Origin: Oscillospiraceae bacterium | GTDB lineage: Bacteria; Bacillota; Clostridia; Oscillospirales; Oscillospiraceae | Assembly (NCBI GenBank): GCA_902765595.1 | Contig: CACXAQ010000001.1 | Coordinates: forward strand, 183,475 to 247,474 | Length of the DNA: 64,000 nt | Direction: 5' to 3' | Part shown: positions 1-64,000 of the stretch, piece by piece | Numbering within the stretch: position 1 is the first letter of the stretch | Layout: the number at the start of each line of letters is the position of its first letter | The notes under the pieces: model-generated | The model's input: the letters and a program-made list of their open reading frames with translations, nothing else | Databases searched by the model: none | Told to the model about the DNA's origin: nothing | Position numbers and translations under genes: made by a program

Positions 1-632
1 GGCGGCTGGAGTGGCAGGACCTGTTCTTCGGCGTCTATGGGCACTATGTTACCCAAATCACCGGCAATATCCTGTTCCATTCCGTGCCCTATCAGGTGAA
101 GTATGACAGCGGATCCCTGGAATACTGGGAATTTGACAAGCTGGGGACCAGCGCCTCCGCTGGCTGCGTCCGGCTGCAGATCAAGGACGCCAAGTGGATC
201 TTTGACAATTATTTCGGCATCTACGCGGTGGAGTTCTACGGGGACGAAGACCCCGGTCCGCTGGGAAGACCCTCCGCGCCCCAGATCTCCGATGATGAAC
301 TGCGCCGGGGCTGGGACCCCACCGATCCGGACAGCCGGAACCTGTGGTTCAAGACGGATGAGGAGATCTACGAGCTTTTCCCCTGGCTGGATCAGGAACC
401 TGATACGACTCCGGAGCCGACCCCAGAGCCCACTCCGGAACCGACACCGGAACCCACGCCTGAGCCGACCCCAGAGCCGACCCCAGAGCCAACTCCGGAA
501 CCAACTCCGGAACCGACACCGGAACCCACGCCTGAGCCGACCCCAGAGCCGACCCCAGAGCCAACTCCGGAATCCACGCCGGAGCCCACGCCGGAACCAT
601 CTCCGGAGCCTACCCCGGGAGTCGAGCCCTGA
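1..632 (+). CDS. L,D-transpeptidase (YkuD domain), C-terminal part, with Pro/Glu repeat tail
   Basis: The reading frame enters from the left edge, so the N-terminus is missing. The visible part contains the end of a YkuD catalytic domain: HSVPY, then SASAGCVRL, which carries the active-site cysteine of this family, then DAKWIFDNY. Known members make 3-3 peptidoglycan cross-links or attach proteins to the wall outside the membrane. After the domain, a tail of about 55 residues made of TPEP units (PTPEPTPE...) runs to the stop; such tails usually act as wall-spanning spacers. The DNA of the tail contains a 72-base tandem duplication. A strong hairpin terminator follows directly. Family assignment is firm; substrate is not visible. 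Confidence 0.88.
432..572 (+). repeat. 72-base tandem duplication in the TPEP-coding tail
   Basis: The block beginning ACTCCGGAACCGACACC at 432 recurs at 504 with near-identical sequence for about 69 bases. It sits within a degenerate 12-base repeat coding for TPEP. The identity at silent positions indicates a recent slippage or unequal crossing-over event. Confidence 0.85.
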
Positions 633-655
633 GACCGAAACCGGAGAAGAAGAGG

Positions 656-700
656 GCCTCTGTTGGGCGCCGAAGGGCGCCCAACAGAGGCTCTCTTCTC
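656..700 (+). terminator. Rho-independent terminator after the L,D-transpeptidase
   Basis: Perfect 16-bp stem (656-671 with 676-691) around a GAAG loop, followed by a pyrimidine-rich tail. Confidence 0.85.
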
Positions 701-846
701 TCATCTTCCGGAGAAAAAGGAAAGCGGTCGTCCTGCGAGGATTAAGCAGACCCCGGAATGGGTAAACTATCCATCCGGGGCTGGATAATCCGGTAAAATG
801 ACGGCGGGAGGGGCAAGTTTTTCCTAAATTTTTTTCACAAATTTTC

Positions 847-875
847 TTGACTTAATTTGGCTAATATGCTAATAT
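847..875 (+). promoter_or_regulatory. str operon promoter
   Basis: TTGACT at 847-852, 17-base spacer, TATAAT-like TAATAT at 870-875. It is the only strong promoter in the 358-base gap between 632 and 991, and the flanking DNA is AT-rich as usual for ribosomal promoters. Confidence 0.88.
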
Positions 876-881
876 TCAGTA

Positions 882-990
882 GTTCGTGGCATGGCGCGCC
901 CGAAGTGCGCCCATTTTCCCGAACAAAGGAGAAAAGCCCCGAAAAATCAGGCTTTCCCCGAATTTCATTATTGAAGAAAGGAGGAACAAA
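882..990 (+). promoter_or_regulatory. Structured 5' leader of the str operon
   Basis: About 109 bases from the predicted start site to rpsL. A hairpin at 891-914 (ATGGCGCGC with GTGCGCCCAT, one bulge) and a weaker one pairing AAAAGCC with GGCTTT lie upstream of the AGGAGG site. A regulatory role is possible but not shown. The rest of the 633-990 gap holds only the terminator and promoter. Confidence 0.4.
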
Positions 991-1416
991 ATGCCAACTT
1001 TTAACCAGCTCGTCAGAAAGGGCAGAGAAAAGGTCACCTACAAGTCCACTTCTCCCGCTATGCAGAAGGGTATGAACACCCTGAAGAACAAGGAGACCAA
1101 CCTGAGCTCCCCCCAGAAGAGAGGCGTCTGCACCGCAGTCCGTACCTCTACTCCCAAGAAGCCCAACTCCGCTCTGCGTAAGATCGCGCGTGTCCGTCTG
1201 ACCAATGGTTACGAGGTCACTGCTTACATCCCCGGTATCGGCCACAACCTGCAGGAGCACTCTGTCGTGATGATTCGCGGCGGTCGTGTCAAGGACCTGC
1301 CTGGTGTGCGTTACCACATCATCCGCGGCACTCTGGATGCCCAGGGCGTCAACGGTCGTATGCAGGCTCGTTCCAAGTACGGCGCCAAGAGACCCAAAGC
1401 TGCGAAGAAGAAGTAA
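991..1416 (+). CDS. rpsL: 30S ribosomal protein S12
   Basis: S12 of the small ribosomal subunit, part of the decoding centre. The 141-residue protein starts [12 protein letters not shown] and contains the Firmicutes-type insertion before [10 protein letters not shown]. The loops [11 protein letters not shown] and [13 protein letters not shown] are wild type at the two lysines whose substitution gives streptomycin resistance, so the sequence predicts a sensitive ribosome. The ATG at 991 follows GAAAGGAGG at good spacing; an in-frame ATG at 886 lies just after the promoter and would add residues foreign to S12, so it is rejected. First gene of the str operon. Confidence 0.98.
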
Positions 1417-1712
1417 TTTCCCGACGCGGCAAAGCTTGGGAAACGCCGCATCAGACTCCAGCGGCATCTTGCGGACGATCCGCACTCTGGCTTCATCGCT
1501 TTTCCTCGAAATCCACAAAGGATTCCGTCGGAAAACCGCTATCGCCAGACTGCAGAGCCTCTCGCAATCCGCTCTTGCAGCCTGATCCGCCGTTCCCCAT
1601 CTGCCCTGTCGTTTATCTATATTTTCATGTGGATAGACCTCGGGGCGCAACGGGTACCCAAAGGGTATTCGAGTACCTGTGAATCCATTTTTTAATGAAG
1701 GAGGGAAGCAAC
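1417..1712 (+). other. Long structured rpsL-rpsG intercistronic spacer
   Basis: 296 bases without a gene inside an operon where this gap is normally short. Arms 1485-1505 and 1530-1550 form an imperfect 21-base inverted repeat (about 15 pairs) enclosing a smaller AATCC/GGATT hairpin; GCGGACGATCCGC at 1471-1483 forms another. In E. coli the S12-S7 spacer is the target of S7 translational feedback; a similar role here is inference. No terminator or promoter is obvious. Confidence 0.5.
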
Positions 1713-2183
1713 GTGCCCAGAAGAGGTAATGTTCCCAAAAGAGAAATCTTGCCGGATCCTATGTATAACAGCGTTCTGGTGACCAAGCTCATCAATGGCG
1801 TTATGCTCGACGGCAAGAAAGGTGTTGCTCAGAAGGTCGTCTACGACGCTTTTGACATCATCAAGGAGAAGACCGGTAAGGAGCCCCTTGATGCTTTCAC
1901 CGAAGCCATGAACAACATTATGCCCGCTCTGGAGGTCAAGGCTCGCCGTGTCGGTGGTGCAACCTATCAGGTTCCTATCGAAGTCCGGCCCGCCCGCCGT
2001 CAGACCCTGGCTCTGCGCTGGCTGGTCGACTACAGCCGCAAGCGCAGCGAAAAGACCATGAAAGAGCGCCTGGCAGGCGAGATCATGGATGCCTGCAATA
2101 ACCTCGGCAACTCCGTGAAGAAGCGCGAGGATATGCACAAAAACGCCGAGGCCAACAAGGCCTTCGCGCACTTCCGCTGGTAA
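1713..2183 (+). CDS. rpsG: 30S ribosomal protein S7
   Basis: Primary binding protein of the 16S 3' domain; organises the small-subunit head. The 156-residue product starting [16 protein letters not shown] has the family's usual length, with [15 protein letters not shown] in the central region and [19 protein letters not shown] before it. I choose the GTG at 1713, eight bases after AAGGAGGG. An in-frame ATG at 1695 would place the ribosome binding site inside the gene and add six non-homologous residues. The gene follows an unusually long structured spacer and precedes fusA by 21 bases. Confidence 0.97.
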
Positions 2184-2204
2184 GGCGCACAGGAGTTATT
2201 TCCC

Positions 2205-4298
2205 ATGCCCAGAAAATATTCACTCGAAAGAACCAGAAATATCGGCATTATGGCCCATATTGACGCGGGCAAGACCACGACAACGGAACGCATTCTGTTT
2301 TACACCGGCGTCAATTACAAGCTCGGCGAGACCCATGAGGGTACTGCGACCATGGACTGGATGGAGCAGGAGCAGGAGAGGGGTATCACCATCACCTCCG
2401 CCGCTACCACCTGCTTTTGGCGCGACACCCGCATCAACATCATCGATACTCCGGGCCATGTGGACTTCACCGTGGAGGTCGAGCGCTCCCTGCGTGTGCT
2501 GGACGGCTGTGTGACGGTCCTCTGTGCAAAGGGCGGCGTGGAGCCCCAGTCCGAAACGGTCTGGAGACAGGCGGACCACTATCATGTCCCCCGGATGATC
2601 TACGTGAACAAGATGGACATCATGGGCGCGGACTTCTATCATGTGCTGGATATGGTGCATGATCGGCTCAAGTGCAACGCCGTCCCCATCCAGCTCCCCA
2701 TCGGCAAAGAGGAGAGCTTTGTGGGGATCATCGATCTGGTGGATATGAATGCGCGCATCTATCACGACGACCTGGGTAAGGACATGTCCACCGAGGAGAT
2801 CCCCGCGGACATGCAGGACCTGGCACAGGAATATCATGAGAAGCTCCTGGAAGCGGTTTCCGACTTTGACGACGAGATCATGGAATTGTATCTCGACGGC
2901 GAAGAAGTCCCCGCGGACAAGATCCGCGCGGCGATCCGGAGAGCCACGGTCTCGGTGAAGATGGTTCCCGTGACCTGCGGCACTTCCTACAAAAACAAAG
3001 GCGTGCAGAAGCTCCTCGACGCCATCGTGGACTACATGCCCTCCCCGCTGGATGTACCTCCGGTGGAAGGCAAGCATCCCAAGACGGACGCTGTGGAGAC
3101 CCGGGAGGCAAGCGACGACGCCCCCTTCTCCGCCCTTGCGTTTAAGATCATGACCGACCCCTACGTGGGAAGGCTTGGTTTCTTCCGTGTCTATTCGGGC
3201 ACCCTGGAGACCGGCAAAACGGTCCTGAACTCCACCAAGGGACAACGGGAGCGCCTCGGCCGCATCCTGCAGATGCACGCCAATCACAGAGAAGACATCG
3301 ACCAGGTCTGGTCCGGTGACATCGCCGCGGCGGTGGGGCTGAAAAACACCACCACCGGCGACACGCTCTGTGATGAAAAACACCCCATTATTTTGGAATC
3401 CATGGAATTCCCCGAACCGGTCATCCGTGTGGCCATTGAGCCCAAGACGAAGGCCGGCCAGGAGAAAATGGCCATCGCCCTGCAAAAGCTGGCGGATGAG
3501 GACCCCACCTTCAAGACCTATACGGACGAGGAGACGGGCCAGACCATCATCGCCGGCATGGGCGAGCTTCACCTGGAGATCATCGTGGACAGACTTCTGC
3601 GCGAGTTCAAGGTGGAGGCCAACGTGGGCAAGCCGCAGGTCTCTTATAAGGAGACGATCCGGCGCGCCGCAACGGCCGATACCCGCTACGTGCGTCAGAC
3701 CGGCGGCAAGGGCCAGTTTGCCCATGTGAAGCTGATGATCGAGCCGAACGAGCCCGGCAAGGGTTACGAATTCGTCAATAAGGTCACCGGCGGCGCGATC
3801 CCCAAGGAATTTATCCCCTGCGTGGATCAAGGCATCCAGGGAGCGATGCTCTCCGGCGTTCTGGCGGGCTATCAGGTGGTGGACGTGAAGGCAACTTTGC
3901 TGGATGGTTCCTTCCACGAGGTAGACTCTTCGGAGCTGGCCTTTAAGATCTGCGGCAGCATGGCTTTTAAGGAAGCCTGCCAGAAGGCGGAACCCACCCT
4001 GCTTGAACCGATCATGAAGGTCGTTGTGACCGCGCCCGAGGAATACATGGGCGACGTGATGGGCGACCTGAACGCACGGCGCGGGCAGATCCAGGGCTCC
4101 GATATTCGAAACGGCGCCGCCGTGATCGAGAGCATGGTACCGCTCTCCACAATGTTCGGTTACGCGACCGATCTGCGCAGCAAGACCCAGGGCCGGGCCA
4201 CCTATGTGATGGAACCCAGCCACTTCGTCGAGCTGCCCCGTAATTTGCAGGAATCCCTTGTGAACAGCCGCATGGGTTTCTCAAATGCTAAATGGTAA
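2205..4298 (+). CDS. fusA: Elongation factor G
   Basis: Translocase GTPase of the ribosome elongation cycle, also acting in ribosome recycling. The protein has 697 residues. The P-loop AHIDAGKT is at 17-24, switch [12 protein letters not shown] near 59-69, DTPGH at 81-85 and NKMD at 135-138. Domains II-V follow in the normal order and no deletion is seen. The ATG at 2205 follows AGGAG. It lies between rpsG and tuf, as in the standard str operon, and there is no terminator between these genes. Confidence 0.98.
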
Positions 4299-4347
4299 GT
4301 TTTTAGGCAAAACAAATCAGTTCTAAATTTATTAGGAGGATTTTACA

Positions 4348-5550
<1,203 letters not shown>

Positions 5551-5561
5551 TTCAAACCAAT

Positions 5562-5598
5562 AAAAAATCACGGCGCTCAGCGCCGTGATTTTTTGTTT
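5562..5598 (+). terminator. str operon terminator
   Basis: Perfect 15-bp stem (5562-5576 with 5580-5594) with A-run and T-run flanks. Confidence 0.95.
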
Positions 5599-5608
5599 CC
5601 AAACACAG

Positions 5609-5640
5609 CAGCGGGAGAACGTAGATCCGTTCTCCCGCTG
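5609..5640 (-). terminator. Hairpin ending the minus-strand cell-wall operon
   Basis: Perfect 13-bp stem (5609-5621 with 5628-5640) lying just after the stop of the minus-strand DUF1292 gene. The T-run is weak, so termination is likely but not certain. Confidence 0.65.
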
Positions 5641-5656
5641 TTCGTTCTTCTTCCAA

Positions 5657-5941
5657 TCAGTCTTCAAAGATGAACTGTCCCTGGAAATGCTCCTTGAACT
5701 GTTCGTATACGGCCCGGAGCGTTTTCGGATCCTCCACGTCCACATAGCCTTCATCGCCGCCGCTGCGATCCAGCTGGAGGATCACCGCCTCGCCCTGATA
5801 GGGTCCCTCCAGGGGCATGAGGACGATGTATTCCTTCTCCTGGTACTGGATCAGGTCCAGAAAGCGGAAAGCCATCTGATCCCCGTCTTCGTCGGAGAGA
5901 TAGATGGGCTCGCTGCCCAGCGCGTCAAATTGATGATCCAT
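5657..5941 (-). CDS. DUF1292 family protein
   Basis: Acidic 94-residue protein with the pattern of DUF1292: a beta-rich stretch IYLSDEDGDQMAFRFLDLI, then KEYIVLMPL, then EAVILQL, and a short C-terminal helix LRAVYEQFKEHF. This family is widespread in Firmicutes and its function is not known. It is the last gene of the minus-strand operon that begins with the FHA-SEDS gene, 26 bases after the YdcF-like gene. The match rests on overall pattern rather than catalytic residues, because none are known. Confidence 0.82.
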   Translation of the reverse strand: MDHQFDALGSEPIYLSDEDGDQMAFRFLDLIQYQEKEYIVLMPLEGPYQGEAVILQLDRSGGDEGYVDVEDPKTLRAVYEQFKEHFQGQFIFED

Positions 5942-5967
5942 GCTGATCCCTCGCTTTTCCGACAGCT

Positions 5968-6834
5968 TCAGTATCCGAAGACCCAGAGATGGGTCACACC
6001 GAAGGCTTCCCGGATGAAATAGTTGAGCATCACAAAGAAGTAGCCCCAGGGAGCCGCTACCCCAGCCGCCTCTACGCCCAGGTTGCGGGACATGAGCTTG
6101 GCCCGGTACAGGTGGTAGGCGCTGGAGACGATGGCGACATTGTCCTCAGGCTCGTCGCCCCGATCCCGAATAATGGCAAAGGAATACTCCAGGTTCTCCA
6201 TGGTGGAGGTAGCCTTGTCCTCCATCAGGATCCGCTCTTCGGGAATGCCGTTTGCAATCAGCCAGTCGTGCATGGCCTGGGCTTCGGTGATATTCTCTCC
6301 CGCGCCCTTGCCGCCGGAGACGATGGCAACGCTGTCCGGGTACTGATTCAGATAGTCCAGTGCGCCCTCCAGCCGCCGCACCAGCGTGAGAGAGGGAGTG
6401 TCGCCGTGGACGGCGGCGCCCAGGACGATCAGGTAGTCCCGCTCCGGGTCCTGGTCGGTGACGGCGTTTTTCACGATGGGCACTTCCACGATGCAGAAGT
6501 AGATCACGCCAATGCAGATCAGCACGATCAGCGCCCGCCACAGGGTTCGGCTGAAGAAGCGGTGGGCCGCGATCAGCGCGGCGATCCCGATGGCGATATA
6601 GCCCCAATAGGCGTAGCCCCGGAACAGAAAGCGCAGTGCTAGCCCCGCTGCCGCAAAGAGCCCGGAGAGAATAGCCCAGTTTTTCCGAAACACGTCGATC
6701 ACAATGATCCCGGCGGCCGCCAGAAGGGGATAGGCCAGGTAGAAGTATCGTCCGCCCCTGTACCACAGCAGGGCCGCACCCAGAAGCAGGACCAGCGCGA
6801 TCCCCAGCCACAGGAATACTTTCTTTTTATTCAT
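5968..6834 (-). CDS. YdcF/SanA-like (DUF218) membrane protein
   Basis: 288 residues. The N-terminal third has several hydrophobic segments (about 5-25, 30-50 and further ones up to residue 130). The soluble DUF218 domain follows, with YLIVLGAAVHGDTPSLTL, SGGKGAGENITEAQAM, EDKATSTMENLEYS and VSSAYHLYRAKL. Family members include SanA and YdcF, linked to envelope integrity; the biochemical activity is unsettled. The start at 6834 follows GGGAGG and overlaps the ABC-F stop by 8 bases, indicating translational coupling; an upstream in-frame ATG at 6855 lacks a ribosome site. Confidence 0.85.
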   Translation of the reverse strand: MNKKKVFLWLGIALVLLLGAALLWYRGGRYFYLAYPLLAAAGIIVIDVFRKNWAILSGLFAAAGLALRFLFRGYAYWGYIAIGIAALIAAHRFFSRTLWRALIVLICIGVIYFCIVEVPIVKNAVTDQDPERDYLIVLGAAVHGDTPSLTLVRRLEGALDYLNQYPDSVAIVSGGKGAGENITEAQAMHDWLIANGIPEERILMEDKATSTMENLEYSFAIIRDRGDEPEDNVAIVSSAYHLYRAKLMSRNLGVEAAGVAAPWGYFFVMLNYFIREAFGVTHLWVFGY

Positions 6835-8692
6835 GGAGTTCCTCCCATTTTTCATACAGGGCCATCAGCTCTGTATCCAGCTCGTCCCGTTCCGCTCCGA
6901 TCTCCATCAGCTTCTGATAGTCGGCGGCGTGGGCCTCCGCCTCCCGGTCCAGCGCGGCGATCTTTTCCTCCAGCCGGGCGATCTCACGCTCGGTTTTGGC
7001 GATCTGCTTTTCCGCGTTGGGCGCATGGGGCTTTTTCTTTTCTTCTTTTGGATGTACTGTCTTCTCGACCTGCTGGAAGACCGCCTGCCGTTCCTTCCAG
7101 GCGCAGTATTCCTTGTAGCCGCCGCGGAAATCCGTGATCTCTCCGTTTTGAAGCGCCCAGATCCGGGTGGCGAATTTCTCGATAAAATACCGGTCGTGGG
7201 AGACGAAGAGCAGGGTCTGCTCGTAGTCGGAGAGGGCGTCCTCCATCCATTCCCGGCTGGCGATGTCCAGGTGGTTGGTGGGCTCGTCCAGGATCAGGAA
7301 GTTCACATCCCCGCCCATGAGCATGCACAGCTTCAATCGGCTGCGCTCTCCGCCGGAGAGGGCCCCCACGGGGGTGAATACGCTCTCTCCGCGGAAGCCG
7401 AAGGCGGCCAGCCTGTCCCGCGCTTCCTGGGGCTCGCAGCGGCAGTCGTAGAGCATGGTGTCCAGGGCCGAACGGGAATCCTCCGTGAAGCGTACGATCT
7501 GGGGCAGGTAGGCGGTGCGGACGGCGGGGCCCCGGTAGAGATAGCCCGTGTCCGGCGTCTCCTGGTCCATGATGAGGCGCACCAGGGTGGTCTTGCCGCT
7601 GCCGTTGTCGCCGATGAGGGCGATCCGCTCCCCGCCGGTGACCATGAGGGAGAGATCGGAGAACAGCTGCTTTTCGCCGTAGGCCTTGGAGAGACCTTCG
7701 GCCACCAGGACCTCGTCCCCGTTGAACTCCCGCTCCTTGAATTTCACGGAGAGCTTTTTCTGCTCCTTGGGCTTTTCGCTCTGCTGCAGCTTTTCGATGC
7801 GCTTTTCCATGGCGAAGGCACGCTTGTGCAGCTTGTCCGCGCCCATGAAGGCCCAGAGATGCATCTGCTCGGCGGCTCGGGTGAGCTGCTCGATCTTGGC
7901 CTGGTCCTTTTCGTACTGCTTCCGCTTTTCCTCAAAACGGCGCTGCCGCTCGGCAACATAGAAGCTGTAGTTGCCGCTGTAAAACTCGGCCTTTCCGTCC
8001 AGGATCTCGATGCAGCGCTGGGCCACCCGATCCAGGAAATAGCGGTCGTGGCTGATGGCGAGAACGGTGCCTTTGAAATGCAGGATGTACTCCTCCAGCC
8101 ACTCGGTGGCCCGCAGGTCCAGGTGGTTGGTGGGCTCGTCCAGCAGCAGGATGTCCGTATCCTCCAGAATGAGGCGGGCCAGGTTCACCCGGGTCTTCTC
8201 GCCGCCGGAGAGGCTGGAAAAGAGCTGGGCACGCTGGGCGGCGGGGATCTGCAGACCGTTTGCCACCCGGTTCCGGTCCACCTCCATCTGATAGCCGCCC
8301 AGACGGCGGAAGTCGTCGGAGAGCTTGTCGTATTCCCGCAGCAGGGCGGGGGACTGGTCCTGCTCCATCAGGAGCGTCAACTCGTCCATCCGCCTGCCCA
8401 TGTCGATGAGCCGCTGATGGGCGGAGCGGAGCACGTCCTCGGTGGTCCAGTCCTCGGGAAAGACCGGGATCTGGGAGATGAGGCCGATCCTCTTGCCGGG
8501 GGTCAGGCTCACCTGGCCCTCGTCGTAAGAAATCTCGCCTGTGAGGATGCGGAATAGGGTGGTTTTTCCACAGCCGTTGGGGCCCAGGATGCCCACTCGT
8601 TCTCCGGGATTTACGGTGAAGGAGAGCCCGTCCAGTATATTTTTGCCGATCTCAAAGGATTTGACCAGTGAGCTTACGGTGATCTCAGCCAT
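6827..8692 (-). CDS. ABC-F family ATPase (Uup/YfmR type)
   Basis: Cytoplasmic protein of 621 residues with two ATPase cassettes and no membrane segments, so it is an ABC-F translation factor rather than a transporter. Walker A GPNGCGKTT is at 37-45, signature LSGGEKTRVN at 161-170 and LLLDEPTNHLD at 182-192. The second set is GDNGSGKTT at 361-369, LSGGERSRLK near 445-454 and LILDEPTNHLD near 466-476. A charged linker lies at 240-315 and a C-terminal coiled coil at about 555-615, as in Uup. Members act on stalled ribosomes and some protect against antibiotics. Whether this one confers resistance cannot be read from the sequence. AAGGAG precedes the start. Confidence 0.93.
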   Translation of the reverse strand: MAEITVSSLVKSFEIGKNILDGLSFTVNPGERVGILGPNGCGKTTLFRILTGEISYDEGQVSLTPGKRIGLISQIPVFPEDWTTEDVLRSAHQRLIDMGRRMDELTLLMEQDQSPALLREYDKLSDDFRRLGGYQMEVDRNRVANGLQIPAAQRAQLFSSLSGGEKTRVNLARLILEDTDILLLDEPTNHLDLRATEWLEEYILHFKGTVLAISHDRYFLDRVAQRCIEILDGKAEFYSGNYSFYVAERQRRFEEKRKQYEKDQAKIEQLTRAAEQMHLWAFMGADKLHKRAFAMEKRIEKLQQSEKPKEQKKLSVKFKEREFNGDEVLVAEGLSKAYGEKQLFSDLSLMVTGGERIALIGDNGSGKTTLVRLIMDQETPDTGYLYRGPAVRTAYLPQIVRFTEDSRSALDTMLYDCRCEPQEARDRLAAFGFRGESVFTPVGALSGGERSRLKLCMLMGGDVNFLILDEPTNHLDIASREWMEDALSDYEQTLLFVSHDRYFIEKFATRIWALQNGEITDFRGGYKEYCAWKERQAVFQQVEKTVHPKEEKKKPHAPNAEKQIAKTEREIARLEEKIAALDREAEAHAADYQKLMEIGAERDELDTELMALYEKWEELHE

Positions 8693-8727
8693 AGATGGCT
8701 CCTTTCCATGCCAGGGGATCGGGAGGT

Positions 8728-10026
8728 TCAGGTATTGCGGATGGCGTACTGCAGGACTGTGTTGGCAAGACTGCCGGCCACGGTCAATCCGCCGCCGCCC
8801 TGCTCCACAAAGACCACAAAGGCGTAGGGGTGCGCGTCATCCAGCAAAAAGCCGGTAAACCAGGCGTGGCTGGTGCCGTCCCCCAATTCTGCGGTGCCGG
8901 TTTTGGCACAGAGCTTCAAGCCGGGAAAGCGGTACTCGCCCTCGTAGTGGTTCACCACATTATAGTTCATCATCTTCTGCAGGCGCTGGGCCGTGTTTGT
9001 CTCCAGGTAGCGGGAGCGCACCGGCTCCTCGCCGTCGTTGATGAGCTTGGGCTCCACCAGAATGCCGTCATTGGCCACCGCCGAGACAAAGCGCAGCAGG
9101 GAATAGGGACAGATCATGTCCGTGGATTGGCCGATGCCCGCCCAGCCCAGCTCGGGATCGCCGATGAATTCCAGGGGGAAATTCCCCGCGGCGGTGGGGA
9201 TGCCGTCCAGCTCATGGGGGTCCAGAAAACCAAACTGTCTCACATAGGAGGCAAGGGTGTCCTGCCCCAGACTGATGGCGATTTTGGCAAAGGCCACGTT
9301 GCAGGAGTTGGACAGCGCCTGCTCGAAGGTTTGCGAATAGTGGCAGCCGGAGCAGATGATGTCCACCCCCGCGATGGTGGTATAGCCGTAGCAGTAATAG
9401 CTTCGCTCATCAATATTGGGGATGTTCTCAATGGCGGCCGCCGCCGTGATGAGCTTGAAAACCGAGCCGGGGACGAAGGATGCGGAGAGGCAGCGGTTGA
9501 TATAGGCCCCCTCCTGAGGCAGGTAATCCGGGTCGGCGGGGTCCACAGAGGGGGAGGAGACCATGCTGAGCAGTTCTCCGGTCTTATAATTCACCACCAG
9601 GACCGCGCCTTTGCGCCCATCCAGGGCGGAGTAGGCCTTGGTGTTCAGGCCCGCGTCCACATTGAGCTTCAGAACCGTGTCCTTGGCCAGGGTCGTCCCC
9701 GTCAGGAGGGAGAAGCCCTGCAGGTCTTTCCAGTAGCTGGTGAGCAGACCGCTGCCGGTCCGGTCCCAGAAGTCTCCCGTGACGTGATAGTTGGCGATGC
9801 GGGTCTTCTCGTCTTCGGCAAAGCGGTTTTCCGTGGCGGAGAAGGAGGCCAGCACCACGCCGCTGCGGTCGATCAGCGCCCCGGTGGAGCCGGAGTTCGC
9901 CCGGGAAAAGGTGAGCGCCCAGTCCTTCCCGTGGTCCACGTAGCGCAGCACATAGCCCAGCATGCCCACGATCACGAGAATGGCCAGCAGCAGGACGGAG
10001 ATGGCCCGATTGGTGATCTTCTTCAT
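8728..10026 (-). CDS. Class B penicillin-binding protein (peptidoglycan transpeptidase)
   Basis: 432 residues with one N-terminal membrane anchor at about 8-28 and a short pedestal domain, followed by the transpeptidase domain. The three active-site motifs are intact: SVFK at 188-191 with the nucleophile Ser188, SCN at 241-243 and KTGT at 375-378. The N-terminal part is shorter than in FtsI, resembling the PbpA type of Actinobacteria. The start overlaps the stop of the FHA-SEDS gene by 4 bases, so the glycosyltransferase and transpeptidase are co-translated, as expected for a SEDS/bPBP pair. It catalyses 4-3 cross-linking outside the membrane. Confidence 0.93.
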   Translation of the reverse strand: MKKITNRAISVLLLAILVIVGMLGYVLRYVDHGKDWALTFSRANSGSTGALIDRSGVVLASFSATENRFAEDEKTRIANYHVTGDFWDRTGSGLLTSYWKDLQGFSLLTGTTLAKDTVLKLNVDAGLNTKAYSALDGRKGAVLVVNYKTGELLSMVSSPSVDPADPDYLPQEGAYINRCLSASFVPGSVFKLITAAAAIENIPNIDERSYYCYGYTTIAGVDIICSGCHYSQTFEQALSNSCNVAFAKIAISLGQDTLASYVRQFGFLDPHELDGIPTAAGNFPLEFIGDPELGWAGIGQSTDMICPYSLLRFVSAVANDGILVEPKLINDGEEPVRSRYLETNTAQRLQKMMNYNVVNHYEGEYRFPGLKLCAKTGTAELGDGTSHAWFTGFLLDDAHPYAFVVFVEQGGGGLTVAGSLANTVLQYAIRNT

Positions 10027-11723
10027 GCGCGCTCCTCCTTTTCCTCATTGGGCATCCGCTCGCCCGGGCGCACGGCAAAGCTGGCGTCCTTACGGGTGTC
10101 CGCGCCTTTGATGAAGGCCATCATCATCCAGCAGGCGATCAGCGAGGAGCCGCCGCGGGACACGAAGGGGAAGGTGACCCCGGTGAAGGGCAGCAGGTCC
10201 AGGGAGCCGAACACGTTCAGCGAAAGCTGCACCAGCAGCATGCTCATGCTGGCGCAGGCGGCGATGGCGTAGTAGGAAGAGCGGCCCTGCCGTGCGCTGC
10301 GCACGGCGAAAAAGGCCAGGATCAGCACGGCCAACACCATGCACAGGGCAATGATGAGCCCCAGCTCCTCGCAGACCATGGCAAAGACCATGTCGGTGTT
10401 GGCGGCAAAAATATCCTTCAGCCAGCCGGCGCCGGCGCCCTTGCCGAAGAGACCGCCGGAGGCGGCCGCGGACATGGCCCGGGTCTGCTGGTAGCCGGTG
10501 TTGTACATATCCTCCCAGACATGGCCCCAGGAGGCGAAGCGCTGGGCGATATAGGGCTTGACGCTGACGGCCATCACCCCGGCCATGCCGGCGCCGGCGA
10601 CGGCCAGGAAGACCGTGGCGATGGAGCCGGAGCGCATGAAGGAGATGACCAGGAAGGTGACGAAGAAGATCAGCGCCGTGCCGAAGTCTCCGATCAGGGC
10701 CAGCGCCACCACGCAGATGGCGGAAAAGGCGATGAAGGAGATCAGGTTCCGGCGGCGGTAGAGACGATCCAGCGTGGAGGCGCCCACATAGACGTAGGCC
10801 ACCTTGACCAGCTCCGAGGGCTGGAAGGAGTAGCCGCCGAATTCCAGCCAGTTTCTGGCGCCCAGCACCGCGTCGCTGAACACCACGTTGACGGCCAGCA
10901 GCGCCAGCGCCGTAAGACCGATGGGGATCCGCATCACGGCGGTGCGGTGAAGATTGCGGAGCCACCAGCCGTTGAGCAGAAACAGCAGGACGGCCGCGAT
11001 GGTCAGCAGGATCTGCTTGTACAGATCCCCCGGCGTGGAGGAGGCGGCCACGGAGAAGCCCAGGGTGGTCAGATAAAAGGCCAGGGTCTCTACCTCAAAG
11101 CCGCTGCGGCCGATGATGCGCATGGCGTTATAGCAGCTCCACTCCAGAATGATCAGCAGGGCGAAGGAGAGGGCGATGTCCGGCAGCTGTTCGGGAGCGG
11201 CGGAGAAGGCGTGCTGCATCAGCAGGAAGATCTGGAACACCGTCAGCTCCAGCAGGGTCAGGGAAGGGGAGATGCGGCGGCCCACAGAGGTCCGTGCGGC
11301 CTCCAGCCGTTCCCGCTTGCTCTGGTCGGTGTCCTGAAAACGCATGTTGTGTCCGGCCAGATTGATCACGTCGCCGCTTTCCAGCTCCGCGCCATCGGCC
11401 CCGATCCGTTGGCCGTTGACCCAAACGCCGCCCCGGGAGAAAATATCATAGATGGTCCAGACGCCCCGGTCGCTGCGGCTGAGGACCGCGTGGACCCGGC
11501 TGACCCCGGGCAGGTCCAGCCGCAGATCCGCGCTGCGGGAGCGGCCCAGGATGTTCTCCCAGTGGGTGATGGGCAGGGTCGCCCGCCCGGTGCGCAGATA
11601 GGCCCAGACCTCCGGCTCGTAGCGCTCCCGGAGCATGGAGCGCAGACAGCGGACCATGATCGTCAGAGATAAAAGGATCATGACGATACGGGATGCGATC
11701 ATCATGGATGCGGTAAAGCCCAT
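10023..11723 (-). CDS. FHA domain fused to SEDS (FtsW/RodA/SpoVE) glycosyltransferase
   Basis: 566 residues. A membrane segment at about 8-25 is followed by an FHA domain at 45-130: LGRS at 59-62, SRVH at 75-78 and VNGQRI at 102-107 are the phosphothreonine-binding residues of this fold. From about 160 to 555 it has ten or so hydrophobic segments with SEDS signatures, including GDFGTALIFF and FTGVTFPFVSRGGSS. SEDS proteins polymerise lipid II into glycan strands. The FHA part probably docks a phosphorylated partner, which is inference. The ATG at 11723 follows GGAGGG. First gene of a five-gene operon with the PBP. Confidence 0.93.
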   Translation of the reverse strand: MGFTASMMIASRIVMILLSLTIMVRCLRSMLRERYEPEVWAYLRTGRATLPITHWENILGRSRSADLRLDLPGVSRVHAVLSRSDRGVWTIYDIFSRGGVWVNGQRIGADGAELESGDVINLAGHNMRFQDTDQSKRERLEAARTSVGRRISPSLTLLELTVFQIFLLMQHAFSAAPEQLPDIALSFALLIILEWSCYNAMRIIGRSGFEVETLAFYLTTLGFSVAASSTPGDLYKQILLTIAAVLLFLLNGWWLRNLHRTAVMRIPIGLTALALLAVNVVFSDAVLGARNWLEFGGYSFQPSELVKVAYVYVGASTLDRLYRRRNLISFIAFSAICVVALALIGDFGTALIFFVTFLVISFMRSGSIATVFLAVAGAGMAGVMAVSVKPYIAQRFASWGHVWEDMYNTGYQQTRAMSAAASGGLFGKGAGAGWLKDIFAANTDMVFAMVCEELGLIIALCMVLAVLILAFFAVRSARQGRSSYYAIAACASMSMLLVQLSLNVFGSLDLLPFTGVTFPFVSRGGSSLIACWMMMAFIKGADTRKDASFAVRPGERMPNEEKEERA

Positions 11724-11748
11724 CAGCCTGCCCTCCTTTCATAGAATC

Positions 11749-12031
11749 ATTGCGAAACGTGTTTCGCAATGAAGCACTCGCGCTCGCGTCGTCGCAAGCT
11801 CCATTTCCTCGCTTCCGTGTGGCAACACGAAAGCTCGCTCTTTCCGCTGCTCCTCCTACCAAACACAAAGCATTGCGCTTTGTGTTTGAAAAGGAAGAAG
11901 GAGTAAACTGAGCGCAGTTTTTGCCATTCCTGGCGGAAACGAAGCGGCGTGAGCTTCTTCTGACGTCGGCGCGAGGGCTCGCTTGGCTCGCCTCAGGGTG
12001 TTTTTGAGGCGGCAAAGCTGCCTCAAAAACA
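11749..12031 (-). repeat. Intergenic repeat, long copy
   Basis: Read on the minus strand it begins with a TTTTTGAGGC hairpin (11999-12031), continues with ACCCTGAGGCGAGCCAAGCG, includes an internal CAAACACAAAGC hairpin (11860-11871 with 11877-11888), and ends with a perfect 22-base palindrome (11749-11770) just before the ribosome site of the FHA-SEDS gene. A shorter homologous copy lies at 52794-52932 in the same orientation relative to its downstream gene. It fills most of the 526-base gap between 11723 and 12250. Confidence 0.8.
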
Positions 12032-12130
12032 ATTCATTATTCCTTCGGGACGATAATCTAAGTGAATTCGTTCCTTATAAAACCGTCCACGAAATGTGAT
12101 AGCTGTGTTTCAGTAGATTTTAACTAATAT

Positions 12131-12160
12131 AGTATACCACAAAAGCAATGGATTTGACAA
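12131..12160 (-). promoter_or_regulatory. Candidate promoter of the minus-strand cell-wall operon
   Basis: On the minus strand TTGTCA (12160-12155), 18-base spacer, TATACT (12136-12131). It would give a leader of about 400 bases that includes the intergenic repeat. Confidence 0.5.
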
Positions 12161-12184
12161 CGGGTCACTTGCCGGGGAGAGGGT

Positions 12185-12212
12185 TTGACAAGCGGGGCTT
12201 TTTGAGTATAAT
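12185..12212 (+). promoter_or_regulatory. Promoter of mrp
   Basis: TTGACA at 12185-12190, 16-base spacer, TATAAT at 12207-12212: both elements are consensus. Confidence 0.9.
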
Positions 12213-12249
12213 AGAAGAGCTATGGAAAAAACCCGAAAGGAATGAAAAT

Positions 12250-13083
12250 ATGAGCGAATGCACCCATGATTGCTCTTCTTGCGGAGAGAATTGCCCCTCC
12301 CGGCAGAGCCCCCAGAGCTTCCTCAAGGAGCTGAACCCCTATTCCAGCGTGAAAAAGGTCATCGCCGTGGTATCCGGCAAGGGCGGCGTTGGCAAGTCCC
12401 TGGTGACAAGCCTTCTCGCCTCCGAGATGCAGCGCCGCGGCTACCGCTGCGCCGTACTGGACGCGGACATCACCGGCCCCTCCATCCCCAAGTCCTTCGG
12501 CATCACCCAGAAGGCCATGGGCACCGATGAGTATCTGATCCCCGTCACCACCCCCAGCGGCATGCAGATCATGTCCATCAACCTGATCCTGGAGGACGAC
12601 ACCGCCCCCGTGGTCTGGCGCGGTCCGGTCATCGCCGGCGCCGTCACCCAGTTCTGGACGGACGTGCTGTGGCAGGATGTGGACTACATGTTTGTGGACA
12701 TGCCTCCCGGAACCGGCGACGTGCCCCTGACCGTGTTCCAGTCCCTGCCTATCGACGGGGTGGTCATCGTCACCACGCCCCAGGACCTGGTGAGCATGAT
12801 CGTTGCCAAGGCCGTGAACATGGCCGGCATGATGAACATCCCGGTGCTTGGCATCGTGGAGAACATGTCCTACTTCCAGTGCCCGGACTGCGGCGAGAAG
12901 CACAACATTTTCGGCGATAGCAAGGTGGAGCAGGTGGCGGAGTCCTTCAAAATCAAGCACTTTGTGAGACTGCCCATCGACCCGGTGGTCGCCACCATGG
13001 TGGACGCGGGCGAAGTGGAGTCCGTCCCGGGCGATGAGATCGCCCCCATGGCGGACGTGATCGAACAGGAGGTCAAGCTTTGA
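12250..13083 (+). CDS. Mrp/Nbp35-like iron-sulfur carrier ATPase
   Basis: 277 residues of the P-loop ATPase family that binds and transfers Fe-S clusters. The N-terminus has four closely spaced cysteines (C4, C8, C11, C15 in CTHDCSSCGENC), a Nbp35-like metal motif that many bacterial Mrp proteins lack. The deviant Walker A GKGGVGKS is at 43-50, DADITGPS near 76-83, and the CPDC at 211-214 is the conserved bridging-cluster site. The ATG at 12250 follows GAAAGGA; an in-frame start at 12148 lies upstream of the promoter and is rejected. Its stop overlaps the start of the NifX-like gene, so the two are coupled. Confidence 0.93.
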   Translation: MSECTHDCSSCGENCPSRQSPQSFLKELNPYSSVKKVIAVVSGKGGVGKSLVTSLLASEMQRRGYRCAVLDADITGPSIPKSFGITQKAMGTDEYLIPVTTPSGMQIMSINLILEDDTAPVVWRGPVIAGAVTQFWTDVLWQDVDYMFVDMPPGTGDVPLTVFQSLPIDGVVIVTTPQDLVSMIVAKAVNMAGMMNIPVLGIVENMSYFQCPDCGEKHNIFGDSKVEQVAESFKIKHFVRLPIDPVVATMVDAGEVESVPGDEIAPMADVIEQEVKL

Positions 13084-13529
13084 AAGTTGCCATCGCCTAT
13101 GAAAACGGGGAGATCTACGGCCACTTCGGCCACTGCCCCCAGTTTGCCATCTATGAGTACGGAGAATACGTGAGCGACTGTGTCAAGACCCTGGTCGACA
13201 CCTCTGACCGGCAGGGCCACAAGGCCATGGCCGACCTGATGAAGGAACAGGGCGTGGACGCGGTGCTCTGCGGCAACATGGGCGGCGAGGCCAAGGCCCT
13301 GCTGCTCAGCTACGGCATCGTGCCCATCGCGGGCTACTCCGGCCACGCCGATACGGCGGCGGACCTGCTGGTCACGGGCCAGCTCCCGCTGAACCCCGGC
13401 GACAATACCGCCGGCTCCTGCTCCGGCGGCTGCTCCTGCGGGGGAGACTGCGGCTCTGAGGGCGGCTGCTCCTGCGGAGGAGACTGCGGCTGCGGCTGCG
13501 GCAGCTACGACGGCGAGGAAGCCTGGTAA
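13080..13529 (+). CDS. NifX/NifB-type (dinitrogenase cofactor) domain protein with Cys-rich tail
   Basis: 149 residues. Residues 1-105 match the small domain shared by NifX, NafY and the NifB C-terminus: MKVAIAYENGEIYGHFGHCP, then a GNMGGEAKALL segment and SGHADTAADLL. The last 35 residues contain twelve cysteines in CSCGGDCG-type units, which look like a metal-binding tail. No nitrogenase genes are present; in such genomes these proteins occur beside Mrp and are thought to handle Fe-S or other metal clusters. The TTG start at 13080 overlaps the mrp stop and is preceded by AGGAGGT. Confidence 0.88.
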   Translation: MKVAIAYENGEIYGHFGHCPQFAIYEYGEYVSDCVKTLVDTSDRQGHKAMADLMKEQGVDAVLCGNMGGEAKALLLSYGIVPIAGYSGHADTAADLLVTGQLPLNPGDNTAGSCSGGCSCGGDCGSEGGCSCGGDCGCGCGSYDGEEAW

Positions 13530-13549
13530 TCCGGCAGAATTGAATAGAA

Positions 13550-13592
13550 AAACAGCTGCCCGTCCCTTTGGGATGGGCAGCTGTTTGCTGTT
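13550..13592. terminator. Bidirectional terminator between convergent genes
   Basis: 17-bp stem (13550-13566 with 13570-13586, one G-T pair), TTT loop, A and T runs on both sides. It serves the NifX-like gene and the minus-strand histidine kinase. Confidence 0.92.
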
Positions 13593-14924
13593 TTATACGG
13601 TGGGCAGCGTAAAGGTGGCGGCGTAACGGTCCTGGTCCCACGTGGGCGCGAAGCTGCCGCCCATGGCCTGCAGGATCTTCTCACAGGTGCGCAGCCCGAT
13701 CTTGGTGCTCTCCACCCGGTCCAGATCCTTGGCAATGGCATTGGACATACACACGGAAAGCTGCCCGTCCCGAAGCTCGGAGCGGATCTGGATGGGCTGG
13801 GCCCGGTCTGCGTATTTTTTCGCGTTGGAAACCAGATTATCCAGCACGCGCTTGAGATAGAGCGGGTCGGTGCTGAGCCGGCATTCACCCTCAAAGTCCG
13901 TGCGCTGGATCTCGAAGCCTGCGTCCGCCAGATCAAATTGTGCCTCGCCCAAAAGCTGCTCCAGCAGCAGCCGTCCGTCCAGGGTTTCCTGATTCAGCTC
14001 CAGCTCGGAGCGGCCGAAGACCAGAAAATACTTGAACAGCTCATCTGTCAGGTCCTTCAGCTCCATGGCCTTGTCATAGGCGGAGGCGGCGAACTGCGCG
14101 CTCCGCTCCGGATCCCGGAAGCAGTCCTCGTTCAGAAGCCCCAGGTAGCCGATGAGAGAGGTCATGGGGGTGCGGATGTCGTGGGAGATGGCGGTGATGA
14201 GCTCGGAGTTTGCCTCCCAGGCGCGCCGCTCGTTGCCCATCCGCTGAATCACCGAGTGACGCATGGCGTCCACCTCGACGGCAAGCTGGGACAGCTCGTC
14301 CTCACCCTGCAGGGTGATAGGGGCCTCCAGATCGCCGTCCCCGATGACGTCCGCCTCCCGGGAGAGGCGGATGACGCGCCGGGTCAGGCGGCGGAAATAC
14401 CAGAGCATGATGGCAAAAAAGGCCACAGCTCCCAAAACCACGGCAATGAATCGGTTCAGGTTATCCTCCCGGACCTGGCTGCTGTCGCCGATGGCAATGT
14501 GATAGACTCCGTCGGCAAAGCGCAGGGGGTAGAGCCGCCCGTATTCGCTGGCGTACTGAAGGCGGTTGGGATTGGAGGTGTTGCCGGCGGGGAGGAACTG
14601 CCCGTTGTTCTGCTGCTCAAGCTCTTCATCCCGGAAGATGAGAACGGTGGTATAGGCGTCGTTTCCTGGCCAGCGGGCCACGGCGCTCTCGTCGCTGCCA
14701 TTGATGTGATTGGCGCTGACGTACTTGGAGAAATCCGAGTAGATTTCCGCCTGACGGGAGGCCACCGATTCGGGACTCATATAGATCCGGTCCAGCGCCA
14801 GACTGCCCAGCCCGTAGACGACCTCATACACCGCCCCAGCGCACAGGAGAGCCAGCAGGATCATGTACAGAAGCTTTGCGTCCAGGGAGCGGGGCAGGTG
14901 GATCAGACGCTTGCGCTCAGTCAA
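13593..14924 (-). CDS. Sensor histidine kinase (membrane), partner of the adjacent OmpR regulator
   Basis: 443 residues: membrane segment 18-40, extracellular region of about 120 residues, second segment 160-178, HAMP-like linker 179-230, and the dimerisation box ISHDIRTPMTS with phospho-acceptor His248. The N-box is LDNLVSNAKKYAD at 361-373. The ATP-lid region is unusual: instead of DxGxG and GxGxG blocks it reads SNAIAKDLDRVESTKIGLRTC. A compact lid of this kind occurs in some Firmicutes kinases, but weak activity is possible. It overlaps the regulator gene by 8 bases and lies divergent from a solute-binding lipoprotein that may present the signal. Confidence 0.9.
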   Translation of the reverse strand: MTERKRLIHLPRSLDAKLLYMILLALLCAGAVYEVVYGLGSLALDRIYMSPESVASRQAEIYSDFSKYVSANHINGSDESAVARWPGNDAYTTVLIFRDEELEQQNNGQFLPAGNTSNPNRLQYASEYGRLYPLRFADGVYHIAIGDSSQVREDNLNRFIAVVLGAVAFFAIMLWYFRRLTRRVIRLSREADVIGDGDLEAPITLQGEDELSQLAVEVDAMRHSVIQRMGNERRAWEANSELITAISHDIRTPMTSLIGYLGLLNEDCFRDPERSAQFAASAYDKAMELKDLTDELFKYFLVFGRSELELNQETLDGRLLLEQLLGEAQFDLADAGFEIQRTDFEGECRLSTDPLYLKRVLDNLVSNAKKYADRAQPIQIRSELRDGQLSVCMSNAIAKDLDRVESTKIGLRTCEKILQAMGGSFAPTWDQDRYAATFTLPTV

Positions 14925-15606
14925 TTTGATAACCCCTTCCCCAGACGGTGCGGAGGATCCTGGGGCTTGAGGGATTCTCCTCGATCTTCCGGCGGACGTT
15001 CAGCACGTGGACCATGACGGTGTTGCCGGAGCCGGAGAGGAACTTGGCACCCCAGACCGCTTCGTACAGCTCCGGCGCGGTGACGATGGTGCCGCGCTTT
15101 TGCAGCAGGTATTCCAGAATGGCGTATTCGGTATCCGTCAGCACAACGGGCTTGCCGTTGGACTTGACGGAGTGGGCGGCAAAATCCACTTCCAGGTTAT
15201 CGATGGTCAGGACCGTAGCGGGCTTGCCCCGGTACTCCTTGTAGCGGCGCAGCAGGGAGCTGACCTTGGCCAGCAGCTCCGCCTGGGAAAAAGGCTTGGA
15301 CAGAAAATCGTCTCCGCCGCTTTCATAGGCCTGGACCCGGTCGTTTTCCGCGGATTTTGCGGTGAGAAACAGTACCGGCGCGGTGGAAAACTCCCGGAGC
15401 TTGGAGCAGGTCTGGATCCCGTCCATCCCGGGCATCATCACGTCCAGGACCACCAGGTCCGTGTCGGGGTTTTCCTGCAGAAAGGCAACGGCGGAGGGCC
15501 CGTCCGGCGCCTCCGAGACGACATAGCTCTCCGACAGCAGAAGCCGGAGCACTTTACGAATATCAGGATCATCGTCCACGATCAGAATACGGGAAGCATC
15601 AGCCAT
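14917..15606 (-). CDS. OmpR/PhoB-family response regulator
   Basis: 229 residues: receiver domain with acidic pocket DDD at 11-13, phospho-acceptor Asp55 in VVLDVMMPGMDG and the conserved KPF lysine, followed by a winged-helix domain ending in RTVWGRGYQID. The start at 15606 follows AAGGAGAT; the in-frame ATG at 15657 lies inside the predicted promoter. CTTAAG direct repeats 20 bases upstream of its -35 element suggest autoregulation, and the same repeats precede other genes here. It shares a divergent control region with the lipoprotein at 15774. Confidence 0.95.
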   Translation of the reverse strand: MADASRILIVDDDPDIRKVLRLLLSESYVVSEAPDGPSAVAFLQENPDTDLVVLDVMMPGMDGIQTCSKLREFSTAPVLFLTAKSAENDRVQAYESGGDDFLSKPFSQAELLAKVSSLLRRYKEYRGKPATVLTIDNLEVDFAAHSVKSNGKPVVLTDTEYAILEYLLQKRGTIVTAPELYEAVWGAKFLSGSGNTVMVHVLNVRRKIEENPSSPRILRTVWGRGYQID

Positions 15607-15629
15607 ACGATCATCTCCTTTTCTCCTGC

Positions 15630-15657
15630 ATTGTATCACATTTTTCCCGGGAAACAA
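15630..15657 (-). promoter_or_regulatory. Promoter of the response-regulator/kinase pair
   Basis: On the minus strand TTGTTT (15657-15652), 16-base spacer, TACAAT (15635-15630). Confidence 0.65.
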
Positions 15658-15671
15658 AGGTATTTGGGGAA

Positions 15672-15687
15672 TTTAAGAAAACTTAAG
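15672..15687. promoter_or_regulatory. CTTAAG direct repeat in the divergent control region
   Basis: On the minus strand CTTAAG and CTTAAA starting 10 bases apart. They lie about 20 bases upstream of the minus-strand -35 and next to the plus-strand promoter, so one site could control both directions. The pattern resembles OmpR-family sites such as the CiaR repeat TTTAAG-N5-TTTAAG. Confidence 0.6.
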
Positions 15688-15706
15688 AGACGAGGGAGAA
15701 CGGCTG

Positions 15707-15715
15707 TGATATAAT
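15707..15715 (+). promoter_or_regulatory. Extended -10 promoter of the solute-binding lipoprotein
   Basis: TGATATAAT is an extended -10 element. No good -35 is present at the expected distance, which fits a regulator-dependent promoter. Confidence 0.6.
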
Positions 15716-15773
15716 ACGCCCACAAGAGAATAAGGGGGAGCTTTCGGCGCCCCGTTTCGTAAGGAGGAACAAT

Positions 15774-18173
15774 ATGAAAAAGACGATTCGCTCTGTGCTG
15801 GGACTGCTGCTGGTCCTGTGCATGACGCTGAGCCTTGCCGCCTGCGGGGGAAAGGAAGATACCCCGCAGGGCCAGGAACAGCATCCTGAGATGGTCTATA
15901 CGGCCAAATCCGAGAAGATCGATACCACGCAGGCGGAGGAAGGCATTTCGCCCACAGCCTATACCGACGACGGCTTTTACGGCGTGAGCTACGGCAAGGT
16001 CGCGGACGGCGTGGCCCCCGAAGGCGCTGTGGTGGAGTGGGAAGGCCAGTATGACGTTTACGGCTACCGCCTGTTCTTTGTAGGCTACGACGGCACCGTG
16101 CGCGAGCTCAGTGAGTACACCCCCCTGGAGCCGACAGAGGATCCGGGCGACAAGACCAACTTCTCCTCCGGCAGCAATTTAGCCACGATGTTCGTGGACG
16201 AGAACGGTGACCTGACCCTGGTCGAGAACCTCTACACCAACTGGTTCGACGGGACGGAGGACGAACTGAATTCCAACACCTGGGACGATGCCTTCTGGGA
16301 AAAGTACAAGAGCGTTTCGGAGTATTACATCCGGAAACTCGATCCCCAGGGCAAAGAGCTGAGCAGCGTGAAGCTGGACTTCAACACGGAGAACGCCTGG
16401 CTGGACTTTTACCGCTGCGTCTTTGACAGCGAGGGCAACATGATCGTTCTCGGCGACCAGACCCTGTACGCCTTCGCGCCGGACGGAAGCCTGAAGTTTC
16501 AGATGGAGACCGAGCTTTGGCCCAACAGCATCGTAAAGCTGCTGGACGGCACCATCGCCGTGGCCGCCTGGGGCGATAACGATCTGGAGCTGTATCCGCT
16601 GGATCTGCAGAAGCGCAGCTTCGGCACTCCTTCCAAGCTGCCGAGCCAGGCCAACGATCTGCTGCCCGGCGGCGGGGAGTATGATTTCTGCTACCGCAAC
16701 GGCATGTATCTTTACGGCTATAAGGTGGAGACCGAAGAGAATACCAAGATCATCAACTGGATGGACGTGGATATCAACGGCAACAACGTCAGCGGCTTCG
16801 TCCTGAAGCCGGACGGCTCCATCGTGTGCGTGATCAACACCTGGAAGGGTGACCGCACCGACTGCGAGGTCGCCACCATCACAAAAGTCCCCTATGATTC
16901 CGTTCCCCATAAAGAGACTCTTACCATGGCGGTGATGTACTCCGGCGATGTTTTTGACAAGGTCATCGACTTCAACCGTCACAGTGACACCGTCCGCATC
17001 CAGCTTCTGGATTATTCCGAGTACAATGACTACGAGAACGGCGACTATGACGCCGGCCGCACCAAGCTTCTGACGGAGATCCTCTCCGGCGAAGTGCCCG
17101 ACATCATCGCCCTGAACCAGCTCCCCTATCAGCAGTTTGCATCCAAGGGCCTGCTGGAGGATCTGTACCCTTACTTTGACAGCGATCCCGAGCTGAACCG
17201 GGAGGACTTCTTCTCCAACGTGTTCCAGGCGCTGGAAGTGGATGGAAAGCTCTATGAGATCACGCCTTCCTTCAATGTCCAGACACTGATCGGCGCCGCC
17301 AGCGTGGTGGGCAAGAAGCCAGGCTGGACCTATGAGGATCTGCAGGCCGCGCTGGCCACCATGCCCGAGGGCTGCGATCCCCTGGATATGTACACCACCC
17401 GGGAAGACATGCTGCGGATCCTGGTATACGCGGATCTGGACCACTTTGTGGACTGGACCAACGGCAAGTGCAGCTTTGAAAACGACGATTTTATCCAGTT
17501 GCTGGAGTTTGCAGCCATGTTCCCGGATTCCATCCCCGACGACGTGGAGTGGGAGAGCCCCAGTGACCGCATCGCCCAGGGCAGACAGATGCTCAGCACC
17601 GCGTATCTCTACAGTGTGGACTCCATGCTCTATAACGACGTGCAGTTCGGCGAGAGCGGCTGCACCTTCATCGGCTACCCCACCAATAACGGCGTGGGCA
17701 GCATGATGAGCCTGGACGCAGGCTACGGCATCAGTGCCCGCTGCCAGCACAAGGAAGAGGCCTGGGAATTCCTGCGCAGCTTCCTGCTGGAGGAGGCCCA
17801 GGAGAGTGTCTGGGGCATCCCTGTGAGCCTGAAGGCCTATCAGAAGCAGCTGGAAGCGGCCATGACGCCGGAGTATGAGATGGACGAGAACGGGAAGATC
17901 AAGCTGGACGAAGAGGGCAATAAGGTCCAGATCCCCCGCACCAGCTACTGGGATGAGACCGGTGAACATCCGATCTACGCCATGACCCAGGAACAGGCAG
18001 ACAAGCTGTGGGAGGCGGTCACCACCTGCACCAAGGTGATGAACTTTGACGACAGCATCTTCGACATCGTGTATGAACAGGCCCAGGCCTACTTTGCCGG
18101 CCAGAAGAGCGCCCAGGATGTTGCCCGGCTGATCCAGAGCAAGGTCACCATCTACGTCAACGAGCAGCGCTGA
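15774..18173 (+). CDS. Large solute-binding lipoprotein (propeller-like region plus family-1 SBP), paralog A
   Basis: 799 residues. A signal peptide ends in the lipobox LAAC (Cys24). Residues about 50-375 are beta-rich with repeated phrases such as YYIRKLDPQGKEL, VFDSEGNMIVLGD and YAFAPDGSLKF, suggesting a propeller-like fold. From about 381 a family-1 extracellular solute-binding domain starts (TMAVMYSGDVFDKVIDFN), with GLLEDLYPYFD, PGWTYEDLQAALATMPEGC and DHFVDWTNGKCSF. It ends in a conserved tail YFAGQKSAQDVARLIQSK. Two close paralogs are at 34101 and in the C-terminus of the protein at 55509. It has its own promoter and terminator, separate from the permeases 190 bases on. The ligand cannot be read; the SBP family mostly binds oligosaccharides. 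Confidence 0.9.
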   Translation: MKKTIRSVLGLLLVLCMTLSLAACGGKEDTPQGQEQHPEMVYTAKSEKIDTTQAEEGISPTAYTDDGFYGVSYGKVADGVAPEGAVVEWEGQYDVYGYRLFFVGYDGTVRELSEYTPLEPTEDPGDKTNFSSGSNLATMFVDENGDLTLVENLYTNWFDGTEDELNSNTWDDAFWEKYKSVSEYYIRKLDPQGKELSSVKLDFNTENAWLDFYRCVFDSEGNMIVLGDQTLYAFAPDGSLKFQMETELWPNSIVKLLDGTIAVAAWGDNDLELYPLDLQKRSFGTPSKLPSQANDLLPGGGEYDFCYRNGMYLYGYKVETEENTKIINWMDVDINGNNVSGFVLKPDGSIVCVINTWKGDRTDCEVATITKVPYDSVPHKETLTMAVMYSGDVFDKVIDFNRHSDTVRIQLLDYSEYNDYENGDYDAGRTKLLTEILSGEVPDIIALNQLPYQQFASKGLLEDLYPYFDSDPELNREDFFSNVFQALEVDGKLYEITPSFNVQTLIGAASVVGKKPGWTYEDLQAALATMPEGCDPLDMYTTREDMLRILVYADLDHFVDWTNGKCSFENDDFIQLLEFAAMFPDSIPDDVEWESPSDRIAQGRQMLSTAYLYSVDSMLYNDVQFGESGCTFIGYPTNNGVGSMMSLDAGYGISARCQHKEEAWEFLRSFLLEEAQESVWGIPVSLKAYQKQLEAAMTPEYEMDENGKIKLDEEGNKVQIPRTSYWDETGEHPIYAMTQEQADKLWEAVTTCTKVMNFDDSIFDIVYEQAQAYFAGQKSAQDVARLIQSKVTIYVNEQR

Positions 18174-18206
18174 TGCGGCCTATCCCACACGGATACGGTT
18201 AACATG

Positions 18207-18242
18207 AAAACCGCAGGAGGAAGGACCTCCTGCGGTTTTTCC
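18207..18242 (+). terminator. Terminator after solute-binding lipoprotein A
   Basis: Perfect 14-bp stem (18207-18220 with 18226-18239) followed by a T-run. It separates the binding protein from the permease transcription unit. Confidence 0.93.
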
Positions 18243-18250
18243 GGCGCTTT

Positions 18251-18280
18251 CTTAAGATTGCTTAGGATTTCTTAAGATTG
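18251..18280 (+). promoter_or_regulatory. Triple CTTAAG-type decamer repeat upstream of the permease promoter
   Basis: Three consecutive 10-base units beginning CTTAAG, CTTAGG and CTTAAG at 18251, 18261 and 18271. They lie one to four helical turns upstream of the -35 element, as expected for an OmpR-family activator. Confidence 0.7.
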
Positions 18281-18292
18281 AAAGACCTTGCC

Positions 18293-18321
18293 TTGCAAGA
18301 GGCTTTCCCATGGTGTATAAT
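18293..18321 (+). promoter_or_regulatory. Promoter of the permease/adaptor operon
   Basis: TTGCAA at 18293-18298, 17-base spacer, TATAAT at 18316-18321. Confidence 0.82.
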
Positions 18322-18365
18322 GCAATCTGTATGCAAGCGCAATTCCTTTCAAAACAGGTATGCTT

Positions 18366-19250
18366 ATGGAAAAAAACAGCATAAAACGAATAGAAAAACG
18401 CAAGGATTTTCTGCGGAGCCTGTGCTTCCTTTCGCCGAGCCTGTTGGGCGTGGGTGTATTCTTCATCGTGCCCTTCGGCGTTGTGGTGTATTATTCCATG
18501 ATCGATGGGGTCGGCTCGCGGAACTTCGTTTTCCTGGATAATTTCATCAAGCTCTTTCATAACTATTCCTTCCTGGAAGCCGCCAAGAACACCCTGCACT
18601 TCTCCGTGCTGGCGGTGCCCCTGGCGGTGATCCTGGCCATGGTGCTGGCGCTGATGCTGGAGGCGCGGATCCCGTTCAAATCCCAGTTCCGGACCTTTTT
18701 TCTCAGCCCCATGATGGTGCCGGTGGCCTCGGTGGTGCTCATCTGGCAGGTGTTGTTTGACAACAACGGCACGGTCAACGAGTTTCTGATGCTCTTCGGC
18801 GCAGAGAGGATCGACTGGCTCCAGTCGGACTACGGCCTGTATGTGGTGGTCTTCCTCTTCCTGTGGAAGAACCTGGGCTACAATATGATCCTGTTCATGG
18901 CGGGCCTGGCCAACATCCCCAAGGAGCTGCTGGAGGTGGCGGATGTGGAGGGCGCCAGCGAGTGGTACAAGTTCTTCGCCATCAAGCTGCGTTACCTTTC
19001 CCCCACGGTGCTCTTTGTCACGATTCTCTCCCTCATCAATTCCTTCAAGGTCTTCCGGGAGATCTATCTGCTGACAGACGACTATCCGGCAACGCTCTAT
19101 ATGCTGCAGCACTTCATGAACAATACCTTCAAGAGCCTGGATTACCAGAAGCTTTCCGCCGCGGCCGTGGTCATGGCCCTGGTGATGGTGGTGCTGATCG
19201 CGCTGCTGTTCAAGGTGGAGGACTGGTTCGGAAAGGACGTGGAAGGATGA
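18366..19250 (+). CDS. Carbohydrate-type ABC transporter permease (MalF/UgpA family)
   Basis: 294 residues with six predicted membrane segments and the cytoplasmic EAA loop EVADVEGASEWYKFFAIKL, which contacts the ATPase. Fold and loop match the inner-membrane permeases of family-1 sugar importers. The ATG at 18366 is seven bases from AGG, a better distance than the ATG at 18360. It overlaps the next permease by 4 bases. No ATPase gene is present nearby; Firmicutes often use a shared MsmX-type ATPase encoded elsewhere. Lipoprotein A just upstream is the likely binding partner. Confidence 0.9.
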   Translation: MEKNSIKRIEKRKDFLRSLCFLSPSLLGVGVFFIVPFGVVVYYSMIDGVGSRNFVFLDNFIKLFHNYSFLEAAKNTLHFSVLAVPLAVILAMVLALMLEARIPFKSQFRTFFLSPMMVPVASVVLIWQVLFDNNGTVNEFLMLFGAERIDWLQSDYGLYVVVFLFLWKNLGYNMILFMAGLANIPKELLEVADVEGASEWYKFFAIKLRYLSPTVLFVTILSLINSFKVFREIYLLTDDYPATLYMLQHFMNNTFKSLDYQKLSAAAVVMALVMVVLIALLFKVEDWFGKDVEG

Positions 19251-20122
19251 AAAAGAAGCGCTATTTCGGCCGGTTCACGGTCTTCCTGCTTTGCGCGGTC
19301 TTCGCGGTGCTCTTCCTGCTGCCGACGGTGCTGACTTTTACCAACTCCTTCATGTCGGAGCAGGAGCTCAAATCCAACTACGGCGTTATTTTTGACAGCC
19401 TCCAGGGCGGCTACAGCTCGGAGAAGGTCAATTTGAAGTTCATCCCCGATAAAGTGACCTTCTCCCAATACATCACCGGCCTTTTCAAATCGCCGGATTA
19501 TCTGATCAAATTCTGGAACAGCGTGCTGCTGGTGCTGCCCATCGTGATTTTTCAGGTAGCCGTAGCCTCGGTGGCGGCTTACAGCTTCACCCGCTGGCGC
19601 GGGAGGATCCGCAGCGGCATTTTCTTCTTCTACGTGATCCTGATGCTCATGCCCTACCAGGTCACCCTGGTGCCGAACTTTTTGGTCAGCAAGTGGCTGG
19701 GCATCCTGAATACCCGCTGGGCCGTGATCCTGCCCGGCATCTTTGCCCCCTTCTCGGTCTTTCTGCTGACCAAATTCATGCGCCGCATCCCCTATTCACT
19801 GATCGAGTCGGCCAAGGTGGACGGCGCAGGCGAATGGCAGATTTTTACCCGGATCTGCCTGCCCCAATGCCGCTCGGCGCTCTACTCCATCGCGATTCTG
19901 GTGTTCATCGACTACTGGAACATGGTGGAGCAGCCCCTGATCCTGCTGCAGGATGCGGATTCCCAGCCGCTGAGCGTGTTTCTGTCCTCCATCAACAGTG
20001 GGGAGATCGGTCTTGCCTTCGCCATGGCAACGATCTATATGATCCCGCCGCTGCTGCTGTTCCTCCACGGGGAGGAATATTTGGTGGAAGGCATCGCTAA
20101 TTCCGGCAGCGTAAAAGGATAA
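19247..20122 (+). CDS. Carbohydrate-type ABC transporter permease (MalG/UgpE family)
   Basis: 291 residues with six membrane segments and the EAA loop ESAKVDGAGEWQIFTRICL near residues 185-203. It has a larger extracellular insert (about 37-75, including GVIFDSLQGGYSSEKVNLKF) before the second segment, typical of the second subunit in this family. ATG at 19247 within the ATGA overlap with the first permease; upstream in-frame starts lie inside the other gene. Forms the heterodimeric channel with the preceding gene product. Confidence 0.9.
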   Translation: MKKKRYFGRFTVFLLCAVFAVLFLLPTVLTFTNSFMSEQELKSNYGVIFDSLQGGYSSEKVNLKFIPDKVTFSQYITGLFKSPDYLIKFWNSVLLVLPIVIFQVAVASVAAYSFTRWRGRIRSGIFFFYVILMLMPYQVTLVPNFLVSKWLGILNTRWAVILPGIFAPFSVFLLTKFMRRIPYSLIESAKVDGAGEWQIFTRICLPQCRSALYSIAILVFIDYWNMVEQPLILLQDADSQPLSVFLSSINSGEIGLAFAMATIYMIPPLLLFLHGEEYLVEGIANSGSVKG

Positions 20123-20189
20123 AATAAACGGGATACTGTCGATTGCGTTTTCGGCGACATGAGGGAACTGAAAACGGGAGGTTAACGAT

Positions 20190-21869
20190 ATGGAAATGAA
20201 ACCGAAAAAAAGAGAATGGGTCAAAAACGCAGCCATCATCCTGCTGGCGGTGCTGCTGGTGCTGACCTTCTTCTCCAATACGATCATGAACCGGACCCTG
20301 CCGGAGGTATCTACCCAGTATGTGACCGACGGCAAAATCAATGCCAAGGTCCGCGGTACCGGTACCGTGACCGCCAACGGCAACCACCAGGTAAAGGCCG
20401 GGCAGACCCGGGAGATCCGGTCGGTCATGGTCAAGGCAGGCCAGAAGGTGGAGACCGGAGATGTGCTCTTCATCCTCGGCAGCGGCGAGAGCTCCGAGAT
20501 CGATCAGGCAGAGGAGCAGCTCCGGCAGCTCCAGCTGAACTATCAGCGCACCGCGCTGAGCGGAACGAGCTACAATTACGACGCAGATCAGCGCAAGGTC
20601 GACGCGGCGCAGAGAGAGTATCTGGATGCGGTCGACAGATTAGAAAAATTACAGGATCCGAAGAATGAAAGCTCAGAGAGCCTGAAAGAGCTTCGCAAGC
20701 AGCTGGAGCAGGCAACCACGGAGCGGGACGGCTTCCAGGCTGCCTATGACGCGAAGCTGACCGAGGCCTCAGAGGCCCTTTCCGCAGCCGAGTCCGAGCG
20801 GCTGACGGCCGAACAGGATGTGCTGTTGGCCGAGGGCTGGCTCGGCGAGCTGTCCGGGGAACAGCAGAGCAGGATCGACAACCCCAGCATCCGCCTGGAG
20901 GAGCTGGAGAACGACGCTGAGATGGACGAAGGCACCAAGGCGGGGCTGATCGAGCGCTGGACTGTCCTCAAGGAGAAAACAGACGCGGTAGGCGCCTCGA
21001 AGGCCGCGCTGGGCGCCGTCTCCTCCCAGCAGCTGGACGAGGCCCAGCGGAAGGTGGATGAGATCCAGGCCGCCATTGACCAGAAGAACGATTCTCCCGC
21101 CTATCAAGAGGCCAAATTGGCTGTGGAGACCGCGGAGGCCAACTATCTTGATCTGTATGATGCTTTGGAACAGCGCAAGGCCGCGGATGCCAGAGCCAGC
21201 GCTTCGCTTGGCGTTGAGCTGGCGGACCTGAACCGGCAGATCGAGGAACAGCGTGCCAAGCTGGAGGAGCTTTCCGGCGGAGAAGAGAATCAGATCCTGG
21301 CAAACGTCTCCGGCACCATTCAGTCCATTGAGTGCACCGCCGGCGATACCGTGCCGAAGGACGGCGTCCTCTGTGTCATCGAAGTGCCGGACATGGGTTA
21401 TACCCTCAGCTTTTCCGTGACCAACCAGCAGGCTTCCCGCCTGAAGCTGGGCGACACCGGCACCATCTCCAACTACTACTGGGGCAGCCAGATCACCGCG
21501 ACCCTGGAGAGCATCCGCGTGGATCCGAAGAACCCCCAGACCAATAAGGTCCTGACCTTTGACGTGACCGGCGATGTGAACGCGGGTGCGGAACTGACGA
21601 TCTCCGTGGGGCAGAGCAGCGCCAACTATGACATCATTGTGCCCAAAAGCGCCATCCACAGCGAGGCCACCGGAAGCTTTGTGTATAAGATCGAGGCGCG
21701 CAACTCCCCCCTCGGCAACCGCTATGTGGCCCGTCGGGTCACGGTGGAGGTCCTGGCAGAGGACGACAACAACGCCGCCGTATCCGGCGATCTGGGCTGG
21801 GGCGATTATGTGATCGTCACCAGCAACGCCCCGCTGAAGAACGGCGATCTGGTCCGTCTGGCCGATTGA
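20190..21869 (+). CDS. HlyD/RND-type membrane-fusion (efflux adaptor) protein
   Basis: 559 residues: an N-terminal membrane anchor at about 13-31, a lipoyl-like half (VKAGQTREIRSVMVKAGQKV), a long coiled-coil region from about 95 to 360 interrupted near LRKQLEQATTERD, the second lipoyl half (ANVSGTIQSIECTAGDTV) and beta-barrel domains to the end. The order is that of periplasmic adaptors; in Gram-positive bacteria such proteins pair with MacB-like permeases. The ATG at 20190 follows GGGAGGT. It is 67 bases after the permeases and 7 bases before the MacB-like gene. An ATPase for an efflux complex is missing nearby. Confidence 0.88.
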   Translation: MEMKPKKREWVKNAAIILLAVLLVLTFFSNTIMNRTLPEVSTQYVTDGKINAKVRGTGTVTANGNHQVKAGQTREIRSVMVKAGQKVETGDVLFILGSGESSEIDQAEEQLRQLQLNYQRTALSGTSYNYDADQRKVDAAQREYLDAVDRLEKLQDPKNESSESLKELRKQLEQATTERDGFQAAYDAKLTEASEALSAAESERLTAEQDVLLAEGWLGELSGEQQSRIDNPSIRLEELENDAEMDEGTKAGLIERWTVLKEKTDAVGASKAALGAVSSQQLDEAQRKVDEIQAAIDQKNDSPAYQEAKLAVETAEANYLDLYDALEQRKAADARASASLGVELADLNRQIEEQRAKLEELSGGEENQILANVSGTIQSIECTAGDTVPKDGVLCVIEVPDMGYTLSFSVTNQQASRLKLGDTGTISNYYWGSQITATLESIRVDPKNPQTNKVLTFDVTGDVNAGAELTISVGQSSANYDIIVPKSAIHSEATGSFVYKIEARNSPLGNRYVARRVTVEVLAEDDNNAAVSGDLGWGDYVIVTSNAPLKNGDLVRLAD

Positions 21870-21876
21870 TGCCCTT

Positions 21877-22956
21877 ATGAAGAAACTGAGCAAGAAAAAA
21901 AGAATCCTGCTGGCGGCCCTGTGCGGGCTGCTGATCCTGGCATCCCTCGTGTGCTTCGGCCTGACAGCTTACCTGTCCCGTCTGCTTCCCTCGCAGTATG
22001 AGGCGGAGCGATGGCAGGGGGAAGGGGAGACCGCCTTTGCCCAGGTCAGCTGCTTCCTGCCGGTTGACAGCAAGATCGACCTGAACAAGATCTATCAGTT
22101 CCGCTACGCCATCCTGGACAAGCTCCATGAGGCGGGCTTCGAGGCGGACACCGATACGCTCTTGTTCCGGGACGCCTGGAGCACCACGGACAAGGTCTCG
22201 GTTTCCAGCGCCCTGGGGAAGGGCGAGGCCAGTGCTGTCGCCGTGGGCGGGCATTTCTTCGATTTTCATCCTCTCCGGCTGCTGAACGGCTCCTACATTT
22301 CAGAGGACGACCTGATGCAGGATCGGGTACTTCTGGACGAAGATCTTGCCTGGCTGCTATTTGGCGGCAGGGACCTGCAGGGCATGGAAATGCGCATCAA
22401 CGGCGTCCCCTTTGTGGTGGCCGGCGTTGTGGAACGGGAGCAGGACTTTGCCAGCCGGAAGGCCTACACCTCCGGGATGGGCCTGTTCATGTCCTATGAC
22501 GCCTATGTGCTCCTGAAAGAGAACGAGGGCGCCTCCTGCTACGAGCTGTGCATGGCGGAGCCGGTCAAGGACTTCGTGAAAAACTTCGTGAAGGAGAAAT
22601 TCCCCATCGGCCAGGGAGAGATCCTGGAAAACAGCAGCCGCTTTTCCGCCCCGCGGCTTGTGGGGCTGGTGGGCAGCTTCGGCAGCCGTTCCATGCAGAC
22701 GACCGGGGTCCTGTATCCCTATTGGGAAAACGCGGCCCGCTGTGTGGAGGACTGGTGCTCCATGCTGCTGTTCCTTGGGCTGCTGTTCATCCTCTTCCCG
22801 CTGGTTCTTGGAATCGTGATCCTGGTCCGCTGGCTCAAGCGGGGCAAGGAAAAGCTGGAGGAGGACCTGCTTCCCGCGCTTCGGGACAAGGCGGAGGAAA
22901 AGGTGGAAAGCATCCAGCGCAAGCGCTGGGAAAAGAAGCACAAGGAATCCAGATGA
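21877..22956 (+). CDS. MacB-like periplasmic-core membrane protein, only two membrane segments
   Basis: 359 residues. One membrane segment at about 9-32, an extracellular region to about 285 that resembles the MacB core domain (LLNGSYISEDDLMQDRVLLDEDLAW, quoted in part, then INGVPFVVAGVVERE), and a second segment at about 290-317, ending in a basic coiled tail. FtsX/MacB permeases normally have four segments; the last pair is absent, and there is no ATPase. It therefore may be a scaffold or sensor partner of the adaptor rather than a full permease. Family match is moderate. Confidence 0.65.
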   Translation: MKKLSKKKRILLAALCGLLILASLVCFGLTAYLSRLLPSQYEAERWQGEGETAFAQVSCFLPVDSKIDLNKIYQFRYAILDKLHEAGFEADTDTLLFRDAWSTTDKVSVSSALGKGEASAVAVGGHFFDFHPLRLLNGSYISEDDLMQDRVLLDEDLAWLLFGGRDLQGMEMRINGVPFVVAGVVEREQDFASRKAYTSGMGLFMSYDAYVLLKENEGASCYELCMAEPVKDFVKNFVKEKFPIGQGEILENSSRFSAPRLVGLVGSFGSRSMQTTGVLYPYWENAARCVEDWCSMLLFLGLLFILFPLVLGIVILVRWLKRGKEKLEEDLLPALRDKAEEKVESIQRKRWEKKHKESR

Positions 22957-22959
22957 ATA

Positions 22960-22996
22960 AAAAACTGCCTCCGGTAAAACCGGAGGCAGTTTTTAT
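22960..22996. terminator. Bidirectional terminator
   Basis: Perfect 16-bp stem (22960-22975 with 22979-22994), AAA loop, A/T runs at both ends, between convergent genes. Confidence 0.95.
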
Positions 22997-23008
22997 GTCA
23001 GGGATTCG

Positions 23009-24085
23009 TCACTTGAGCGTGACCTGGATGTGGACCGGGTTGTGGTCGGAATTGGCAAAATCCAGATCGCCCAGGTTCTCCACCAGCACCAGCTCCACGT
23101 TGGGGCTGATGATAAAGCCATCGATCACGTAGTACTGGGTATTCTTCACATCCTCGGGATCGTAAGGCTGATTGAGCAGACGGCAGGTGGGCGCGTCCAG
23201 GGAGTAGACAAACTGCCAGCCCTCCCCAGCGGGGAGCATGCTCTGGTCCAGGACACCCGGCTCCCAGAGCTCCGGAAGGGCGTTGGGATAGACCTCCAGG
23301 CTGCCGGGGAAGACCTGGTTGAAGTCGCCGCCGGCGATCACGTAATTGCCTTTTTCGTATTCGGTCTGGATGAAGCGCTTCAACTGCTCGGTCTGGGCGA
23401 TCTTGCCCTCGCCGCTGTCATAAGCCTCCAGATGCAGGTTCACCAGCACCAGCTGCTTGTCGCTGCCCTCAATGGGCAGATAGCTCACCAGCAGGCAGCG
23501 CTTCAGGTTCGCGATGCGCAGCGGCCAGGAGAAGGGGCAGGGGAGAGAGATGCGCTCGGCAGAGTCCACGCTGTAGTCGGACACGGTGAGAAGACCGCTG
23601 TTGACCTTGCCGATGGGGTCGGTCACGTATTTCACAGGGTTGGGGACGAAGGGGCAGGAGAAGTTGAGCGCGTGGAAGCTGTCGCCCCAGGCAAGAGACT
23701 CTGCCTCGTTGATTCCGTAGGTGCGGGCGGAATTGGTATCCACCTCCTGCAGAAGGACAAAATCGTAACCACGGTCCCGCGTTTCCGCGTCAATACAGGA
23801 CAGGTACTGTTTTACGGTGGCCTCGTCTGCGGAACGGACATCCTCGCCGCCGTCCATGATAAAGTCCGATTCGGCACCGAGTCCGGCGTAGCCGATGTTC
23901 CAGCTGAGCAGATCCAGCGTGGCACCCTCGGCCAGAACCTGTTGCGCCTCGCTGCGCAGAGGCTTCAATGCTTCAACAGGGGCCGGCATATACTCGGTCA
24001 GCGTCAGCCAGCCCAGGAGCCCGCCGACGGCAAGCACCAGGATCAGGATAATGGTGAGCAAGAGTTTTCGGATCAATTTCATCAT
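23009..24085 (-). CDS. Membrane-anchored endonuclease/exonuclease/phosphatase-fold protein
   Basis: 358 residues with an N-terminal membrane anchor (about 6-28). The catalytic pattern of the EEP superfamily is present: LLSWNIGYAG, LLQEVD, VNLHLEAY, GGDFNQ and the terminal SDHNPVHI. Mg-dependent phosphodiesterase or phosphatase chemistry on the outside of the membrane is expected; DNase, sphingomyelinase or inositol-phosphatase activities all occur in this fold and cannot be separated here. Start at 24085 or 24082 (two adjacent ATGs) after GGAGG; an upstream ATG at 24151 lacks a site. Confidence 0.85.
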   Translation of the reverse strand: MMKLIRKLLLTIILILVLAVGGLLGWLTLTEYMPAPVEALKPLRSEAQQVLAEGATLDLLSWNIGYAGLGAESDFIMDGGEDVRSADEATVKQYLSCIDAETRDRGYDFVLLQEVDTNSARTYGINEAESLAWGDSFHALNFSCPFVPNPVKYVTDPIGKVNSGLLTVSDYSVDSAERISLPCPFSWPLRIANLKRCLLVSYLPIEGSDKQLVLVNLHLEAYDSGEGKIAQTEQLKRFIQTEYEKGNYVIAGGDFNQVFPGSLEVYPNALPELWEPGVLDQSMLPAGEGWQFVYSLDAPTCRLLNQPYDPEDVKNTQYYVIDGFIISPNVELVLVENLGDLDFANSDHNPVHIQVTLK

Positions 24086-24180
24086 GCATTCCTCCAAGCA
24101 GTATCCCAGGTTCAAAGGGATTCGTTTTTGGTTAAACTCTTTTCGGGTCAAACACAGGAGCCAAGGGGAAAGGCTCGCGC

Positions 24181-24972
24181 TTACTTGGCGTAGATCAGGC
24201 CGACGATCCAGTTGGATAGCCGGCGGGGGAGAAGCTTGGCCAGGACGGCTGCGCCTTTATAGGCGGCCCCCAGGGCCACCAGCGGCTTGCTGCGGGTCTT
24301 AAGCGCCATTTTGGCCACGTATGCCCCGGCATATGCGGGGGACATGCCGCCGCGCTCGTCCTTTTCCATGACGGCCACGGAGCGCTCGATCCGCCCGGCG
24401 TATACGTCGTCCCCGGCAGAGGACTTCTTGCGCGCGTCGGTAAAGCCGGAGGCAATGTCGCCCGGCATGACCGCGCAGACGGTGATACCGAAAGGACGCA
24501 CCTCGTTCTGCAGCGCCAGCACGTATGCGTTGATGGCTGCCTTGCTGACGGAATACCAGAGCTGGAAGGGGATGGGCAGGATGCCGGCGATGGAGCTCAT
24601 GCACAGGATGCGGCCGCTGCCCTGGCTGCGCATGGCGGGCAGGACCGCCTTGGTGACATTGTCCATGCCGTAGAGGTTCAGCTCCAACTGGGCGTGGGCG
24701 TCCTTGGTATCCGTCGTCTCTGCCGCGCCGGAGATGCCGAAGCCGGCGTTGTTGACCAGAATGTCGATCCGCCCCTCCCGCCGCAGGACCTCTTCCACGG
24801 CGGCCTTCACCTGGGCTTCATCGGTCATGTCGGCGGTCAGGTGGATGATCCCCTCCGCGGGCTTTTCCCTGCGGGAGAATTCATATACGGTGCAGCCGGC
24901 TTTTTTCAGCTCCGCCGCCGTGCAGCGCCCGATTCCGCCGCTTCCTCCGGTCACGATCGCAACTCTTTTCAT
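24181..24972 (-). CDS. Short-chain dehydrogenase/reductase
   Basis: 263 residues of the classical SDR fold. The NAD(P)-binding TGGSGGIG is at 8-15, NNAG at 74-77, catalytic Ser near 126-127 and YSVSK with Tyr140 and Lys144. FSRREKP after beta-2 has arginines and no acidic residue at the usual position, which favours NADPH. The substrate is not evident; the closest overall pattern is the ketoreductase or YqjQ-like group. It lies 95 bases downstream of nothing obvious and upstream of the EEP gene, possibly co-transcribed with it. Confidence 0.9.
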   Translation of the reverse strand: MKRVAIVTGGSGGIGRCTAAELKKAGCTVYEFSRREKPAEGIIHLTADMTDEAQVKAAVEEVLRREGRIDILVNNAGFGISGAAETTDTKDAHAQLELNLYGMDNVTKAVLPAMRSQGSGRILCMSSIAGILPIPFQLWYSVSKAAINAYVLALQNEVRPFGITVCAVMPGDIASGFTDARKKSSAGDDVYAGRIERSVAVMEKDERGGMSPAYAGAYVAKMALKTRSKPLVALGAAYKGAAVLAKLLPRRLSNWIVGLIYAK

Positions 24973-25055
24973 AGAGACCTCCTGAATGAGAAAATGGATG
25001 GACCCGCTCTATGACCTCATTTTACAGCACGGAATAATCGGAGTCAACCGAAAAA

Positions 25056-25071
25056 CTTAAGGAATCTTAAC
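25056..25071 (+). promoter_or_regulatory. CTTAAG direct repeat upstream of the COG2426 gene
   Basis: CTTAAG at 25056 and CTTAAC at 25066, period 10, the second starting 16 bases before the -35. It has the same arrangement as the repeats at 15672, 18251 and 31317. Confidence 0.55.
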
Positions 25072-25081
25072 TTTCGAGACA

Positions 25082-25110
25082 TTGCGGAATGGCCGGTTCC
25101 ATGTTATAAT
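25082..25110 (+). promoter_or_regulatory. Promoter of the COG2426 gene
   Basis: TTGCGG at 25082-25087, 17-base spacer, TATAAT at 25105-25110. Confidence 0.75.
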
Positions 25111-25139
25111 TTCCATATATTTCTTCGTAGGAGTCTGAA

Positions 25140-25619
25140 ATGATCGCCTGGCTGACCGGTACGACCCTGGGAAAAATCATATCGACCTTTTTTATCTCCA
25201 TGGTCCCTGTGGTGGAGCTTCGCCTTGGGCTGCCCTATGGACTTGGCCTCGGCCTGCCCTACGGCGCCGCCTTGGGCGCTTCTGTTCTGGGGAACATGAT
25301 CCCGGTGCCGTTCATCATCATCTTCATCCGCCGGATCTTTGCCTGGCTCAGGACCCACTGGAACCGGCTGGACGGGCTGATCACCCGGCTGGAGAAACGG
25401 GCCGAGGGAAAGGGTGAGGTCGTAGAGAAGTACGGCAGCTGGGGCCTCCTGATCCTGGTAGCCATTCCGCTTCCCGGCACGGGCGCCTGGACGGGCGCTC
25501 TGGTCGCGGCGCTGCTGCATCTGAAGCTGAAACGGGCGGTGCCGGTGATTTTTGCGGGCGTTTGCATCGCGGCGGCGATCATGACCATTCTGTTTTTTGC
25601 CTATAAAAGGTTTATTTGA
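25140..25619 (+). CDS. Small multidrug-export family membrane protein (COG2426)
   Basis: 159 residues with four hydrophobic segments. The early motif STFFISMVPVVELRLGLPYG and the later IPLPGTGAWTGAL are the hallmarks of the COG2426 (Sm_multidrug_ex) family, distantly related to DedA/VTT re-entrant-loop proteins. Despite the name, transport function is poorly established. A GGAGTCT site precedes the ATG. Its promoter carries the CTTAAG repeat shared with the two-component systems in this window, so it may belong to an envelope-stress regulon. Confidence 0.88.
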   Translation: MIAWLTGTTLGKIISTFFISMVPVVELRLGLPYGLGLGLPYGAALGASVLGNMIPVPFIIIFIRRIFAWLRTHWNRLDGLITRLEKRAEGKGEVVEKYGSWGLLILVAIPLPGTGAWTGALVAALLHLKLKRAVPVIFAGVCIAAAIMTILFFAYKRFI

Positions 25620-25620
25620 T

Positions 25621-25683
25621 AAAAAGAAGCTCTCCGCACACGGATTGGAACCGGATCGTGTGGACAGCTTCTTTTTTCTTTTT
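25621..25683 (+). terminator. Terminator after the COG2426 gene
   Basis: AAAAAGAAGCT at 25621 pairs with AGCTTCTTTTT near 25666, with an inner GCACACG/CGTGTG stem, followed by a T-rich tail. Confidence 0.85.
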
Positions 25684-25730
25684 GCTTTTTGAAAAGAAAT
25701 ATGGGTGTTCGTGAAACCTTTTGAGGGACT

Positions 25731-25754
25731 CATCCGTTATCATGATATCGGATG
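25731..25754. promoter_or_regulatory. 24-base near-perfect palindrome upstream of the transglutaminase lipoprotein
   Basis: CATCCG and CGGATG flank the core TATCATGATA with one mismatched pair. It sits about 80 bases before the start of the gene at 25837 and could be a repressor operator. Confidence 0.4.
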
Positions 25755-25836
25755 GCGAAATCAATCAAGCATTCGACCGATTCTCAAAATCATTCGCCCG
25801 ATGCGCTGTTTTCAGAAGAGAGAGGAGGAACAACCA

Positions 25837-27426
25837 ATGAGGCGCTTCTTTACGCAGATCTTTGCGCTGGCTCTCCTGGTAAGCCTGCTGGCGGGATGCG
25901 GCAGGATACCGGAGGAACAGGTGGATGCAGTTTCCCCGCAGCCCCAGGTCCCGGAGCCCGCGGCCGCGACGGAAGCCGCTGCAAGCACCGCTGACCCGTC
26001 GGAGGAAGTCCAACCCGCCGACGAAGCGGAGCAGCCGACGATCACCTGGGCGACCACCTTTCGGGGTGAGAGCGTCCCGGAGGGTGTCCTGACGGAGGAC
26101 AGCGTCGCCTTTTTGCACAGGAGCAGCGATGGGACCGCGCGCGTGTTCAACGTCCCCAAGGAGGAGCTCTATGCGCAGCAGCCGGAGCGTCTGCCACGCA
26201 CGCGCTTTTTCGAGCAATACATGCCTCCGGAGCTGATCGACGAGCTGCTGCCCGTCCTTGACTACGCGGTGGCAAATGGCTGCAGCCGCCTCTGCATCCC
26301 GGCCACCTCTGTCAGCTACAGCATGATCAAGAAAACCAGCCGGTATTTGTCTTACACCTATGACATCAACAACGAGAGCAGGATCGACGCCCTCCCCATC
26401 AAGAGCTTTCCGCGGGAAGATGGGACGCTGAGCTATCTGCTGATCACCATCCATGGCCTGGAAACGGGAAACAACAGCGAACGATACCCGGAGGGCCTCG
26501 CCGCGGCGCAGGCCATCGTGGACGCCATGCCGGACGGCCTGGACGAGAAGGGGAAGATGCTGTATTTATACCAGTATCTGACCGATAACGTCCGATATGA
26601 CGAGGACAACTACTATGGATATTACGGAGAGTCGGACTGGTGCCTGCTCTATGACGCGCTCGTCCTTCACAACACGGTCTGCACCGGCTATTCCGAAGCC
26701 CTTTATGTCCTCTGCAATTTAGCCGGCATCGAATGTTTCATCGTGAGTGGGGAGGTCGGCGAACTCCTCTCGGTCGGCCTGCACGCGTGGAATGTGGCCC
26801 GGATCGACGGAACCTACTATGAGTTTGACGCCACCTGGGACGAGGGAATGCCCCCGGCAGATTATCTGTATTTCGGCATGTCTACCGCGTACAGCGATGA
26901 ATACCACACCAGACTGATGCGGAGCTTCGACAAGGGATTCTGTCCGCCCTGCCCGGACGATCTGCTTCCCCCGGCCTTCCCTCTGCCCTCCGAAGACGAT
27001 CCGACCTACCCGATCTTCTGGTACTACCGGCTATGCAATGCGAGAGACGCCGCGCCGGAGAGGATGCTGGAGTATTTCGGATATGAGAAGGACAGGATAA
27101 ACGCCGTGGAAATAAAGGACGGCTGGTTCACCACGGGGATCTCGATGGCGGAGTTCTTTGTAAGGCTCGGCTATATGATGACGCCGGAGCAAATGGAAGC
27201 TTTCACTGCCGTCAACCTGCAATTTGACGTGGACGACAGACTGATGTTTCATGTCCCGGAAACTGTGCCGACCCTGCTGCGCCTGGTGGGCGCGGAGAAG
27301 AATGAGGATGGGAGCTATACGGCGTCGCTCCTGGAGATGGCGCCCGATGGCAGCTTTGTTCCCCGAGAGCAGCGGATCACGTTGAAGTCGATCTTTGGCG
27401 GCTGGTTTATTGACCGTGTGGAATAA
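25837..27426 (+). CDS. Transglutaminase-like lipoprotein
   Basis: 529 residues. The signal peptide ends in lipobox LLAGC (Cys20), so the protein is membrane-anchored outside the cell. A low-complexity linker rich in Pro, Ala and Glu follows. The transglutaminase-like (papain-fold) core has the triad Cys282 in VCTGYSEAL, His316 in LHAWNVARI and Asp331 in EFDATWDE. Such bacterial domains act as peptidases or cross-linkers. A C-terminal region of about 170 residues is unassigned. AGGAGG precedes the ATG at 25837; an upstream in-frame start at 25705 is rejected because it lacks a ribosome site and would bury the signal peptide. Confidence 0.88.
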   Translation: MRRFFTQIFALALLVSLLAGCGRIPEEQVDAVSPQPQVPEPAAATEAAASTADPSEEVQPADEAEQPTITWATTFRGESVPEGVLTEDSVAFLHRSSDGTARVFNVPKEELYAQQPERLPRTRFFEQYMPPELIDELLPVLDYAVANGCSRLCIPATSVSYSMIKKTSRYLSYTYDINNESRIDALPIKSFPREDGTLSYLLITIHGLETGNNSERYPEGLAAAQAIVDAMPDGLDEKGKMLYLYQYLTDNVRYDEDNYYGYYGESDWCLLYDALVLHNTVCTGYSEALYVLCNLAGIECFIVSGEVGELLSVGLHAWNVARIDGTYYEFDATWDEGMPPADYLYFGMSTAYSDEYHTRLMRSFDKGFCPPCPDDLLPPAFPLPSEDDPTYPIFWYYRLCNARDAAPERMLEYFGYEKDRINAVEIKDGWFTTGISMAEFFVRLGYMMTPEQMEAFTAVNLQFDVDDRLMFHVPETVPTLLRLVGAEKNEDGSYTASLLEMAPDGSFVPREQRITLKSIFGGWFIDRVE

Positions 27427-27459
27427 ACCGAAACGCTTCTAACCGGATCGCACATAGAA

Positions 27460-27495
27460 AAGGAGCTGTTCAAAACCTTTGAACAGCTCCTTCGT
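27460..27495. terminator. Bidirectional terminator
   Basis: Perfect 15-bp stem (27460-27474 with 27478-27492) between the convergent transglutaminase and tadA genes. Confidence 0.9.
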
Positions 27496-27941
27496 TATCG
27501 CTTGTTTTGAAAGAAATCCCGCAGCAGGGCGGCACAGTCGCTCTCCATCACGCCGCTGTATACCTTGGGGTGGTGGCCGTAGCGCTCGAAGAATAAATCG
27601 ATGACGCTGCCGCAGGAGCCGGAGACCGGCTCTTTCGCCCCGTAGACCACTATGGGGATGCGGGCGTTGATGATGGCCCCGGCGCACATGGGGCAGGGCT
27701 CCAGGGTGACCGTGAGGGTGCAGCCCTCCAGCCGCCAGTTTCCCAGGGCGGCGCAGGCCTCCCGGATGGCCTCCATTTCGGCGTGGGCGGTGGCGTCAAT
27801 CTTCTCCTCCCGCCGGTTGCGGCCCCGGCCGATGATCCGCCCCGCTGCGTCGGTGATGACGCAGCCCACCGGGACCTCCCCGGCCGTAAAGGCCTCCCGC
27901 GCCAGCGCCAGCGCGGCGGTCATATCGCGTTCATTCTCCAT
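27495..27941 (-). CDS. tadA: tRNA-specific adenosine deaminase
   Basis: 148 residues. It converts adenosine-34 of tRNA-Arg(ACG) to inosine so that the anticodon reads three codons. The zinc site is HAE (His53, Glu55 as proton shuttle) with PCPMC supplying Cys83 and Cys86. The family's typical ending FFERYGHHPKVYSGV is present. I choose the ATG at 27941, eight bases after GAGG; the longer frame from 27983 would begin inside a hairpin. It lies downstream of pta, separated by that hairpin. Confidence 0.94.
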   Translation of the reverse strand: MENERDMTAALALAREAFTAGEVPVGCVITDAAGRIIGRGRNRREEKIDATAHAEMEAIREACAALGNWRLEGCTLTVTLEPCPMCAGAIINARIPIVVYGAKEPVSGSCGSVIDLFFERYGHHPKVYSGVMESDCAALLRDFFQNKR

Positions 27942-27955
27942 ATACGCATCCTCAA

Positions 27956-27979
27956 AAGGGCGGCCATAAGGCCGCCCTT
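27956..27979 (-). terminator. Hairpin between pta and tadA
   Basis: Perfect 10-bp GC-rich stem (27956-27965 with 27970-27979) with ATAA loop, followed on the minus strand by TTTT. It may terminate or attenuate pta transcription before tadA. Confidence 0.7.
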
Positions 27980-28011
27980 CCAAATACTGAAAACTGAATA
28001 CTAAAAACGGA

Positions 28012-29010
28012 TCAGGCCAGCGCCGCGGTGATGATGGACATCTGGTAGACCTCTTCCGCGTCGCAGCCGCGGCTCAGGTCGTTGATGGGGGCGTTCAGAC
28101 CCTGCAGGATGGGGCCGTAGGCCGCGAAGCCGCCCAGACGCTGAGCGATCTTATAGCCGATGTTGCCGGACTGGATCTCGGGGAAGATGAAGGTGTTGGC
28201 ATAGCCGGCGACCTTGCTTCCGGGGAACTTGAGCTGGCCGACAACGGGGGAGACGGCGGCGTCGAACTGCATCTCGCCGTCGATGGCCACGTCGGGAGCC
28301 ATCTCCTTGGCGATGGCGGTGGCGTTGCGGACCAAGTCCACATTGACGCCCTTGCCGGAGCCCTTGGTGGAATAGCTCAGCATGGCGACCTTGGGATCAA
28401 TGCCGAAGACCTTGGCGGTGTGCGCGGTGGCCACGGCCACCTCAGCCAGCTGCTGGGCGGCGGAGAGGACCACGTTGCCTTCCTTGTCCAGACGGTCCTG
28501 GTAATCGATGTTGATGGCGCAGTCGCCCATGGCCAGCATCTCTTCGCCGCGAACCATGATGAAGCAGGAGGACACCAGATTCGCGCCCTTCTTGGTCTTG
28601 ACCAGCTGCAGCGCGGGACGCACGGTGTCAGCGGTGGAGTAGGTGGCGCCGCCCAGCAGCGCGTCGGCCACGCCCATCTTCACCAGCATGGTGCCGAAGT
28701 AGTTGCCCTTCTGCAGGGCGGCGCGGCACTCTTCGGGAGTCATCTTGCCCTTGCGCAGGGCGACCATGGTCTCCACCATCTCATCCATCTTGTCATAAGT
28801 GGCGGGATCCAGGATCTCCAGGCCTTCGATATCGAAGCCGCCCTTTTCAGCCGCGGCCTTGACTTCTTCCACATTTCCCACCAGGATGGGAGTCAGGAAG
28901 CCGTCCTTCTTCAGACGGGCGGCGGAAGCCAGGATACGGGCGTCGGGGCCTTCGGTGTAAACGATCTTGCGGGGATTGGCTTTCAGGATTTCTACGAGAT
29001 TTTCAAACAT
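28012..29010 (-). CDS. pta: Phosphate acetyltransferase
   Basis: 332 residues, the usual size of the single-domain enzyme. It interconverts acetyl-CoA and acetyl phosphate in fermentative acetate formation. Family landmarks are IVYTEGPDARILASAARL near the start, ALLGGATYSTADTVRPALQ, and the C-terminal SYSTKGSGKG, DGEMQFDAAVSP and GYANTFIFPEIQSGNI. The ATG at 29010 follows GGAGG; 17 extra residues from 29061 would precede the ribosome site. No ackA is adjacent. Confidence 0.95.
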   Translation of the reverse strand: MFENLVEILKANPRKIVYTEGPDARILASAARLKKDGFLTPILVGNVEEVKAAAEKGGFDIEGLEILDPATYDKMDEMVETMVALRKGKMTPEECRAALQKGNYFGTMLVKMGVADALLGGATYSTADTVRPALQLVKTKKGANLVSSCFIMVRGEEMLAMGDCAINIDYQDRLDKEGNVVLSAAQQLAEVAVATAHTAKVFGIDPKVAMLSYSTKGSGKGVNVDLVRNATAIAKEMAPDVAIDGEMQFDAAVSPVVGQLKFPGSKVAGYANTFIFPEIQSGNIGYKIAQRLGGFAAYGPILQGLNAPINDLSRGCDAEEVYQMSIITAALA

Positions 29011-29051
29011 TTTCAGAATACCTCCAAAATGGTTTTTGATCCAACATGCAT

Positions 29052-29080
29052 AATTTACCACTGCCTACCCTATTTTTCAA
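29052..29080 (-). promoter_or_regulatory. Candidate pta promoter
   Basis: On the minus strand TTGAAA (29080-29075), 17-base spacer, TAAATT (29057-29052). The -10 is weak. Confidence 0.45.
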
Positions 29081-29100
29081 GTTCTTTGAACATTTTTCTG

Positions 29101-29129
29101 TTTACAAAGCGGGCGGCAGCCGATATAAT
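29101..29129 (+). promoter_or_regulatory. Promoter of the XRE-lepA operon
   Basis: TTTACA at 29101-29106, 17-base spacer, TATAAT at 29124-29129. Confidence 0.85.
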
Positions 29130-29161
29130 ACACTCTGTTATCAAAAGGAGTGCATATCACC

Positions 29162-29472
29162 ATGGATCGAAACTTTCCGGAAACCCTTTCCGCCCTGCGG
29201 AAGGGGCGCAATATCAGCCAGCGGCAGGCGGCGGCGGACCTGGGCATCAGCCAGGCGCTGCTGAGCCACTATGAAAACGGCGCCAGGGAGCCGGGCCTGA
29301 GCTTTGTGTGCCGGGCCTGCGACTATTACGGCGTTACGGCGGACTATCTGCTCTGCCGTTCCGGCCATCCGGGGGACGTGAGCGTAAGGGACTCCCGGGC
29401 CTTTCTGGAGGAACTGAAGGACTTTGTAGACCGCGCGCAGGCCGCGCTGGATTCCATCGAGGGGGTAGAGTC

Positions 29473-29476
<4 letters not shown>
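29162..29476 (+). CDS. XRE-family (Cro/CI-type) transcriptional regulator
   Basis: 104 residues. A helix-turn-helix domain of the lambda-repressor type covers about residues 6-62: [20 protein letters not shown], then [18 protein letters not shown] and [12 protein letters not shown] short C-terminal helix [16 protein letters not shown] could mediate dimerisation. The ATG at 29162 is 11 bases after AAGGAG. Its stop overlaps the lepA start (ATGA), so the two are translationally coupled, which is an unusual partner for lepA. Targets are unknown. Confidence 0.9.
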
Positions 29477-31278
<1,802 letters not shown>

Positions 31279-31283
31279 TTCTG

Positions 31284-31313
31284 ACAGCAGGCTCTTTTGG
31301 GGCCTGCTGTTCT
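31284..31313 (+). terminator. lepA terminator
   Basis: 9-bp stem ACAGCAGGC/GCCTGCTGT (31284-31292 with 31302-31310) and a short T-tract. Confidence 0.75.
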
Positions 31314-31316
31314 CAT

Positions 31317-31373
31317 CTTAAACGATTCTTAAAAGATCCCCTGCTTTTTTCTTAAACCCGTTTGCGGTACAAT
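31317..31373 (+). promoter_or_regulatory. CTTAAA direct repeat and promoter of the second two-component operon
   Basis: CTTAAA at 31317 and 31328 (period 11), a third at 31351, and a -10 TACAAT at 31368-31373. The -35 position (31345-31350) is only TTTTTT, which fits an activator-dependent promoter. The repeat matches those at 15672, 18251 and 25056. Confidence 0.55.
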
Positions 31374-31394
31374 CTCAGCGTGAGGTGAAAGAAC

Positions 31395-32087
31395 GTGTAC
31401 AACATTCTCATCTGCGACGACGACAAGGACATCGTCTCCGCCCTGAAGATCTATCTGGAGTCCGAGGGCTACCGGACCTTTGAGGCCTATAACGGCAAAG
31501 AGGCTCTGGCCATCCTGGACCGGGAGGACGTGCATCTGGTGCTGCTGGACGTGATGATGCCCGGCATGGACGGCATCACCGCCCTGGCAAAGCTCCGGGA
31601 GAGCTCCAACGTGCCCGTGATCCTGCTGACGGCCAAGAGCGAGGACACCGACAAGGTCCTGGGCCTGAACGTAGGGGCGGACGATTACGTCACCAAGCCC
31701 TTTAACCCCGTGGAGCTGCAGGCCCGGGTCCGCTCCCAGCTTCGGCGCTATCTCCAGCTGGGCGGCGGCGCGGTGAAGGAGGATGTGATCCAGATCGGCG
31801 GCATCCGGCTGGATGACGCCAGTAAGACCGTCACCGTGGACGGGGAGGCCGTCAGCCTGACGCCGCGGGAGTACGACATCCTCAAGCTCCTGATGCAAAA
31901 CCCCGGGCGGGTCTTCCACCCCCGGGACCTGTACCGCAAGGTCTGGAACGAGGAGCCCTTCGGCGCGGAGAGCACGGTCGCGGTACACATCCGGCACCTC
32001 CGGGAAAAGATCGAGATCGACCCTGCCGAGCCCCGGTATCTCCGGGCAGTCTGGGGCCAGGGTTATAAGATGGAAAGGGGAAAATGA
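31395..32087 (+). CDS. OmpR/PhoB-family response regulator
   Basis: 230 residues: receiver domain with DDD at 8-10, phospho-acceptor Asp52 in LLDVMMPGMDG, TAKSED and KPFNP, then a winged-helix domain from about 130 (IQIGGIRLDDASKTV ... LTPREYDILKLLM ... RAVWGQGYKME). The start is GTG at 31395 after GAGGTGAAAG. Divergent in sequence from the regulator at 14917, but both promoters carry CTTAAR repeats. One base separates its stop from the kinase start. Confidence 0.95.
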   Translation: MYNILICDDDKDIVSALKIYLESEGYRTFEAYNGKEALAILDREDVHLVLLDVMMPGMDGITALAKLRESSNVPVILLTAKSEDTDKVLGLNVGADDYVTKPFNPVELQARVRSQLRRYLQLGGGAVKEDVIQIGGIRLDDASKTVTVDGEAVSLTPREYDILKLLMQNPGRVFHPRDLYRKVWNEEPFGAESTVAVHIRHLREKIEIDPAEPRYLRAVWGQGYKMERGK

Positions 32088-32088
32088 C

Positions 32089-34086
32089 ATGAAGAAGCTA
32101 TACGGCAGCTTTGCGGCAAAGCTCATCGCCGTGATCCTGCTCTGCCTGCTGGTGCTGGCCTTTGTGGGCTCCGCCATTGCAGCGGGGAATATCTACTCCT
32201 GGGGCGGATATTCCGGCAGTCAGGAGGAAGTGAGGAAAACTGTTTACAGGAACACGGGGACGCAGGGGCTGAACAGCGTCGGCCGTGCCTATGTGGAAGG
32301 CCGGCACATCTTAGGCTTTACCGTTCCGGAGAAAGACAGCTTCTGGTACGAGATATACGACAACGAGGGGAATCTGCTGGAGTCCAATTATGACGGCGGG
32401 AAGACCCTTTGGGAGGGTGAGATGTGCTTCGGGCCGGAGTACAGCCTGGAGGTCTCCGGCGAGGAACCGGAAGCATTCGAGGAGGTCACGCCGACTCCTG
32501 ATCCCACCGCTCCCGCGACTGCGGCGCGTCCCACGCCGGCTCCGGTGCAGATCTGGAAGCTCACAAACATGCGGGACAATAAGCTCCATACCTTCACCAG
32601 CGAAAATGATTATCTCCAGTGGGTAGACGACAACAGCGTTACCGTGCGGGGTTATCTGCCGGATCCGATGCCGAGCTACTACGCCGCCTCCCGGGAACTG
32701 GCCATGGCGGAAAGCCTCTATGCTTACCGCTATACCTTCCTGTGGATCCTGGGCCTCAGCTTCCTTCTGGGCGTGCTGGTCTTCATCTTCCTGCTCTGCG
32801 CCGCGGGGCACCGGAAGGATACCGAGGAGATCGCCCCCAGCTTTGTGGAAAAGATCCCCTTTGATCTCTTTACGCTGCTGATCATCGGTCTGATCGCGAT
32901 CTGCCTGACCCCGATCAACGTCGGCTTGGACTTGCCGGAGTTCCTGGTGGTCCTGGTCCCCATGATCCTTTGCATAGGGCTTCTGTTCCTGCTCTGGTGC
33001 GTGAGCTTTGCCGTGCGGGTGAAGCTGGGCAGACTCTGGAGCGATACCCTCTGCTGCAAGCTCTTCGGACTTCTGGGCAAGGGCCTTCGCTCGCTGCCCC
33101 TGGTCTGGAAATGGGCCGTTGTCCTGGCCGTGCTGGCCATTCTTGACCTGCTCCTGCGGGAGAGCGCGGTCTGGTCCGAAAATCGGACCGCTTTCCACTG
33201 GTTCTGCTCCTGGCTGGTACTGGGCGGGGCCACGCTCTACGCGGTGCTGGCCTTCCGCCGGCTGCGGAAGGGCGCAAAGGAGATCGCAGACGGCGATCTG
33301 AGCTGCACGGTGGACGACAAATATCTGGTGGCGGATCTGAAGGATCACGCCCACGATCTGAACCATATCCGGGACGGACTCAACAACGCCGTGGAGGAGC
33401 GGATGAAGTCCGAGCGCTTCCGCACGGAGCTGATCACCAACGTCTCCCACGACATCAAGACCCCGCTGACCTCCATCGTGAACTATGTGGACCTCCTGCA
33501 GAAGGAGGAGCCGGAAAACGAGAAGCAGCGGGAGTATCTGGAGGTTCTCTCCCGCCAGTCCGGAAAGCTGAAAAAGCTGATCGAGGACCTGATCGAGGCG
33601 TCCAAGGCCTCTACCGGGAACCTGACCGTGGACCTGGAGCCCTGCGAGCTGGGGGTCCTGCTGGACCAGACGTCCGGCGAGTACGGCGAAAAGCTGGAGA
33701 GCGCCGGCCTGGAGCTGGTGCTGCAAAAGCCGGAGAAGCCCGTGCGGGTGATGGCCGACGGGCGGCACCTCTGGCGGGTGTTCGACAACCTGCTCAACAA
33801 CATCGTGAAATACGCCCAGCCGGGTACCCGGGTCTATCTAAGCTTGTGCGAGGAAAACGGGAAAGCCCGGGTAGACTTCCGCAACATTTCCCGGGAGCAG
33901 CTGAACATCAGCGCCCAGGAGCTGACGGAGCGTTTCGTCCGTGGCGACGCCTCCCGCAATACTGAGGGCAGCGGCCTGGGCCTTGCCATTGCCATGAGCC
34001 TGATGCGGCTGCAGAAGGGGAACATGGACATCACGGTGGACGGGGACCTGTTCAAAGTCAGTCTGTCCTTTGATACGATCCGCTGA
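32089..34086 (+). CDS. Multi-pass sensor histidine kinase
   Basis: 665 residues. One membrane segment at about 10-32, an extracellular region to about 210 containing a Pro/Thr-rich stretch (TPTPDPTAPATAARPTPAP), then about five further segments between 212 and 395. A HAMP-like stretch KGAKEIADGDLSCTVDD precedes the H-box ITNVSHDIKTPLTS (His near 451). N-box LLNNIVKYA and the G-box TEGSGLGLAIA are intact, so the catalytic domain looks active. It is followed 15 bases later by solute-binding lipoprotein B, which could present ligand to the extracellular region. Confidence 0.93.
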   Translation: MKKLYGSFAAKLIAVILLCLLVLAFVGSAIAAGNIYSWGGYSGSQEEVRKTVYRNTGTQGLNSVGRAYVEGRHILGFTVPEKDSFWYEIYDNEGNLLESNYDGGKTLWEGEMCFGPEYSLEVSGEEPEAFEEVTPTPDPTAPATAARPTPAPVQIWKLTNMRDNKLHTFTSENDYLQWVDDNSVTVRGYLPDPMPSYYAASRELAMAESLYAYRYTFLWILGLSFLLGVLVFIFLLCAAGHRKDTEEIAPSFVEKIPFDLFTLLIIGLIAICLTPINVGLDLPEFLVVLVPMILCIGLLFLLWCVSFAVRVKLGRLWSDTLCCKLFGLLGKGLRSLPLVWKWAVVLAVLAILDLLLRESAVWSENRTAFHWFCSWLVLGGATLYAVLAFRRLRKGAKEIADGDLSCTVDDKYLVADLKDHAHDLNHIRDGLNNAVEERMKSERFRTELITNVSHDIKTPLTSIVNYVDLLQKEEPENEKQREYLEVLSRQSGKLKKLIEDLIEASKASTGNLTVDLEPCELGVLLDQTSGEYGEKLESAGLELVLQKPEKPVRVMADGRHLWRVFDNLLNNIVKYAQPGTRVYLSLCEENGKARVDFRNISREQLNISAQELTERFVRGDASRNTEGSGLGLAIAMSLMRLQKGNMDITVDGDLFKVSLSFDTIR

Positions 34087-34100
34087 AAAGGAGAAGCAAA

Positions 34101-36431
34101 ATGAAAAAACTGAAATTGCTGCCGCTGCTCTTCCTGGCGCTGCTGTGTGCCTGCCTGCTGACCGGCTGCGGGAAGGAAAAAACCGAGGAGCCTTCAGAGG
34201 CGACGGAGAGCGGCATGATCTATACCTCCAGCTTTACCCCGATCCCGTGGAACCAGGAAAACGGCCTGGACCCTCTGACGGTCACGGAGGACGGCTTCTA
34301 CGCCTCCTGCTATGAAAAACAGCCCGGGGCGGAGGATGAATACCGCCAGACGATATATTATGTAAACCAAAATGGCGAGGCGCAGCGGCTGGCATACGAG
34401 TTTCTGCCCCTGCCGGAAAACACGGAGGATCTGCCGAATTACAGCGCGGGGAGCAACGTAAACAGCCTGTTCGTGCTGCCAAGCGGAGAGCTTCTCACGC
34501 TGGAATCCGTGTACCGCACCTGGTCGGACAACGCGGATGCCAGCGGCTGGGAGGACTATCACAATGAGTACAGCCACTGGCTCCGCCGGATGGATTCCGC
34601 GGGAAAGGAGCTCTCTTCCGTCAAGCTGGACTGGGAAGCGGATGGGGAGGACGCCAATCTGAATACCTACGGCGCTGTCGTGGACACGGAGGGCAGGATC
34701 TGGGTGGATGAAAATGAGCGGGTCCTGGTGTTCGACACAGACGGCAAATGCATCGCGACCGTCGATGTGGGGGACTGGGTGAACAAGCTGGTCCTGCTCT
34801 CCGACGGTCGGGTGGGCGCCATCGTCTGGGGCCGGAGCAGCCCGGAGCTTGCGATCCTGGACGCCGAGAAGGGAAGCGTTGAGGAGCGCCTCGCCCTGGA
34901 CCCCTATCCCGAGCAGATCTATCCCGGCAGCGGGGACTATGCGTTTCTCTACAGCAGCGGCACCCGCATCTATGGCTGTGATATGGCGGAGAAGGCCAGC
35001 ACAGAGCTGCTGAACCTGCTGGACTGTGATCTGACGGCGGATCAGCTCCGGTTTCTGACCGCCCGGGAAGACGGCAGCTTTACGGGGCTGTCCGGCGATA
35101 GTACGGACTGGAGCTTCGTTACCCTGCGTCAGGTGCCCAGAAGCTCTGTTGCGGAAAAGCAGGTGCTGACGCTGGGGGCACTTTATCCCGAGGAAGTCAA
35201 CGACGCGGTGATCCGCTTCAACCGCCGGCACCCGGACGTGCGCGTGGAGATCGTGGACTACTCCCAGTATGCCGACGCCGATTCCGATGAGGACGTACTG
35301 GAAGGACTGAGCAAGCTCACCACCGAGATCATGGCCGGCAATATGCCGGACCTGCTGGCGCTGCAGACATTGCCTTATGAGCAGCTTGCGGCCAAGGGGC
35401 TGCTGGAGGACCTCTATCCCTGGATCGATAAAGACACGGAGCTGAGCCGGGAGGACTTCATCCCCAGCGTCCTGCAGGCGTCCGAAATGGACGGAAAGCT
35501 CTATCAGGCGTCGCCCGGTTTTTCGGTGCTCACCCTGATCGGAGCTCCTGACGTGGTGGGGGAGCGCACCGGCTGGACTTTTGACGAGCTGGAGGCGGCC
35601 CTGGCCACCATGCCGGAGGGCTGCACGCCCCTGGACCCCAACATGAGCCGGGACGAGGTGCTGATGATGTGCCTGTTCGTGGATATGGGGAGTTATGTAA
35701 ACTGGACGGACGCCAGCTGCGACTTTGAGAACGAGGACTTTTACAAGCTGCTGCAGTTCTGCACCAGGTTCCCGGCGGAACCGGATTACAGCGCGGATAA
35801 CGGAAATGTGACCGGTCGGATCTCCGCCGGCAAGCAGATGCTCATGGATACAAGCATCTCCAGTCTGGACGAGATCAGCTATAACGACCAGTATTTCGGC
35901 GGTAGCTGCAGCTATGTGGGCTATCCCACCCGCAGCGGCAGCGGCAGCGTCCTGATGCTCTCCAACGGTTACGCCATGAGCGCAGGCTGCGAAAACAAGG
36001 AGGCGGCCTGGGAGTTCCTGCGCATGTTCCTGGAGCCGGAGTATCAGCGCCAGCAGTACAATCTGCCCCTGCGCCGGGACGTGCTGGATGAGCAGATCCA
36101 GGCTGCCGCCATCGAGTATGAGAAGGACGAGAAGGGCGAGTACCGTCTGGACGAAGAGGGCAATCGGATCCCCGTTTCCCGGGGCGGCATGGGCATGAGC
36201 GACGAATACGGCAACATGGTGGAGTTTGAGCTGTACGGTCTGACGGACGAGCAGGTCGAGCGCTTCATGAAGGTGATCGAGTCGGCGGATAAGTCCGTAG
36301 ACCTGAATACCCGCATCTACTCTATCGTCAGGGAAGAGGCGTCCGCCTTCTTTGCGGGGCAGAAGAGCCCGGAAGAGGTGGCGAAGCTGATCCAGACAAA
36401 AGTCAGCCTGTATCTGGGCGAACAGGGATAA
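34101..36431 (+). CDS. Large solute-binding lipoprotein (propeller-like region plus family-1 SBP), paralog B
   Basis: 776 residues with lipobox LLTGC (Cys23). The architecture equals paralog A: a beta-rich region to about 350 (RRMDSAGKELSSVKLDWEAD, VVDTEGRIWVDENERVLVF) and a family-1 SBP domain from about 354 (LTLGALYPEEVNDAVIRFN), with AAKGLLEDLYPWID, TGWTFDELEAALATMPEGC and YVNWTDASCDFENEDF. The tail FFAGQKSPEEVAKLIQTKV is nearly that of paralog A. It is the third gene of a regulator-kinase operon with no permease nearby, which argues for a sensory rather than a transport role. AAGGAG precedes the start. Confidence 0.9.
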   Translation: MKKLKLLPLLFLALLCACLLTGCGKEKTEEPSEATESGMIYTSSFTPIPWNQENGLDPLTVTEDGFYASCYEKQPGAEDEYRQTIYYVNQNGEAQRLAYEFLPLPENTEDLPNYSAGSNVNSLFVLPSGELLTLESVYRTWSDNADASGWEDYHNEYSHWLRRMDSAGKELSSVKLDWEADGEDANLNTYGAVVDTEGRIWVDENERVLVFDTDGKCIATVDVGDWVNKLVLLSDGRVGAIVWGRSSPELAILDAEKGSVEERLALDPYPEQIYPGSGDYAFLYSSGTRIYGCDMAEKASTELLNLLDCDLTADQLRFLTAREDGSFTGLSGDSTDWSFVTLRQVPRSSVAEKQVLTLGALYPEEVNDAVIRFNRRHPDVRVEIVDYSQYADADSDEDVLEGLSKLTTEIMAGNMPDLLALQTLPYEQLAAKGLLEDLYPWIDKDTELSREDFIPSVLQASEMDGKLYQASPGFSVLTLIGAPDVVGERTGWTFDELEAALATMPEGCTPLDPNMSRDEVLMMCLFVDMGSYVNWTDASCDFENEDFYKLLQFCTRFPAEPDYSADNGNVTGRISAGKQMLMDTSISSLDEISYNDQYFGGSCSYVGYPTRSGSGSVLMLSNGYAMSAGCENKEAAWEFLRMFLEPEYQRQQYNLPLRRDVLDEQIQAAAIEYEKDEKGEYRLDEEGNRIPVSRGGMGMSDEYGNMVEFELYGLTDEQVERFMKVIESADKSVDLNTRIYSIVREEASAFFAGQKSPEEVAKLIQTKVSLYLGEQG

Positions 36432-36446
36432 TACCGAATAACAGCA

Positions 36447-36476
36447 AACCGGGAGAGCCTTCGCTCTCCCGGTTCT
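36447..36476 (+). terminator. Terminator after lipoprotein B (twin 1)
   Basis: Stem AACCGGGAGAGC with GCTCTCCCGGTT (36447-36474). An almost identical hairpin occurs at 36652-36675. Confidence 0.85.
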
Positions 36477-36499
36477 GACAGTAGACAAAGTCGGTTCCC

Positions 36500-36624
36500 T
36501 GTCATTCCGAACCAGTGACTGATGTCACTGGTGTGGGAATCCGTGTTCCCAAAGCCTTGGTATTCCGGCATTTTTGGAATAAAACGGATTGCTACGCCAG
36601 TGTGCGAACTGGCTCGCAATGACA
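36500..36624. mobile_element. MITE-like inverted-repeat element
   Basis: 125-base element bounded by TGTCATTCCGAACCAGT and the inverted TGTCATTGCGAGCCAGT (15 of 17 match), with an inner GTGACTGATGTCAC dyad and no coding capacity. Outside it GTAGACAAA (36481-36489) and TTTGTCTAC (36635-36643) form another inverted pair. It fits the class of short non-autonomous repeats; mobility is inference. Confidence 0.65.
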
Positions 36625-36651
36625 CTATTTGATGTTTGTCTACAAATTGAG

Positions 36652-36680
36652 CCGGGAGAGCTTTCGCTCTCCCGGTTTTG
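36652..36680. terminator. Terminator for the minus-strand cupin gene (twin 2)
   Basis: Stem CCGGGAGAGC with GCTCTCCCGG (36652-36675) and a TTTT tail on the plus strand. Same stem as the hairpin at 36447. Confidence 0.8.
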
Positions 36681-36694
36681 CACATTTTGCAGCT

Positions 36695-37042
36695 TTACTT
36701 GTACAGGATCAGGGCGATGGCCTCCAGCGGTTCGTCGCTGACGCATTTGAGGGCGTGGCCCTCGCCGTCGTCGGTAAAGGTCACATCGCCCGCGGCCACC
36801 TCGACGATCGTACCGTTGTCATTGTATTCGCCCCGGCCTTTCAGGATGCAGTAGGTCTCCCCGTCGCCGTGGTGGACGTGCCAGCCGATCTCGCAGTCCT
36901 TCTCCAGCACCAGGTGGGAAAAGACCCGCCCCTTGCCGTACATTTCGTCCGGCCCGTTCAGGATCCGGTGGAAAAGGGCCTCTCCCTCGCCGCCGAACAT
37001 CTTCTTCTGCTCATGGAGCCGCTCGTCGTATCTTCTGATCAT
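36695..37042 (-). CDS. Cupin-fold protein
   Basis: 115 residues of the small cupin_2 type. The first metal motif reads GWHVHHGDGETYCILKGRGE with two histidines and a glutamate; the second reads AGDVTFTDDGEGHALKC with one histidine. The N-terminal 35 residues (EALFHRILNGPDEM) are family-typical. Cupins of this size bind a metal or small ligand and act as isomerases, dioxygenases or sensors; the substrate is not visible. It lies 9 bases after the LUD gene, so the two are co-transcribed. Confidence 0.87.
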   Translation of the reverse strand: MIRRYDERLHEQKKMFGGEGEALFHRILNGPDEMYGKGRVFSHLVLEKDCEIGWHVHHGDGETYCILKGRGEYNDNGTIVEVAAGDVTFTDDGEGHALKCVSDEPLEAIALILYK

Positions 37043-37051
37043 ATCCGCCCC

Positions 37052-37642
37052 TCACATTCCCAACTCTTCGTCGATGAGGATCACTTCCGCCTCCATGCCC
37101 ATCACGGGCCCCCACAGTACCAGCAGGGCCCGGCAGATCCGGTCCGGGACGCGGCAGTCATGGCAGCGGTCGTCCAGCTTGCAGGGGGTCTTGGCCTCAA
37201 AGCGCCTGCAGTTCTGCACGGCGGCCACGTTCCGCGCCCGTTCCAGGGCGGAAGCAAAGTCGGGGCACAGCTTGTTGATGCCGGCCACCACATACAGCTT
37301 TTTGTTGCCGAAGACCTGACCCGCCAAGCGGTTGCCACGCCCGTCGATGTTCAGGATCTCGCCGTCCTCGCTCATGGCGTTGGCGCCGGTAATGTACACG
37401 GCGGCGGCGTTGGCCTTTTGCAGCGTCTCCATGCCCGGCTCGCGCCAGTGCCAGAAGACCTGGTTATGTTCGCTGAGCCGCTCATAGAGGCCCAGCTGAT
37501 CGGCGGTCTTGCAGCCGCCGATCCCGACAGTGGTATCCTGCACCTGCCCGGCCAGATAGTCCGCGGCCTCCGCCCCGGTGGCGAAATGACGGACACTGTA
37601 ACCCCGCAATTCAAAATTTTTGATCGCTTTTTCTATGTTCAT
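37052..37642 (-). CDS. LUD-domain protein (LutC/YkgG-like)
   Basis: 196 residues. The family signatures are the N-terminal amphipathic helix, VGIGGCKTADQLGL, YITGANAMSEDGEILNIDG, GNRLAGQVFG and YVVAGINKL. LUD proteins take part in lactate utilisation, but this stand-alone type with C-terminal cysteines (CKLDDRCHDC) has no settled role; the cysteines could bind a cluster or zinc. The ATG at 37642 follows GGGAGG, which lies in the foot of a hairpin (37655-37692). A longer frame up to 38089 runs antisense into the next gene and is rejected. Confidence 0.88.
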   Translation of the reverse strand: MNIEKAIKNFELRGYSVRHFATGAEAADYLAGQVQDTTVGIGGCKTADQLGLYERLSEHNQVFWHWREPGMETLQKANAAAVYITGANAMSEDGEILNIDGRGNRLAGQVFGNKKLYVVAGINKLCPDFASALERARNVAAVQNCRRFEAKTPCKLDDRCHDCRVPDRICRALLVLWGPVMGMEAEVILIDEELGM

Positions 37643-37654
37643 CCCTGGATCCCT

Positions 37655-37692
37655 CCCGGCTTTTGATATCTTTATGATACCTGAAAGCCGGG
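37655..37692 (-). promoter_or_regulatory. Hairpin overlapping the LUD gene ribosome site
   Basis: CCCGGCTTT (37655-37663) pairs with AAAGCCGGG (37684-37692), with an inner GATATC/GGTATC stem. On the minus strand the arm overlaps the GGGAGG of the LUD gene, so it may mask translation or act as an attenuator. Confidence 0.5.
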
Positions 37693-37710
37693 CTTTTTGC
37701 AACGAAAAGT

Positions 37711-38739
37711 TCAGCCCTCCAGGGCTTTTGCCAGATCCCGTGCGGAAAAGGCAAGGCGCCTGGCAAACTCGGCGTCTTCGGCGTTTACCGCGATTCGCAC
37801 GGCGCTTCGGTCCGCAAGGGGAGAAATGTGCAGGTCGTAGCGCTTGTCCCGGAGCCGGATGCCGTCGCTGTAGTCCGTGGGCAGCTCCAGCATCCATTCC
37901 GAGAGCGCGCCCATCAGCGCGGCCCGGTCCCGGCAGGGGAAATCCACATGCACAAGGGATGCGTCCTCTTCCTCGTCCTGTGTCCGGGCTGCGCCGCTCA
38001 GGAAAGCCTCGCCCGGGTGCAGCCGGAGCCTGCCCTCCAGCGCGTCCACACAGCACCGGTAATAGGACAGGGGAGAGCCCACGTCGCACCAGTAGCCCTC
38101 CAGCGGCACGCCCAGCAGCAGTTCCCGCTTCTCCAGCAGCAGGGGGAACAGATCCCTGGCAAAGTCAAAAGCCCTGCTCTCAGGGATCAGGGGAAGCACC
38201 CGGGGAGAGAGCACATAGATGCCTGTGTTGACCAGATCCGTGACCACCTGGCTCCATCGGGGCTTTTCCACAAAGGCCCGGATGGCACCCGTGGCATCCG
38301 TCACGGCAAGGCCGTAGCGCAGCGGGGCCGCGTCCCGGTGGAGCGCCAGGGTCACGGCGGCGTCCCGCTCCCGGTGCTGCCGCATCAGTTCGCCCAGGTC
38401 CAGATCGCAGGCGGCGTCGCCGCTGATGATGAGCACGTCCTCGCCGCCGATAAAGTCGCTGCAGTTTTTTACCGCCCCTGCCGTGCCCAGATCCGCTTCC
38501 TTTTCCACCCGGTATTCCAGCTCCACGCCGAAGCGGCTGCCGTCCCCCAGGGCGGAGCGGATCAGGTCCGGCCGATAGCGCAGCGCCGCGCAGACCCGGG
38601 TAAAGCCCTGCTCCTTGAGCAGCAGCAGGATGTGCTCCATCATGGGCCGCCCCAGAAGCGGGACCATAGGCTTCGGCAGATCGCCGGTCACGGCCTTCAG
38701 CCGCGTCCCCAGGCCGCCGGCAAGGATGATCGCTTTCAC
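37711..38739 (-). CDS. Sugar-phosphate nucleotidyltransferase with degenerate phosphomannomutase-like C-terminus
   Basis: 342 residues. Residues 1-235 form a nucleotidyltransferase domain: LAGGLGTRLKAVTGDLPKPM is the NTP-binding signature, with SGDAACDLDL and GYWCDVGSP later. It probably makes GDP-mannose, GDP-heptose or a related activated sugar. Residues about 265-342 (PTDYSDGIRLRDKRYDLHIS and AVRIAVNAEDAEFARRL) resemble domain IV of phosphomannomutases, but the phosphate loop RPSGTEP is replaced by ISPLADR and the catalytic domains I-III are absent. The GTG at 38739 follows AGGAGGT. Confidence 0.85.
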   Translation of the reverse strand: MKAIILAGGLGTRLKAVTGDLPKPMVPLLGRPMMEHILLLLKEQGFTRVCAALRYRPDLIRSALGDGSRFGVELEYRVEKEADLGTAGAVKNCSDFIGGEDVLIISGDAACDLDLGELMRQHRERDAAVTLALHRDAAPLRYGLAVTDATGAIRAFVEKPRWSQVVTDLVNTGIYVLSPRVLPLIPESRAFDFARDLFPLLLEKRELLLGVPLEGYWCDVGSPLSYYRCCVDALEGRLRLHPGEAFLSGAARTQDEEEDASLVHVDFPCRDRAALMGALSEWMLELPTDYSDGIRLRDKRYDLHISPLADRSAVRIAVNAEDAEFARRLAFSARDLAKALEG

Positions 38740-38805
38740 CGCGTACCTCCTGAACTGAAATTGTGTTTCTGCGGCTATTATTTGTCCGGGAGATAAAATT
38801 ATTAG

Positions 38806-38834
38806 TTGTAATGATTGGCGGGATTTGGTATAAT
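38806..38834 (+). promoter_or_regulatory. gdpP promoter
   Basis: TTGTAA at 38806-38811, 17-base spacer, TATAAT at 38829-38834. Confidence 0.82.
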
Positions 38835-38899
38835 GTCTCAATGATTAAATGGGTGTATTGTGTGATTCAGAGAATGATTATGCCTGAGGAGGTGCCGCG

Positions 38900-40894
38900 G
38901 TGAAATCCAACAAGAGCCTGAAGCGGCTTTCGGAGCCTGGCGCGGGGATCCACCTGTTTTTCATGCTTCTCTTCGCGCTGGCGGCGCTGTATTTTAAGCA
39001 GTATCTGCTGGCCGCGGCGGAGGGCGGCGTGATCCTGGTCCTGGCGCTCTATGCGCTGATCGCCCGCCGCGCCAGGGAGAAGCAGCTTGCGGCCTACATC
39101 GAGTCGGTGACGTACGACACGGAGAACGCCAGAAACAGCACGCTGCTGCATTTCCCGCTGCCTATCGCGGTCTTTCGGCTGGATGACTCCAGCATCGTCT
39201 GGGGAAATGATATGTTCTTCTCCATGTGCGGGGTGTCCCAAAAGCGGCTTGAGACCAGGATCGTCGATCTGGTGCCGGGCTTTACCGGCAAATGGCTGAC
39301 GGAGGGGAAGACGCAGTATCCCACCGTTCTCGAGCTGGATGGGCACAAGTATCAGATCCACGGGAACCTGATCCGGTCGGAGAAGAGCGGGGAAGAAAAC
39401 TCCTTCCTCGGCATTACCTACTGGGTGGACATCACCGAATATGAGAATATCCGCCTGGAGTATGAGGGCTCCCGCCCGGTGCCCGGCATCGTTGTGATCG
39501 ACAACTTGGATGAAATGTACAAGAACCTGCCCGAGCGTGTGCGCAACGACCTGCGCGACGAGGTGGGCGATACCCTGCACCAGTGGTGCGAGGCCTATCA
39601 CGGCATCCTGCGCCGCTACGACCGGGACCGCTACCTGGTGATGTTCGAGCGGCAGGACGTGGACCGGATGCGGGAGGAAAACTTCCGCATCACCGGGGAG
39701 ATCCACAAGGTGGAGAGCGCAAACGGCGTGGCCGCCACCGTCAGCATCGGCTTTGGCGAGGAGGCTGCGAACCTGGGCGAGGCGCTGCAGTTTGCGGACA
39801 TGGCCGTAGAGCTGGCCCTGACCCGCGGCGGCGACCAGACGGTGATCAAGAATCGCCTGAGCTTTGAGTTCTTCGGCGGGCGCGGACTTGAGGTGGAAAA
39901 ACGCACCAAGGTCAAATCCCGCGTCATGGCCAATACCCTGGCGGAACTGATGCGCGACTCCTCCCGCGTCATGGTCATGGGACACCGCTATGCGGACATC
40001 GACGCCCTGGGCGCCGCGGTGGGCGTGTGCAGCCTGGCGAGAGTCTGCGGGGTGAAGGCCAATATCGTGATCGACCGGGAGCACAATGCGGCAAAGTCCC
40101 TGCTGGCCCGCCTGCTGGAGGATAAGGACTATCGGGATGTGTTCCTGAGCCCGGCGGAGGCCATGCTGACGGCTGACGGCAGGACATTGCTGGTGGTCGT
40201 GGACACCAACCGCCCCGAACAGGTCGAGGACGCGGATCTGCTTTCCGCCTGCAATCGCGTTGCGGTCATCGACCATCACCGCGTTGCCGCGACTTATATC
40301 CAGAACGCGGCCCTGGGCTTTATCGAGCCCTATGCATCCTCCGCCAGCGAGCTGCTGACCGAGATCCTGCAGGAGGTTGCGGACGAGACGAAAATCACCC
40401 GCCTGGAGGCTGAGGCGCTGCTGGCCGGCATCGCCCTGGACACCAAGAACTTCTCCCTGCGCACCGGAGACCGGACCTTCGACGCGGCCGCCTGGCTGCG
40501 CCGTGCCGGCGCTGACACCACGGAGGTCAAAAAGCTCTTTCAGTCGGACATGGACGACACCATTGCCCGCTACCGCATCCTGCAGAGCGCGACCTTGTAC
40601 CACAATCTTGCCATCGCCGCGCCGACGGAACCGCAAAAGCGCGTGGTGGCGGCCCAGGCGGCGGACGAGCTGCTGAATATCTCCGGCGTGGACGCCTCCA
40701 TCGTCATTGTGCCCGATGGGAGAGGAAAGATCTACGCCTCCGCCCGTTCCATTGGGGAGCTGAATGTTCAGATCCTGATGGAAAAGCTGGGCGGCGGCGG
40801 CAACCGCAGTGCGGCTGCCGTACAGTTCAGCGATATGAGCCTGGAAGAGGCCGTGGAAAAGGTCCATAAGGCCATTGACGAGTATCTGGGATAA
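38900..40894 (+). CDS. gdpP: Cyclic-di-AMP phosphodiesterase GdpP-like
   Basis: 664 residues. Two membrane segments (about 18-34 and 38-55), a PAS-like region, a degenerate GGDEF domain (the signature reads RYLVMFERQ), then DHH (MGHRYADIDALGAAVG near 358-373, VVVDTNRPEQ, VIDHHRVA near 456) and DHHA1 domains. It hydrolyses c-di-AMP, which controls potassium and wall homeostasis. The DHHA1 motif normally GGGGH reads GGGGNRSAAA near 631, replacing the histidine. GTG at 38900 follows GAGGAGG. It heads the rplI-dnaB-tilS-hpt-ftsH cluster, the common Firmicutes order. Confidence 0.93.
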   Translation: MKSNKSLKRLSEPGAGIHLFFMLLFALAALYFKQYLLAAAEGGVILVLALYALIARRAREKQLAAYIESVTYDTENARNSTLLHFPLPIAVFRLDDSSIVWGNDMFFSMCGVSQKRLETRIVDLVPGFTGKWLTEGKTQYPTVLELDGHKYQIHGNLIRSEKSGEENSFLGITYWVDITEYENIRLEYEGSRPVPGIVVIDNLDEMYKNLPERVRNDLRDEVGDTLHQWCEAYHGILRRYDRDRYLVMFERQDVDRMREENFRITGEIHKVESANGVAATVSIGFGEEAANLGEALQFADMAVELALTRGGDQTVIKNRLSFEFFGGRGLEVEKRTKVKSRVMANTLAELMRDSSRVMVMGHRYADIDALGAAVGVCSLARVCGVKANIVIDREHNAAKSLLARLLEDKDYRDVFLSPAEAMLTADGRTLLVVVDTNRPEQVEDADLLSACNRVAVIDHHRVAATYIQNAALGFIEPYASSASELLTEILQEVADETKITRLEAEALLAGIALDTKNFSLRTGDRTFDAAAWLRRAGADTTEVKKLFQSDMDDTIARYRILQSATLYHNLAIAAPTEPQKRVVAAQAADELLNISGVDASIVIVPDGRGKIYASARSIGELNVQILMEKLGGGGNRSAAAVQFSDMSLEEAVEKVHKAIDEYLG

Positions 40895-40941
40895 TTGTCC
40901 ATCGCGAGAAATACGCTTAGAATCAAAAAGGAGAGAGCAAA

Positions 40942-41391
40942 ATGAAAGTGATTTTTAATACCGATGTGAGAGGACAGGGAAAAAAGGGCGAGATGAAGGA
41001 AGTCTCCATCGGCTATGCCAGAAACTACCTGATCCCCCGGGGACTCGCAGCAGAGGCTACGCCGGACCACATCAACGCTCTGAAGCTGAAGGAGAAGGCC
41101 AAGGCCGCCCAGGCCGCCAAGGAAAAGGCCCAGGCGGAGGAGAACGCCAGGAAGCTGGGCGAGGTCCAGGTCATTGTCCGGGCCAAGGCCGGCAGCGCCG
41201 GAAAGCTCTTCGGCGCCGTCACCAGCGATGCCATCAGCAAGGCCCTGAAGGAGCAGTTTGACATCGACATTGAGAAGAACAAGATCGTGCAGGCCGATCC
41301 CATCAAGACCTTCGGCAGCTACACCGTGAAGGCGAAGCTGGGCTACGAGGTCAGCGGAAACATTAACGTCCTGGTAGTCGAGGAAAAGTAA
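40942..41391 (+). CDS. rplI: 50S ribosomal protein L9
   Basis: 149 residues with the two globular domains of L9 joined by the long helix ([20 protein letters not shown]). The N-terminal signature is [20 protein letters not shown], adjacent to the L1 stalk base on the ribosome. The C-terminal domain has [25 protein letters not shown] precedes the ATG. It lies between gdpP and dnaB as in other Firmicutes. Confidence 0.97.
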
Positions 41392-41463
41392 GCGCCGCCG
41401 GGATTCGTAATGAGCCACCTTATCCGGAGAAATCCGGAAACGCGATAAAAAGAGGAACGCATT

Positions 41464-42807
41464 ATGGACGAGCTTTTGGGCAAAAAAACACCCCACTCCG
41501 CCCAGGCGGAGCAGGCGGTCATCGGGTCGATGCTCATCGATCCCCGCTGCATCCCGGAGGTTCTGGAGAAGCTTAAGGCGGACGAGTTCTATATCAAGCG
41601 CAACAAGGACATCTACGAGACCGTCTACGCCATGTTCGCCTATGGCCAGACCATCGATCCCGTCACGGTCCTGGACCAGATGAAGGTCCGGGGCGTCTAC
41701 GAGGAGGGCATGGAGTCCTACATGGCCGAGGTCATGCGGATGACGCCCACCGCGTCAAACGTGATGGAATACGCCGCTATTGTCCGGGACCGGGCCCTTC
41801 TGCGTCGGCTTGGCGAGACGGCGGACGAGATCAATAATATGGTGAGCGAGGGCAGCGGCGAGGCGGACACGCTGCTGGAGGCGGCGGAGCGGAAGATCTA
41901 CGCACTGCGGCAGGGCCGCAATGTGGGCGGCCTGCTGCCCATTTCCGGCGTTGTCCAGAACGTGTTTGACGAGCTCTCCGAGGCGGCTGCCTCCGGCAAC
42001 AAGATCCCCGGCATCCCCACGGGTCTGCCGGACCTGGACCGGACGATCCTGGGCCTCAACAAGTCGGAGCTGATCCTGATCGCGGCCCGTCCCGGCATGG
42101 GCAAGACCAGTATCGCCCTGAATATCGCCCTGCATGCGGCCATCGCGGAGAAAAAGACCGTTGCGATCTTTTCCCTGGAAATGTCCCGGGAACAGCTGGC
42201 CAGACGTCTGCTCTCGAAGGCCGCGCTGATCCCGTCCCAGAATCTGATGACCGGACAGCTCACGCCCCAGCAGTGGCGTGACATCACCGATGCCGCCCAG
42301 ACCATCAGCGCCACGGATATCCGCATCGACGACAACCCGAGCCTTACCGTTTCGGAAATGAACGCCCAGTGCCGCCGCATCCCCAAGCTGGACCTGGTGG
42401 TCATCGACTACCTGCAGCTGATGCAGTCCGCCGGCAGCGGGCACTCCTGGTCCAATGAGAGCCGCACCCAGGCCGTCAGCGATATCAGCCGCATGATGAA
42501 GATCATGGCCAAGGAGCTGAACGTGCCGGTGGTTTGCCTGAGCCAGCTGAGCCGCGCCAACGAATCCCGCCAGGACAAGCGCCCCATGCTCTCGGACCTG
42601 CGGGAATCCGGCGCCATCGAGCAGGACGCGGACGTGGTCATCGGCCTGTACCGGGACGGATACTACAACAAAGAATGCGAGAACCCCAATCTGGCTGAGG
42701 CCATTATCCTCAAAAACCGCAAGGGCGCCACGGGGACCGTGGAGCTGACCTGGCTGCCGGAGTATACCTCCTTTGCCTCCGTTGAGAGATGGCACGAGGA
42801 TGAATAG
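41464..42807 (+). CDS. dnaB: Replicative DNA helicase
   Basis: 447-residue ring helicase that unwinds DNA at the replication fork. The N-terminal domain (PHSAQAEQAVIGSMLIDPRC) binds primase. The RecA-like motor has Walker A ARPGMGKTS near 207-215, FSLEMSREQLARRLLS, the Walker B LVVIDYLQLM and the arginine-finger loop LRESGAIEQDADVV. Full length, no intein at the usual insertion sites. AGAGGA precedes the ATG. It overlaps the tilS start. Confidence 0.97.
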   Translation: MDELLGKKTPHSAQAEQAVIGSMLIDPRCIPEVLEKLKADEFYIKRNKDIYETVYAMFAYGQTIDPVTVLDQMKVRGVYEEGMESYMAEVMRMTPTASNVMEYAAIVRDRALLRRLGETADEINNMVSEGSGEADTLLEAAERKIYALRQGRNVGGLLPISGVVQNVFDELSEAAASGNKIPGIPTGLPDLDRTILGLNKSELILIAARPGMGKTSIALNIALHAAIAEKKTVAIFSLEMSREQLARRLLSKAALIPSQNLMTGQLTPQQWRDITDAAQTISATDIRIDDNPSLTVSEMNAQCRRIPKLDLVVIDYLQLMQSAGSGHSWSNESRTQAVSDISRMMKIMAKELNVPVVCLSQLSRANESRQDKRPMLSDLRESGAIEQDADVVIGLYRDGYYNKECENPNLAEAIILKNRKGATGTVELTWLPEYTSFASVERWHEDE

Positions 42808-44125
42808 GGACCTGGAACTGCTCCCCCGGGGGAGCCGGGTGCTCTGCGCGGTCTCCGGCGGGGCGGATTCCATGTGCTTGCTCCATTGGCTGAAGACCCA
42901 GGAGGACCTGAAGGTCTTTGCCGCCCACTTTGAGCACGGCCTGCGGGGGGAGGAATCCTTGCGGGACGCGGCCTTTGTGACGCAAGCCTGTGCCGCCTGG
43001 GGGATCCCCTGCGCGGTGGAGCATGGGAATGTACCAGCTTATGCCCGGGAAAAGGGCCTCGGTATCGAGGAAGCCGCCCGGGAGCTGCGCTATGAATTCC
43101 TGGAACGGACGGCGGATTCTTTCGGCTGCGATCGCATCGCCACCGCCCACAATGCCGACGACAACGCCGAGACGGTCCTGCTGAACCTGTGCCGGGGCTC
43201 CGGCGCGGCGGGCCTCACCGGGATCCCGGTCCGGCGCGGCAGGATCGTGCGGCCGCTCCTCCCGGTCACCCGGCAGGAGATCGAAGCCTATCTGCGGGAA
43301 AACGGGATCGACCATGTGGAGGACAGCAGCAACGGCAGCGACGCGTTCAGCCGCAACCGGTTGCGCCATCAGGTGCTGCCGGTGCTGCGGGAGCTGAATC
43401 CCCGCTTTGCCCAGGCTGTTGGAAGAACGGCGGGACTGCTGCGGGAGGATGAGGACTATCTCAGTGCCCGGGCGTCAGCCTTTCTCGACAGCTCCTTTGA
43501 CGGGGAGAGCCTTTCGCTGGAGGCGCTTTGCGCGCTGCATCCGGCCATTGCTTCCCGCGTGCTGCGCGCCCTGTGCCCGAGAACGCTGGAGCAGACCCAT
43601 GTGAACGCCGCGCTCCGCTTCATCCGGGGAAACGGCCTCGGCAGCCTGAATCTGCCCGGCCTGCGTCTCTGGCGGGAGCAGGGGAAACTGTACCTGAAGG
43701 AGCCGATCCGGGGGAGCCTTCCGGACCGTCCCGTCCGAGCGGGAGAGCGCGTCGACCTGCCGGAGGCGGGACTCCGGCTCTCGGTGGATGAGGTCGAATA
43801 CCACGGAGAAATTTACGACTTATTCAAAACTTATCTCTTCAAATGTGAGAATATATGTGGTACACTGTACTGCACCGGCCGCAGACCGGGAGACCGGCTG
43901 CATCCCCAGGGCCGCAACTGCGGCAAGAGTCTGCACGACTTGTTTCGGGAGGCCGGGATGACCCAGATCGAGCGGGACCGTGTCCCCGTCCTGCGGGACG
44001 ACAGGGGCGTTCTGGCGGTGCTGGGATTTCCCGCGGATGAGCGGGTGAGACCCGCGGCAGGCGACCGGGTCCTCAGGATCCGGATCACAGAGATATTAGG
44101 AGGGCTTCATGGAGCGAGCGATTGA
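42800..44125 (+). CDS. tilS: tRNA(Ile)-lysidine synthase
   Basis: 441 residues. It modifies cytidine-34 of tRNA-Ile(CAU) to lysidine, so AUA is read as isoleucine. The PP-loop SGGADS is at 19-24, followed by AAHFEHGLRGEES, TAHNADDNAETVL and VRPLLPVTR; the C-terminal domain includes GDRLHPQG and KSLHDLF. The ATG at 42800 overlaps the end of dnaB and matches the family's N-terminus. It overlaps hpt by 17 bases, an arrangement common in Firmicutes. Confidence 0.95.
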   Translation: MNRDLELLPRGSRVLCAVSGGADSMCLLHWLKTQEDLKVFAAHFEHGLRGEESLRDAAFVTQACAAWGIPCAVEHGNVPAYAREKGLGIEEAARELRYEFLERTADSFGCDRIATAHNADDNAETVLLNLCRGSGAAGLTGIPVRRGRIVRPLLPVTRQEIEAYLRENGIDHVEDSSNGSDAFSRNRLRHQVLPVLRELNPRFAQAVGRTAGLLREDEDYLSARASAFLDSSFDGESLSLEALCALHPAIASRVLRALCPRTLEQTHVNAALRFIRGNGLGSLNLPGLRLWREQGKLYLKEPIRGSLPDRPVRAGERVDLPEAGLRLSVDEVEYHGEIYDLFKTYLFKCENICGTLYCTGRRPGDRLHPQGRNCGKSLHDLFREAGMTQIERDRVPVLRDDRGVLAVLGFPADERVRPAAGDRVLRIRITEILGGLHGASD

Positions 44126-44645
44126 GAAGGTTTTGATCTCTGCGGAAGAGATCGAACAGCATGTGGCCGAGGTCGGCATGAAGATTTCGGAGGACTTTGC
44201 CGGAAAGGATCCCATTTTTGTGGGCGTGTTGAAGGGCTGCTTTATTTTTATGGCAGATCTGATGCGCCACGTGACCATCGACTGTTCCATGGATTTCATG
44301 GCGGTATCCTCCTATAAGGGAACCACCTCCACGGGCGCGGTGAAGATCAATAAGGACCTGAATGAGGACATTGAGGGCCGGCACTTGATCCTGGTGGAGG
44401 ATATTCTGGACTCCGGCGTGACGCTCAATTATCTGAAAAACTACCTGATGGTCAGGAAGCCCGCCTCTATCTCCATCGTTACGCTGATGGATAAGCCCGC
44501 GCGCCGCAAGGCGGATGTGTATGCTGACTACTCCTGCTTTGACATTCCGGACGCTTTCGTGGTGGGCTACGGTCTGGACTACAATGAGCGCTATCGGAAC
44601 CTGCCGTACATCGGCGTGTTGAAGCCGGAAATCTATAGTAAATAA
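44109..44645 (+). CDS. hpt: Hypoxanthine phosphoribosyltransferase
   Basis: 178 residues. It salvages hypoxanthine and guanine using PRPP. The PRPP-binding loop is ILVEDILDSGVTL at 94-106, LKGCFIFMADLM is the N-terminal signature and SSYKGTTSTGAV the flexible catalytic loop; DKPARRKADVYADY binds the base. GGAGGG precedes the ATG, which lies within the end of tilS. The tilS-hpt-ftsH order is conserved in Firmicutes. Confidence 0.96.
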   Translation: MERAIEKVLISAEEIEQHVAEVGMKISEDFAGKDPIFVGVLKGCFIFMADLMRHVTIDCSMDFMAVSSYKGTTSTGAVKINKDLNEDIEGRHLILVEDILDSGVTLNYLKNYLMVRKPASISIVTLMDKPARRKADVYADYSCFDIPDAFVVGYGLDYNERYRNLPYIGVLKPEIYSK

Positions 44646-44731
44646 GCACCTCGGGCCATGGCCCGGAGTGAGCGGGAAGCCCAGCTTGCCGAAGCGGCGT
44701 GGGGCTTCCGACTACGAGGAAGTGAGAGCAT
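44646..44731 (+). other. Structured hpt-ftsH spacer
   Basis: Contains the dyad CGGGCCATGGCCCG (44653-44666) and a larger hairpin GGAAGCCC/GGGCTTCC, then GAGGAAG before the ftsH TTG. No T-run, so it is probably not a terminator; it may tune ftsH expression. Confidence 0.45.
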
Positions 44732-46870
44732 TTGAAACCAAATCGCAACAGAACACGTGACCTGGGATTCTACCTGCTGATCCTGGCGATCCTCATTGCC
44801 GTCGTCGTGCTGATGACGCGAGACGTCTCGCCCGATCAGATCGAAAGCTATTCAGAGCTGGCGGACCTGTTCCGGCAGGAGCGGGTCAAGTCCTTCCAGA
44901 CAGTCCCCGGGATGAACAGCAGCACCGTTGTGCTGGAGATCCGCCCGGAGAAGACGGACGAGACGAAGAAGGACGCAGCGGCCGTGGCGGAGGATAAGCC
45001 CAAGCCCGACGCCGCAGCTTCCGAGGGCGCCCAGACGGATGAAGGGAAAAAGCACGCCGAGGAAGAGACTGTCAAGAAGACCTATGAGCTCTACAATTTC
45101 TCGGTGTTTTATGAGGATTTTCATGATCTGATCTGGGAGCAGAGCGAGAAGGGCATCATCGAGTCCTATGAGTATGAGCCCGGCAGCGGTATTCCCTGGT
45201 GGTTCAGCTTTATTCCCTACCTGCTGATCCTTATCGTCGCCTTCGTCCTCTGGTATGTGATGATGAACCGGATGAACGGCGCAGGGGCCGGCGGCGTGGC
45301 CCGCTTCAGCAAGGCCCGCGCCCGCCTGGGCAGCGAAGACAAGAATAAGAAGACCTTCGCGGATGTTGCCGGCTGTGACGAGGAAAAGGAAGAGCTGGCA
45401 GAGATCGTGGACTTCCTCAAGGACCCGAAGGCCTATACCGACATGGGCGCCCGCATCCCCAAGGGCGTGCTGCTGGTGGGCCCTCCGGGCACCGGCAAGA
45501 CCCTGCTTGCCAAGGCCGTGGCGGGAGAGGCCAACGTCCAGTTCCTGTCCATCTCCGGCTCCGACTTTGTGGAGCTGTATGTGGGCGTCGGCGCCGGCCG
45601 TGTGCGCGACCTGTTCGACCAGGCCAAGAAGCTGGCTCCGGCCATCGTCTTTATCGACGAGATCGACGCGGTGGGCCGGCAGAGAGGCAGCGGTCTGGGC
45701 GGCGGCAACGACGAGCGCGAGCAGACCCTGAACCAGCTGCTGGTCGAGCTGGACGGCTTCAATAAAAACGAGGGCGTTATCGTCATGGCGGCTACCAACC
45801 GGGCGGACATCCTGGACCAGGCGCTGCTGCGCCCCGGCCGTTTCGACCGCCAGGTCTATGTGAGCCTGCCTGATGTGAAGGGCCGCGAGGCGATCCTGAA
45901 AATCCATTCCCGCGACAAGCATCTGGCAGAGGACGTGGACCTGAACTCCATCGCCAGAGGCACGCCCGGCTTCTCCGGCGCGGATCTGGAGAACCTGATG
46001 AACGAGTCGGCTCTGCTGGCCGTGCGCCGCAGACACCGCTTCATCACCATGGAGGATGTGGACGAGGCGATTTTGAAGGTCCAGATGGGCCCGGAGAAGA
46101 AGAGCCGCCGCATCAGCGACAAGGCCAGGCGCCTGACCGCCTTCCACGAGTCCGGCCATGCGGTGGCAGCCAAGTTCTGCGAGCACGCGGACCCTGTCCA
46201 CTATATCACCATCATCCCCCGGGGCGGAGCCGGCGGCTTTACGCTCTACCGTCCGGGCGAGGACTACGAAAACTTTACCACCAAGTCCGAGATGTTTGAG
46301 CGCATCGTGACGGCTCTGGGCGGCCGGATCGCGGAGAAGCTGTTCCTGGACGATATCTCCAGCGGCGCTTCCAGCGACATCCAGCAGGCCACCGAGATCG
46401 CCCGCAGCATGGTCACCCGCTACGGCATGAGCGACAGGCTCGGCCCCATCAAGTATGACAGCTCGGATCAGTCCATCTTCATCGGCCGCGACTTCGGCAC
46501 CACCAAGAGCTATTCCGAGGAGACCGCCGCCGCCATCGATGAAGAGGTGAAGGTCCTGTTCGATCAGGCTGCCGCCGCGTGCGAGAAGATCCTCACCGAT
46601 CACGCCGAGCAGCTGCGGGCTATTGCCGAGTACCTGCTGGTCCACGAGACCATGGAGGGCGAGGAATTCGAATACTTCTTCGAGCACGGCGAGTTTATGC
46701 CCGAGAGCGAAAAGCAGGCGCGTCTTGCCCGCAACGACAAGACCATCGAGCGGCCCGCCCGTAAGATCGCCCGCTTTGACGAGCCTGAGGAGGCTTCTCA
46801 GCCTTCCGAGGCGCCCAAGACGGAGCCTGCCGAGGCGCCCAAGACGGAGCCGGAGCAGAAGGACGAATAA
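44732..46870 (+). CDS. ftsH: ATP-dependent zinc metalloprotease FtsH
   Basis: 712-residue membrane-bound AAA+ protease for quality control. Two membrane segments (about 11-29 and 157-177) enclose an extracytoplasmic region enlarged by a charged, Lys/Glu/Ala-rich insert at about 75-115. Walker A GPPGTGKT is at 250-257, Walker [12 protein letters not shown] and the second region of homology [14 protein letters not shown] follow; the zinc motif HESGH is at 472-476. The tail carries EAPKTEP repeats. The start is TTG at 44732 after GAGGAAG; no in-frame ATG fits the family's N-terminus. Confidence 0.95.
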
Positions 46871-46880
46871 GAAATGAAGG

Positions 46881-46909
46881 ACAGCGGCTGCACCTGCAGC
46901 CGCTGTTTG
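46881..46909 (+). terminator. Hairpin after ftsH
   Basis: 11-bp stem (46881-46891 with 46896-46906) and a short TTTG tail; likely terminator of the gdpP-ftsH cluster. Confidence 0.65.
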
Positions 46910-46940
46910 ACAAAACGAATGATTCAGGGAGGGACCCAAT

Positions 46941-47729
46941 ATGGCGATCGTGGGATTTATCGGAACGGGCAATATGGGCGGCGCCCTGGCCCGTGCCGCC
47001 GCCAAAAGCGGCGTCGCGGATACGCTGCTGCTGGCAAATCGCAGCCCGGAGAAGGCGCAGCGCCTGGCACAGGAGCTGGGGGGAGCGGCCGTCTCCAATC
47101 GGGAAGCCGCGCGGCGTGCGCAGGTGCTGTTTCTGGGGGTCAAGCCCCATCTGCTCCAGGGAATGCTGGAGGGCATTCTGGACGTGCTGGACGCCCGGGA
47201 GGACCGTGTTCTGATCGTCTCCATGGCGGCGGGGAAGGACCTTGCGACCCTGCAGGAGTGGCTGGGGGAGCGGCCCATCCTGCGCATCATGCCCAATATC
47301 CCGGCCTCGGTGGGCGGCGGCGTCACGCTGTATGCCGGAAACGCACTGGCAACGGATGAGGACAAGCGCCTGCTGGAGGAGCTTCTCGCCGAGTCCGGCA
47401 TGGTCGTGGAGCTTGAGGAGAGCCTGATCGCCGCTGCCTGCGGCATCACCGGCTGTGGTCCCGCCTTTGCGGCCATGTTTGTGGAAGCGCTGGCGGATGG
47501 GGCGGTTGCCTGCGGCCTGCCCAGAAAGAAGGCGCTCCAATATGCCGCTCAAATGATGTTGGGCACGGCCAAGCTCCTGCTGGAGACGGAGGAACACCCG
47601 GGCAGCCTGAAGGACCGGGTCTGCTCTCCGGGCGGCAGCACCATCCAGGGGGTTCGCACACTGGAGGAGCGGGCTTTCCGCGCGGCGGTGACGGACGCGG
47701 TCATCGCCACCGTTGAGAAAAAGTTTTAA
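46941..47729 (+). CDS. proC: Pyrroline-5-carboxylate reductase
   Basis: 262 residues. It catalyses the last step of proline synthesis. The Rossmann motif GFIGTGNMGGALA is at 5-17, ARRAQVLFLGVKPHL and SMAAGKDLATL follow, and the catalytic-domain signature SPGGSTIQGVRTLEERAFR is near the end. GGGAGG precedes the ATG. No proline-pathway neighbours; it stands alone between two terminators. Confidence 0.96.
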   Translation: MAIVGFIGTGNMGGALARAAAKSGVADTLLLANRSPEKAQRLAQELGGAAVSNREAARRAQVLFLGVKPHLLQGMLEGILDVLDAREDRVLIVSMAAGKDLATLQEWLGERPILRIMPNIPASVGGGVTLYAGNALATDEDKRLLEELLAESGMVVELEESLIAAACGITGCGPAFAAMFVEALADGAVACGLPRKKALQYAAQMMLGTAKLLLETEEHPGSLKDRVCSPGGSTIQGVRTLEERAFRAAVTDAVIATVEKKF

Positions 47730-47734
47730 AAATC

Positions 47735-47776
47735 CCGGGCGGCTGCCATTCCAGGTAGCCGCCCGGTGCTTTTTAT
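47735..47776. terminator. proC terminator, probably bidirectional
   Basis: 10-bp stem CCGGGCGGCT/AGCCGCCCGG (47735-47744 with 47757-47766) with A-rich and T-rich flanks. Confidence 0.8.
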
Positions 47777-48183
47777 TTCTTGTGCTTGCTGTTCTTTTCC
47801 GCATCCCGTGTACGGACCTTCTGCAGCGCCGCGTGCTCGGCAGCCAGCTCCCGCTGCAGGCGCAGGGAGGACCAGCTCGCGTTGGCCTCCGTCAGCACGG
47901 CTTTCAGCGCCACGGCGGCTCTGCTTTGCCGCAGACCCTCCAGAAAAGCGCCAAACTGCGGGGAGCTGAGCCCCGCCATCACCAACATCTCCTGGGAAAA
48001 ACTCTCTTCAGGGGCCTCCTGTGCCGCCTCAAATCCGTCCAGCCCCGCCAGATAGCCGATGGGGTGGCCGAACTCGGCAGGGGAGACCTCCCGGGCGCGC
48101 AGGCCCAGTTTGATGAGAAGAAAGCGGATCTTCTGCAGCTTTGCGCTGTCCAGATTGTACAGCATTACCAGTGCCATTTGCAT
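47773..48183 (-). CDS. Small DUF3783-like protein
   Basis: 136 residues from the ATG at 48183 (or 134 from 48177). The first half, MALVMLYNLDSAKLQKIRFL then AREVSPAEFGHPIGYLAGL, resembles DUF3783, a small Firmicutes domain of unknown function. The second half is an alpha-helical tail ending in a basic run. Its promoter (TTGCCA-N17-TATAAT) ends only about 12 bases upstream of the ATG, so the transcript would have almost no leader. It follows the YolD-like gene. Confidence 0.6.
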   Translation of the reverse strand: MQMALVMLYNLDSAKLQKIRFLLIKLGLRAREVSPAEFGHPIGYLAGLDGFEAAQEAPEESFSQEMLVMAGLSSPQFGAFLEGLRQSRAAVALKAVLTEANASWSSLRLQRELAAEHAALQKVRTRDAEKNSKHKK

Positions 48184-48195
48184 CACCCGACGGTC

Positions 48196-48224
48196 ATTAT
48201 ACCGCGTCGGGGGAGAATTGGCAA
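48196..48224 (-). promoter_or_regulatory. Promoter of the DUF3783-like gene
   Basis: On the minus strand TTGCCA (48224-48219), 17-base spacer, TATAAT (48201-48196). The predicted start site is 6-12 bases from the ATG. It overlaps the 3' end of the YolD-like gene. Confidence 0.7.
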
Positions 48225-48556
48225 GGCTCGGCGGACTCGATCTCCGCGATGTCCGCAATAGGGACCTGGGCGCTGCCCAGCTTCAAAAGCCCCTCCGTCA
48301 CCTCCAGCCGATCCACCGTGCCGGTCAGGCTGCGGTATTCCTGATCGCAATAGTAGCGCAGCGTGACGCGTGTGCCCTTCTGCAGGGCTCGGAGCCGCTC
48401 ATTCAGCTCGGCGGCGCTCGCCTCGGAGAACTCCCGCCGCTCGCTGCGGTCCAGCTCCCGCCGCTTTTTCTCCAGCGCCAGGTCCAGCCCCGTGAGGGCC
48501 GAAAAGGGGGCAAACTGCTTGGCCCGGTTTTCCACGGTCATTTTTGCTCTATTCAC
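48197..48556 (-). CDS. YolD-like protein
   Basis: 119 residues from the GTG at 48556, which follows GGAGGT and overlaps the polymerase stop; an internal ATG at 48541 is the alternative. The segment ENRAKQFAPFSALTGLDLAL matches the WxPFxAL region of YolD-like proteins, followed by a helix and a beta-rich end (GTRVTLRYYCDQEYRSLTGT). YolD proteins are commonly encoded beside UvrX-type Y-family polymerases, and this one overlaps such a gene. The role is thought to be an accessory to translesion synthesis; no activity is established. Confidence 0.75.
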   Translation of the reverse strand: MNRAKMTVENRAKQFAPFSALTGLDLALEKKRRELDRSERREFSEASAAELNERLRALQKGTRVTLRYYCDQEYRSLTGTVDRLEVTEGLLKLGSAQVPIADIAEIESAEPCQFSPDAV

Positions 48557-49829
48557 CGCTCTTGTGACCTCCGATCTGCCGGTTCCGCTCCCGGGTGGTG
48601 GCGGCCGGCTCAAAGTCCACGCCCTTGAGCATGGCGTTTTTGCCGTATTTCTTGCGGATCCCCAGCACCGCCTGCTGGATCTTCCGGTTGCGGACCAGCG
48701 TGTCGCCGTCCACGCCCAGAAAGAGGCTGAACTGCTGGTTGCCCAGATCCGGGTGCAGATCGTTACAGCTGAAGTTGAAGCGGCGGATGGGCTTGGCGGG
48801 GTCCACGATGCGCCGGTAGACCTCCAGCACCGCCGGGATGATGACCCGGTCCGCGTTGGTCTCCAGATCCAGGCGGGCGGTGCCGCTGACGGGCTCGGCG
48901 TGCAGCGCGTTGGAATAGCCCACCATGATGCCCACGGAGTCCGTCACAAGGCCCTGATCCACCAGATCCAGACACAGCAGGTCCAGCATCTCCTTGACGA
49001 TGACCTGCCCCTCCTCAAAGCTGTAGTCCCGCCAGAGCACCTGCCCGCTGGTGAGGCTGCGGCTTTTTGGCGCATAGTGCTTGATGTCGGCCATGGTGGT
49101 GGGCTCCCGCCCCCAGGCGTGGTCGATCAGCAGTTCCGCGTCCACGCCAAACTCCCGGTAGAGCCGGTCCTCGCTGGCCTCGGTGATCTGCCGCTGGGTG
49201 TAGATGCCCATACGCTGCAGCCGCCGGGAGATCCCCGGACCGATCCGCCAGAAGTCCGTCAGCGGCCGGTGGTCCCAGAGCAGCTTCCGATAGGCATCCT
49301 CGTCCAGCTCGCCGATGAAGTCGGCCGCGTGCTTGGCGGTGATGTCCAGGGCGATCTTGGCCAGGTACAGATTGCTGCCCACCCCCGCCGTGGAGCGGAG
49401 GCCCAGCTCCTGCTGGATCCGGTCCATGAGGAAGACCGCCATCTCCCTGGGAGTCTTGCCCATCCGGCGGAGATAGGGCGTCACGTCCAGAAAGGCCTCG
49501 TCGATGGAGTAGACGTAGATGTCCTCCGGCGCCAGATAGCGCAGATAGATGCGGTAGATGTCCGCGGCGTAGTCGATATATTTCTGCATCCTGGGCGGGG
49601 CCATGATATAGCTGAGCCCCTGGGGGATCTCAAACACCCGGCAGCGGTTTTTCACGCCCTTGGCCTTCAGGGAAGGGGAGACCGCCAGACAGATCGTCCC
49701 GGCGGAGCGCTCCGGGTCCGCCACCACCAGATCCGTGGTCATGGGGTCCAGGCCCCGCTCCACACACTCCACCGAGGCGTAGAAGGATTTGAGATCGATA
49801 CAAAGATAGCTTCGCGTCTCCATAGGCAT
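48549..49829 (-). CDS. Y-family DNA polymerase (UmuC/UvrX type)
   Basis: 426 residues. It is a translesion polymerase. Palm motifs are CIDLKSFYASVEC at 10-22 with the first catalytic aspartate, and YSIDEAFLDV near 107-116 with the Asp-Glu pair. GVGSNLYLAKIA follows, then the helix-hairpin-helix region IGPGISRRLQRMGIYT and the little finger. The C-terminus RERNRQIGGHKSGE is typical of the UvrX group. The promoter carries a TACTG-N4-CAGTA dyad over its -10 that may be a damage-response operator. Confidence 0.93.
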   Translation of the reverse strand: MPMETRSYLCIDLKSFYASVECVERGLDPMTTDLVVADPERSAGTICLAVSPSLKAKGVKNRCRVFEIPQGLSYIMAPPRMQKYIDYAADIYRIYLRYLAPEDIYVYSIDEAFLDVTPYLRRMGKTPREMAVFLMDRIQQELGLRSTAGVGSNLYLAKIALDITAKHAADFIGELDEDAYRKLLWDHRPLTDFWRIGPGISRRLQRMGIYTQRQITEASEDRLYREFGVDAELLIDHAWGREPTTMADIKHYAPKSRSLTSGQVLWRDYSFEEGQVIVKEMLDLLCLDLVDQGLVTDSVGIMVGYSNALHAEPVSGTARLDLETNADRVIIPAVLEVYRRIVDPAKPIRRFNFSCNDLHPDLGNQQFSLFLGVDGDTLVRNRKIQQAVLGIRKKYGKNAMLKGVDFEPAATTRERNRQIGGHKSGE

Positions 49830-49841
49830 TCTCCCAATTCG

Positions 49842-49857
49842 ATACTGATACCAGTAT
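49842..49857. promoter_or_regulatory. Dyad ATACTG-N4-CAGTAT at the polymerase promoter
   Basis: Perfect 6-base inverted repeat with a 4-base gap that overlaps the -10 element of the minus-strand promoter. The geometry equals that of the Gram-positive LexA box (GAAC-N4-GTTC) but with different bases. Confidence 0.5.
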
Positions 49858-49881
49858 ACTATCTTAATAAGATAAAATCAA
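49853..49881 (-). promoter_or_regulatory. Y-family polymerase promoter
   Basis: On the minus strand TTGATT (49881-49876), 17-base spacer, TATACT (49858-49853). Confidence 0.8.
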
Positions 49882-49998
49882 GAGGAAATTCTCGGAAACA
49901 GAGAATGACAATATTCCGGAGACAGGAATCCCATCCCGTGCGAGAGAGCACGAAAAAGAGAGAAATGAGGGAGCTTTGTAAACAATCTGTAATATCCC

Positions 49999-50027
49999 TT
50001 GATTTTCACAGGGCTTTTTGTTATATT
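49999..50027 (+). promoter_or_regulatory. Promoter of the CYTH gene
   Basis: TTGATT at 49999-50004, 17-base spacer, TATATT at 50022-50027. Confidence 0.75.
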
Positions 50028-50048
50028 GACGTGGACTGGAGGTGCAGC

Positions 50049-50564
50049 ATGAACATCGACGGCTTTGAGATCGAGCGCAAGTATCTGATCCGCATGCCGG
50101 ATCCGGCCTTTCTGGCCGCCCATGCCGCGCCCAGTCAGATCGAACAGACCTATCTCCGGCGCCCCGCGCCCCAGGTGAATGCTCGGGTGCGCAAACGCGG
50201 CCGGGAGGGGGCCTGGGTCTACACCCACACCCAGAAGACCCGGATCAGCGATCTGCGGCGCATGGAGGATGAGCGGGAAATCAGCGAGGAAGAGTATCGC
50301 AGCCTGCTTTCCCGGGCGGACCCGGAGAGACGGACGATCCGCAAGACCCGTTGGGTGCTGCCCTATAAAGGGCAGGACTTTGAGATCGACGTGTTTCCCT
50401 TTTGGGAGGACCGGGCCCTGCTGGAGATCGAGCTGGAGGATGAGACCCAGCCGGTGGAGTTCCCGCCGGAACTTGAAATGATCCGGGAAGTGACCGGGGA
50501 CGGACGCTATACCAACGCAGCATTGTCCCTGAATATTCCCTTCGAGGACCTGCAGAAAGGATGA
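50049..50564 (+). CDS. CYTH-domain protein (triphosphate tunnel metalloenzyme)
   Basis: 171 residues. The N-terminal EIERKYL at 7-13 is the ExExK metal-binding motif of the CYTH superfamily, followed by alternating charged strands forming the tunnel (NARVRKRG, YTHTQKTR, RTIRKTRWVLPYKG, FEIDVF, LLEIELED). Bacterial members are mostly tripolyphosphatases or have unknown substrates; a class IV adenylate cyclase is less likely. The ATG at 50049 follows GGAGGTG. Its stop lies 5 bases from the start of the lipoprotein gene. Confidence 0.9.
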   Translation: MNIDGFEIERKYLIRMPDPAFLAAHAAPSQIEQTYLRRPAPQVNARVRKRGREGAWVYTHTQKTRISDLRRMEDEREISEEEYRSLLSRADPERRTIRKTRWVLPYKGQDFEIDVFPFWEDRALLEIELEDETQPVEFPPELEMIREVTGDGRYTNAALSLNIPFEDLQKG

Positions 50565-50569
50565 ACGAT

Positions 50570-51916
50570 ATGAAAAAGACACTTGCCCTGCTGATGGCGC
50601 TTGTGATGGCCCTGGCCCTTTGCGGCTGCGCGGAGAATCTGCCGCAGATTGAGATCCCGCCCATCCCGAAGATCACCGACACGCCTCAGCCCCAGCCGCA
50701 GACGGGGGAGGATGAGGGCACGAGCGAGACTACAGACCAGATCCCCGAGGCGCCGCTGCCCACCGCCGAGGAGACGCCGGTAACCGGTGAGGAGGCGCAC
50801 ATCCGGATCCTGGTCACCAACGGCCGGACGGAAATGAACGATTATGACCCCGCCGAGGGGGAAGAGCTGATCCTCAATTTCGCCTATGATATGCCCCGGG
50901 TCTACGTGGAAAATGAGCCGGAGGTATCCGCGCGTATCAACGAGACCCTGGCCACGGTGGAAGAGACCTTCTACACCGGCGACAGCTACAGCGAGGAAGG
51001 GCGTTTCATCGGCTATTCCGCCATGTTGGAGGCTGCCGAGGACAATTTCAGCTATGTGCGGGAAAACAACACCGTCGGCATGCCTCTGGAATACAGCGAC
51101 ACGTTGACCGCGCTGGTGACCCGCGCCGATAACGCGGCTTTGAGCGTGATCTACACCGAGAACTGCTACATGGGCGGCGCCCACGGCAGCTATGGCTCCA
51201 ATGCCGTCAACTTTGATATGTCCACCGGCGAACAGCTGACCCTGGACAAGCTCTCCGAGGACGAGGGCTTTGGGGATTTCCTGGTGGAGCGCATGCTTTC
51301 CATCGTCGAGCAGGACAAGAGCTATTCCGATCGGATCGCGGAGGACTTTCTCCCCGAGGGTGGGATGGAAGAGGCTTTCCGCAATCTGCTGCGGGACGGC
51401 TCCTGGTACTTTGACGGGGAAGGACTGGTGATTTTCTCCGAACTGGAGGAACTGGGCCCCTATGCCGCCGGCATCGTGGAGTTCCGCATCCCCTATGCCG
51501 ATCTGGAAGGCAAGCTGGACGCCAGATGGCTGTTCCCCGGCCAGCGCCAGGGAAAGGGCAAGCCGGAGGTCACGGAGCTGAGCGAGCTGGAGGGCGGCGA
51601 GACGGAGATCGTGGACAGCCTCATCCTGAACGAGGACGGCCAGGAGCTCTGCATCGTGGCGGACGGGACCATCTATGATGTGTCCCTGACCTCGGTATAC
51701 TACGTGGACCGCTTCTATGACAGCGCCCAGCTCTGGTATGCCAGCTGCCTTGACGACTGCGCGCTGCAGATCCGCGTTGTGGTGCCGGAGGGCCTTCCGA
51801 ATCTGCGCATCGCCTACACCACGGCAGACGGCGTGCGGCACGGAAAACTCCTGAGTCAGAGCGGTCTGGACGGCAGCTATATGCTGGTGGACGACGACAT
51901 TCAGGCCGTCGGATGA
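50570..51916 (+). CDS. Lipoprotein with DUF3298/DUF4163-like (RsiV-like) domain
   Basis: 448 residues. The signal peptide ends in lipobox ALCGC, followed by a disordered Pro/Thr/Glu linker to about 75. The core (YDMPRVYVENEPEVSARINETL ... YMGGAHGSYGSNAVNFDMST ... GEQLTLDKL) matches the extracellular domain of RsiV and PdaC-type proteins, which bind lysozyme or glycans; the quoted pieces show the conserved GGAHG. A C-terminal domain of about 130 residues is unassigned. AAAGGA is nine bases before the ATG at 50570. An ATG at 50561 is possible but spaced too close. Confidence 0.8.
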   Translation: MKKTLALLMALVMALALCGCAENLPQIEIPPIPKITDTPQPQPQTGEDEGTSETTDQIPEAPLPTAEETPVTGEEAHIRILVTNGRTEMNDYDPAEGEELILNFAYDMPRVYVENEPEVSARINETLATVEETFYTGDSYSEEGRFIGYSAMLEAAEDNFSYVRENNTVGMPLEYSDTLTALVTRADNAALSVIYTENCYMGGAHGSYGSNAVNFDMSTGEQLTLDKLSEDEGFGDFLVERMLSIVEQDKSYSDRIAEDFLPEGGMEEAFRNLLRDGSWYFDGEGLVIFSELEELGPYAAGIVEFRIPYADLEGKLDARWLFPGQRQGKGKPEVTELSELEGGETEIVDSLILNEDGQELCIVADGTIYDVSLTSVYYVDRFYDSAQLWYASCLDDCALQIRVVVPEGLPNLRIAYTTADGVRHGKLLSQSGLDGSYMLVDDDIQAVG

Positions 51917-51930
51917 ATCCAAATATTTCA

Positions 51931-51964
51931 TGAGCGGCCCGCGCTTTCGGACCGCTCATTTTCC
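51931..51964 (+). terminator. Terminator after the DUF3298-like lipoprotein
   Basis: TGAGCGG (51931-51937) pairs with CCGCTCA (51952-51958), with inner GC pairs, followed by TTTT. Confidence 0.75.
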
Positions 51965-51996
51965 GTGAAAAAGCTGAATTTTTCCGGAAAAAATTG

Positions 51997-52025
51997 TTGA
52001 CATTGACGGGCACCTGTGATATTCT
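51997..52025 (+). promoter_or_regulatory. rplU operon promoter
   Basis: TTGACA at 51997-52002, 17-base spacer, TATTCT at 52020-52025. Confidence 0.85.
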
Positions 52026-52031
52026 TTTATG

Positions 52032-52109
52032 GCCGCGTTGAAGGGGTATCAAAGACGAGGCTCGACCTCCACCCCAAGAGCGAGTCCTGAAAAGAGGGAG
52101 GAAATCATG
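52032..52109 (+). promoter_or_regulatory. Structured rplU leader (possible L21 leader)
   Basis: The leader has a nested stem: GGGGT with ACCCC outside and GAGG with CCTC inside (about 52045-52076). Firmicutes rplU mRNAs often carry an autoregulatory L21 leader; whether this belongs to that family was not tested. Confidence 0.4.
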
Positions 52110-52424
52110 ATGAAGACTGCCATTATCGTGACCGGCGGTAAGCAGTACCGGGTCGCGGAGGGTGATGTGATCTTTGTTGAGAAGCTCGACGTCGCCGCCG
52201 GTGAGACCGTGAAGTTCGACCAGGTTCTGGCCGTTGTCGATGGGGAGACCGCTCAGTTCGGCGCCCCCGCCATCGAAGGCGCGTCCGTCACTGCCAACGT
52301 CCTGAAGAACGGCAGAAGCGCGAAGATCCGCGTCTACAAGATGAAGCCCAAAAAGGGCTATCGTCGCACCCAGGGCCATCGTCAGCCTTACACGAAGGTC
52401 CAGATCGCAACCATCAACGCCTGA
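52110..52424 (+). CDS. rplU: 50S ribosomal protein L21
   Basis: 104 residues; binds 23S rRNA together with L20. Signature sequences are [15 protein letters not shown] at the start and [19 protein letters not shown] near the end. Two adjacent ATGs (52107, 52110) follow GGGAGG; 52110 has the better spacing and matches the family's N-terminus. The rplU-rpmA gap is only 41 bases, so the prp protease gene often found between them is absent. Confidence 0.97.
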
Positions 52425-52465
52425 GCATTCCGCAACTGATTTTGACTAATGGAGGTGTAACCTAA

Positions 52466-52729
52466 ATGGCACATAAAAAAGGTATGGGTTCTACCAAGAA
52501 CGGCCGCGACAGCGAGTCCAAGCGTCTTGGTGCCAAGAGAGCCGACGGTCAGTTTGTCCTCGCCGGCAACATCCTTGTCAGACAGCGCGGAACCAAGATC
52601 CACCCGGGTACCAATGTTGGTAAGGGTAAGGACGACACCCTGTTCGCCCTCGTGGACGGCACGGTGAAGTTCGAGCGTATGGGCAAGGAGCGCAAGAAGG
52701 TCTCTGTTTACGAGGAGATCGCGCAGTAA
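52466..52729 (+). CDS. rpmA: 50S ribosomal protein L27
   Basis: 87 residues; its N-terminus reaches the peptidyl-transferase centre. It begins [19 protein letters not shown], directly at the mature form. Many Firmicutes make an N-terminal extension removed by the Prp protease; here it is missing, as is prp. The third residue of the usual GGGS run is Met (KKGMGS). GGAGGTG precedes the ATG. Co-transcribed with rplU. Confidence 0.97.
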
Positions 52730-52739
52730 GCATGCGATG

Positions 52740-52768
52740 AAAGGCCGGACAAGCGTCCGGCCTTTTTT
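52740..52768 (+). terminator. rplU-rpmA terminator
   Basis: 11-bp stem (52740-52750 with 52755-52765), AAGC loop, run of six T. Confidence 0.95.
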
Positions 52769-52793
52769 CGTACTGGAAATTGGCATTTCCTTC

Positions 52794-52932
52794 ATTTTTG
52801 AGGCGGCTTTGCCGGCTCAAAAATACCCTGAGCCGAGCCATGCGAGGCCTCGCTTCGACCAAACGAGGCGCGTCCTCCGTGCGGCTTGTGCGATAAAAGC
52901 GAGAAATTTAATTGCGAAACGTGTTTCGCAAT
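52794..52932 (+). repeat. Intergenic repeat, short copy
   Basis: Starts with a TTTTTGAGGC hairpin (52794-52824), continues with ACCCTGAGCCGAGCCATGCG, and ends with the perfect 22-base palindrome (half-site ATTGCGAAAC) at 52911-52932, just before the obgE ribosome site. It is homologous to 11749-12031 on the minus strand but lacks about 140 internal bases. Confidence 0.8.
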
Positions 52933-52948
52933 TCATTAGGAGGTCGCT

Positions 52949-54232
52949 ATGGCGGCATCGTTTGTGGATAAGGCCCGCATCTCCATCCACGCCGGAAAGG
53001 GCGGGGACGGGGCGGTGGCCTTTCATCGTGAAAAGTATATCGCGGCGGGCGGACCCGACGGCGGCGACGGCGGCCGGGGCGGCGACGTGGTCTTCACTGT
53101 GGACGATAACATGTCCACCCTGATGGACTTCCGCTATAAGCGCAAGTATGTGGCCGGCAACGGCATGAACGGCATGGGCAAGCGCTGCTACGGCAAGGAC
53201 GGGGAGACCCTGCGCATCAAGGTGCCCCGGGGCACCCTGGTGCGGGATACTGCCACCGGCGCCATCATGCACGACATGTCCGACGGCGAGGACTGGGTCG
53301 CGGCCAAGGGCGGCCGGGGCGGCTGGGGCAATCTGCATTTTGCCACGCCTACCCGCCAGGTGCCTCGCTTTGCCAAGCCCGGACTTCCCGGGGAGAGCCA
53401 CGACGTCACCCTGGAGCTGAAGCTGCTGGCCGACGTGGGCCTGGTAGGCTTTCCCAACGTGGGCAAATCCACTCTGCTTTCCGTGGTGAGCAAGGCCCAC
53501 CCCAAGATCGCAAACTACCATTTTACCACCCTGTTTCCGAATCTGGGCGTGGTGTATGTGGACGAGGGCGTGTCCTTCGTCATGGCGGACATCCCCGGCA
53601 TCATTGAGGGCGCGTCCGAGGGCGCGGGCCTGGGCCACGATTTCCTCCGGCATGTCGACCGCTGCAGGTTGCTGGTCCATCTGGTGGACGTGTCCGGCAG
53701 TGAGGGCCGGGACCCGGTGGAGGATTTCGACGCCATCAACGCCGAGCTGCGGGAGTATGACGCGGACCTGGCCCGACGGCCCCAGATCGTTGTGGCCAAC
53801 AAGTGCGACCTGCTGGGCGAGGACCGGGAGAACCTGGAAAAGCTCCGCGAACACGTGGAGGAGCTGGGCTATCAGCTCTTCGAGATGAGCGCCGTTACCC
53901 ACGAAGGGACGCGGCAGCTGGTGGGCGAGTGCGCAAGGCGCCTGGCAGATCTGCCCCCGGTGCAGCACTACGAGGCGGACTATGTGCCGCCCGAGCCTGT
54001 GATCGACACCTCGGAGGAGCTGGAGATCACCCACTTCGACGATATGTGGGTGGTGGAAGGCCCCTGGCTGCAGCGCCTGGTGGCCACGGTCAACTTCTCC
54101 GACTACGAGAGCCGCATGTTCTTCGACCGCATCCTGCGGGAGGCGGGCGTGTTCAAGCGGATGGAGGAGCAGGGCGTCCGGGACGGCGATACCGTCAGCA
54201 TGTACGACCTGATGTTCGAGTACAGGGAATAA
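52949..54232 (+). CDS. obgE: GTPase Obg
   Basis: 427 residues. The glycine-rich Obg fold at 1-160 (GGPDGGDGGRGGDVVF, GGRGGWGN), the G domain from about 161 (GFPNVGKST, PNLGVV, DIPGIIEGAS, NKCD) and a C-terminal OCT domain (VVEGPWLQRLVATVNFSDYE) typical of Firmicutes. It acts in large-subunit assembly and stress signalling. GGAGGT precedes the ATG at 52949; the intergenic repeat ends 16 bases upstream. No promoter was found between the rpmA terminator and the gene, so it may lie within the repeat. Confidence 0.97.
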   Translation: MAASFVDKARISIHAGKGGDGAVAFHREKYIAAGGPDGGDGGRGGDVVFTVDDNMSTLMDFRYKRKYVAGNGMNGMGKRCYGKDGETLRIKVPRGTLVRDTATGAIMHDMSDGEDWVAAKGGRGGWGNLHFATPTRQVPRFAKPGLPGESHDVTLELKLLADVGLVGFPNVGKSTLLSVVSKAHPKIANYHFTTLFPNLGVVYVDEGVSFVMADIPGIIEGASEGAGLGHDFLRHVDRCRLLVHLVDVSGSEGRDPVEDFDAINAELREYDADLARRPQIVVANKCDLLGEDRENLEKLREHVEELGYQLFEMSAVTHEGTRQLVGECARRLADLPPVQHYEADYVPPEPVIDTSEELEITHFDDMWVVEGPWLQRLVATVNFSDYESRMFFDRILREAGVFKRMEEQGVRDGDTVSMYDLMFEYRE

Positions 54233-54241
54233 AGCATCCAA

Positions 54242-54262
54242 CGGGAGGGCATGGGTCCTCCC
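54242..54262 (+). terminator. Hairpin after obgE
   Basis: CGGGAGG with CCTCCCG around an 7-base loop; no T-run, so termination is uncertain. Confidence 0.4.
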
Positions 54263-54341
54263 GAGATTGTAACATCCTGAGGTTCCGGAGAGCTTGGCAT
54301 TACGCCTTGATCCGTAGCCTGAAAGGAAACGTGATCGGGAC

Positions 54342-55004
54342 ATGAAAAAAGAATTGCTGCTTCCGGCACTTGCCGCGGCTTTGATCACCATCGGGATCCT
54401 TGGCTTTGGCGTTTTCCGTCCGAAAACACAGGATCCGGAGCCGCCGGCTGTACAGCCGGCGGAGGTAACGCCGGTCGAGTACGATGATTCGACGCCTGTG
54501 CCCATAGAGCAGGAAGCGTATGAGCCGACACCAAGCCCGATCCCGGAAGAGCCGGTGGAGAGTGAAGAGCCCGACGACCCCATGATGGGCCTGTCCGAGG
54601 AGGACTACGGGGAATTGCTGCGGATCCTGGATGAGATCGGTGAGCAGGAAGCGCCCTTCGCGCTGATGCAGTATGTGCAGTGGAACACAGACGAGACCCT
54701 GGCGCTGATGGACAGGCTTGGGCAGTATGCTGACACAAACGGCCTGAGCTACGAACAGATGCGGGGCATTCTCTATGCCCGGAACAGTCTGGACACGACA
54801 GCCGCCAAGGGCTATGCGCTGCTGCTGAAAAAATGCTATGAGGTGGCTACGATGGACTTTCTGCGGGCCTGGCACGAGACCGGGGAACCGACCGCTCTGA
54901 TGTATGAGGTCACCGGTGTTTCCGCTCCGGAATCCTGTTATAACTGGCTGCACGAAAAATGGGAAATCTGGTGCAGTACGCCTGACTCCGATCCGGAGCC
55001 CTGA
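54342..55004 (+). CDS. Secreted or membrane-anchored protein of unknown function
   Basis: 220 residues not recognised. An N-terminal hydrophobic segment (about 5-24) is followed by a Pro/Glu-rich linker (PTPSPIPEEPVESEEP) and a helical, acidic C-terminal domain from about 80 with EDYGELLRILDEIGEQEAPF, TLALMDRLGQYAD, NSLDTTAAKGYALLLKKCYE and two late cysteines in CYNWLHEKWEIWC. No lipobox cysteine at the end of the segment. AAAGGAAAC precedes the ATG. It is ended by its own terminator just before the blaI-type operon; a link to that system is possible but unsupported. Confidence 0.75.
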   Translation: MKKELLLPALAAALITIGILGFGVFRPKTQDPEPPAVQPAEVTPVEYDDSTPVPIEQEAYEPTPSPIPEEPVESEEPDDPMMGLSEEDYGELLRILDEIGEQEAPFALMQYVQWNTDETLALMDRLGQYADTNGLSYEQMRGILYARNSLDTTAAKGYALLLKKCYEVATMDFLRAWHETGEPTALMYEVTGVSAPESCYNWLHEKWEIWCSTPDSDPEP

Positions 55005-55018
55005 TCGAGAAAGGTCCC

Positions 55019-55056
55019 TTTATCCGCTCCAACTTGGGAGCGGATAAAATTTTATG
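55019..55056 (+). terminator. Terminator before the BlaI-type operon
   Basis: Perfect 12-bp stem (55019-55030 with 55037-55048), AACTTG loop, ATTTTAT tail. Confidence 0.9.
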
Positions 55057-55061
55057 CGACA

Positions 55062-55076
55062 GTTGACAATGTAAAC
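55062..55076. promoter_or_regulatory. BlaI-type operator O1
   Basis: GTTGACAATGTAAAC, an imperfect dyad covering the -35 element. It matches O2 at 13 of 15 positions and contains the ACA-x-TGTA-like core of BlaI/MecI operators. Confidence 0.75.
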
Positions 55077-55091
55077 ATAGTTTGCTATACT
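55063..55091 (+). promoter_or_regulatory. Promoter of the BlaI/M56-SBP operon
   Basis: TTGACA at 55063-55068, 17-base spacer, TATACT at 55086-55091; embedded between the two operators. Confidence 0.92.
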
Positions 55092-55106
55092 GTTTACAAC
55101 GTAAAC
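55092..55106. promoter_or_regulatory. BlaI-type operator O2
   Basis: GTTTACAACGTAAAC, a perfect 6-base dyad around AAC directly downstream of the -10. Its centre is 30 bases (about three helical turns) from O1. Confidence 0.8.
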
Positions 55107-55125
55107 AGAGAAAGGAGTGCCACGA

Positions 55126-55512
55126 ATGCCTGAACAAACGACCGCCCTGACTGCTGCGGAGTGGAACTTGATGGAGTGCCTGTGGGAGTGCGCACCCCGC
55201 ACCGGGCGGGAAGCGGTGGACTATTTGCAAAAAAGCGTGGGCTGGAGCCGCAGCACCACGCTTACCATGCTGCGCCGGATGACAGAAAAGGGACTGATCG
55301 TCTGCGAGACGGACGGAGAGGTGATGACCTACCGCCCGCTGATCCGGCGGGAGGATGCGGCCCGGGAGGAGACCCGCAGCTTTTTGGACCGGGTCTATCA
55401 GGGCAGCGTCGGTCTGATGCTCAATGCTATGACCCGGGAGCAGAAGCTGAGCCGCCGGGAGATCGAGGAGCTTTATGAAATCCTCCGACAGGCGGAGGAG
55501 GATGCGCCATGA
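55126..55512 (+). CDS. BlaI/MecI-family repressor
   Basis: 128 residues. The winged-helix domain covers about 1-75: LTAAEWNLMECLWECAP, REAVDYLQKSVGWSRSTTLT (recognition helix region), MLRRMTEKGLIVCET. The C-terminal helices (EETRSFLDRVYQGSVGLML) form the dimer. In the family, the partner membrane protease triggers cleavage in the dimerisation region. The ATG at 55126 follows AAAGGAG; a GTG at 55117 overlaps that site and is rejected. Two matching dyads flank its promoter, and the stop overlaps the M56 gene start (ATGA), as in canonical blaI-blaR1 pairs. Confidence 0.94.
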   Translation: MPEQTTALTAAEWNLMECLWECAPRTGREAVDYLQKSVGWSRSTTLTMLRRMTEKGLIVCETDGEVMTYRPLIRREDAAREETRSFLDRVYQGSVGLMLNAMTREQKLSRREIEELYEILRQAEEDAP

Positions 55513-58500
55513 GGACCTGGATCCTGTCAGCCTCTGCGCTGATCCTACTGATGCTGGGCATGCGGGCGCTGCTAAAGGGGCGGCTTTCCCTGCGCCTGCG
55601 CTATGCCCTGTGGCTGCCGGTGCTGCTGCGGCTGTTGATCCCCGGGAGCTTCTGGACTGTCCCTCAGTTCACAAGGCCGGTAGCGGCGGACCTCTCCGTG
55701 ATCGGAGACCCGGTCCAGCGGCGGGAGTACGCGATCCCCGAGAATCGGGAGCAGGCGTCACTGTTTGTGCTGCCCCAGGAGGATCGGCTGCAGCAGGCGG
55801 CGCCTCAGACGGCGGCATCCGTGTCGCTTCCGGAGACAGCCGCGCCTGACCCGAAGCCTGTCGCCCCGATGGCGGCGCGCTCACACGCTGCGACGCCGAT
55901 TGCCTGGCCCGACGTTCTCCCCTGGATCTGGGGTGCCGGGGCCGCTGCGGTGCTGGGTGCTGCGCTGGGGTCTGAGCTGCGGTTCAGCCTACGCCTGCGC
56001 CGGAGCCGTCAACGCATGGAAGATACAGATACCAGGCTGCCGGTCTACAGCTGCCCATGGCTGAAAACGCCATGCCTGGCCGGAATCCTTCGCCCTGCTG
56101 TTTATCTGCCTGCCGCTCTGCGGGAGGACGAGTCCGCGCTGCGCCATGCGCTGGCCCATGAGCAGGCTCATCTCCGTCACGGCGATCTGCTTTGGTCTCG
56201 GCTGCGCTGCCTCGCCCTGGCCCTGCACTGGTACAATCCTCTGGTATGGCTGGCGGCGCTGCTGTCCAAGCGAGACGGGGAGCTGGCCTGCGACGAGGGC
56301 GCGATTATCCGGCTGGGGGACGCCCAGCGGGCGGCCTATGGACGTACGCTGATCCAACTGAGCTGCCCTGAGCGCCTCGGGATCCTCCGTCCCGTCCCAG
56401 GCATGGCCAGCGGGGGAAAGACCCTGCGAGAGCGGGTCCGACTGATCGCAAGCGGCCCCAAACCCACTGCCTGGGCGCTGGTGCTGGCTCTGTCCGTGTC
56501 GATTCTGGCAACGGGCTGCTCCTTCTCGGAGAAGAAGCCGGAGCAGACGGGACCCTTCTATGAATCCGAGTATCGGTCCCTGGATCTGGGCGGGAAGAAT
56601 GCCACAAGCCTCTTGCTCTCCGGAGAGCGTTTCTATACGGTGGTAACAGAAGAAGGCGAGAGCGGCGCTTTTGAGAGCCGGCTCTACTCCTCGTCCGCAG
56701 ATGGGAGTGACCGGCGGGAGATCCCCATCCAGACACCCATCCTCCCGGAGATCCCGGAGGACGCTGAGGTCCAAAGCTTTTCTCTGGATCAGCTCCTTCC
56801 CGGGGCGGACGGATCGATCCTGGCCCTTGGCGGCACCTTCTATGGGACCCCCGTTGGGCAGGAGTATCTTAACGAAGACGGCACAACGCACTACGCGTAC
56901 AACTGGCACACCGCATTCTTTGCCCTTCGTATCAGCGCGGAAGGGGAAGTGCTGTCCCAGTTCCCAATCAACGGGCAATGGGGCCCGGTCCGGCCCCAGA
57001 CGGATGGCCAGGGGAATCTCTACTTAATAGACGAGTCGGGAGAGCTTCATGTCTACGACACCTCTGGCAGGGAGATCCTGAACATGCATCCTGCCCAGTA
57101 CTGGGAGCAGCTTGTGCGCCTGACCGACGGGCGGGCGGCGGCGGTTTTCCTTAATGGAGGCGCTTCAGAGGTCCACGCTATCGATCCCAAGGACGGGAAG
57201 CTGGAGCTCGTCGCCCGGATCCCGGAGCAGCTGGGGATCACAGTCTTTCCCGGTGCCTTCGGCTGGGATGTGCTGGTGAATAACGGCACCATGCTCTATG
57301 GGGTGAACGCGGCCGGAGAGCGGGGAACGGTAGCTACCTGGCTCAACTGCGATTTGAACGGAAACGAGCTCTTGGGCGTGTTTCCGGATCAGGACGGAGA
57401 GACGATCCGCTGCCTGTTCGGGACCCCGTATGAAGCCGACGGAGATTTTGGCGTGACGACCATCCGGCAGACGGATCAGCCGCCCAGGGAGGACCGCAGG
57501 GTGCTGACCCTGGCCTGCATGGGTCTGGACGACGAGATCGCGGATCTGGTGCTGCACTTCAACCGCACCGAGCCGGACTACCGCATTGAGGTCAAGGATT
57601 ACAGCGGCTACAACACCGCTGCTTCGCCCAGCGCGGGCTACACCCTGCTGAACGCGGAGATCGTGGCGGGGAACGTGCCGGACCTCTTCTGCATCCAGGA
57701 TCTTCCCGTTCGGACCTATGGGGCCCGTGGCCTGTTGGAAGACCTCTGGCCCTTCATCGACGCGGATCAGGAGCTGGGAGGCCGGGACGCGCTGGTGACG
57801 CCCCTCTTCTCCGCCATGGAGCAAAAGGGAAAGCTCTACACCGTCGCCCCCTCTTTTTCCATCTACACCGTGATCGGGCCGAAGGCCACCGTGGGGGATC
57901 GGAGCGGCTGGACCATGGAGGAGTTCCGGGAAGCCTGGAACAAGATGCCGGATGGCTGTACGATCCTGGAACCCTGGTTCGGCAGAGAAAGCGCGCTGAC
58001 CACGTCACTCGTTACGCGAGTGGATCAGTTTGTGGACTGGACCACAGGTACCTGCCGTTTTGACAGCGAGGAATTCCGGGATCTGATCCGCTTCGCGGAC
58101 CTGTTTCCCGAACAGGGGGAATCCGCCGCAAATTACGGCGGCAGCGAGTATGAAAGGATCACAGGCGGAGAGCAGATGCTGCTCTTTACGGCGCTGTCAT
58201 CCTTTGACGACGTGACCTTCCATACGGATTTTTTGGGTGATCAGGCGGTCTACGTGGGTCTGCCCGGGGCCTCCGGCAACGGTAGCGCCTTTGACGTGCC
58301 CTCGGGACTTGCCATGTCGGCAAGCTGTCGACACAAGGATGCAGCCTGGCGCTTTCTGCGAAGAATGCTGGATGCGGATTGGCAGCTCTCCAATGCAGGA
58401 AAGGGAGGGGCTTCGTTCCAGTTCCCCGCGTTTCTCACCAACCGCCGAGCCTTGGAACAGGGCTTCCGGGAAGCGATGCGGGTGGATTATAAAAAGGACG

Positions 58501-58793
58501 AGAAAGGCCAATACCTTCTGGACGTCAACGGAGAGAAAATCGAACAGGCCAAGGGTGGCCGATCCATCGGGCTGGACGGAAAGATCGTTCCTGTATACGC
58601 TATGACCCAGGAACAGGCGGATCGGCTCCTGGAGCTGATCGAGGGGACCACCTGCATGCGCTATTGGGATGACGCCGTGATGGACGTGGTCTTCGACGAG
58701 ATCGGGGACTACTACAGCGGAGAAAAGACCCTGGAGCAGGTCACGGCCGGCATCCAGAAGCGCATGACCATCTACATGGAAGAACAGAAATAA
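55509..58793 (+). CDS. BlaR1-like M56 peptidase fused to propeller-like/SBP sensor (paralog C)
   Basis: 1094 residues. Membrane segments at about 4-22, 33-50 and 136-157 are followed by the M56 zinc peptidase: HEQAH at 217-221 is the HExxH site and ELACDE at 258-263 holds the third ligand. A fourth segment at about 321-336 ends in ILATGC, identical in form to a lipobox (Cys337). Outside follow a beta-rich region to about 660 and a family-1 SBP domain (LTLACMGLDDEIADLVLHFN, ARGLLEDLWPFIDAD, SGWTMEEFREAWNKMPDGC, DQFVDWTTGTCRF). This half is a paralog of the lipoproteins at 15774 and 34101. In BlaR1 the same position holds a penicillin-binding sensor; none is present here. Ligand unknown. Confidence 0.92.
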   Translation: MRTWILSASALILLMLGMRALLKGRLSLRLRYALWLPVLLRLLIPGSFWTVPQFTRPVAADLSVIGDPVQRREYAIPENREQASLFVLPQEDRLQQAAPQTAASVSLPETAAPDPKPVAPMAARSHAATPIAWPDVLPWIWGAGAAAVLGAALGSELRFSLRLRRSRQRMEDTDTRLPVYSCPWLKTPCLAGILRPAVYLPAALREDESALRHALAHEQAHLRHGDLLWSRLRCLALALHWYNPLVWLAALLSKRDGELACDEGAIIRLGDAQRAAYGRTLIQLSCPERLGILRPVPGMASGGKTLRERVRLIASGPKPTAWALVLALSVSILATGCSFSEKKPEQTGPFYESEYRSLDLGGKNATSLLLSGERFYTVVTEEGESGAFESRLYSSSADGSDRREIPIQTPILPEIPEDAEVQSFSLDQLLPGADGSILALGGTFYGTPVGQEYLNEDGTTHYAYNWHTAFFALRISAEGEVLSQFPINGQWGPVRPQTDGQGNLYLIDESGELHVYDTSGREILNMHPAQYWEQLVRLTDGRAAAVFLNGGASEVHAIDPKDGKLELVARIPEQLGITVFPGAFGWDVLVNNGTMLYGVNAAGERGTVATWLNCDLNGNELLGVFPDQDGETIRCLFGTPYEADGDFGVTTIRQTDQPPREDRRVLTLACMGLDDEIADLVLHFNRTEPDYRIEVKDYSGYNTAASPSAGYTLLNAEIVAGNVPDLFCIQDLPVRTYGARGLLEDLWPFIDADQELGGRDALVTPLFSAMEQKGKLYTVAPSFSIYTVIGPKATVGDRSGWTMEEFREAWNKMPDGCTILEPWFGRESALTTSLVTRVDQFVDWTTGTCRFDSEEFRDLIRFADLFPEQGESAANYGGSEYERITGGEQMLLFTALSSFDDVTFHTDFLGDQAVYVGLPGASGNGSAFDVPSGLAMSASCRHKDAAWRFLRRMLDADWQLSNAGKGGASFQFPAFLTNRRALEQGFREAMRVDYKKDEKGQYLLDVNGEKIEQAKGGRSIGLDGKIVPVYAMTQEQADRLLELIEGTTCMRYWDDAVMDVVFDEIGDYYSGEKTLEQVTAGIQKRMTIYMEEQK

Positions 58794-58798
58794 GCAAG

Positions 58799-58828
58799 AA
58801 AAAGGACCGCTGATGCGGTCCTTTTTCG
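58799..58828. terminator. Bidirectional terminator
   Basis: Perfect 12-bp stem (58799-58810 with 58815-58826) with A and T runs, between the M56-SBP gene and cysS. Confidence 0.93.
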
Positions 58829-58841
58829 TATCAAGGATTGC

Positions 58842-60293
58842 TCAGAGCCGTTTCCACTTGGCGCCGTGGGGGATATCGGTGAGCTCGATCCCCTGGGCCT
58901 TCAACTCGTCCCGGATCCGGTCGGCCTCGGCGAAGTTCTTGGCCTTTTTAGCGTCCTGGCGGGCGCGGATCCTGGCCTCCACCTCCGGGTCCGCTTCGCC
59001 GGACTCGGACACGATGGTAAATTCGCCCGCGGCGACGTTCTGCTTCTGCAACTCCTCGCGCTTCGCGGCGGCCTTTTCCAGCAGACGCAGGCCCAGCACC
59101 CGGTCAAAATCGCCCAGGGTGCGCAGCTTGGTCTCGTCGTTGGTCTTGGCCTTCAGCACGTCGTAGAGGGCCGTCACGGCAAGGGAAGTGTTCAGGTCGT
59201 TGTCCAGAGCGGCGGTGAAGCGCTGTTTCAGGGCCTCCGCCGCGGCGGGATCGTATTCCCCGTCGCCGGGCTTCAGCGCGGCGATCTTCTGGATCAGCTT
59301 GTTGTAGGTCACCTGGGCGTTGTCCAGATTCTCCCAGGAGAAGACCAGGCTCTTGCGATAGTGGCTCTGCAGGCAGAAGAGCCGGTAGGCCATGGGATCG
59401 TAGCCCTTTTCCTCCAGGAGGGAGACGGTGAGGAACTCGCCCTTGGACTTGGACATTTTGCCGCTGGTGGTGTTCAGATGCAGCACATGCATCCACCAGT
59501 TGCACCATTTGTGACCCAGGTAGGCCTCAGACTGGGCGATCTCGTTGGTGTGGTGGGGGAAAGCATTGTCAATGCCGCCGCAGTGGATGTCCAGATCCTC
59601 GCCCAAATGCTTCATGGAAATGCCGGAGCACTCGATATGCCAGCCGGGATAGCCCACGCCCCAGGGAGAGTCCCATTTCAGAGCCTGGTCCTCAAACTTG
59701 GACTTGGTGAACCACAGCACGAAGTCGTTCTTGTTCCGCTTGTTCTGGTCTGCCTCCACGCCCTCGCGTACGCCCTCGGCCAGATCCTCGGCGTTGAAGT
59801 CATTGAAGACATAGTAGCGTTCCAGCTTGGAGGTGTCAAAGTACACGTTGCCGCCGGCAAAGTAGGCGTAGCCGGTGTCCATGAGCTTGGAGATGATCTT
59901 AATGTACTCGTCGATGCAGTGGGTGGCGGGCTCCACCACGTCGGGGGTCTTGATGTTAAGCTTCTCGCAGTCGGAGAAAAAGGCGTCGGTATAAAACTGG
60001 GCAATCTCCATGACGCTCTTATGCTCGCGCCTGGCGCCCTTGAGCATCTTGTCCTCGCCCTCGTCGGCGTCGGAGGTCAGGTGGCCCACGTCGGTGATGT
60101 TCATGACGCGCTTCACATTGTAGCCCACGTAGCGCAGGTACTTCTCCAGCACGTCCTCCATGATGTAGGAGCGGAGGTTGCCGATGTGAGCGTAGTGGTA
60201 GACCGTGGGGCCGCAGGTGTACATCTTGACGATGTCGGGGTGGTTGGGGACAAACTCGTCCCGGGTGCGGGTGGCAGAATTATACAGCTTCAT
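58842..60293 (-). CDS. cysS: Cysteinyl-tRNA synthetase
   Basis: 483-residue class I synthetase. Zinc-site Cys27 lies in TCGPTVYHYAHIGN, which also holds the HIGH-type motif HIGN at 36-39. KMSKSKG is near residue 280, and WHIECSGISMKHLGE forms the active-site zinc region. The C-terminal anticodon-binding helices include ADRIRDELKAQGIEL. Start at 60293; AAGAGGAACACTG lies just upstream. Last gene of the recA-recX-rimO-pgsA-cysS group. Confidence 0.97.
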   Translation of the reverse strand: MKLYNSATRTRDEFVPNHPDIVKMYTCGPTVYHYAHIGNLRSYIMEDVLEKYLRYVGYNVKRVMNITDVGHLTSDADEGEDKMLKGARREHKSVMEIAQFYTDAFFSDCEKLNIKTPDVVEPATHCIDEYIKIISKLMDTGYAYFAGGNVYFDTSKLERYYVFNDFNAEDLAEGVREGVEADQNKRNKNDFVLWFTKSKFEDQALKWDSPWGVGYPGWHIECSGISMKHLGEDLDIHCGGIDNAFPHHTNEIAQSEAYLGHKWCNWWMHVLHLNTTSGKMSKSKGEFLTVSLLEEKGYDPMAYRLFCLQSHYRKSLVFSWENLDNAQVTYNKLIQKIAALKPGDGEYDPAAAEALKQRFTAALDNDLNTSLAVTALYDVLKAKTNDETKLRTLGDFDRVLGLRLLEKAAAKREELQKQNVAAGEFTIVSESGEADPEVEARIRARQDAKKAKNFAEADRIRDELKAQGIELTDIPHGAKWKRL

Positions 60294-60307
60294 ACAGTGT
60301 TCCTCTT

Positions 60308-60826
60308 TTATTTCGCGCCTTTGAAGACGTCGATATTCTTGATAAAGTACTCGATCCCCGAGTAGACCGTGGTCAGGACGATGAGGGCGGTGACGATCCA
60401 GGCGATCACGCTGTTATCCCCAAAAACCAGCATCGCACCCAGCCCGATCATGGTGACGGTGGTTTTGATCTTGCCGGACCAGGCGGCGGCAATGACCCGA
60501 TTTTGCTCCACGGCGATCAGCCGAAGGCCGGATACGGCAAACTCCCGGAACAGCACAATGGCCACCGCCCAGCCGGGCATCTGGTTCTTTTCCACCAGAA
60601 AGATCATGGCGGCCAGCACCAGCATCTTGTCCGCCAGCGGATCCATGAATTTTCCGAAGTCCGTGACCTGACGGTAGTGGCGGGCGATGTAGCCGTCCAG
60701 GGTATCGCTGAGACAGGCCAGGATATAGACGCCGAGAGCCCAATAGGCATGCCCCGTGTAGGCCAGGATCAGAAAAACCGGGATCAGGATCATGCGTCCG
60801 ATGGTGATCTTGTTGGCAGTTGTCAT
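60308..60826 (-). CDS. pgsA: CDP-diacylglycerol-glycerol-3-phosphate 3-phosphatidyltransferase
   Basis: 172-residue integral membrane enzyme that makes phosphatidylglycerol phosphate. The CDP-alcohol phosphotransferase motif is complete: SDTLDGYIARHYRQVTDFGK with DPLADK following, giving the four metal-binding aspartates. N-terminal ANKITIGRMILIPVFL is family-typical. It follows rimO by 3 bases, the usual Firmicutes neighbour, and precedes cysS by 14. Confidence 0.96.
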   Translation of the reverse strand: MTTANKITIGRMILIPVFLILAYTGHAYWALGVYILACLSDTLDGYIARHYRQVTDFGKFMDPLADKMLVLAAMIFLVEKNQMPGWAVAIVLFREFAVSGLRLIAVEQNRVIAAAWSGKIKTTVTMIGLGAMLVFGDNSVIAWIVTALIVLTTVYSGIEYFIKNIDVFKGAK

Positions 60827-60829
60827 AGC

Positions 60830-62146
60830 TTATTCTTCCTCCCCGTACAAGACTCCGTCTTCCGCGGCGGTAACGCGGACCGTTACCATGTCTCCCTCCC
60901 GGCAGGCGCCGTCAAAGCGCACCTCGCCGTCGATGTCCGGGGAATCGGCATAGCTGCGGCCAACCCAGCACTGCTCCTCCTCGTCATAGTCCGTGACCAG
61001 GACCCGGATGGTCCTGCCCACAAAGCTCTGACAGAAATCGTCCATGATGGGGGCCTGCAGCTGCAGGATCAGATCCGCCCGGCGCTGTGCTTCCTCTTCG
61101 TCCACATGGGCCATCTTTGCGGCGGGGGTCCCTTCCTCGGGGGAGAAGGGGAACACGCCCACCCGCTCGATCCGCGCCTCCCGCAGGAAAGCGCAGAGCT
61201 CCTCGAACTCCGCCTCTCCCTCGCCGGGAAGTCCGGCGATCAGGCTGGTGCGCAGGACGAGGCCGGGGATCCTTTCGCGGAGCGTTCTAAACAGCGCGCG
61301 GATCTCATCGCCGGTGCCCTTACGGTTCATCCTTTTCAAAATAGCGTTATTGATATGCTGGATGGGGATATCCAGATATTTGACGATCTTCTCGTTCCGG
61401 GCGATCTCGTCGATCAGCTCGTCGTCGAACTGGTCGGGATAGAGATAATGGAGGCGGATCCATTCGATCCCCTCGATCTCCGCAAGCCGGCGGCAGAGCT
61501 CCGCCAGGCTGCGCTTGCCGTAGAGATCCGTGCCGTAGCGGGTGATGTCCTGGGCGATCACGATCAGCTCCTTGACCCCGTGGGCGGCCAGATCCCGGGC
61601 CTCATCCACCACGTTCTGCAGGGAGCGGGAACGGTAGCGGCCCCGTATGTAGGGGATGGCACAAAAGGCACAGAAGTTGTCGCAGCCCTCCGCAATGCGC
61701 AGATAGGCCCAGCCCGGACCCGTGGAAACCACCCGGGGGATCTCCTCTACCGGGGCACTGGGATCACCGAAGAAGCGGGCCTGCCGCCCCTCCAGGACCG
61801 CGTCAGCGGCCTGTACGATGTCGCCGAAGCTGCCGACGCCCAGCACCGCGTCGATCTCCGGCAGCTCCTGCAGGATGCTGCCCTGATAGCGCTCGGAAAG
61901 ACAGCCGCAGACGATAAGCCCGCCCAGCTTTCCGGCTTTTTTCAGCTCTGCCATTTCCAGAATGTTGTCAATGGCCTCGCTTTTGGCAGCGTCGATAAAC
62001 CCGCAGGTATTGACGATAGCCAGATCTGCTCCCTCCGGGTCCGGGACCAGGGTGTAACCCGCCTCGTCCAGCAGATAGAGCATCTGTTCGCTGTTGACCA
62101 GATTCTTGGCACAGCCAAGAGAGATCAGCGCAAAGGTTTTTTTCAT
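60830..62146 (-). CDS. rimO: Ribosomal protein S12 methylthiotransferase
   Basis: 438 residues. This radical-SAM enzyme adds a methylthio group to the conserved aspartate of S12; its substrate, rpsL, is at the other end of the window. The N-terminal cluster uses Cys12, Cys48 and a cysteine at 80 or 82 (VCGC); the radical-SAM CxxxCxxC is Cys155, Cys159 and Cys162 in EGCDNFCAFC. A TRAM domain is at the C-terminus. It overlaps recX by 4 bases. Confidence 0.95.
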   Translation of the reverse strand: MKKTFALISLGCAKNLVNSEQMLYLLDEAGYTLVPDPEGADLAIVNTCGFIDAAKSEAIDNILEMAELKKAGKLGGLIVCGCLSERYQGSILQELPEIDAVLGVGSFGDIVQAADAVLEGRQARFFGDPSAPVEEIPRVVSTGPGWAYLRIAEGCDNFCAFCAIPYIRGRYRSRSLQNVVDEARDLAAHGVKELIVIAQDITRYGTDLYGKRSLAELCRRLAEIEGIEWIRLHYLYPDQFDDELIDEIARNEKIVKYLDIPIQHINNAILKRMNRKGTGDEIRALFRTLRERIPGLVLRTSLIAGLPGEGEAEFEELCAFLREARIERVGVFPFSPEEGTPAAKMAHVDEEEAQRRADLILQLQAPIMDDFCQSFVGRTIRVLVTDYDEEEQCWVGRSYADSPDIDGEVRFDGACREGDMVTVRVTAAEDGVLYGEEE

Positions 62147-62763
62147 AGTTCTTCCTCGATCACAGCACGGTGTCTTGCAAGCGCGGCCCGGATCTCCTCC
62201 CAGGAGTAGCCTCGCCGCAGCAGCGCCGCGCTGACTTTTTTGGCTTGCTCCCGATCTCGGGGATCCGAGAGCCGGGACGCGAGAAAACGGTCCAGCTTGT
62301 CATCCTGCTCCGGCATTTCCTGGATGGCCTCGTCCCACAGTTCCCGCTGGACCCCCCGCCGGCGCAGCTCCTGCCGGATGCGGCCCTCGCCGTAGCCCTT
62401 GCCCGCGTAGTGGCGGACCACCTGGGCAGCGTAGCGGGCGTCGTCCAGAAAGCCGTGCTCCCGCAGCCACGCCACAGCGGCCTCCGCGTCCTCCGGCGTC
62501 TCGCCCTTTTGCATAAGCTTATCGCCGAGCTCCCTGCAGGACATGGGCCGGTAGCTCAAAAGCTCCAGCCCGCGGTTTCTGGCCAGAGCCATGGAGGCGG
62601 AGGCGCGGAGCTGCTGCAGCTCCGCGTCCTCCAGGGCGCGGCCCACAAAGAGCCGCAGCTCTGCCACCACGCCCAGGGTCGCCTTGATCTCCGAACCGTC
62701 ATCCAAAGCGACGGTCACGCGCTCCGGCGAGGTCTGACGCAGGGCGGAAACGAGCGTGGGCAT
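62143..62763 (-). CDS. recX: RecX family regulator
   Basis: 206 residues of helical repeats. Family patterns are SYRPMSCRELGDKLMQKG, AVAWLREHGFLDDARYA and GKGYGEGRIRQELRRRGV. RecX binds RecA filaments and limits or remodels them. The start codon shares one base with the recA stop, so it is co-translated with recA. The last 20 residues (RRGYSWEEIRAALARHRA) complete the third repeat. Confidence 0.93.
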   Translation of the reverse strand: MPTLVSALRQTSPERVTVALDDGSEIKATLGVVAELRLFVGRALEDAELQQLRASASMALARNRGLELLSYRPMSCRELGDKLMQKGETPEDAEAAVAWLREHGFLDDARYAAQVVRHYAGKGYGEGRIRQELRRRGVQRELWDEAIQEMPEQDDKLDRFLASRLSDPRDREQAKKVSAALLRRGYSWEEIRAALARHRAVIEEEL

Positions 62764-63884
62764 CAGTCTTCGTCAAAGTCCGCGGCGGACACGTCCACAC
62801 CGCCGGATTTGGCGGGGACGCGGCCGGTGGCCTCGGCGGCCCGGCGGGACTGGGGGGACATGAGCCTGTAGGCGTTGTCGCGGATCTGCTGCTCAATGCG
62901 CTCGCGGACCTCGTCGTTTGCCTGCAGGTATTCCTTCACGCCGTCCCGGCCCTGGATGCGCTGGCCGTCCACGGTGAACCAGGCGCCGGCCTTGTCGATG
63001 ATCTCCAGCTTGACGCCCAGATCGATGATCTCGCCCACACGGGAAATGCCCTCGCCGTACATGATGTCGAACTCCGCCTCCCGGAAGGGGGGAGCCACCT
63101 TGTTCTTGACCACCTTGGCACGGGTACGGTTGCCAACCATCTCGCCGTTGACCTTGAGGGTCTCGATGCGGCGCACGTCGATACGCACGGAGGAGTAGTA
63201 CTTGAGGGCCAGGCCGCCGGGCGTGGTCTCGGGGTTGCCGTACATGACGCCGATCTTCTGACGCAGCTGGTTGATGAAGATGACGGTGCAGTTGTTCTTG
63301 GAGATGGCGCCGGCCAGACGGCGCATGGCCTGGCTCATCAGGCGGGCCAGCATGCCCACCACCGTGTCGCCGATCTCGCCGTCCAGCTCGGCGCGGGGGA
63401 TCAGCGCGGCCACGGAGTCCACCACCAGCACGTCGATGGCGCCGGAGCGGACCAGAGACTCGGCGATGTCCAGAGCCTGCTCGCCGGTATCCGGCTGGGA
63501 GATCAGCAGGCTGTCGATGTCCACACCCAGGGCCCGGGCATAGGCCGGTTCCAGGGCGTGCTCCACGTCGATGTAAGCGGCCTCGCCGCCGTTGCGCTGG
63601 GCGGAGGCGACCACGTGCAGGGCCAGGGTGGTCTTACCGGAGGCCTCAGGCCCGTAGATCTCCACGATCCGGCCCCGGGGGATGCCCCCGATGCCAAGAG
63701 CCAGGTCCAGGGAGAGAGAACCGGTGGAGAGCGCCTCCACATTCACGGAAATATCATCGCCAAGGCGCATGATGGTGCCCTTGCCGTAGTCCTTTTCGAT
63801 CTTGGAAATAGCGGCCTCCAGCGCCTTTTTCTTGTCGGAAGCGTCGGGGGCGGCAGTCACGGCGACTTTTTTCTTTTCGGCCAT
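62763..63884 (-). CDS. recA: Recombinase RecA
   Basis: 373 residues. Walker [10 protein letters not shown] is at 78-86, with the core [13 protein letters not shown], loop L2 [20 protein letters not shown] and the C-terminal DNA-binding domain. It drives strand exchange and LexA cleavage. The ATG at 63884 follows AAAGGAGA; the longer frame from 63926 would start before the ribosome site. Compared with most RecA it has a short, neutral-to-basic N-terminal addition ([18 protein letters not shown]). First gene of its operon in this window. Confidence 0.97.
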
Positions 63885-63926
63885 TTTTCTGTTCTCCTTT
63901 ATTGTTGCTATACTAAAAGTAGACAA

Positions 63927-64000
63927 AAACGATAGAATAATTCACTCTCGACTGGTATCATAAAAGTGAGAAAAGAGCTCAAAGGAGACCTCTGAAAGAA
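63927..64000 (-). promoter_or_regulatory. recA upstream region
   Basis: AT-rich 74 bases before recA. No good -35/-10 pair could be fixed. It contains ACTGGTATCA at about 63953-63962, identical to the core of the dyad at the Y-family polymerase promoter. The rest may lie beyond the edge. Confidence 0.35.

Follow-up and report, generated by a model that had tools for sequence, protein, structure and literature searches.

The best-known role of BlaR1 is the sensing of beta-lactams, and the locus described here raises the question of what such a receptor might respond to when a different outer domain stands in the place of its penicillin-binding sensor. The window, by which we mean the whole stretch of 64,000 nucleotides that was analysed, comes from a member of an uncultured Clostridia group and contains an operon laid out as follows (coordinates are those of the window).

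55062-58793, +, whole operon: O1, O2, promoter, BlaI-family repressor and fused protease/sensor
55062..55076, +, operator O1, GTTGACAATGTAAAC, overlapping the -35 box; 14-15/15 identity between four lineages
55063..55091, +, sigma-70-type promoter TTGACA-17-TATACT, matching the consensus at 11/12 positions, with 1.0 promoter-like site expected there by chance, so that the promoter alone is not significant
55092..55106, +, operator O2, GTTTACAACGTAAAC, directly 3' of the -10 box; 13-14/15 identity between four lineages
55110..55117, +, ribosome-binding site GAAAGGAG, from sequence
55126..55512, +, BlaI/MecI-family repressor, 128 aa; LMLNAM (residues 97-102) contains a candidate cut site
55509-58793, +, second open reading frame, 1094 aa
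55509..56519, +, M56 protease half, residues 1-337, from the Peptidase_M56 profile and a model
56157..56171, +, HEQAH zinc motif, residues 217-221, from alignment
56280..56294, +, E258-xxx-D262, motif with the third zinc ligand, equivalent to S. aureus BlaR1 E242xxxD246
56517..56519, +, C337 at the end of TM4, in a lipobox-like LATG-C; Cys in 55/78 aligned M56 proteins
56556..57473, +, beta-propeller, residues ~350-655, from a structure model
57498..58787, +, sugar-type solute-binding domain (SBP), residues ~664-1093, from profile and structure model
58798..58827, strand unassigned (scored on the - strand), terminator-like hairpin, 3' of the operon and 5' of the opposite-strand gene

The start of the second frame overlaps the stop of the repressor gene as ATGA, and the coupled 1094-residue protein of the original prediction is indeed encoded in a single open frame (protease, then propeller, then SBP), and the operon consists of these two genes, with neither a permease nor a third gene. 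The repressor is best started at the ATG at 55126, behind GAAAGGAG, rather than at the GTG at 55117. Its assignment to the BlaI family was borne out by a match to Penicillinase_R (PF03965; E 1.5e-29, 103.1 bits, cut-off 22.6) and by MecI/BlaI matches in a structure search of the PDB (E 7e-16 to 2e-11); with PADLOC the repressor had only weak matches and the fusion had none. The two dyads agree with each other at 13/15 positions, as had been claimed, and at one mismatch or fewer four dyad matches were observed (both sites, both strands) against 0.02 expected per shuffled window. O1 and O2 lie 30 bases apart in the window and 32 in the three other lineages that carry the fusion, where TTGACA and a 17-base spacing are visibly followed by TAAGAT, TACAAT or TATACT. 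The 60 bases 5' of O1 agree at just 17-21 positions between the four lineages, compared to 14-15/15 within O1, a conservation that would fit putative binding of the repressor to the twin dyads.

The first half of the fused protein matches Peptidase_M56 (PF05569) over residues 5-313 (E 2.7e-38, 132.3 bits, cut-off 31), with an HExxH...ExxxD site. It runs through TM1 (2-21), TM2 (28-43), a disordered outer loop (49-131), TM3 (133-166), the gluzincin site and TM4 (321-337), the helices being assigned to the membrane by analogy with BlaR1. The intact zinc site that was foreseen at 217-221 was confirmed, as the zinc-site residues of S. aureus BlaR1 are kept: H217, E218, H221, D226, E258, D262 and Y277 are conserved in all 78 aligned M56 proteins (L034, L035 and L037-L112, some pairs of which are near-copies) and align with BlaR1 H201, E202, H205, D210, E242, D246 and Y261, for whose roles we rely on the zinc-site passages of PMC9834060. 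The half is by sequence an M56 peptidase with putative protease activity. R309, present in 77/78, is by position our guess for BlaR1 R294. Residue 102 of BlaI is hydrophobic in 77/77 relatives and the loop residue M299 is Met in 72/78 M56 proteins, both fitting Phe284, given as the hydrophobic P1' residue of BlaR1 in the same passages of PMC9834060. A BlaI-like gene lies just 5' of the M56 gene in 77/78 loci, the sole exception being at a contig end.

The outer part is not that of BlaR1. The fused protein scored 70.9 bits against the NCBIfam blaR1_generic model (cut-off 400) and gave no transpeptidase match at E up to 1; this, with the predicted structure, supports the proposal that a propeller and a sugar-type SBP replace the penicillin sensor. 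When an AlphaFold2 model was compared with the PDB by Foldseek, the matches were sugar-binding proteins, the best being CbpC (7x0o, E 4.6e-15, TM-score 0.71 by target). The earlier assignment to SBP family 1 therefore stood at the level of fold and fell short in sequence, where the SBP_bac_1 profile scored 23.3 bits against a cut-off of 26; an SBP_bac_1/SBP_bac_8 fold is found by structure here and by sequence in two paralogs in the window. It is from the fold neighbours only that a sugar is suggested as ligand. When the middle part was modelled on its own, the best PDB match had E 6.4e-08, with TM-scores just ~0.5, among structures which we take to be beta-propellers, and the full-length model has a pTM of 0.56, so that its domain arrangement is not reliable. 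BlaI-BlaR1 pairs classically sense beta-lactams or cell-wall stress, and BlaI itself is reported to be capable of binding a cell-wall dipeptide in the cytosol (PMC3305447), but with no transpeptidase match and no third gene in the operon it is very unlikely that the fusion senses these by another route.

The source genome is a draft (61 contigs, 84% completeness), and one relative, L036 (RUG510), was left out as a probable chimera, its homology beginning abruptly inside the repressor gene. A false joining of two genes near 56510, whether in assembly or in sequencing, can nevertheless be dismissed with near certainty, because full-length open frames with the same junction occur in G100 (=L033=L034), G111 (=L035) and G117 at 95, 59 and ~54% identity. 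Four distinct lineages of one genus therefore carry the fusion, with its frame intact and its operators conserved (L033, L034 and L122 are one sequence and were counted once, as were L035 and L123), and dN/dS of 0.14-0.39 in each of the three domains (two pairs computed) indicates purifying selection. No other fusion was found in an order-wide search of 245 genomes with up to three candidates scored per genome, and the genus search drew on the best 30 matches; with these limits, fusions of lower similarity may have escaped both. Long frames in three genomes (G006, G021 and G007) were rejected as candidates since they lacked the M56 part.

The window also encodes two stand-alone relatives of the sensor, which bear on whether it serves signalling or transport.

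13593-15657, divergent two-component system beside SBPa
15774..18173, +, SBPa, stand-alone lipoprotein-like propeller and SBP, 799 aa, adjoining the two-component system and ABC permeases
18360-20122, ABC permeases beside SBPa
31395..34086, +, two-component genes (response regulator, histidine kinase) directly 5' of SBPb
34101..36431, +, SBPb, stand-alone lipoprotein-like propeller and SBP, 776 aa, of the clade grouping with the fused sensor

The fused sensors formed one clade (100/100) that grouped with SBPb at moderate support (95/95), on a long branch (1.53) exceeded by that of the outgroup. SBPa relatives adjoin a MalF-like permease in 12/31 fetched loci, and also in the window, so transport is a genuine role of the family taken as a whole, and the SBP half could be the receptor of an ABC permease acting in trans, with the M56 half controlling its amount only. 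We regard this as improbable, since in all nine loci (the window and eight fetched) the SBPb gene comes right after genes for a response regulator and a histidine kinase, no match to MalF or MalG was found near them in the eight fetched, the fusion operon lacks the permease with which a receptor of an ABC importer is encoded, and a tether to a four-helix protease would, in our judgement, be unusual for a transport receptor. The kinship thus supports the sensory role originally assigned to the SBP. The RR2-HK2-SBPb operons of the same genus (31395-36431 in the window) carry a homologous module, but as a separate protein with two-component output. A precedent for sensing by a sugar SBP and a kinase is CuaD-CuaS-CuaR of Ruminiclostridium cellulolyticum, where, in the passages of PMC10384115 on this system, a sugar-binding SBP likewise serves as receptor for a signalling protein but is a separate lipoprotein on a histidine kinase, with no protease fusion. 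Most likely the fused receptor shares its origin with the lipoprotein group feeding histidine kinases and was joined where the lipoprotein signal peptide ended.

This junction admits a different interpretation, in which TM4 also serves as the signal peptide of a lipoprotein and signal peptidase II cuts before C337, leaving separate chains that act together with no covalent link. LATG-C ends TM4 in all four fusions, a lipobox-like Cys stands at the equivalent boundary in the three stand-alone relatives inspected, and 51 of the 55 M56 proteins with Cys at this column fit a lipobox pattern. The column is, however, Phe in 15/78 and Ala, Val, Trp or Ser in a few, and F339 (73/78) is more conserved than the Cys, with T338 following in 57/78 and G341 in 66/78, a pattern suggestive of a structural motif. 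We know of no cleaved internal lipobox, and think such cleavage unlikely, if less so than the transport role.

We consider it probable, by analogy, that the operon is a BlaI-BlaR1-type switch that regulates itself, signals across the membrane in one step and carries a new receptor, and in which ligand would activate the protease and the protease would cut BlaI, giving derepression. BlaI dimers bound at O1 and O2 would block both the -35 box and the start region, keeping expression of the operon low. The fused protein would sit in the membrane with its zinc protease in the cytosol and, as its sequence, the model and BlaR1 suggest, the propeller and SBP outside. If BlaR1 is a guide, the SBP would close on a small ligand, for which a sugar or oligosaccharide is the most likely candidate; the propeller would relay this closure to TM4 and the outer loop and so release the protease, which would cut BlaI near residues 101-102, derepressing the operon until the signal ends. 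The BlaI-BlaR1 and MecI-MecR1 systems of Staphylococcus and Bacillus (MEROPS M56) share the repressor family, gluzincin residues, transmembrane helices and outer C-terminal sensor, and BlaR1 systems have two operators and coupled genes, as does the fusion operon. Unlike them, it has a propeller and SBP for a penicillin-binding sensor, includes no beta-lactamase and visibly controls only itself.

Scanning genomes for the dyad had been proposed as a way to the regulon, but no further operator pair within 60 bases was found in G000, G100, G111 and G117 (79-91% complete), the closest other pair of sites being 211 bases apart (G111 contig 35), so these four incomplete genomes hold no visible output gene. 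The pattern GTTKACAAYGTAAAC (2 mismatches, run on G000 only) gave 10 matches on both strands compared to 4 for the reversed-pattern control, and GTYKACANHGTMAAC (1 mismatch) gave 14 vs 9 in G000, 18 vs 8 in G100, 24 vs 10 in G111 and 28 vs 13 in G117, four matches in each genome total being the operon's own sites. This single-site excess includes one zero-mismatch site (G100 contig 38:72526), and a target gene with one single operator may exist. Small regulons have a parallel in BlaI_0696 and BlaI_1845 of C. thermocellum, which, in the passages of PMC8457756 on them, have twin dyads for four protomers and tiny self-regulated regulons (three and one operons), but differ in operator sequence and in BlaR1 partners taken as beta-lactam sensors.

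The new element here is the receptor on a known BlaI-BlaR1 type; general swapping of sensors is the more important point. The outer parts of 74 related M56 proteins were very diverse by Pfam (L037-L112 without L068 and L087, whose C-terminal parts are almost absent), although these were picked by likeness to the M56 half of the fusion and are no random sample; six pairs among them are 80-95% alike over part or whole length. A second set run against Pfam comprised 26 proteins (L125-L150), and of the 109 loci for which references were made the nine outside both sets are those of the four fusions. Over 422 aa L097 and L129 do not differ, so that the transpeptidase match seen in both sets, at the same E-value, is probably one protein. 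The claim that no system with this domain pairing was known proved too strong: L051 (Christensenella sp. UBA1214), too, has an upstream BlaI of its own and an M56 part followed by a solute-binding domain, but that domain is of the unrelated SBP family 5 (SBP_bac_5), the protein has 1462 aa and its M56 half stands apart from the fusions in the tree. In searches of open-licence papers, neither a fusion of M56 with a solute-binding domain nor a diversity of sensors in this family came up; PMC7593790, where it treats BlaR1 and MecR1, describes only the beta-lactam sensor, and PMC11237719 gave no relevant passage on M56, BlaR, protease or peptidase.

These results suggest that this switch, familiar from antibiotic sensing, serves more generally as a chassis to which different sensors can be fitted. 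We give an even chance to the broad form of this idea: that BlaI-M56 is a general Clostridia signalling chassis comparable to two-component systems, with many unrelated outer sensors moving between signalling classes and beta-lactam sensing a rare special case, a propeller-SBP of the kinase-linked clade having here been transplanted onto the protease at the end of a lipoprotein signal peptide. If so, many "BlaR1" annotations in gut and rumen genomes may mark proteins that sense other things and do not regulate resistance. The fusion would also offer a clean test of BlaR1 transmembrane signalling, since a reversible ligand would take the place of irreversible acylation in driving the same protease, and would allow a kinase and a protease to be compared under receptors of one family.

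The unit was also considered as a possible mobile cassette: homology between the window and L034 begins exactly at O1 and stops at the stop codon, the flanks being without a match despite 95% identical genes. In the window and in G117 the unit sits between the same two genes, which we take to be obg and cysS, with two further ORFs added in G117; its location is different in G100 and G111, where the putative obg and cysS are on separate contigs.

The BlaI-family repressor gene and the long reading frame behind it, originally described as a two-gene operon with an ATGA overlap, do form such a pair in the window, and the second gene encodes a protease, propeller and solute-binding (SBP) fusion.

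Features of the fusion operon and stand-alone sensor relatives (window positions)
55062-55076: O1, putative operator, 15-base dyad over the -35 box; 14-15 of 15 positions kept between four lineages
55092-55106: O2, putative operator, 15-base dyad just behind the -10 box; 13-14 of 15 positions kept between four lineages
55126-55512: BlaI-family repressor (Penicillinase_R), 128 amino acids counted from ATG
55509-58793: fusion protein, 1094 residues; start overlaps repressor stop as ATGA
15774-18173: SBPa, stand-alone propeller-SBP gene; neighbours: divergent two-component system, two permease genes
31395-36431: consecutive genes for a response regulator, a histidine kinase and a propeller-SBP lipoprotein-like protein; same order in 8 of 8 fetched SBPb-type loci
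34101-36431: SBPb, stand-alone propeller-SBP gene, directly behind the response regulator and histidine kinase

In Pfam the repressor matched Penicillinase_R (E 1.5e-29) and fusion residues 5-313 matched Peptidase_M56 (E 2.7e-38); the SBP match by sequence was sub-threshold. An AlphaFold2 model of the fusion from 41 sequences (mean pLDDT 76.9, pTM 0.56) had helices up to the end of TM4 at residue 337, then an all-beta part (residues 350-655) and an alpha/beta part (664-1093), and most Foldseek matches to the whole model were sugar-binding proteins, among them CbpC of C. thermocellum, Lmo0181 and MalE. Modelled separately, residues 338-664 (pLDDT 82.8, pTM 0.82) gave structural matches at modest TM-scores to known beta-propeller proteins. 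The predicted fold of the sensor half is propeller plus SBP. Window positions 54342-55004 hold a lipoprotein-like ORF of 220 amino acids without a Pfam match; at the corresponding place in G117, another genome of the genus, there is no + strand ORF of at least 150 amino acids.

That the M56 and SBP parts are one continuous protein, as first proposed, and not two genes joined by a sequencing error, is borne out by complete fusions in three other genomes of the genus, namely G100 (locus L033 = L034; 95% identity), G111 (L035; 59%) and G117 (L124/L174; about 54%), and the artefact was rejected. The dN/dS values for M56, propeller and SBP were 0.39, 0.29 and 0.14 against L034 and 0.38, 0.26 and 0.20 against L035, so all three domains are under constraint. 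A genus-wide search gave an M56 match in 84 of 102 genomes, with the propeller-SBP sensor on M56 only in the four fusion genomes among the best 30 hits, and no further fusion was found in 245 genomes of the order with up to three candidates scored per genome. The match between window 55062-58793 and L034:5552-9285 (95%) starts exactly at O1 and stops at the stop codon, with unmatched flanks, and from these sequences the operon occupies different places in close relatives. Directly upstream of it in L034:177-5067 (UBA3758) lie two more SBP-type ORFs (415 and 743 amino acids) and a gene that is presumably VanZ-like. A 94% repressor-protease match begins abruptly at L036:5079, on a RUG510 contig filed as Bacteroidales which looks chimeric.

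The residues of S. aureus BlaR1 that bind zinc or support catalysis have been defined (PMC9834060), and their equivalents in the fusion (H217, E218, H221, D226, E258, D262 and Y277) are kept in all 78 M56 relatives, with R309, equated with BlaR1 R294 by position only, kept in 77, and BlaI upstream of the M56 gene in 77. BlaR1 cuts itself before Phe284 (PMC9834060). Loop residue M299 of the fusion is Met in 72 of the 78. Repressor residue 102, hydrophobic in 77 of 77, adjoins the position aligned, to within one residue, with the MecI cut site. A Cys stands at the column of residue 337, the end of TM4, in 55 of 78 M56 proteins (L037-L112 with L034 and L035), mostly followed by T-F-T-G, and a lipobox pattern fits 51 of these 55. 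This Cys may mark an internal lipobox or else belong to a structural motif. The genome of the window (G000) has a second blaI-M56 pair (L002:850-2385, contig 7), whose 377 amino acid M56 protein is without a large outer sensor.

Twin dyads flanking the promoter had been described, and both persist in the four lineages, 30 or 32 bases apart, where agreement in the 60 bases before O1 falls to 17-21 of 60, near chance. The accompanying genome scan for the dyad yielded no other twin site (up to 60 bases apart, up to one mismatch) in the four fusion genomes, and single operator-like sites somewhat commoner than in a reversed-pattern control. One such lone site, with no mismatch to the degenerate pattern, lies away from the operon at G100 contig 38:72526-72540. 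Twin repeats are also a feature of C. thermocellum, where two BlaI proteins are described as needing two inverted-repeat pairs and controlling three and one operons (PMC8457756).

The fusion architecture, with gene order, putative operators, active-site residues and selection all evident at sequence level, is well supported, and the sensing mechanism partly so. BlaI would repress at O1 and O2 until a ligand bound the sensor outside the cell; the signal would pass via the propeller and TM4, and the ligand-triggered proteolysis and derepression originally proposed would follow through BlaI cleavage. Fold neighbours make a sugar the likely ligand. A direct precedent for such SBP-assisted sensing is CuaD, whose binding partners are cellobiose and the kinase CuaS (PMC10384115). 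Control is visible only over the operon itself, so the switch may serve to amplify its receptor, it may work through single weak operators not distinguishable from chance matches, or its protease may act on other substrates.

The sensor's relatives stand alone, as lipoprotein-like ORFs of about 800 amino acids that are abundant in the genus, and two of them lie in the window; in one search 58 of 61 genomes of the genus had them, as did 2 of 38 from elsewhere in the order, and the order-wide search of 245 genomes added more from other families. Among 39 fetched loci, several cut by contig ends and each typed by its better match to SBPa or SBPb, all 8 of the SBPb type lay behind a same-strand response regulator and kinase, with no MalF/MalG match, and the 31 of the SBPa type had a divergent two-component system in 19 and a MalF match in 12. 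In a maximum-likelihood tree of 36 sensors the four fusion sensors formed one clade (100/100) grouping with SBPb (95/95) on a long branch, giving moderate support for kinship with the kinase-linked type. The fused part starts where the mature part of the lipoproteins does (Cys, short linker, first propeller strand), and the fusions also form one clade (support 99) among 73 M56 halves. The simplest reading is therefore that the fusion arose once, its receptor coming from the kinase-linked part of the sensor family.

Related M56 proteins in Clostridia records, many of them titled as gut or rumen material, keep the core and upstream BlaI, and their C-terminal parts, some truncated at contig ends, range from 61 to 1163 residues. 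A Pfam scan of 74 outer parts (E 0.001, some matches under the curated cut-off) gave few matches, being Big_14 (6), RHS (2), Big_2 (2), FG-GAP (2) and single cases of SBP_bac_5, transpeptidase, LRR, BNR/sortilin, lysozyme-inhibitor and other families; 21 of 30 examined singly had no Pfam match. Among 26 genus M56 proteins (L125-L150) a beta-helix occurred in 11, LRR in 3 and a transpeptidase in 1, probably the same protein as that of the 74, so a true BlaR1-like sensor looks to be present in about one of 99 distinct M56 proteins. The M. tuberculosis homologue is described as without an equivalent sensor domain (PMC9834060). Christensenella sp. UBA1214 encodes an M56 protein with a family 5 SBP (L051:6001-10389, E 3.1e-31) and BlaI upstream, an independent SBP fusion, which places the fusion in the window within a wider pattern. 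In L139:3-842 an ORF fragment of solute-binding type, weakly similar to the sensor (23% identity), shares a fetched stretch with a genus M56 gene.
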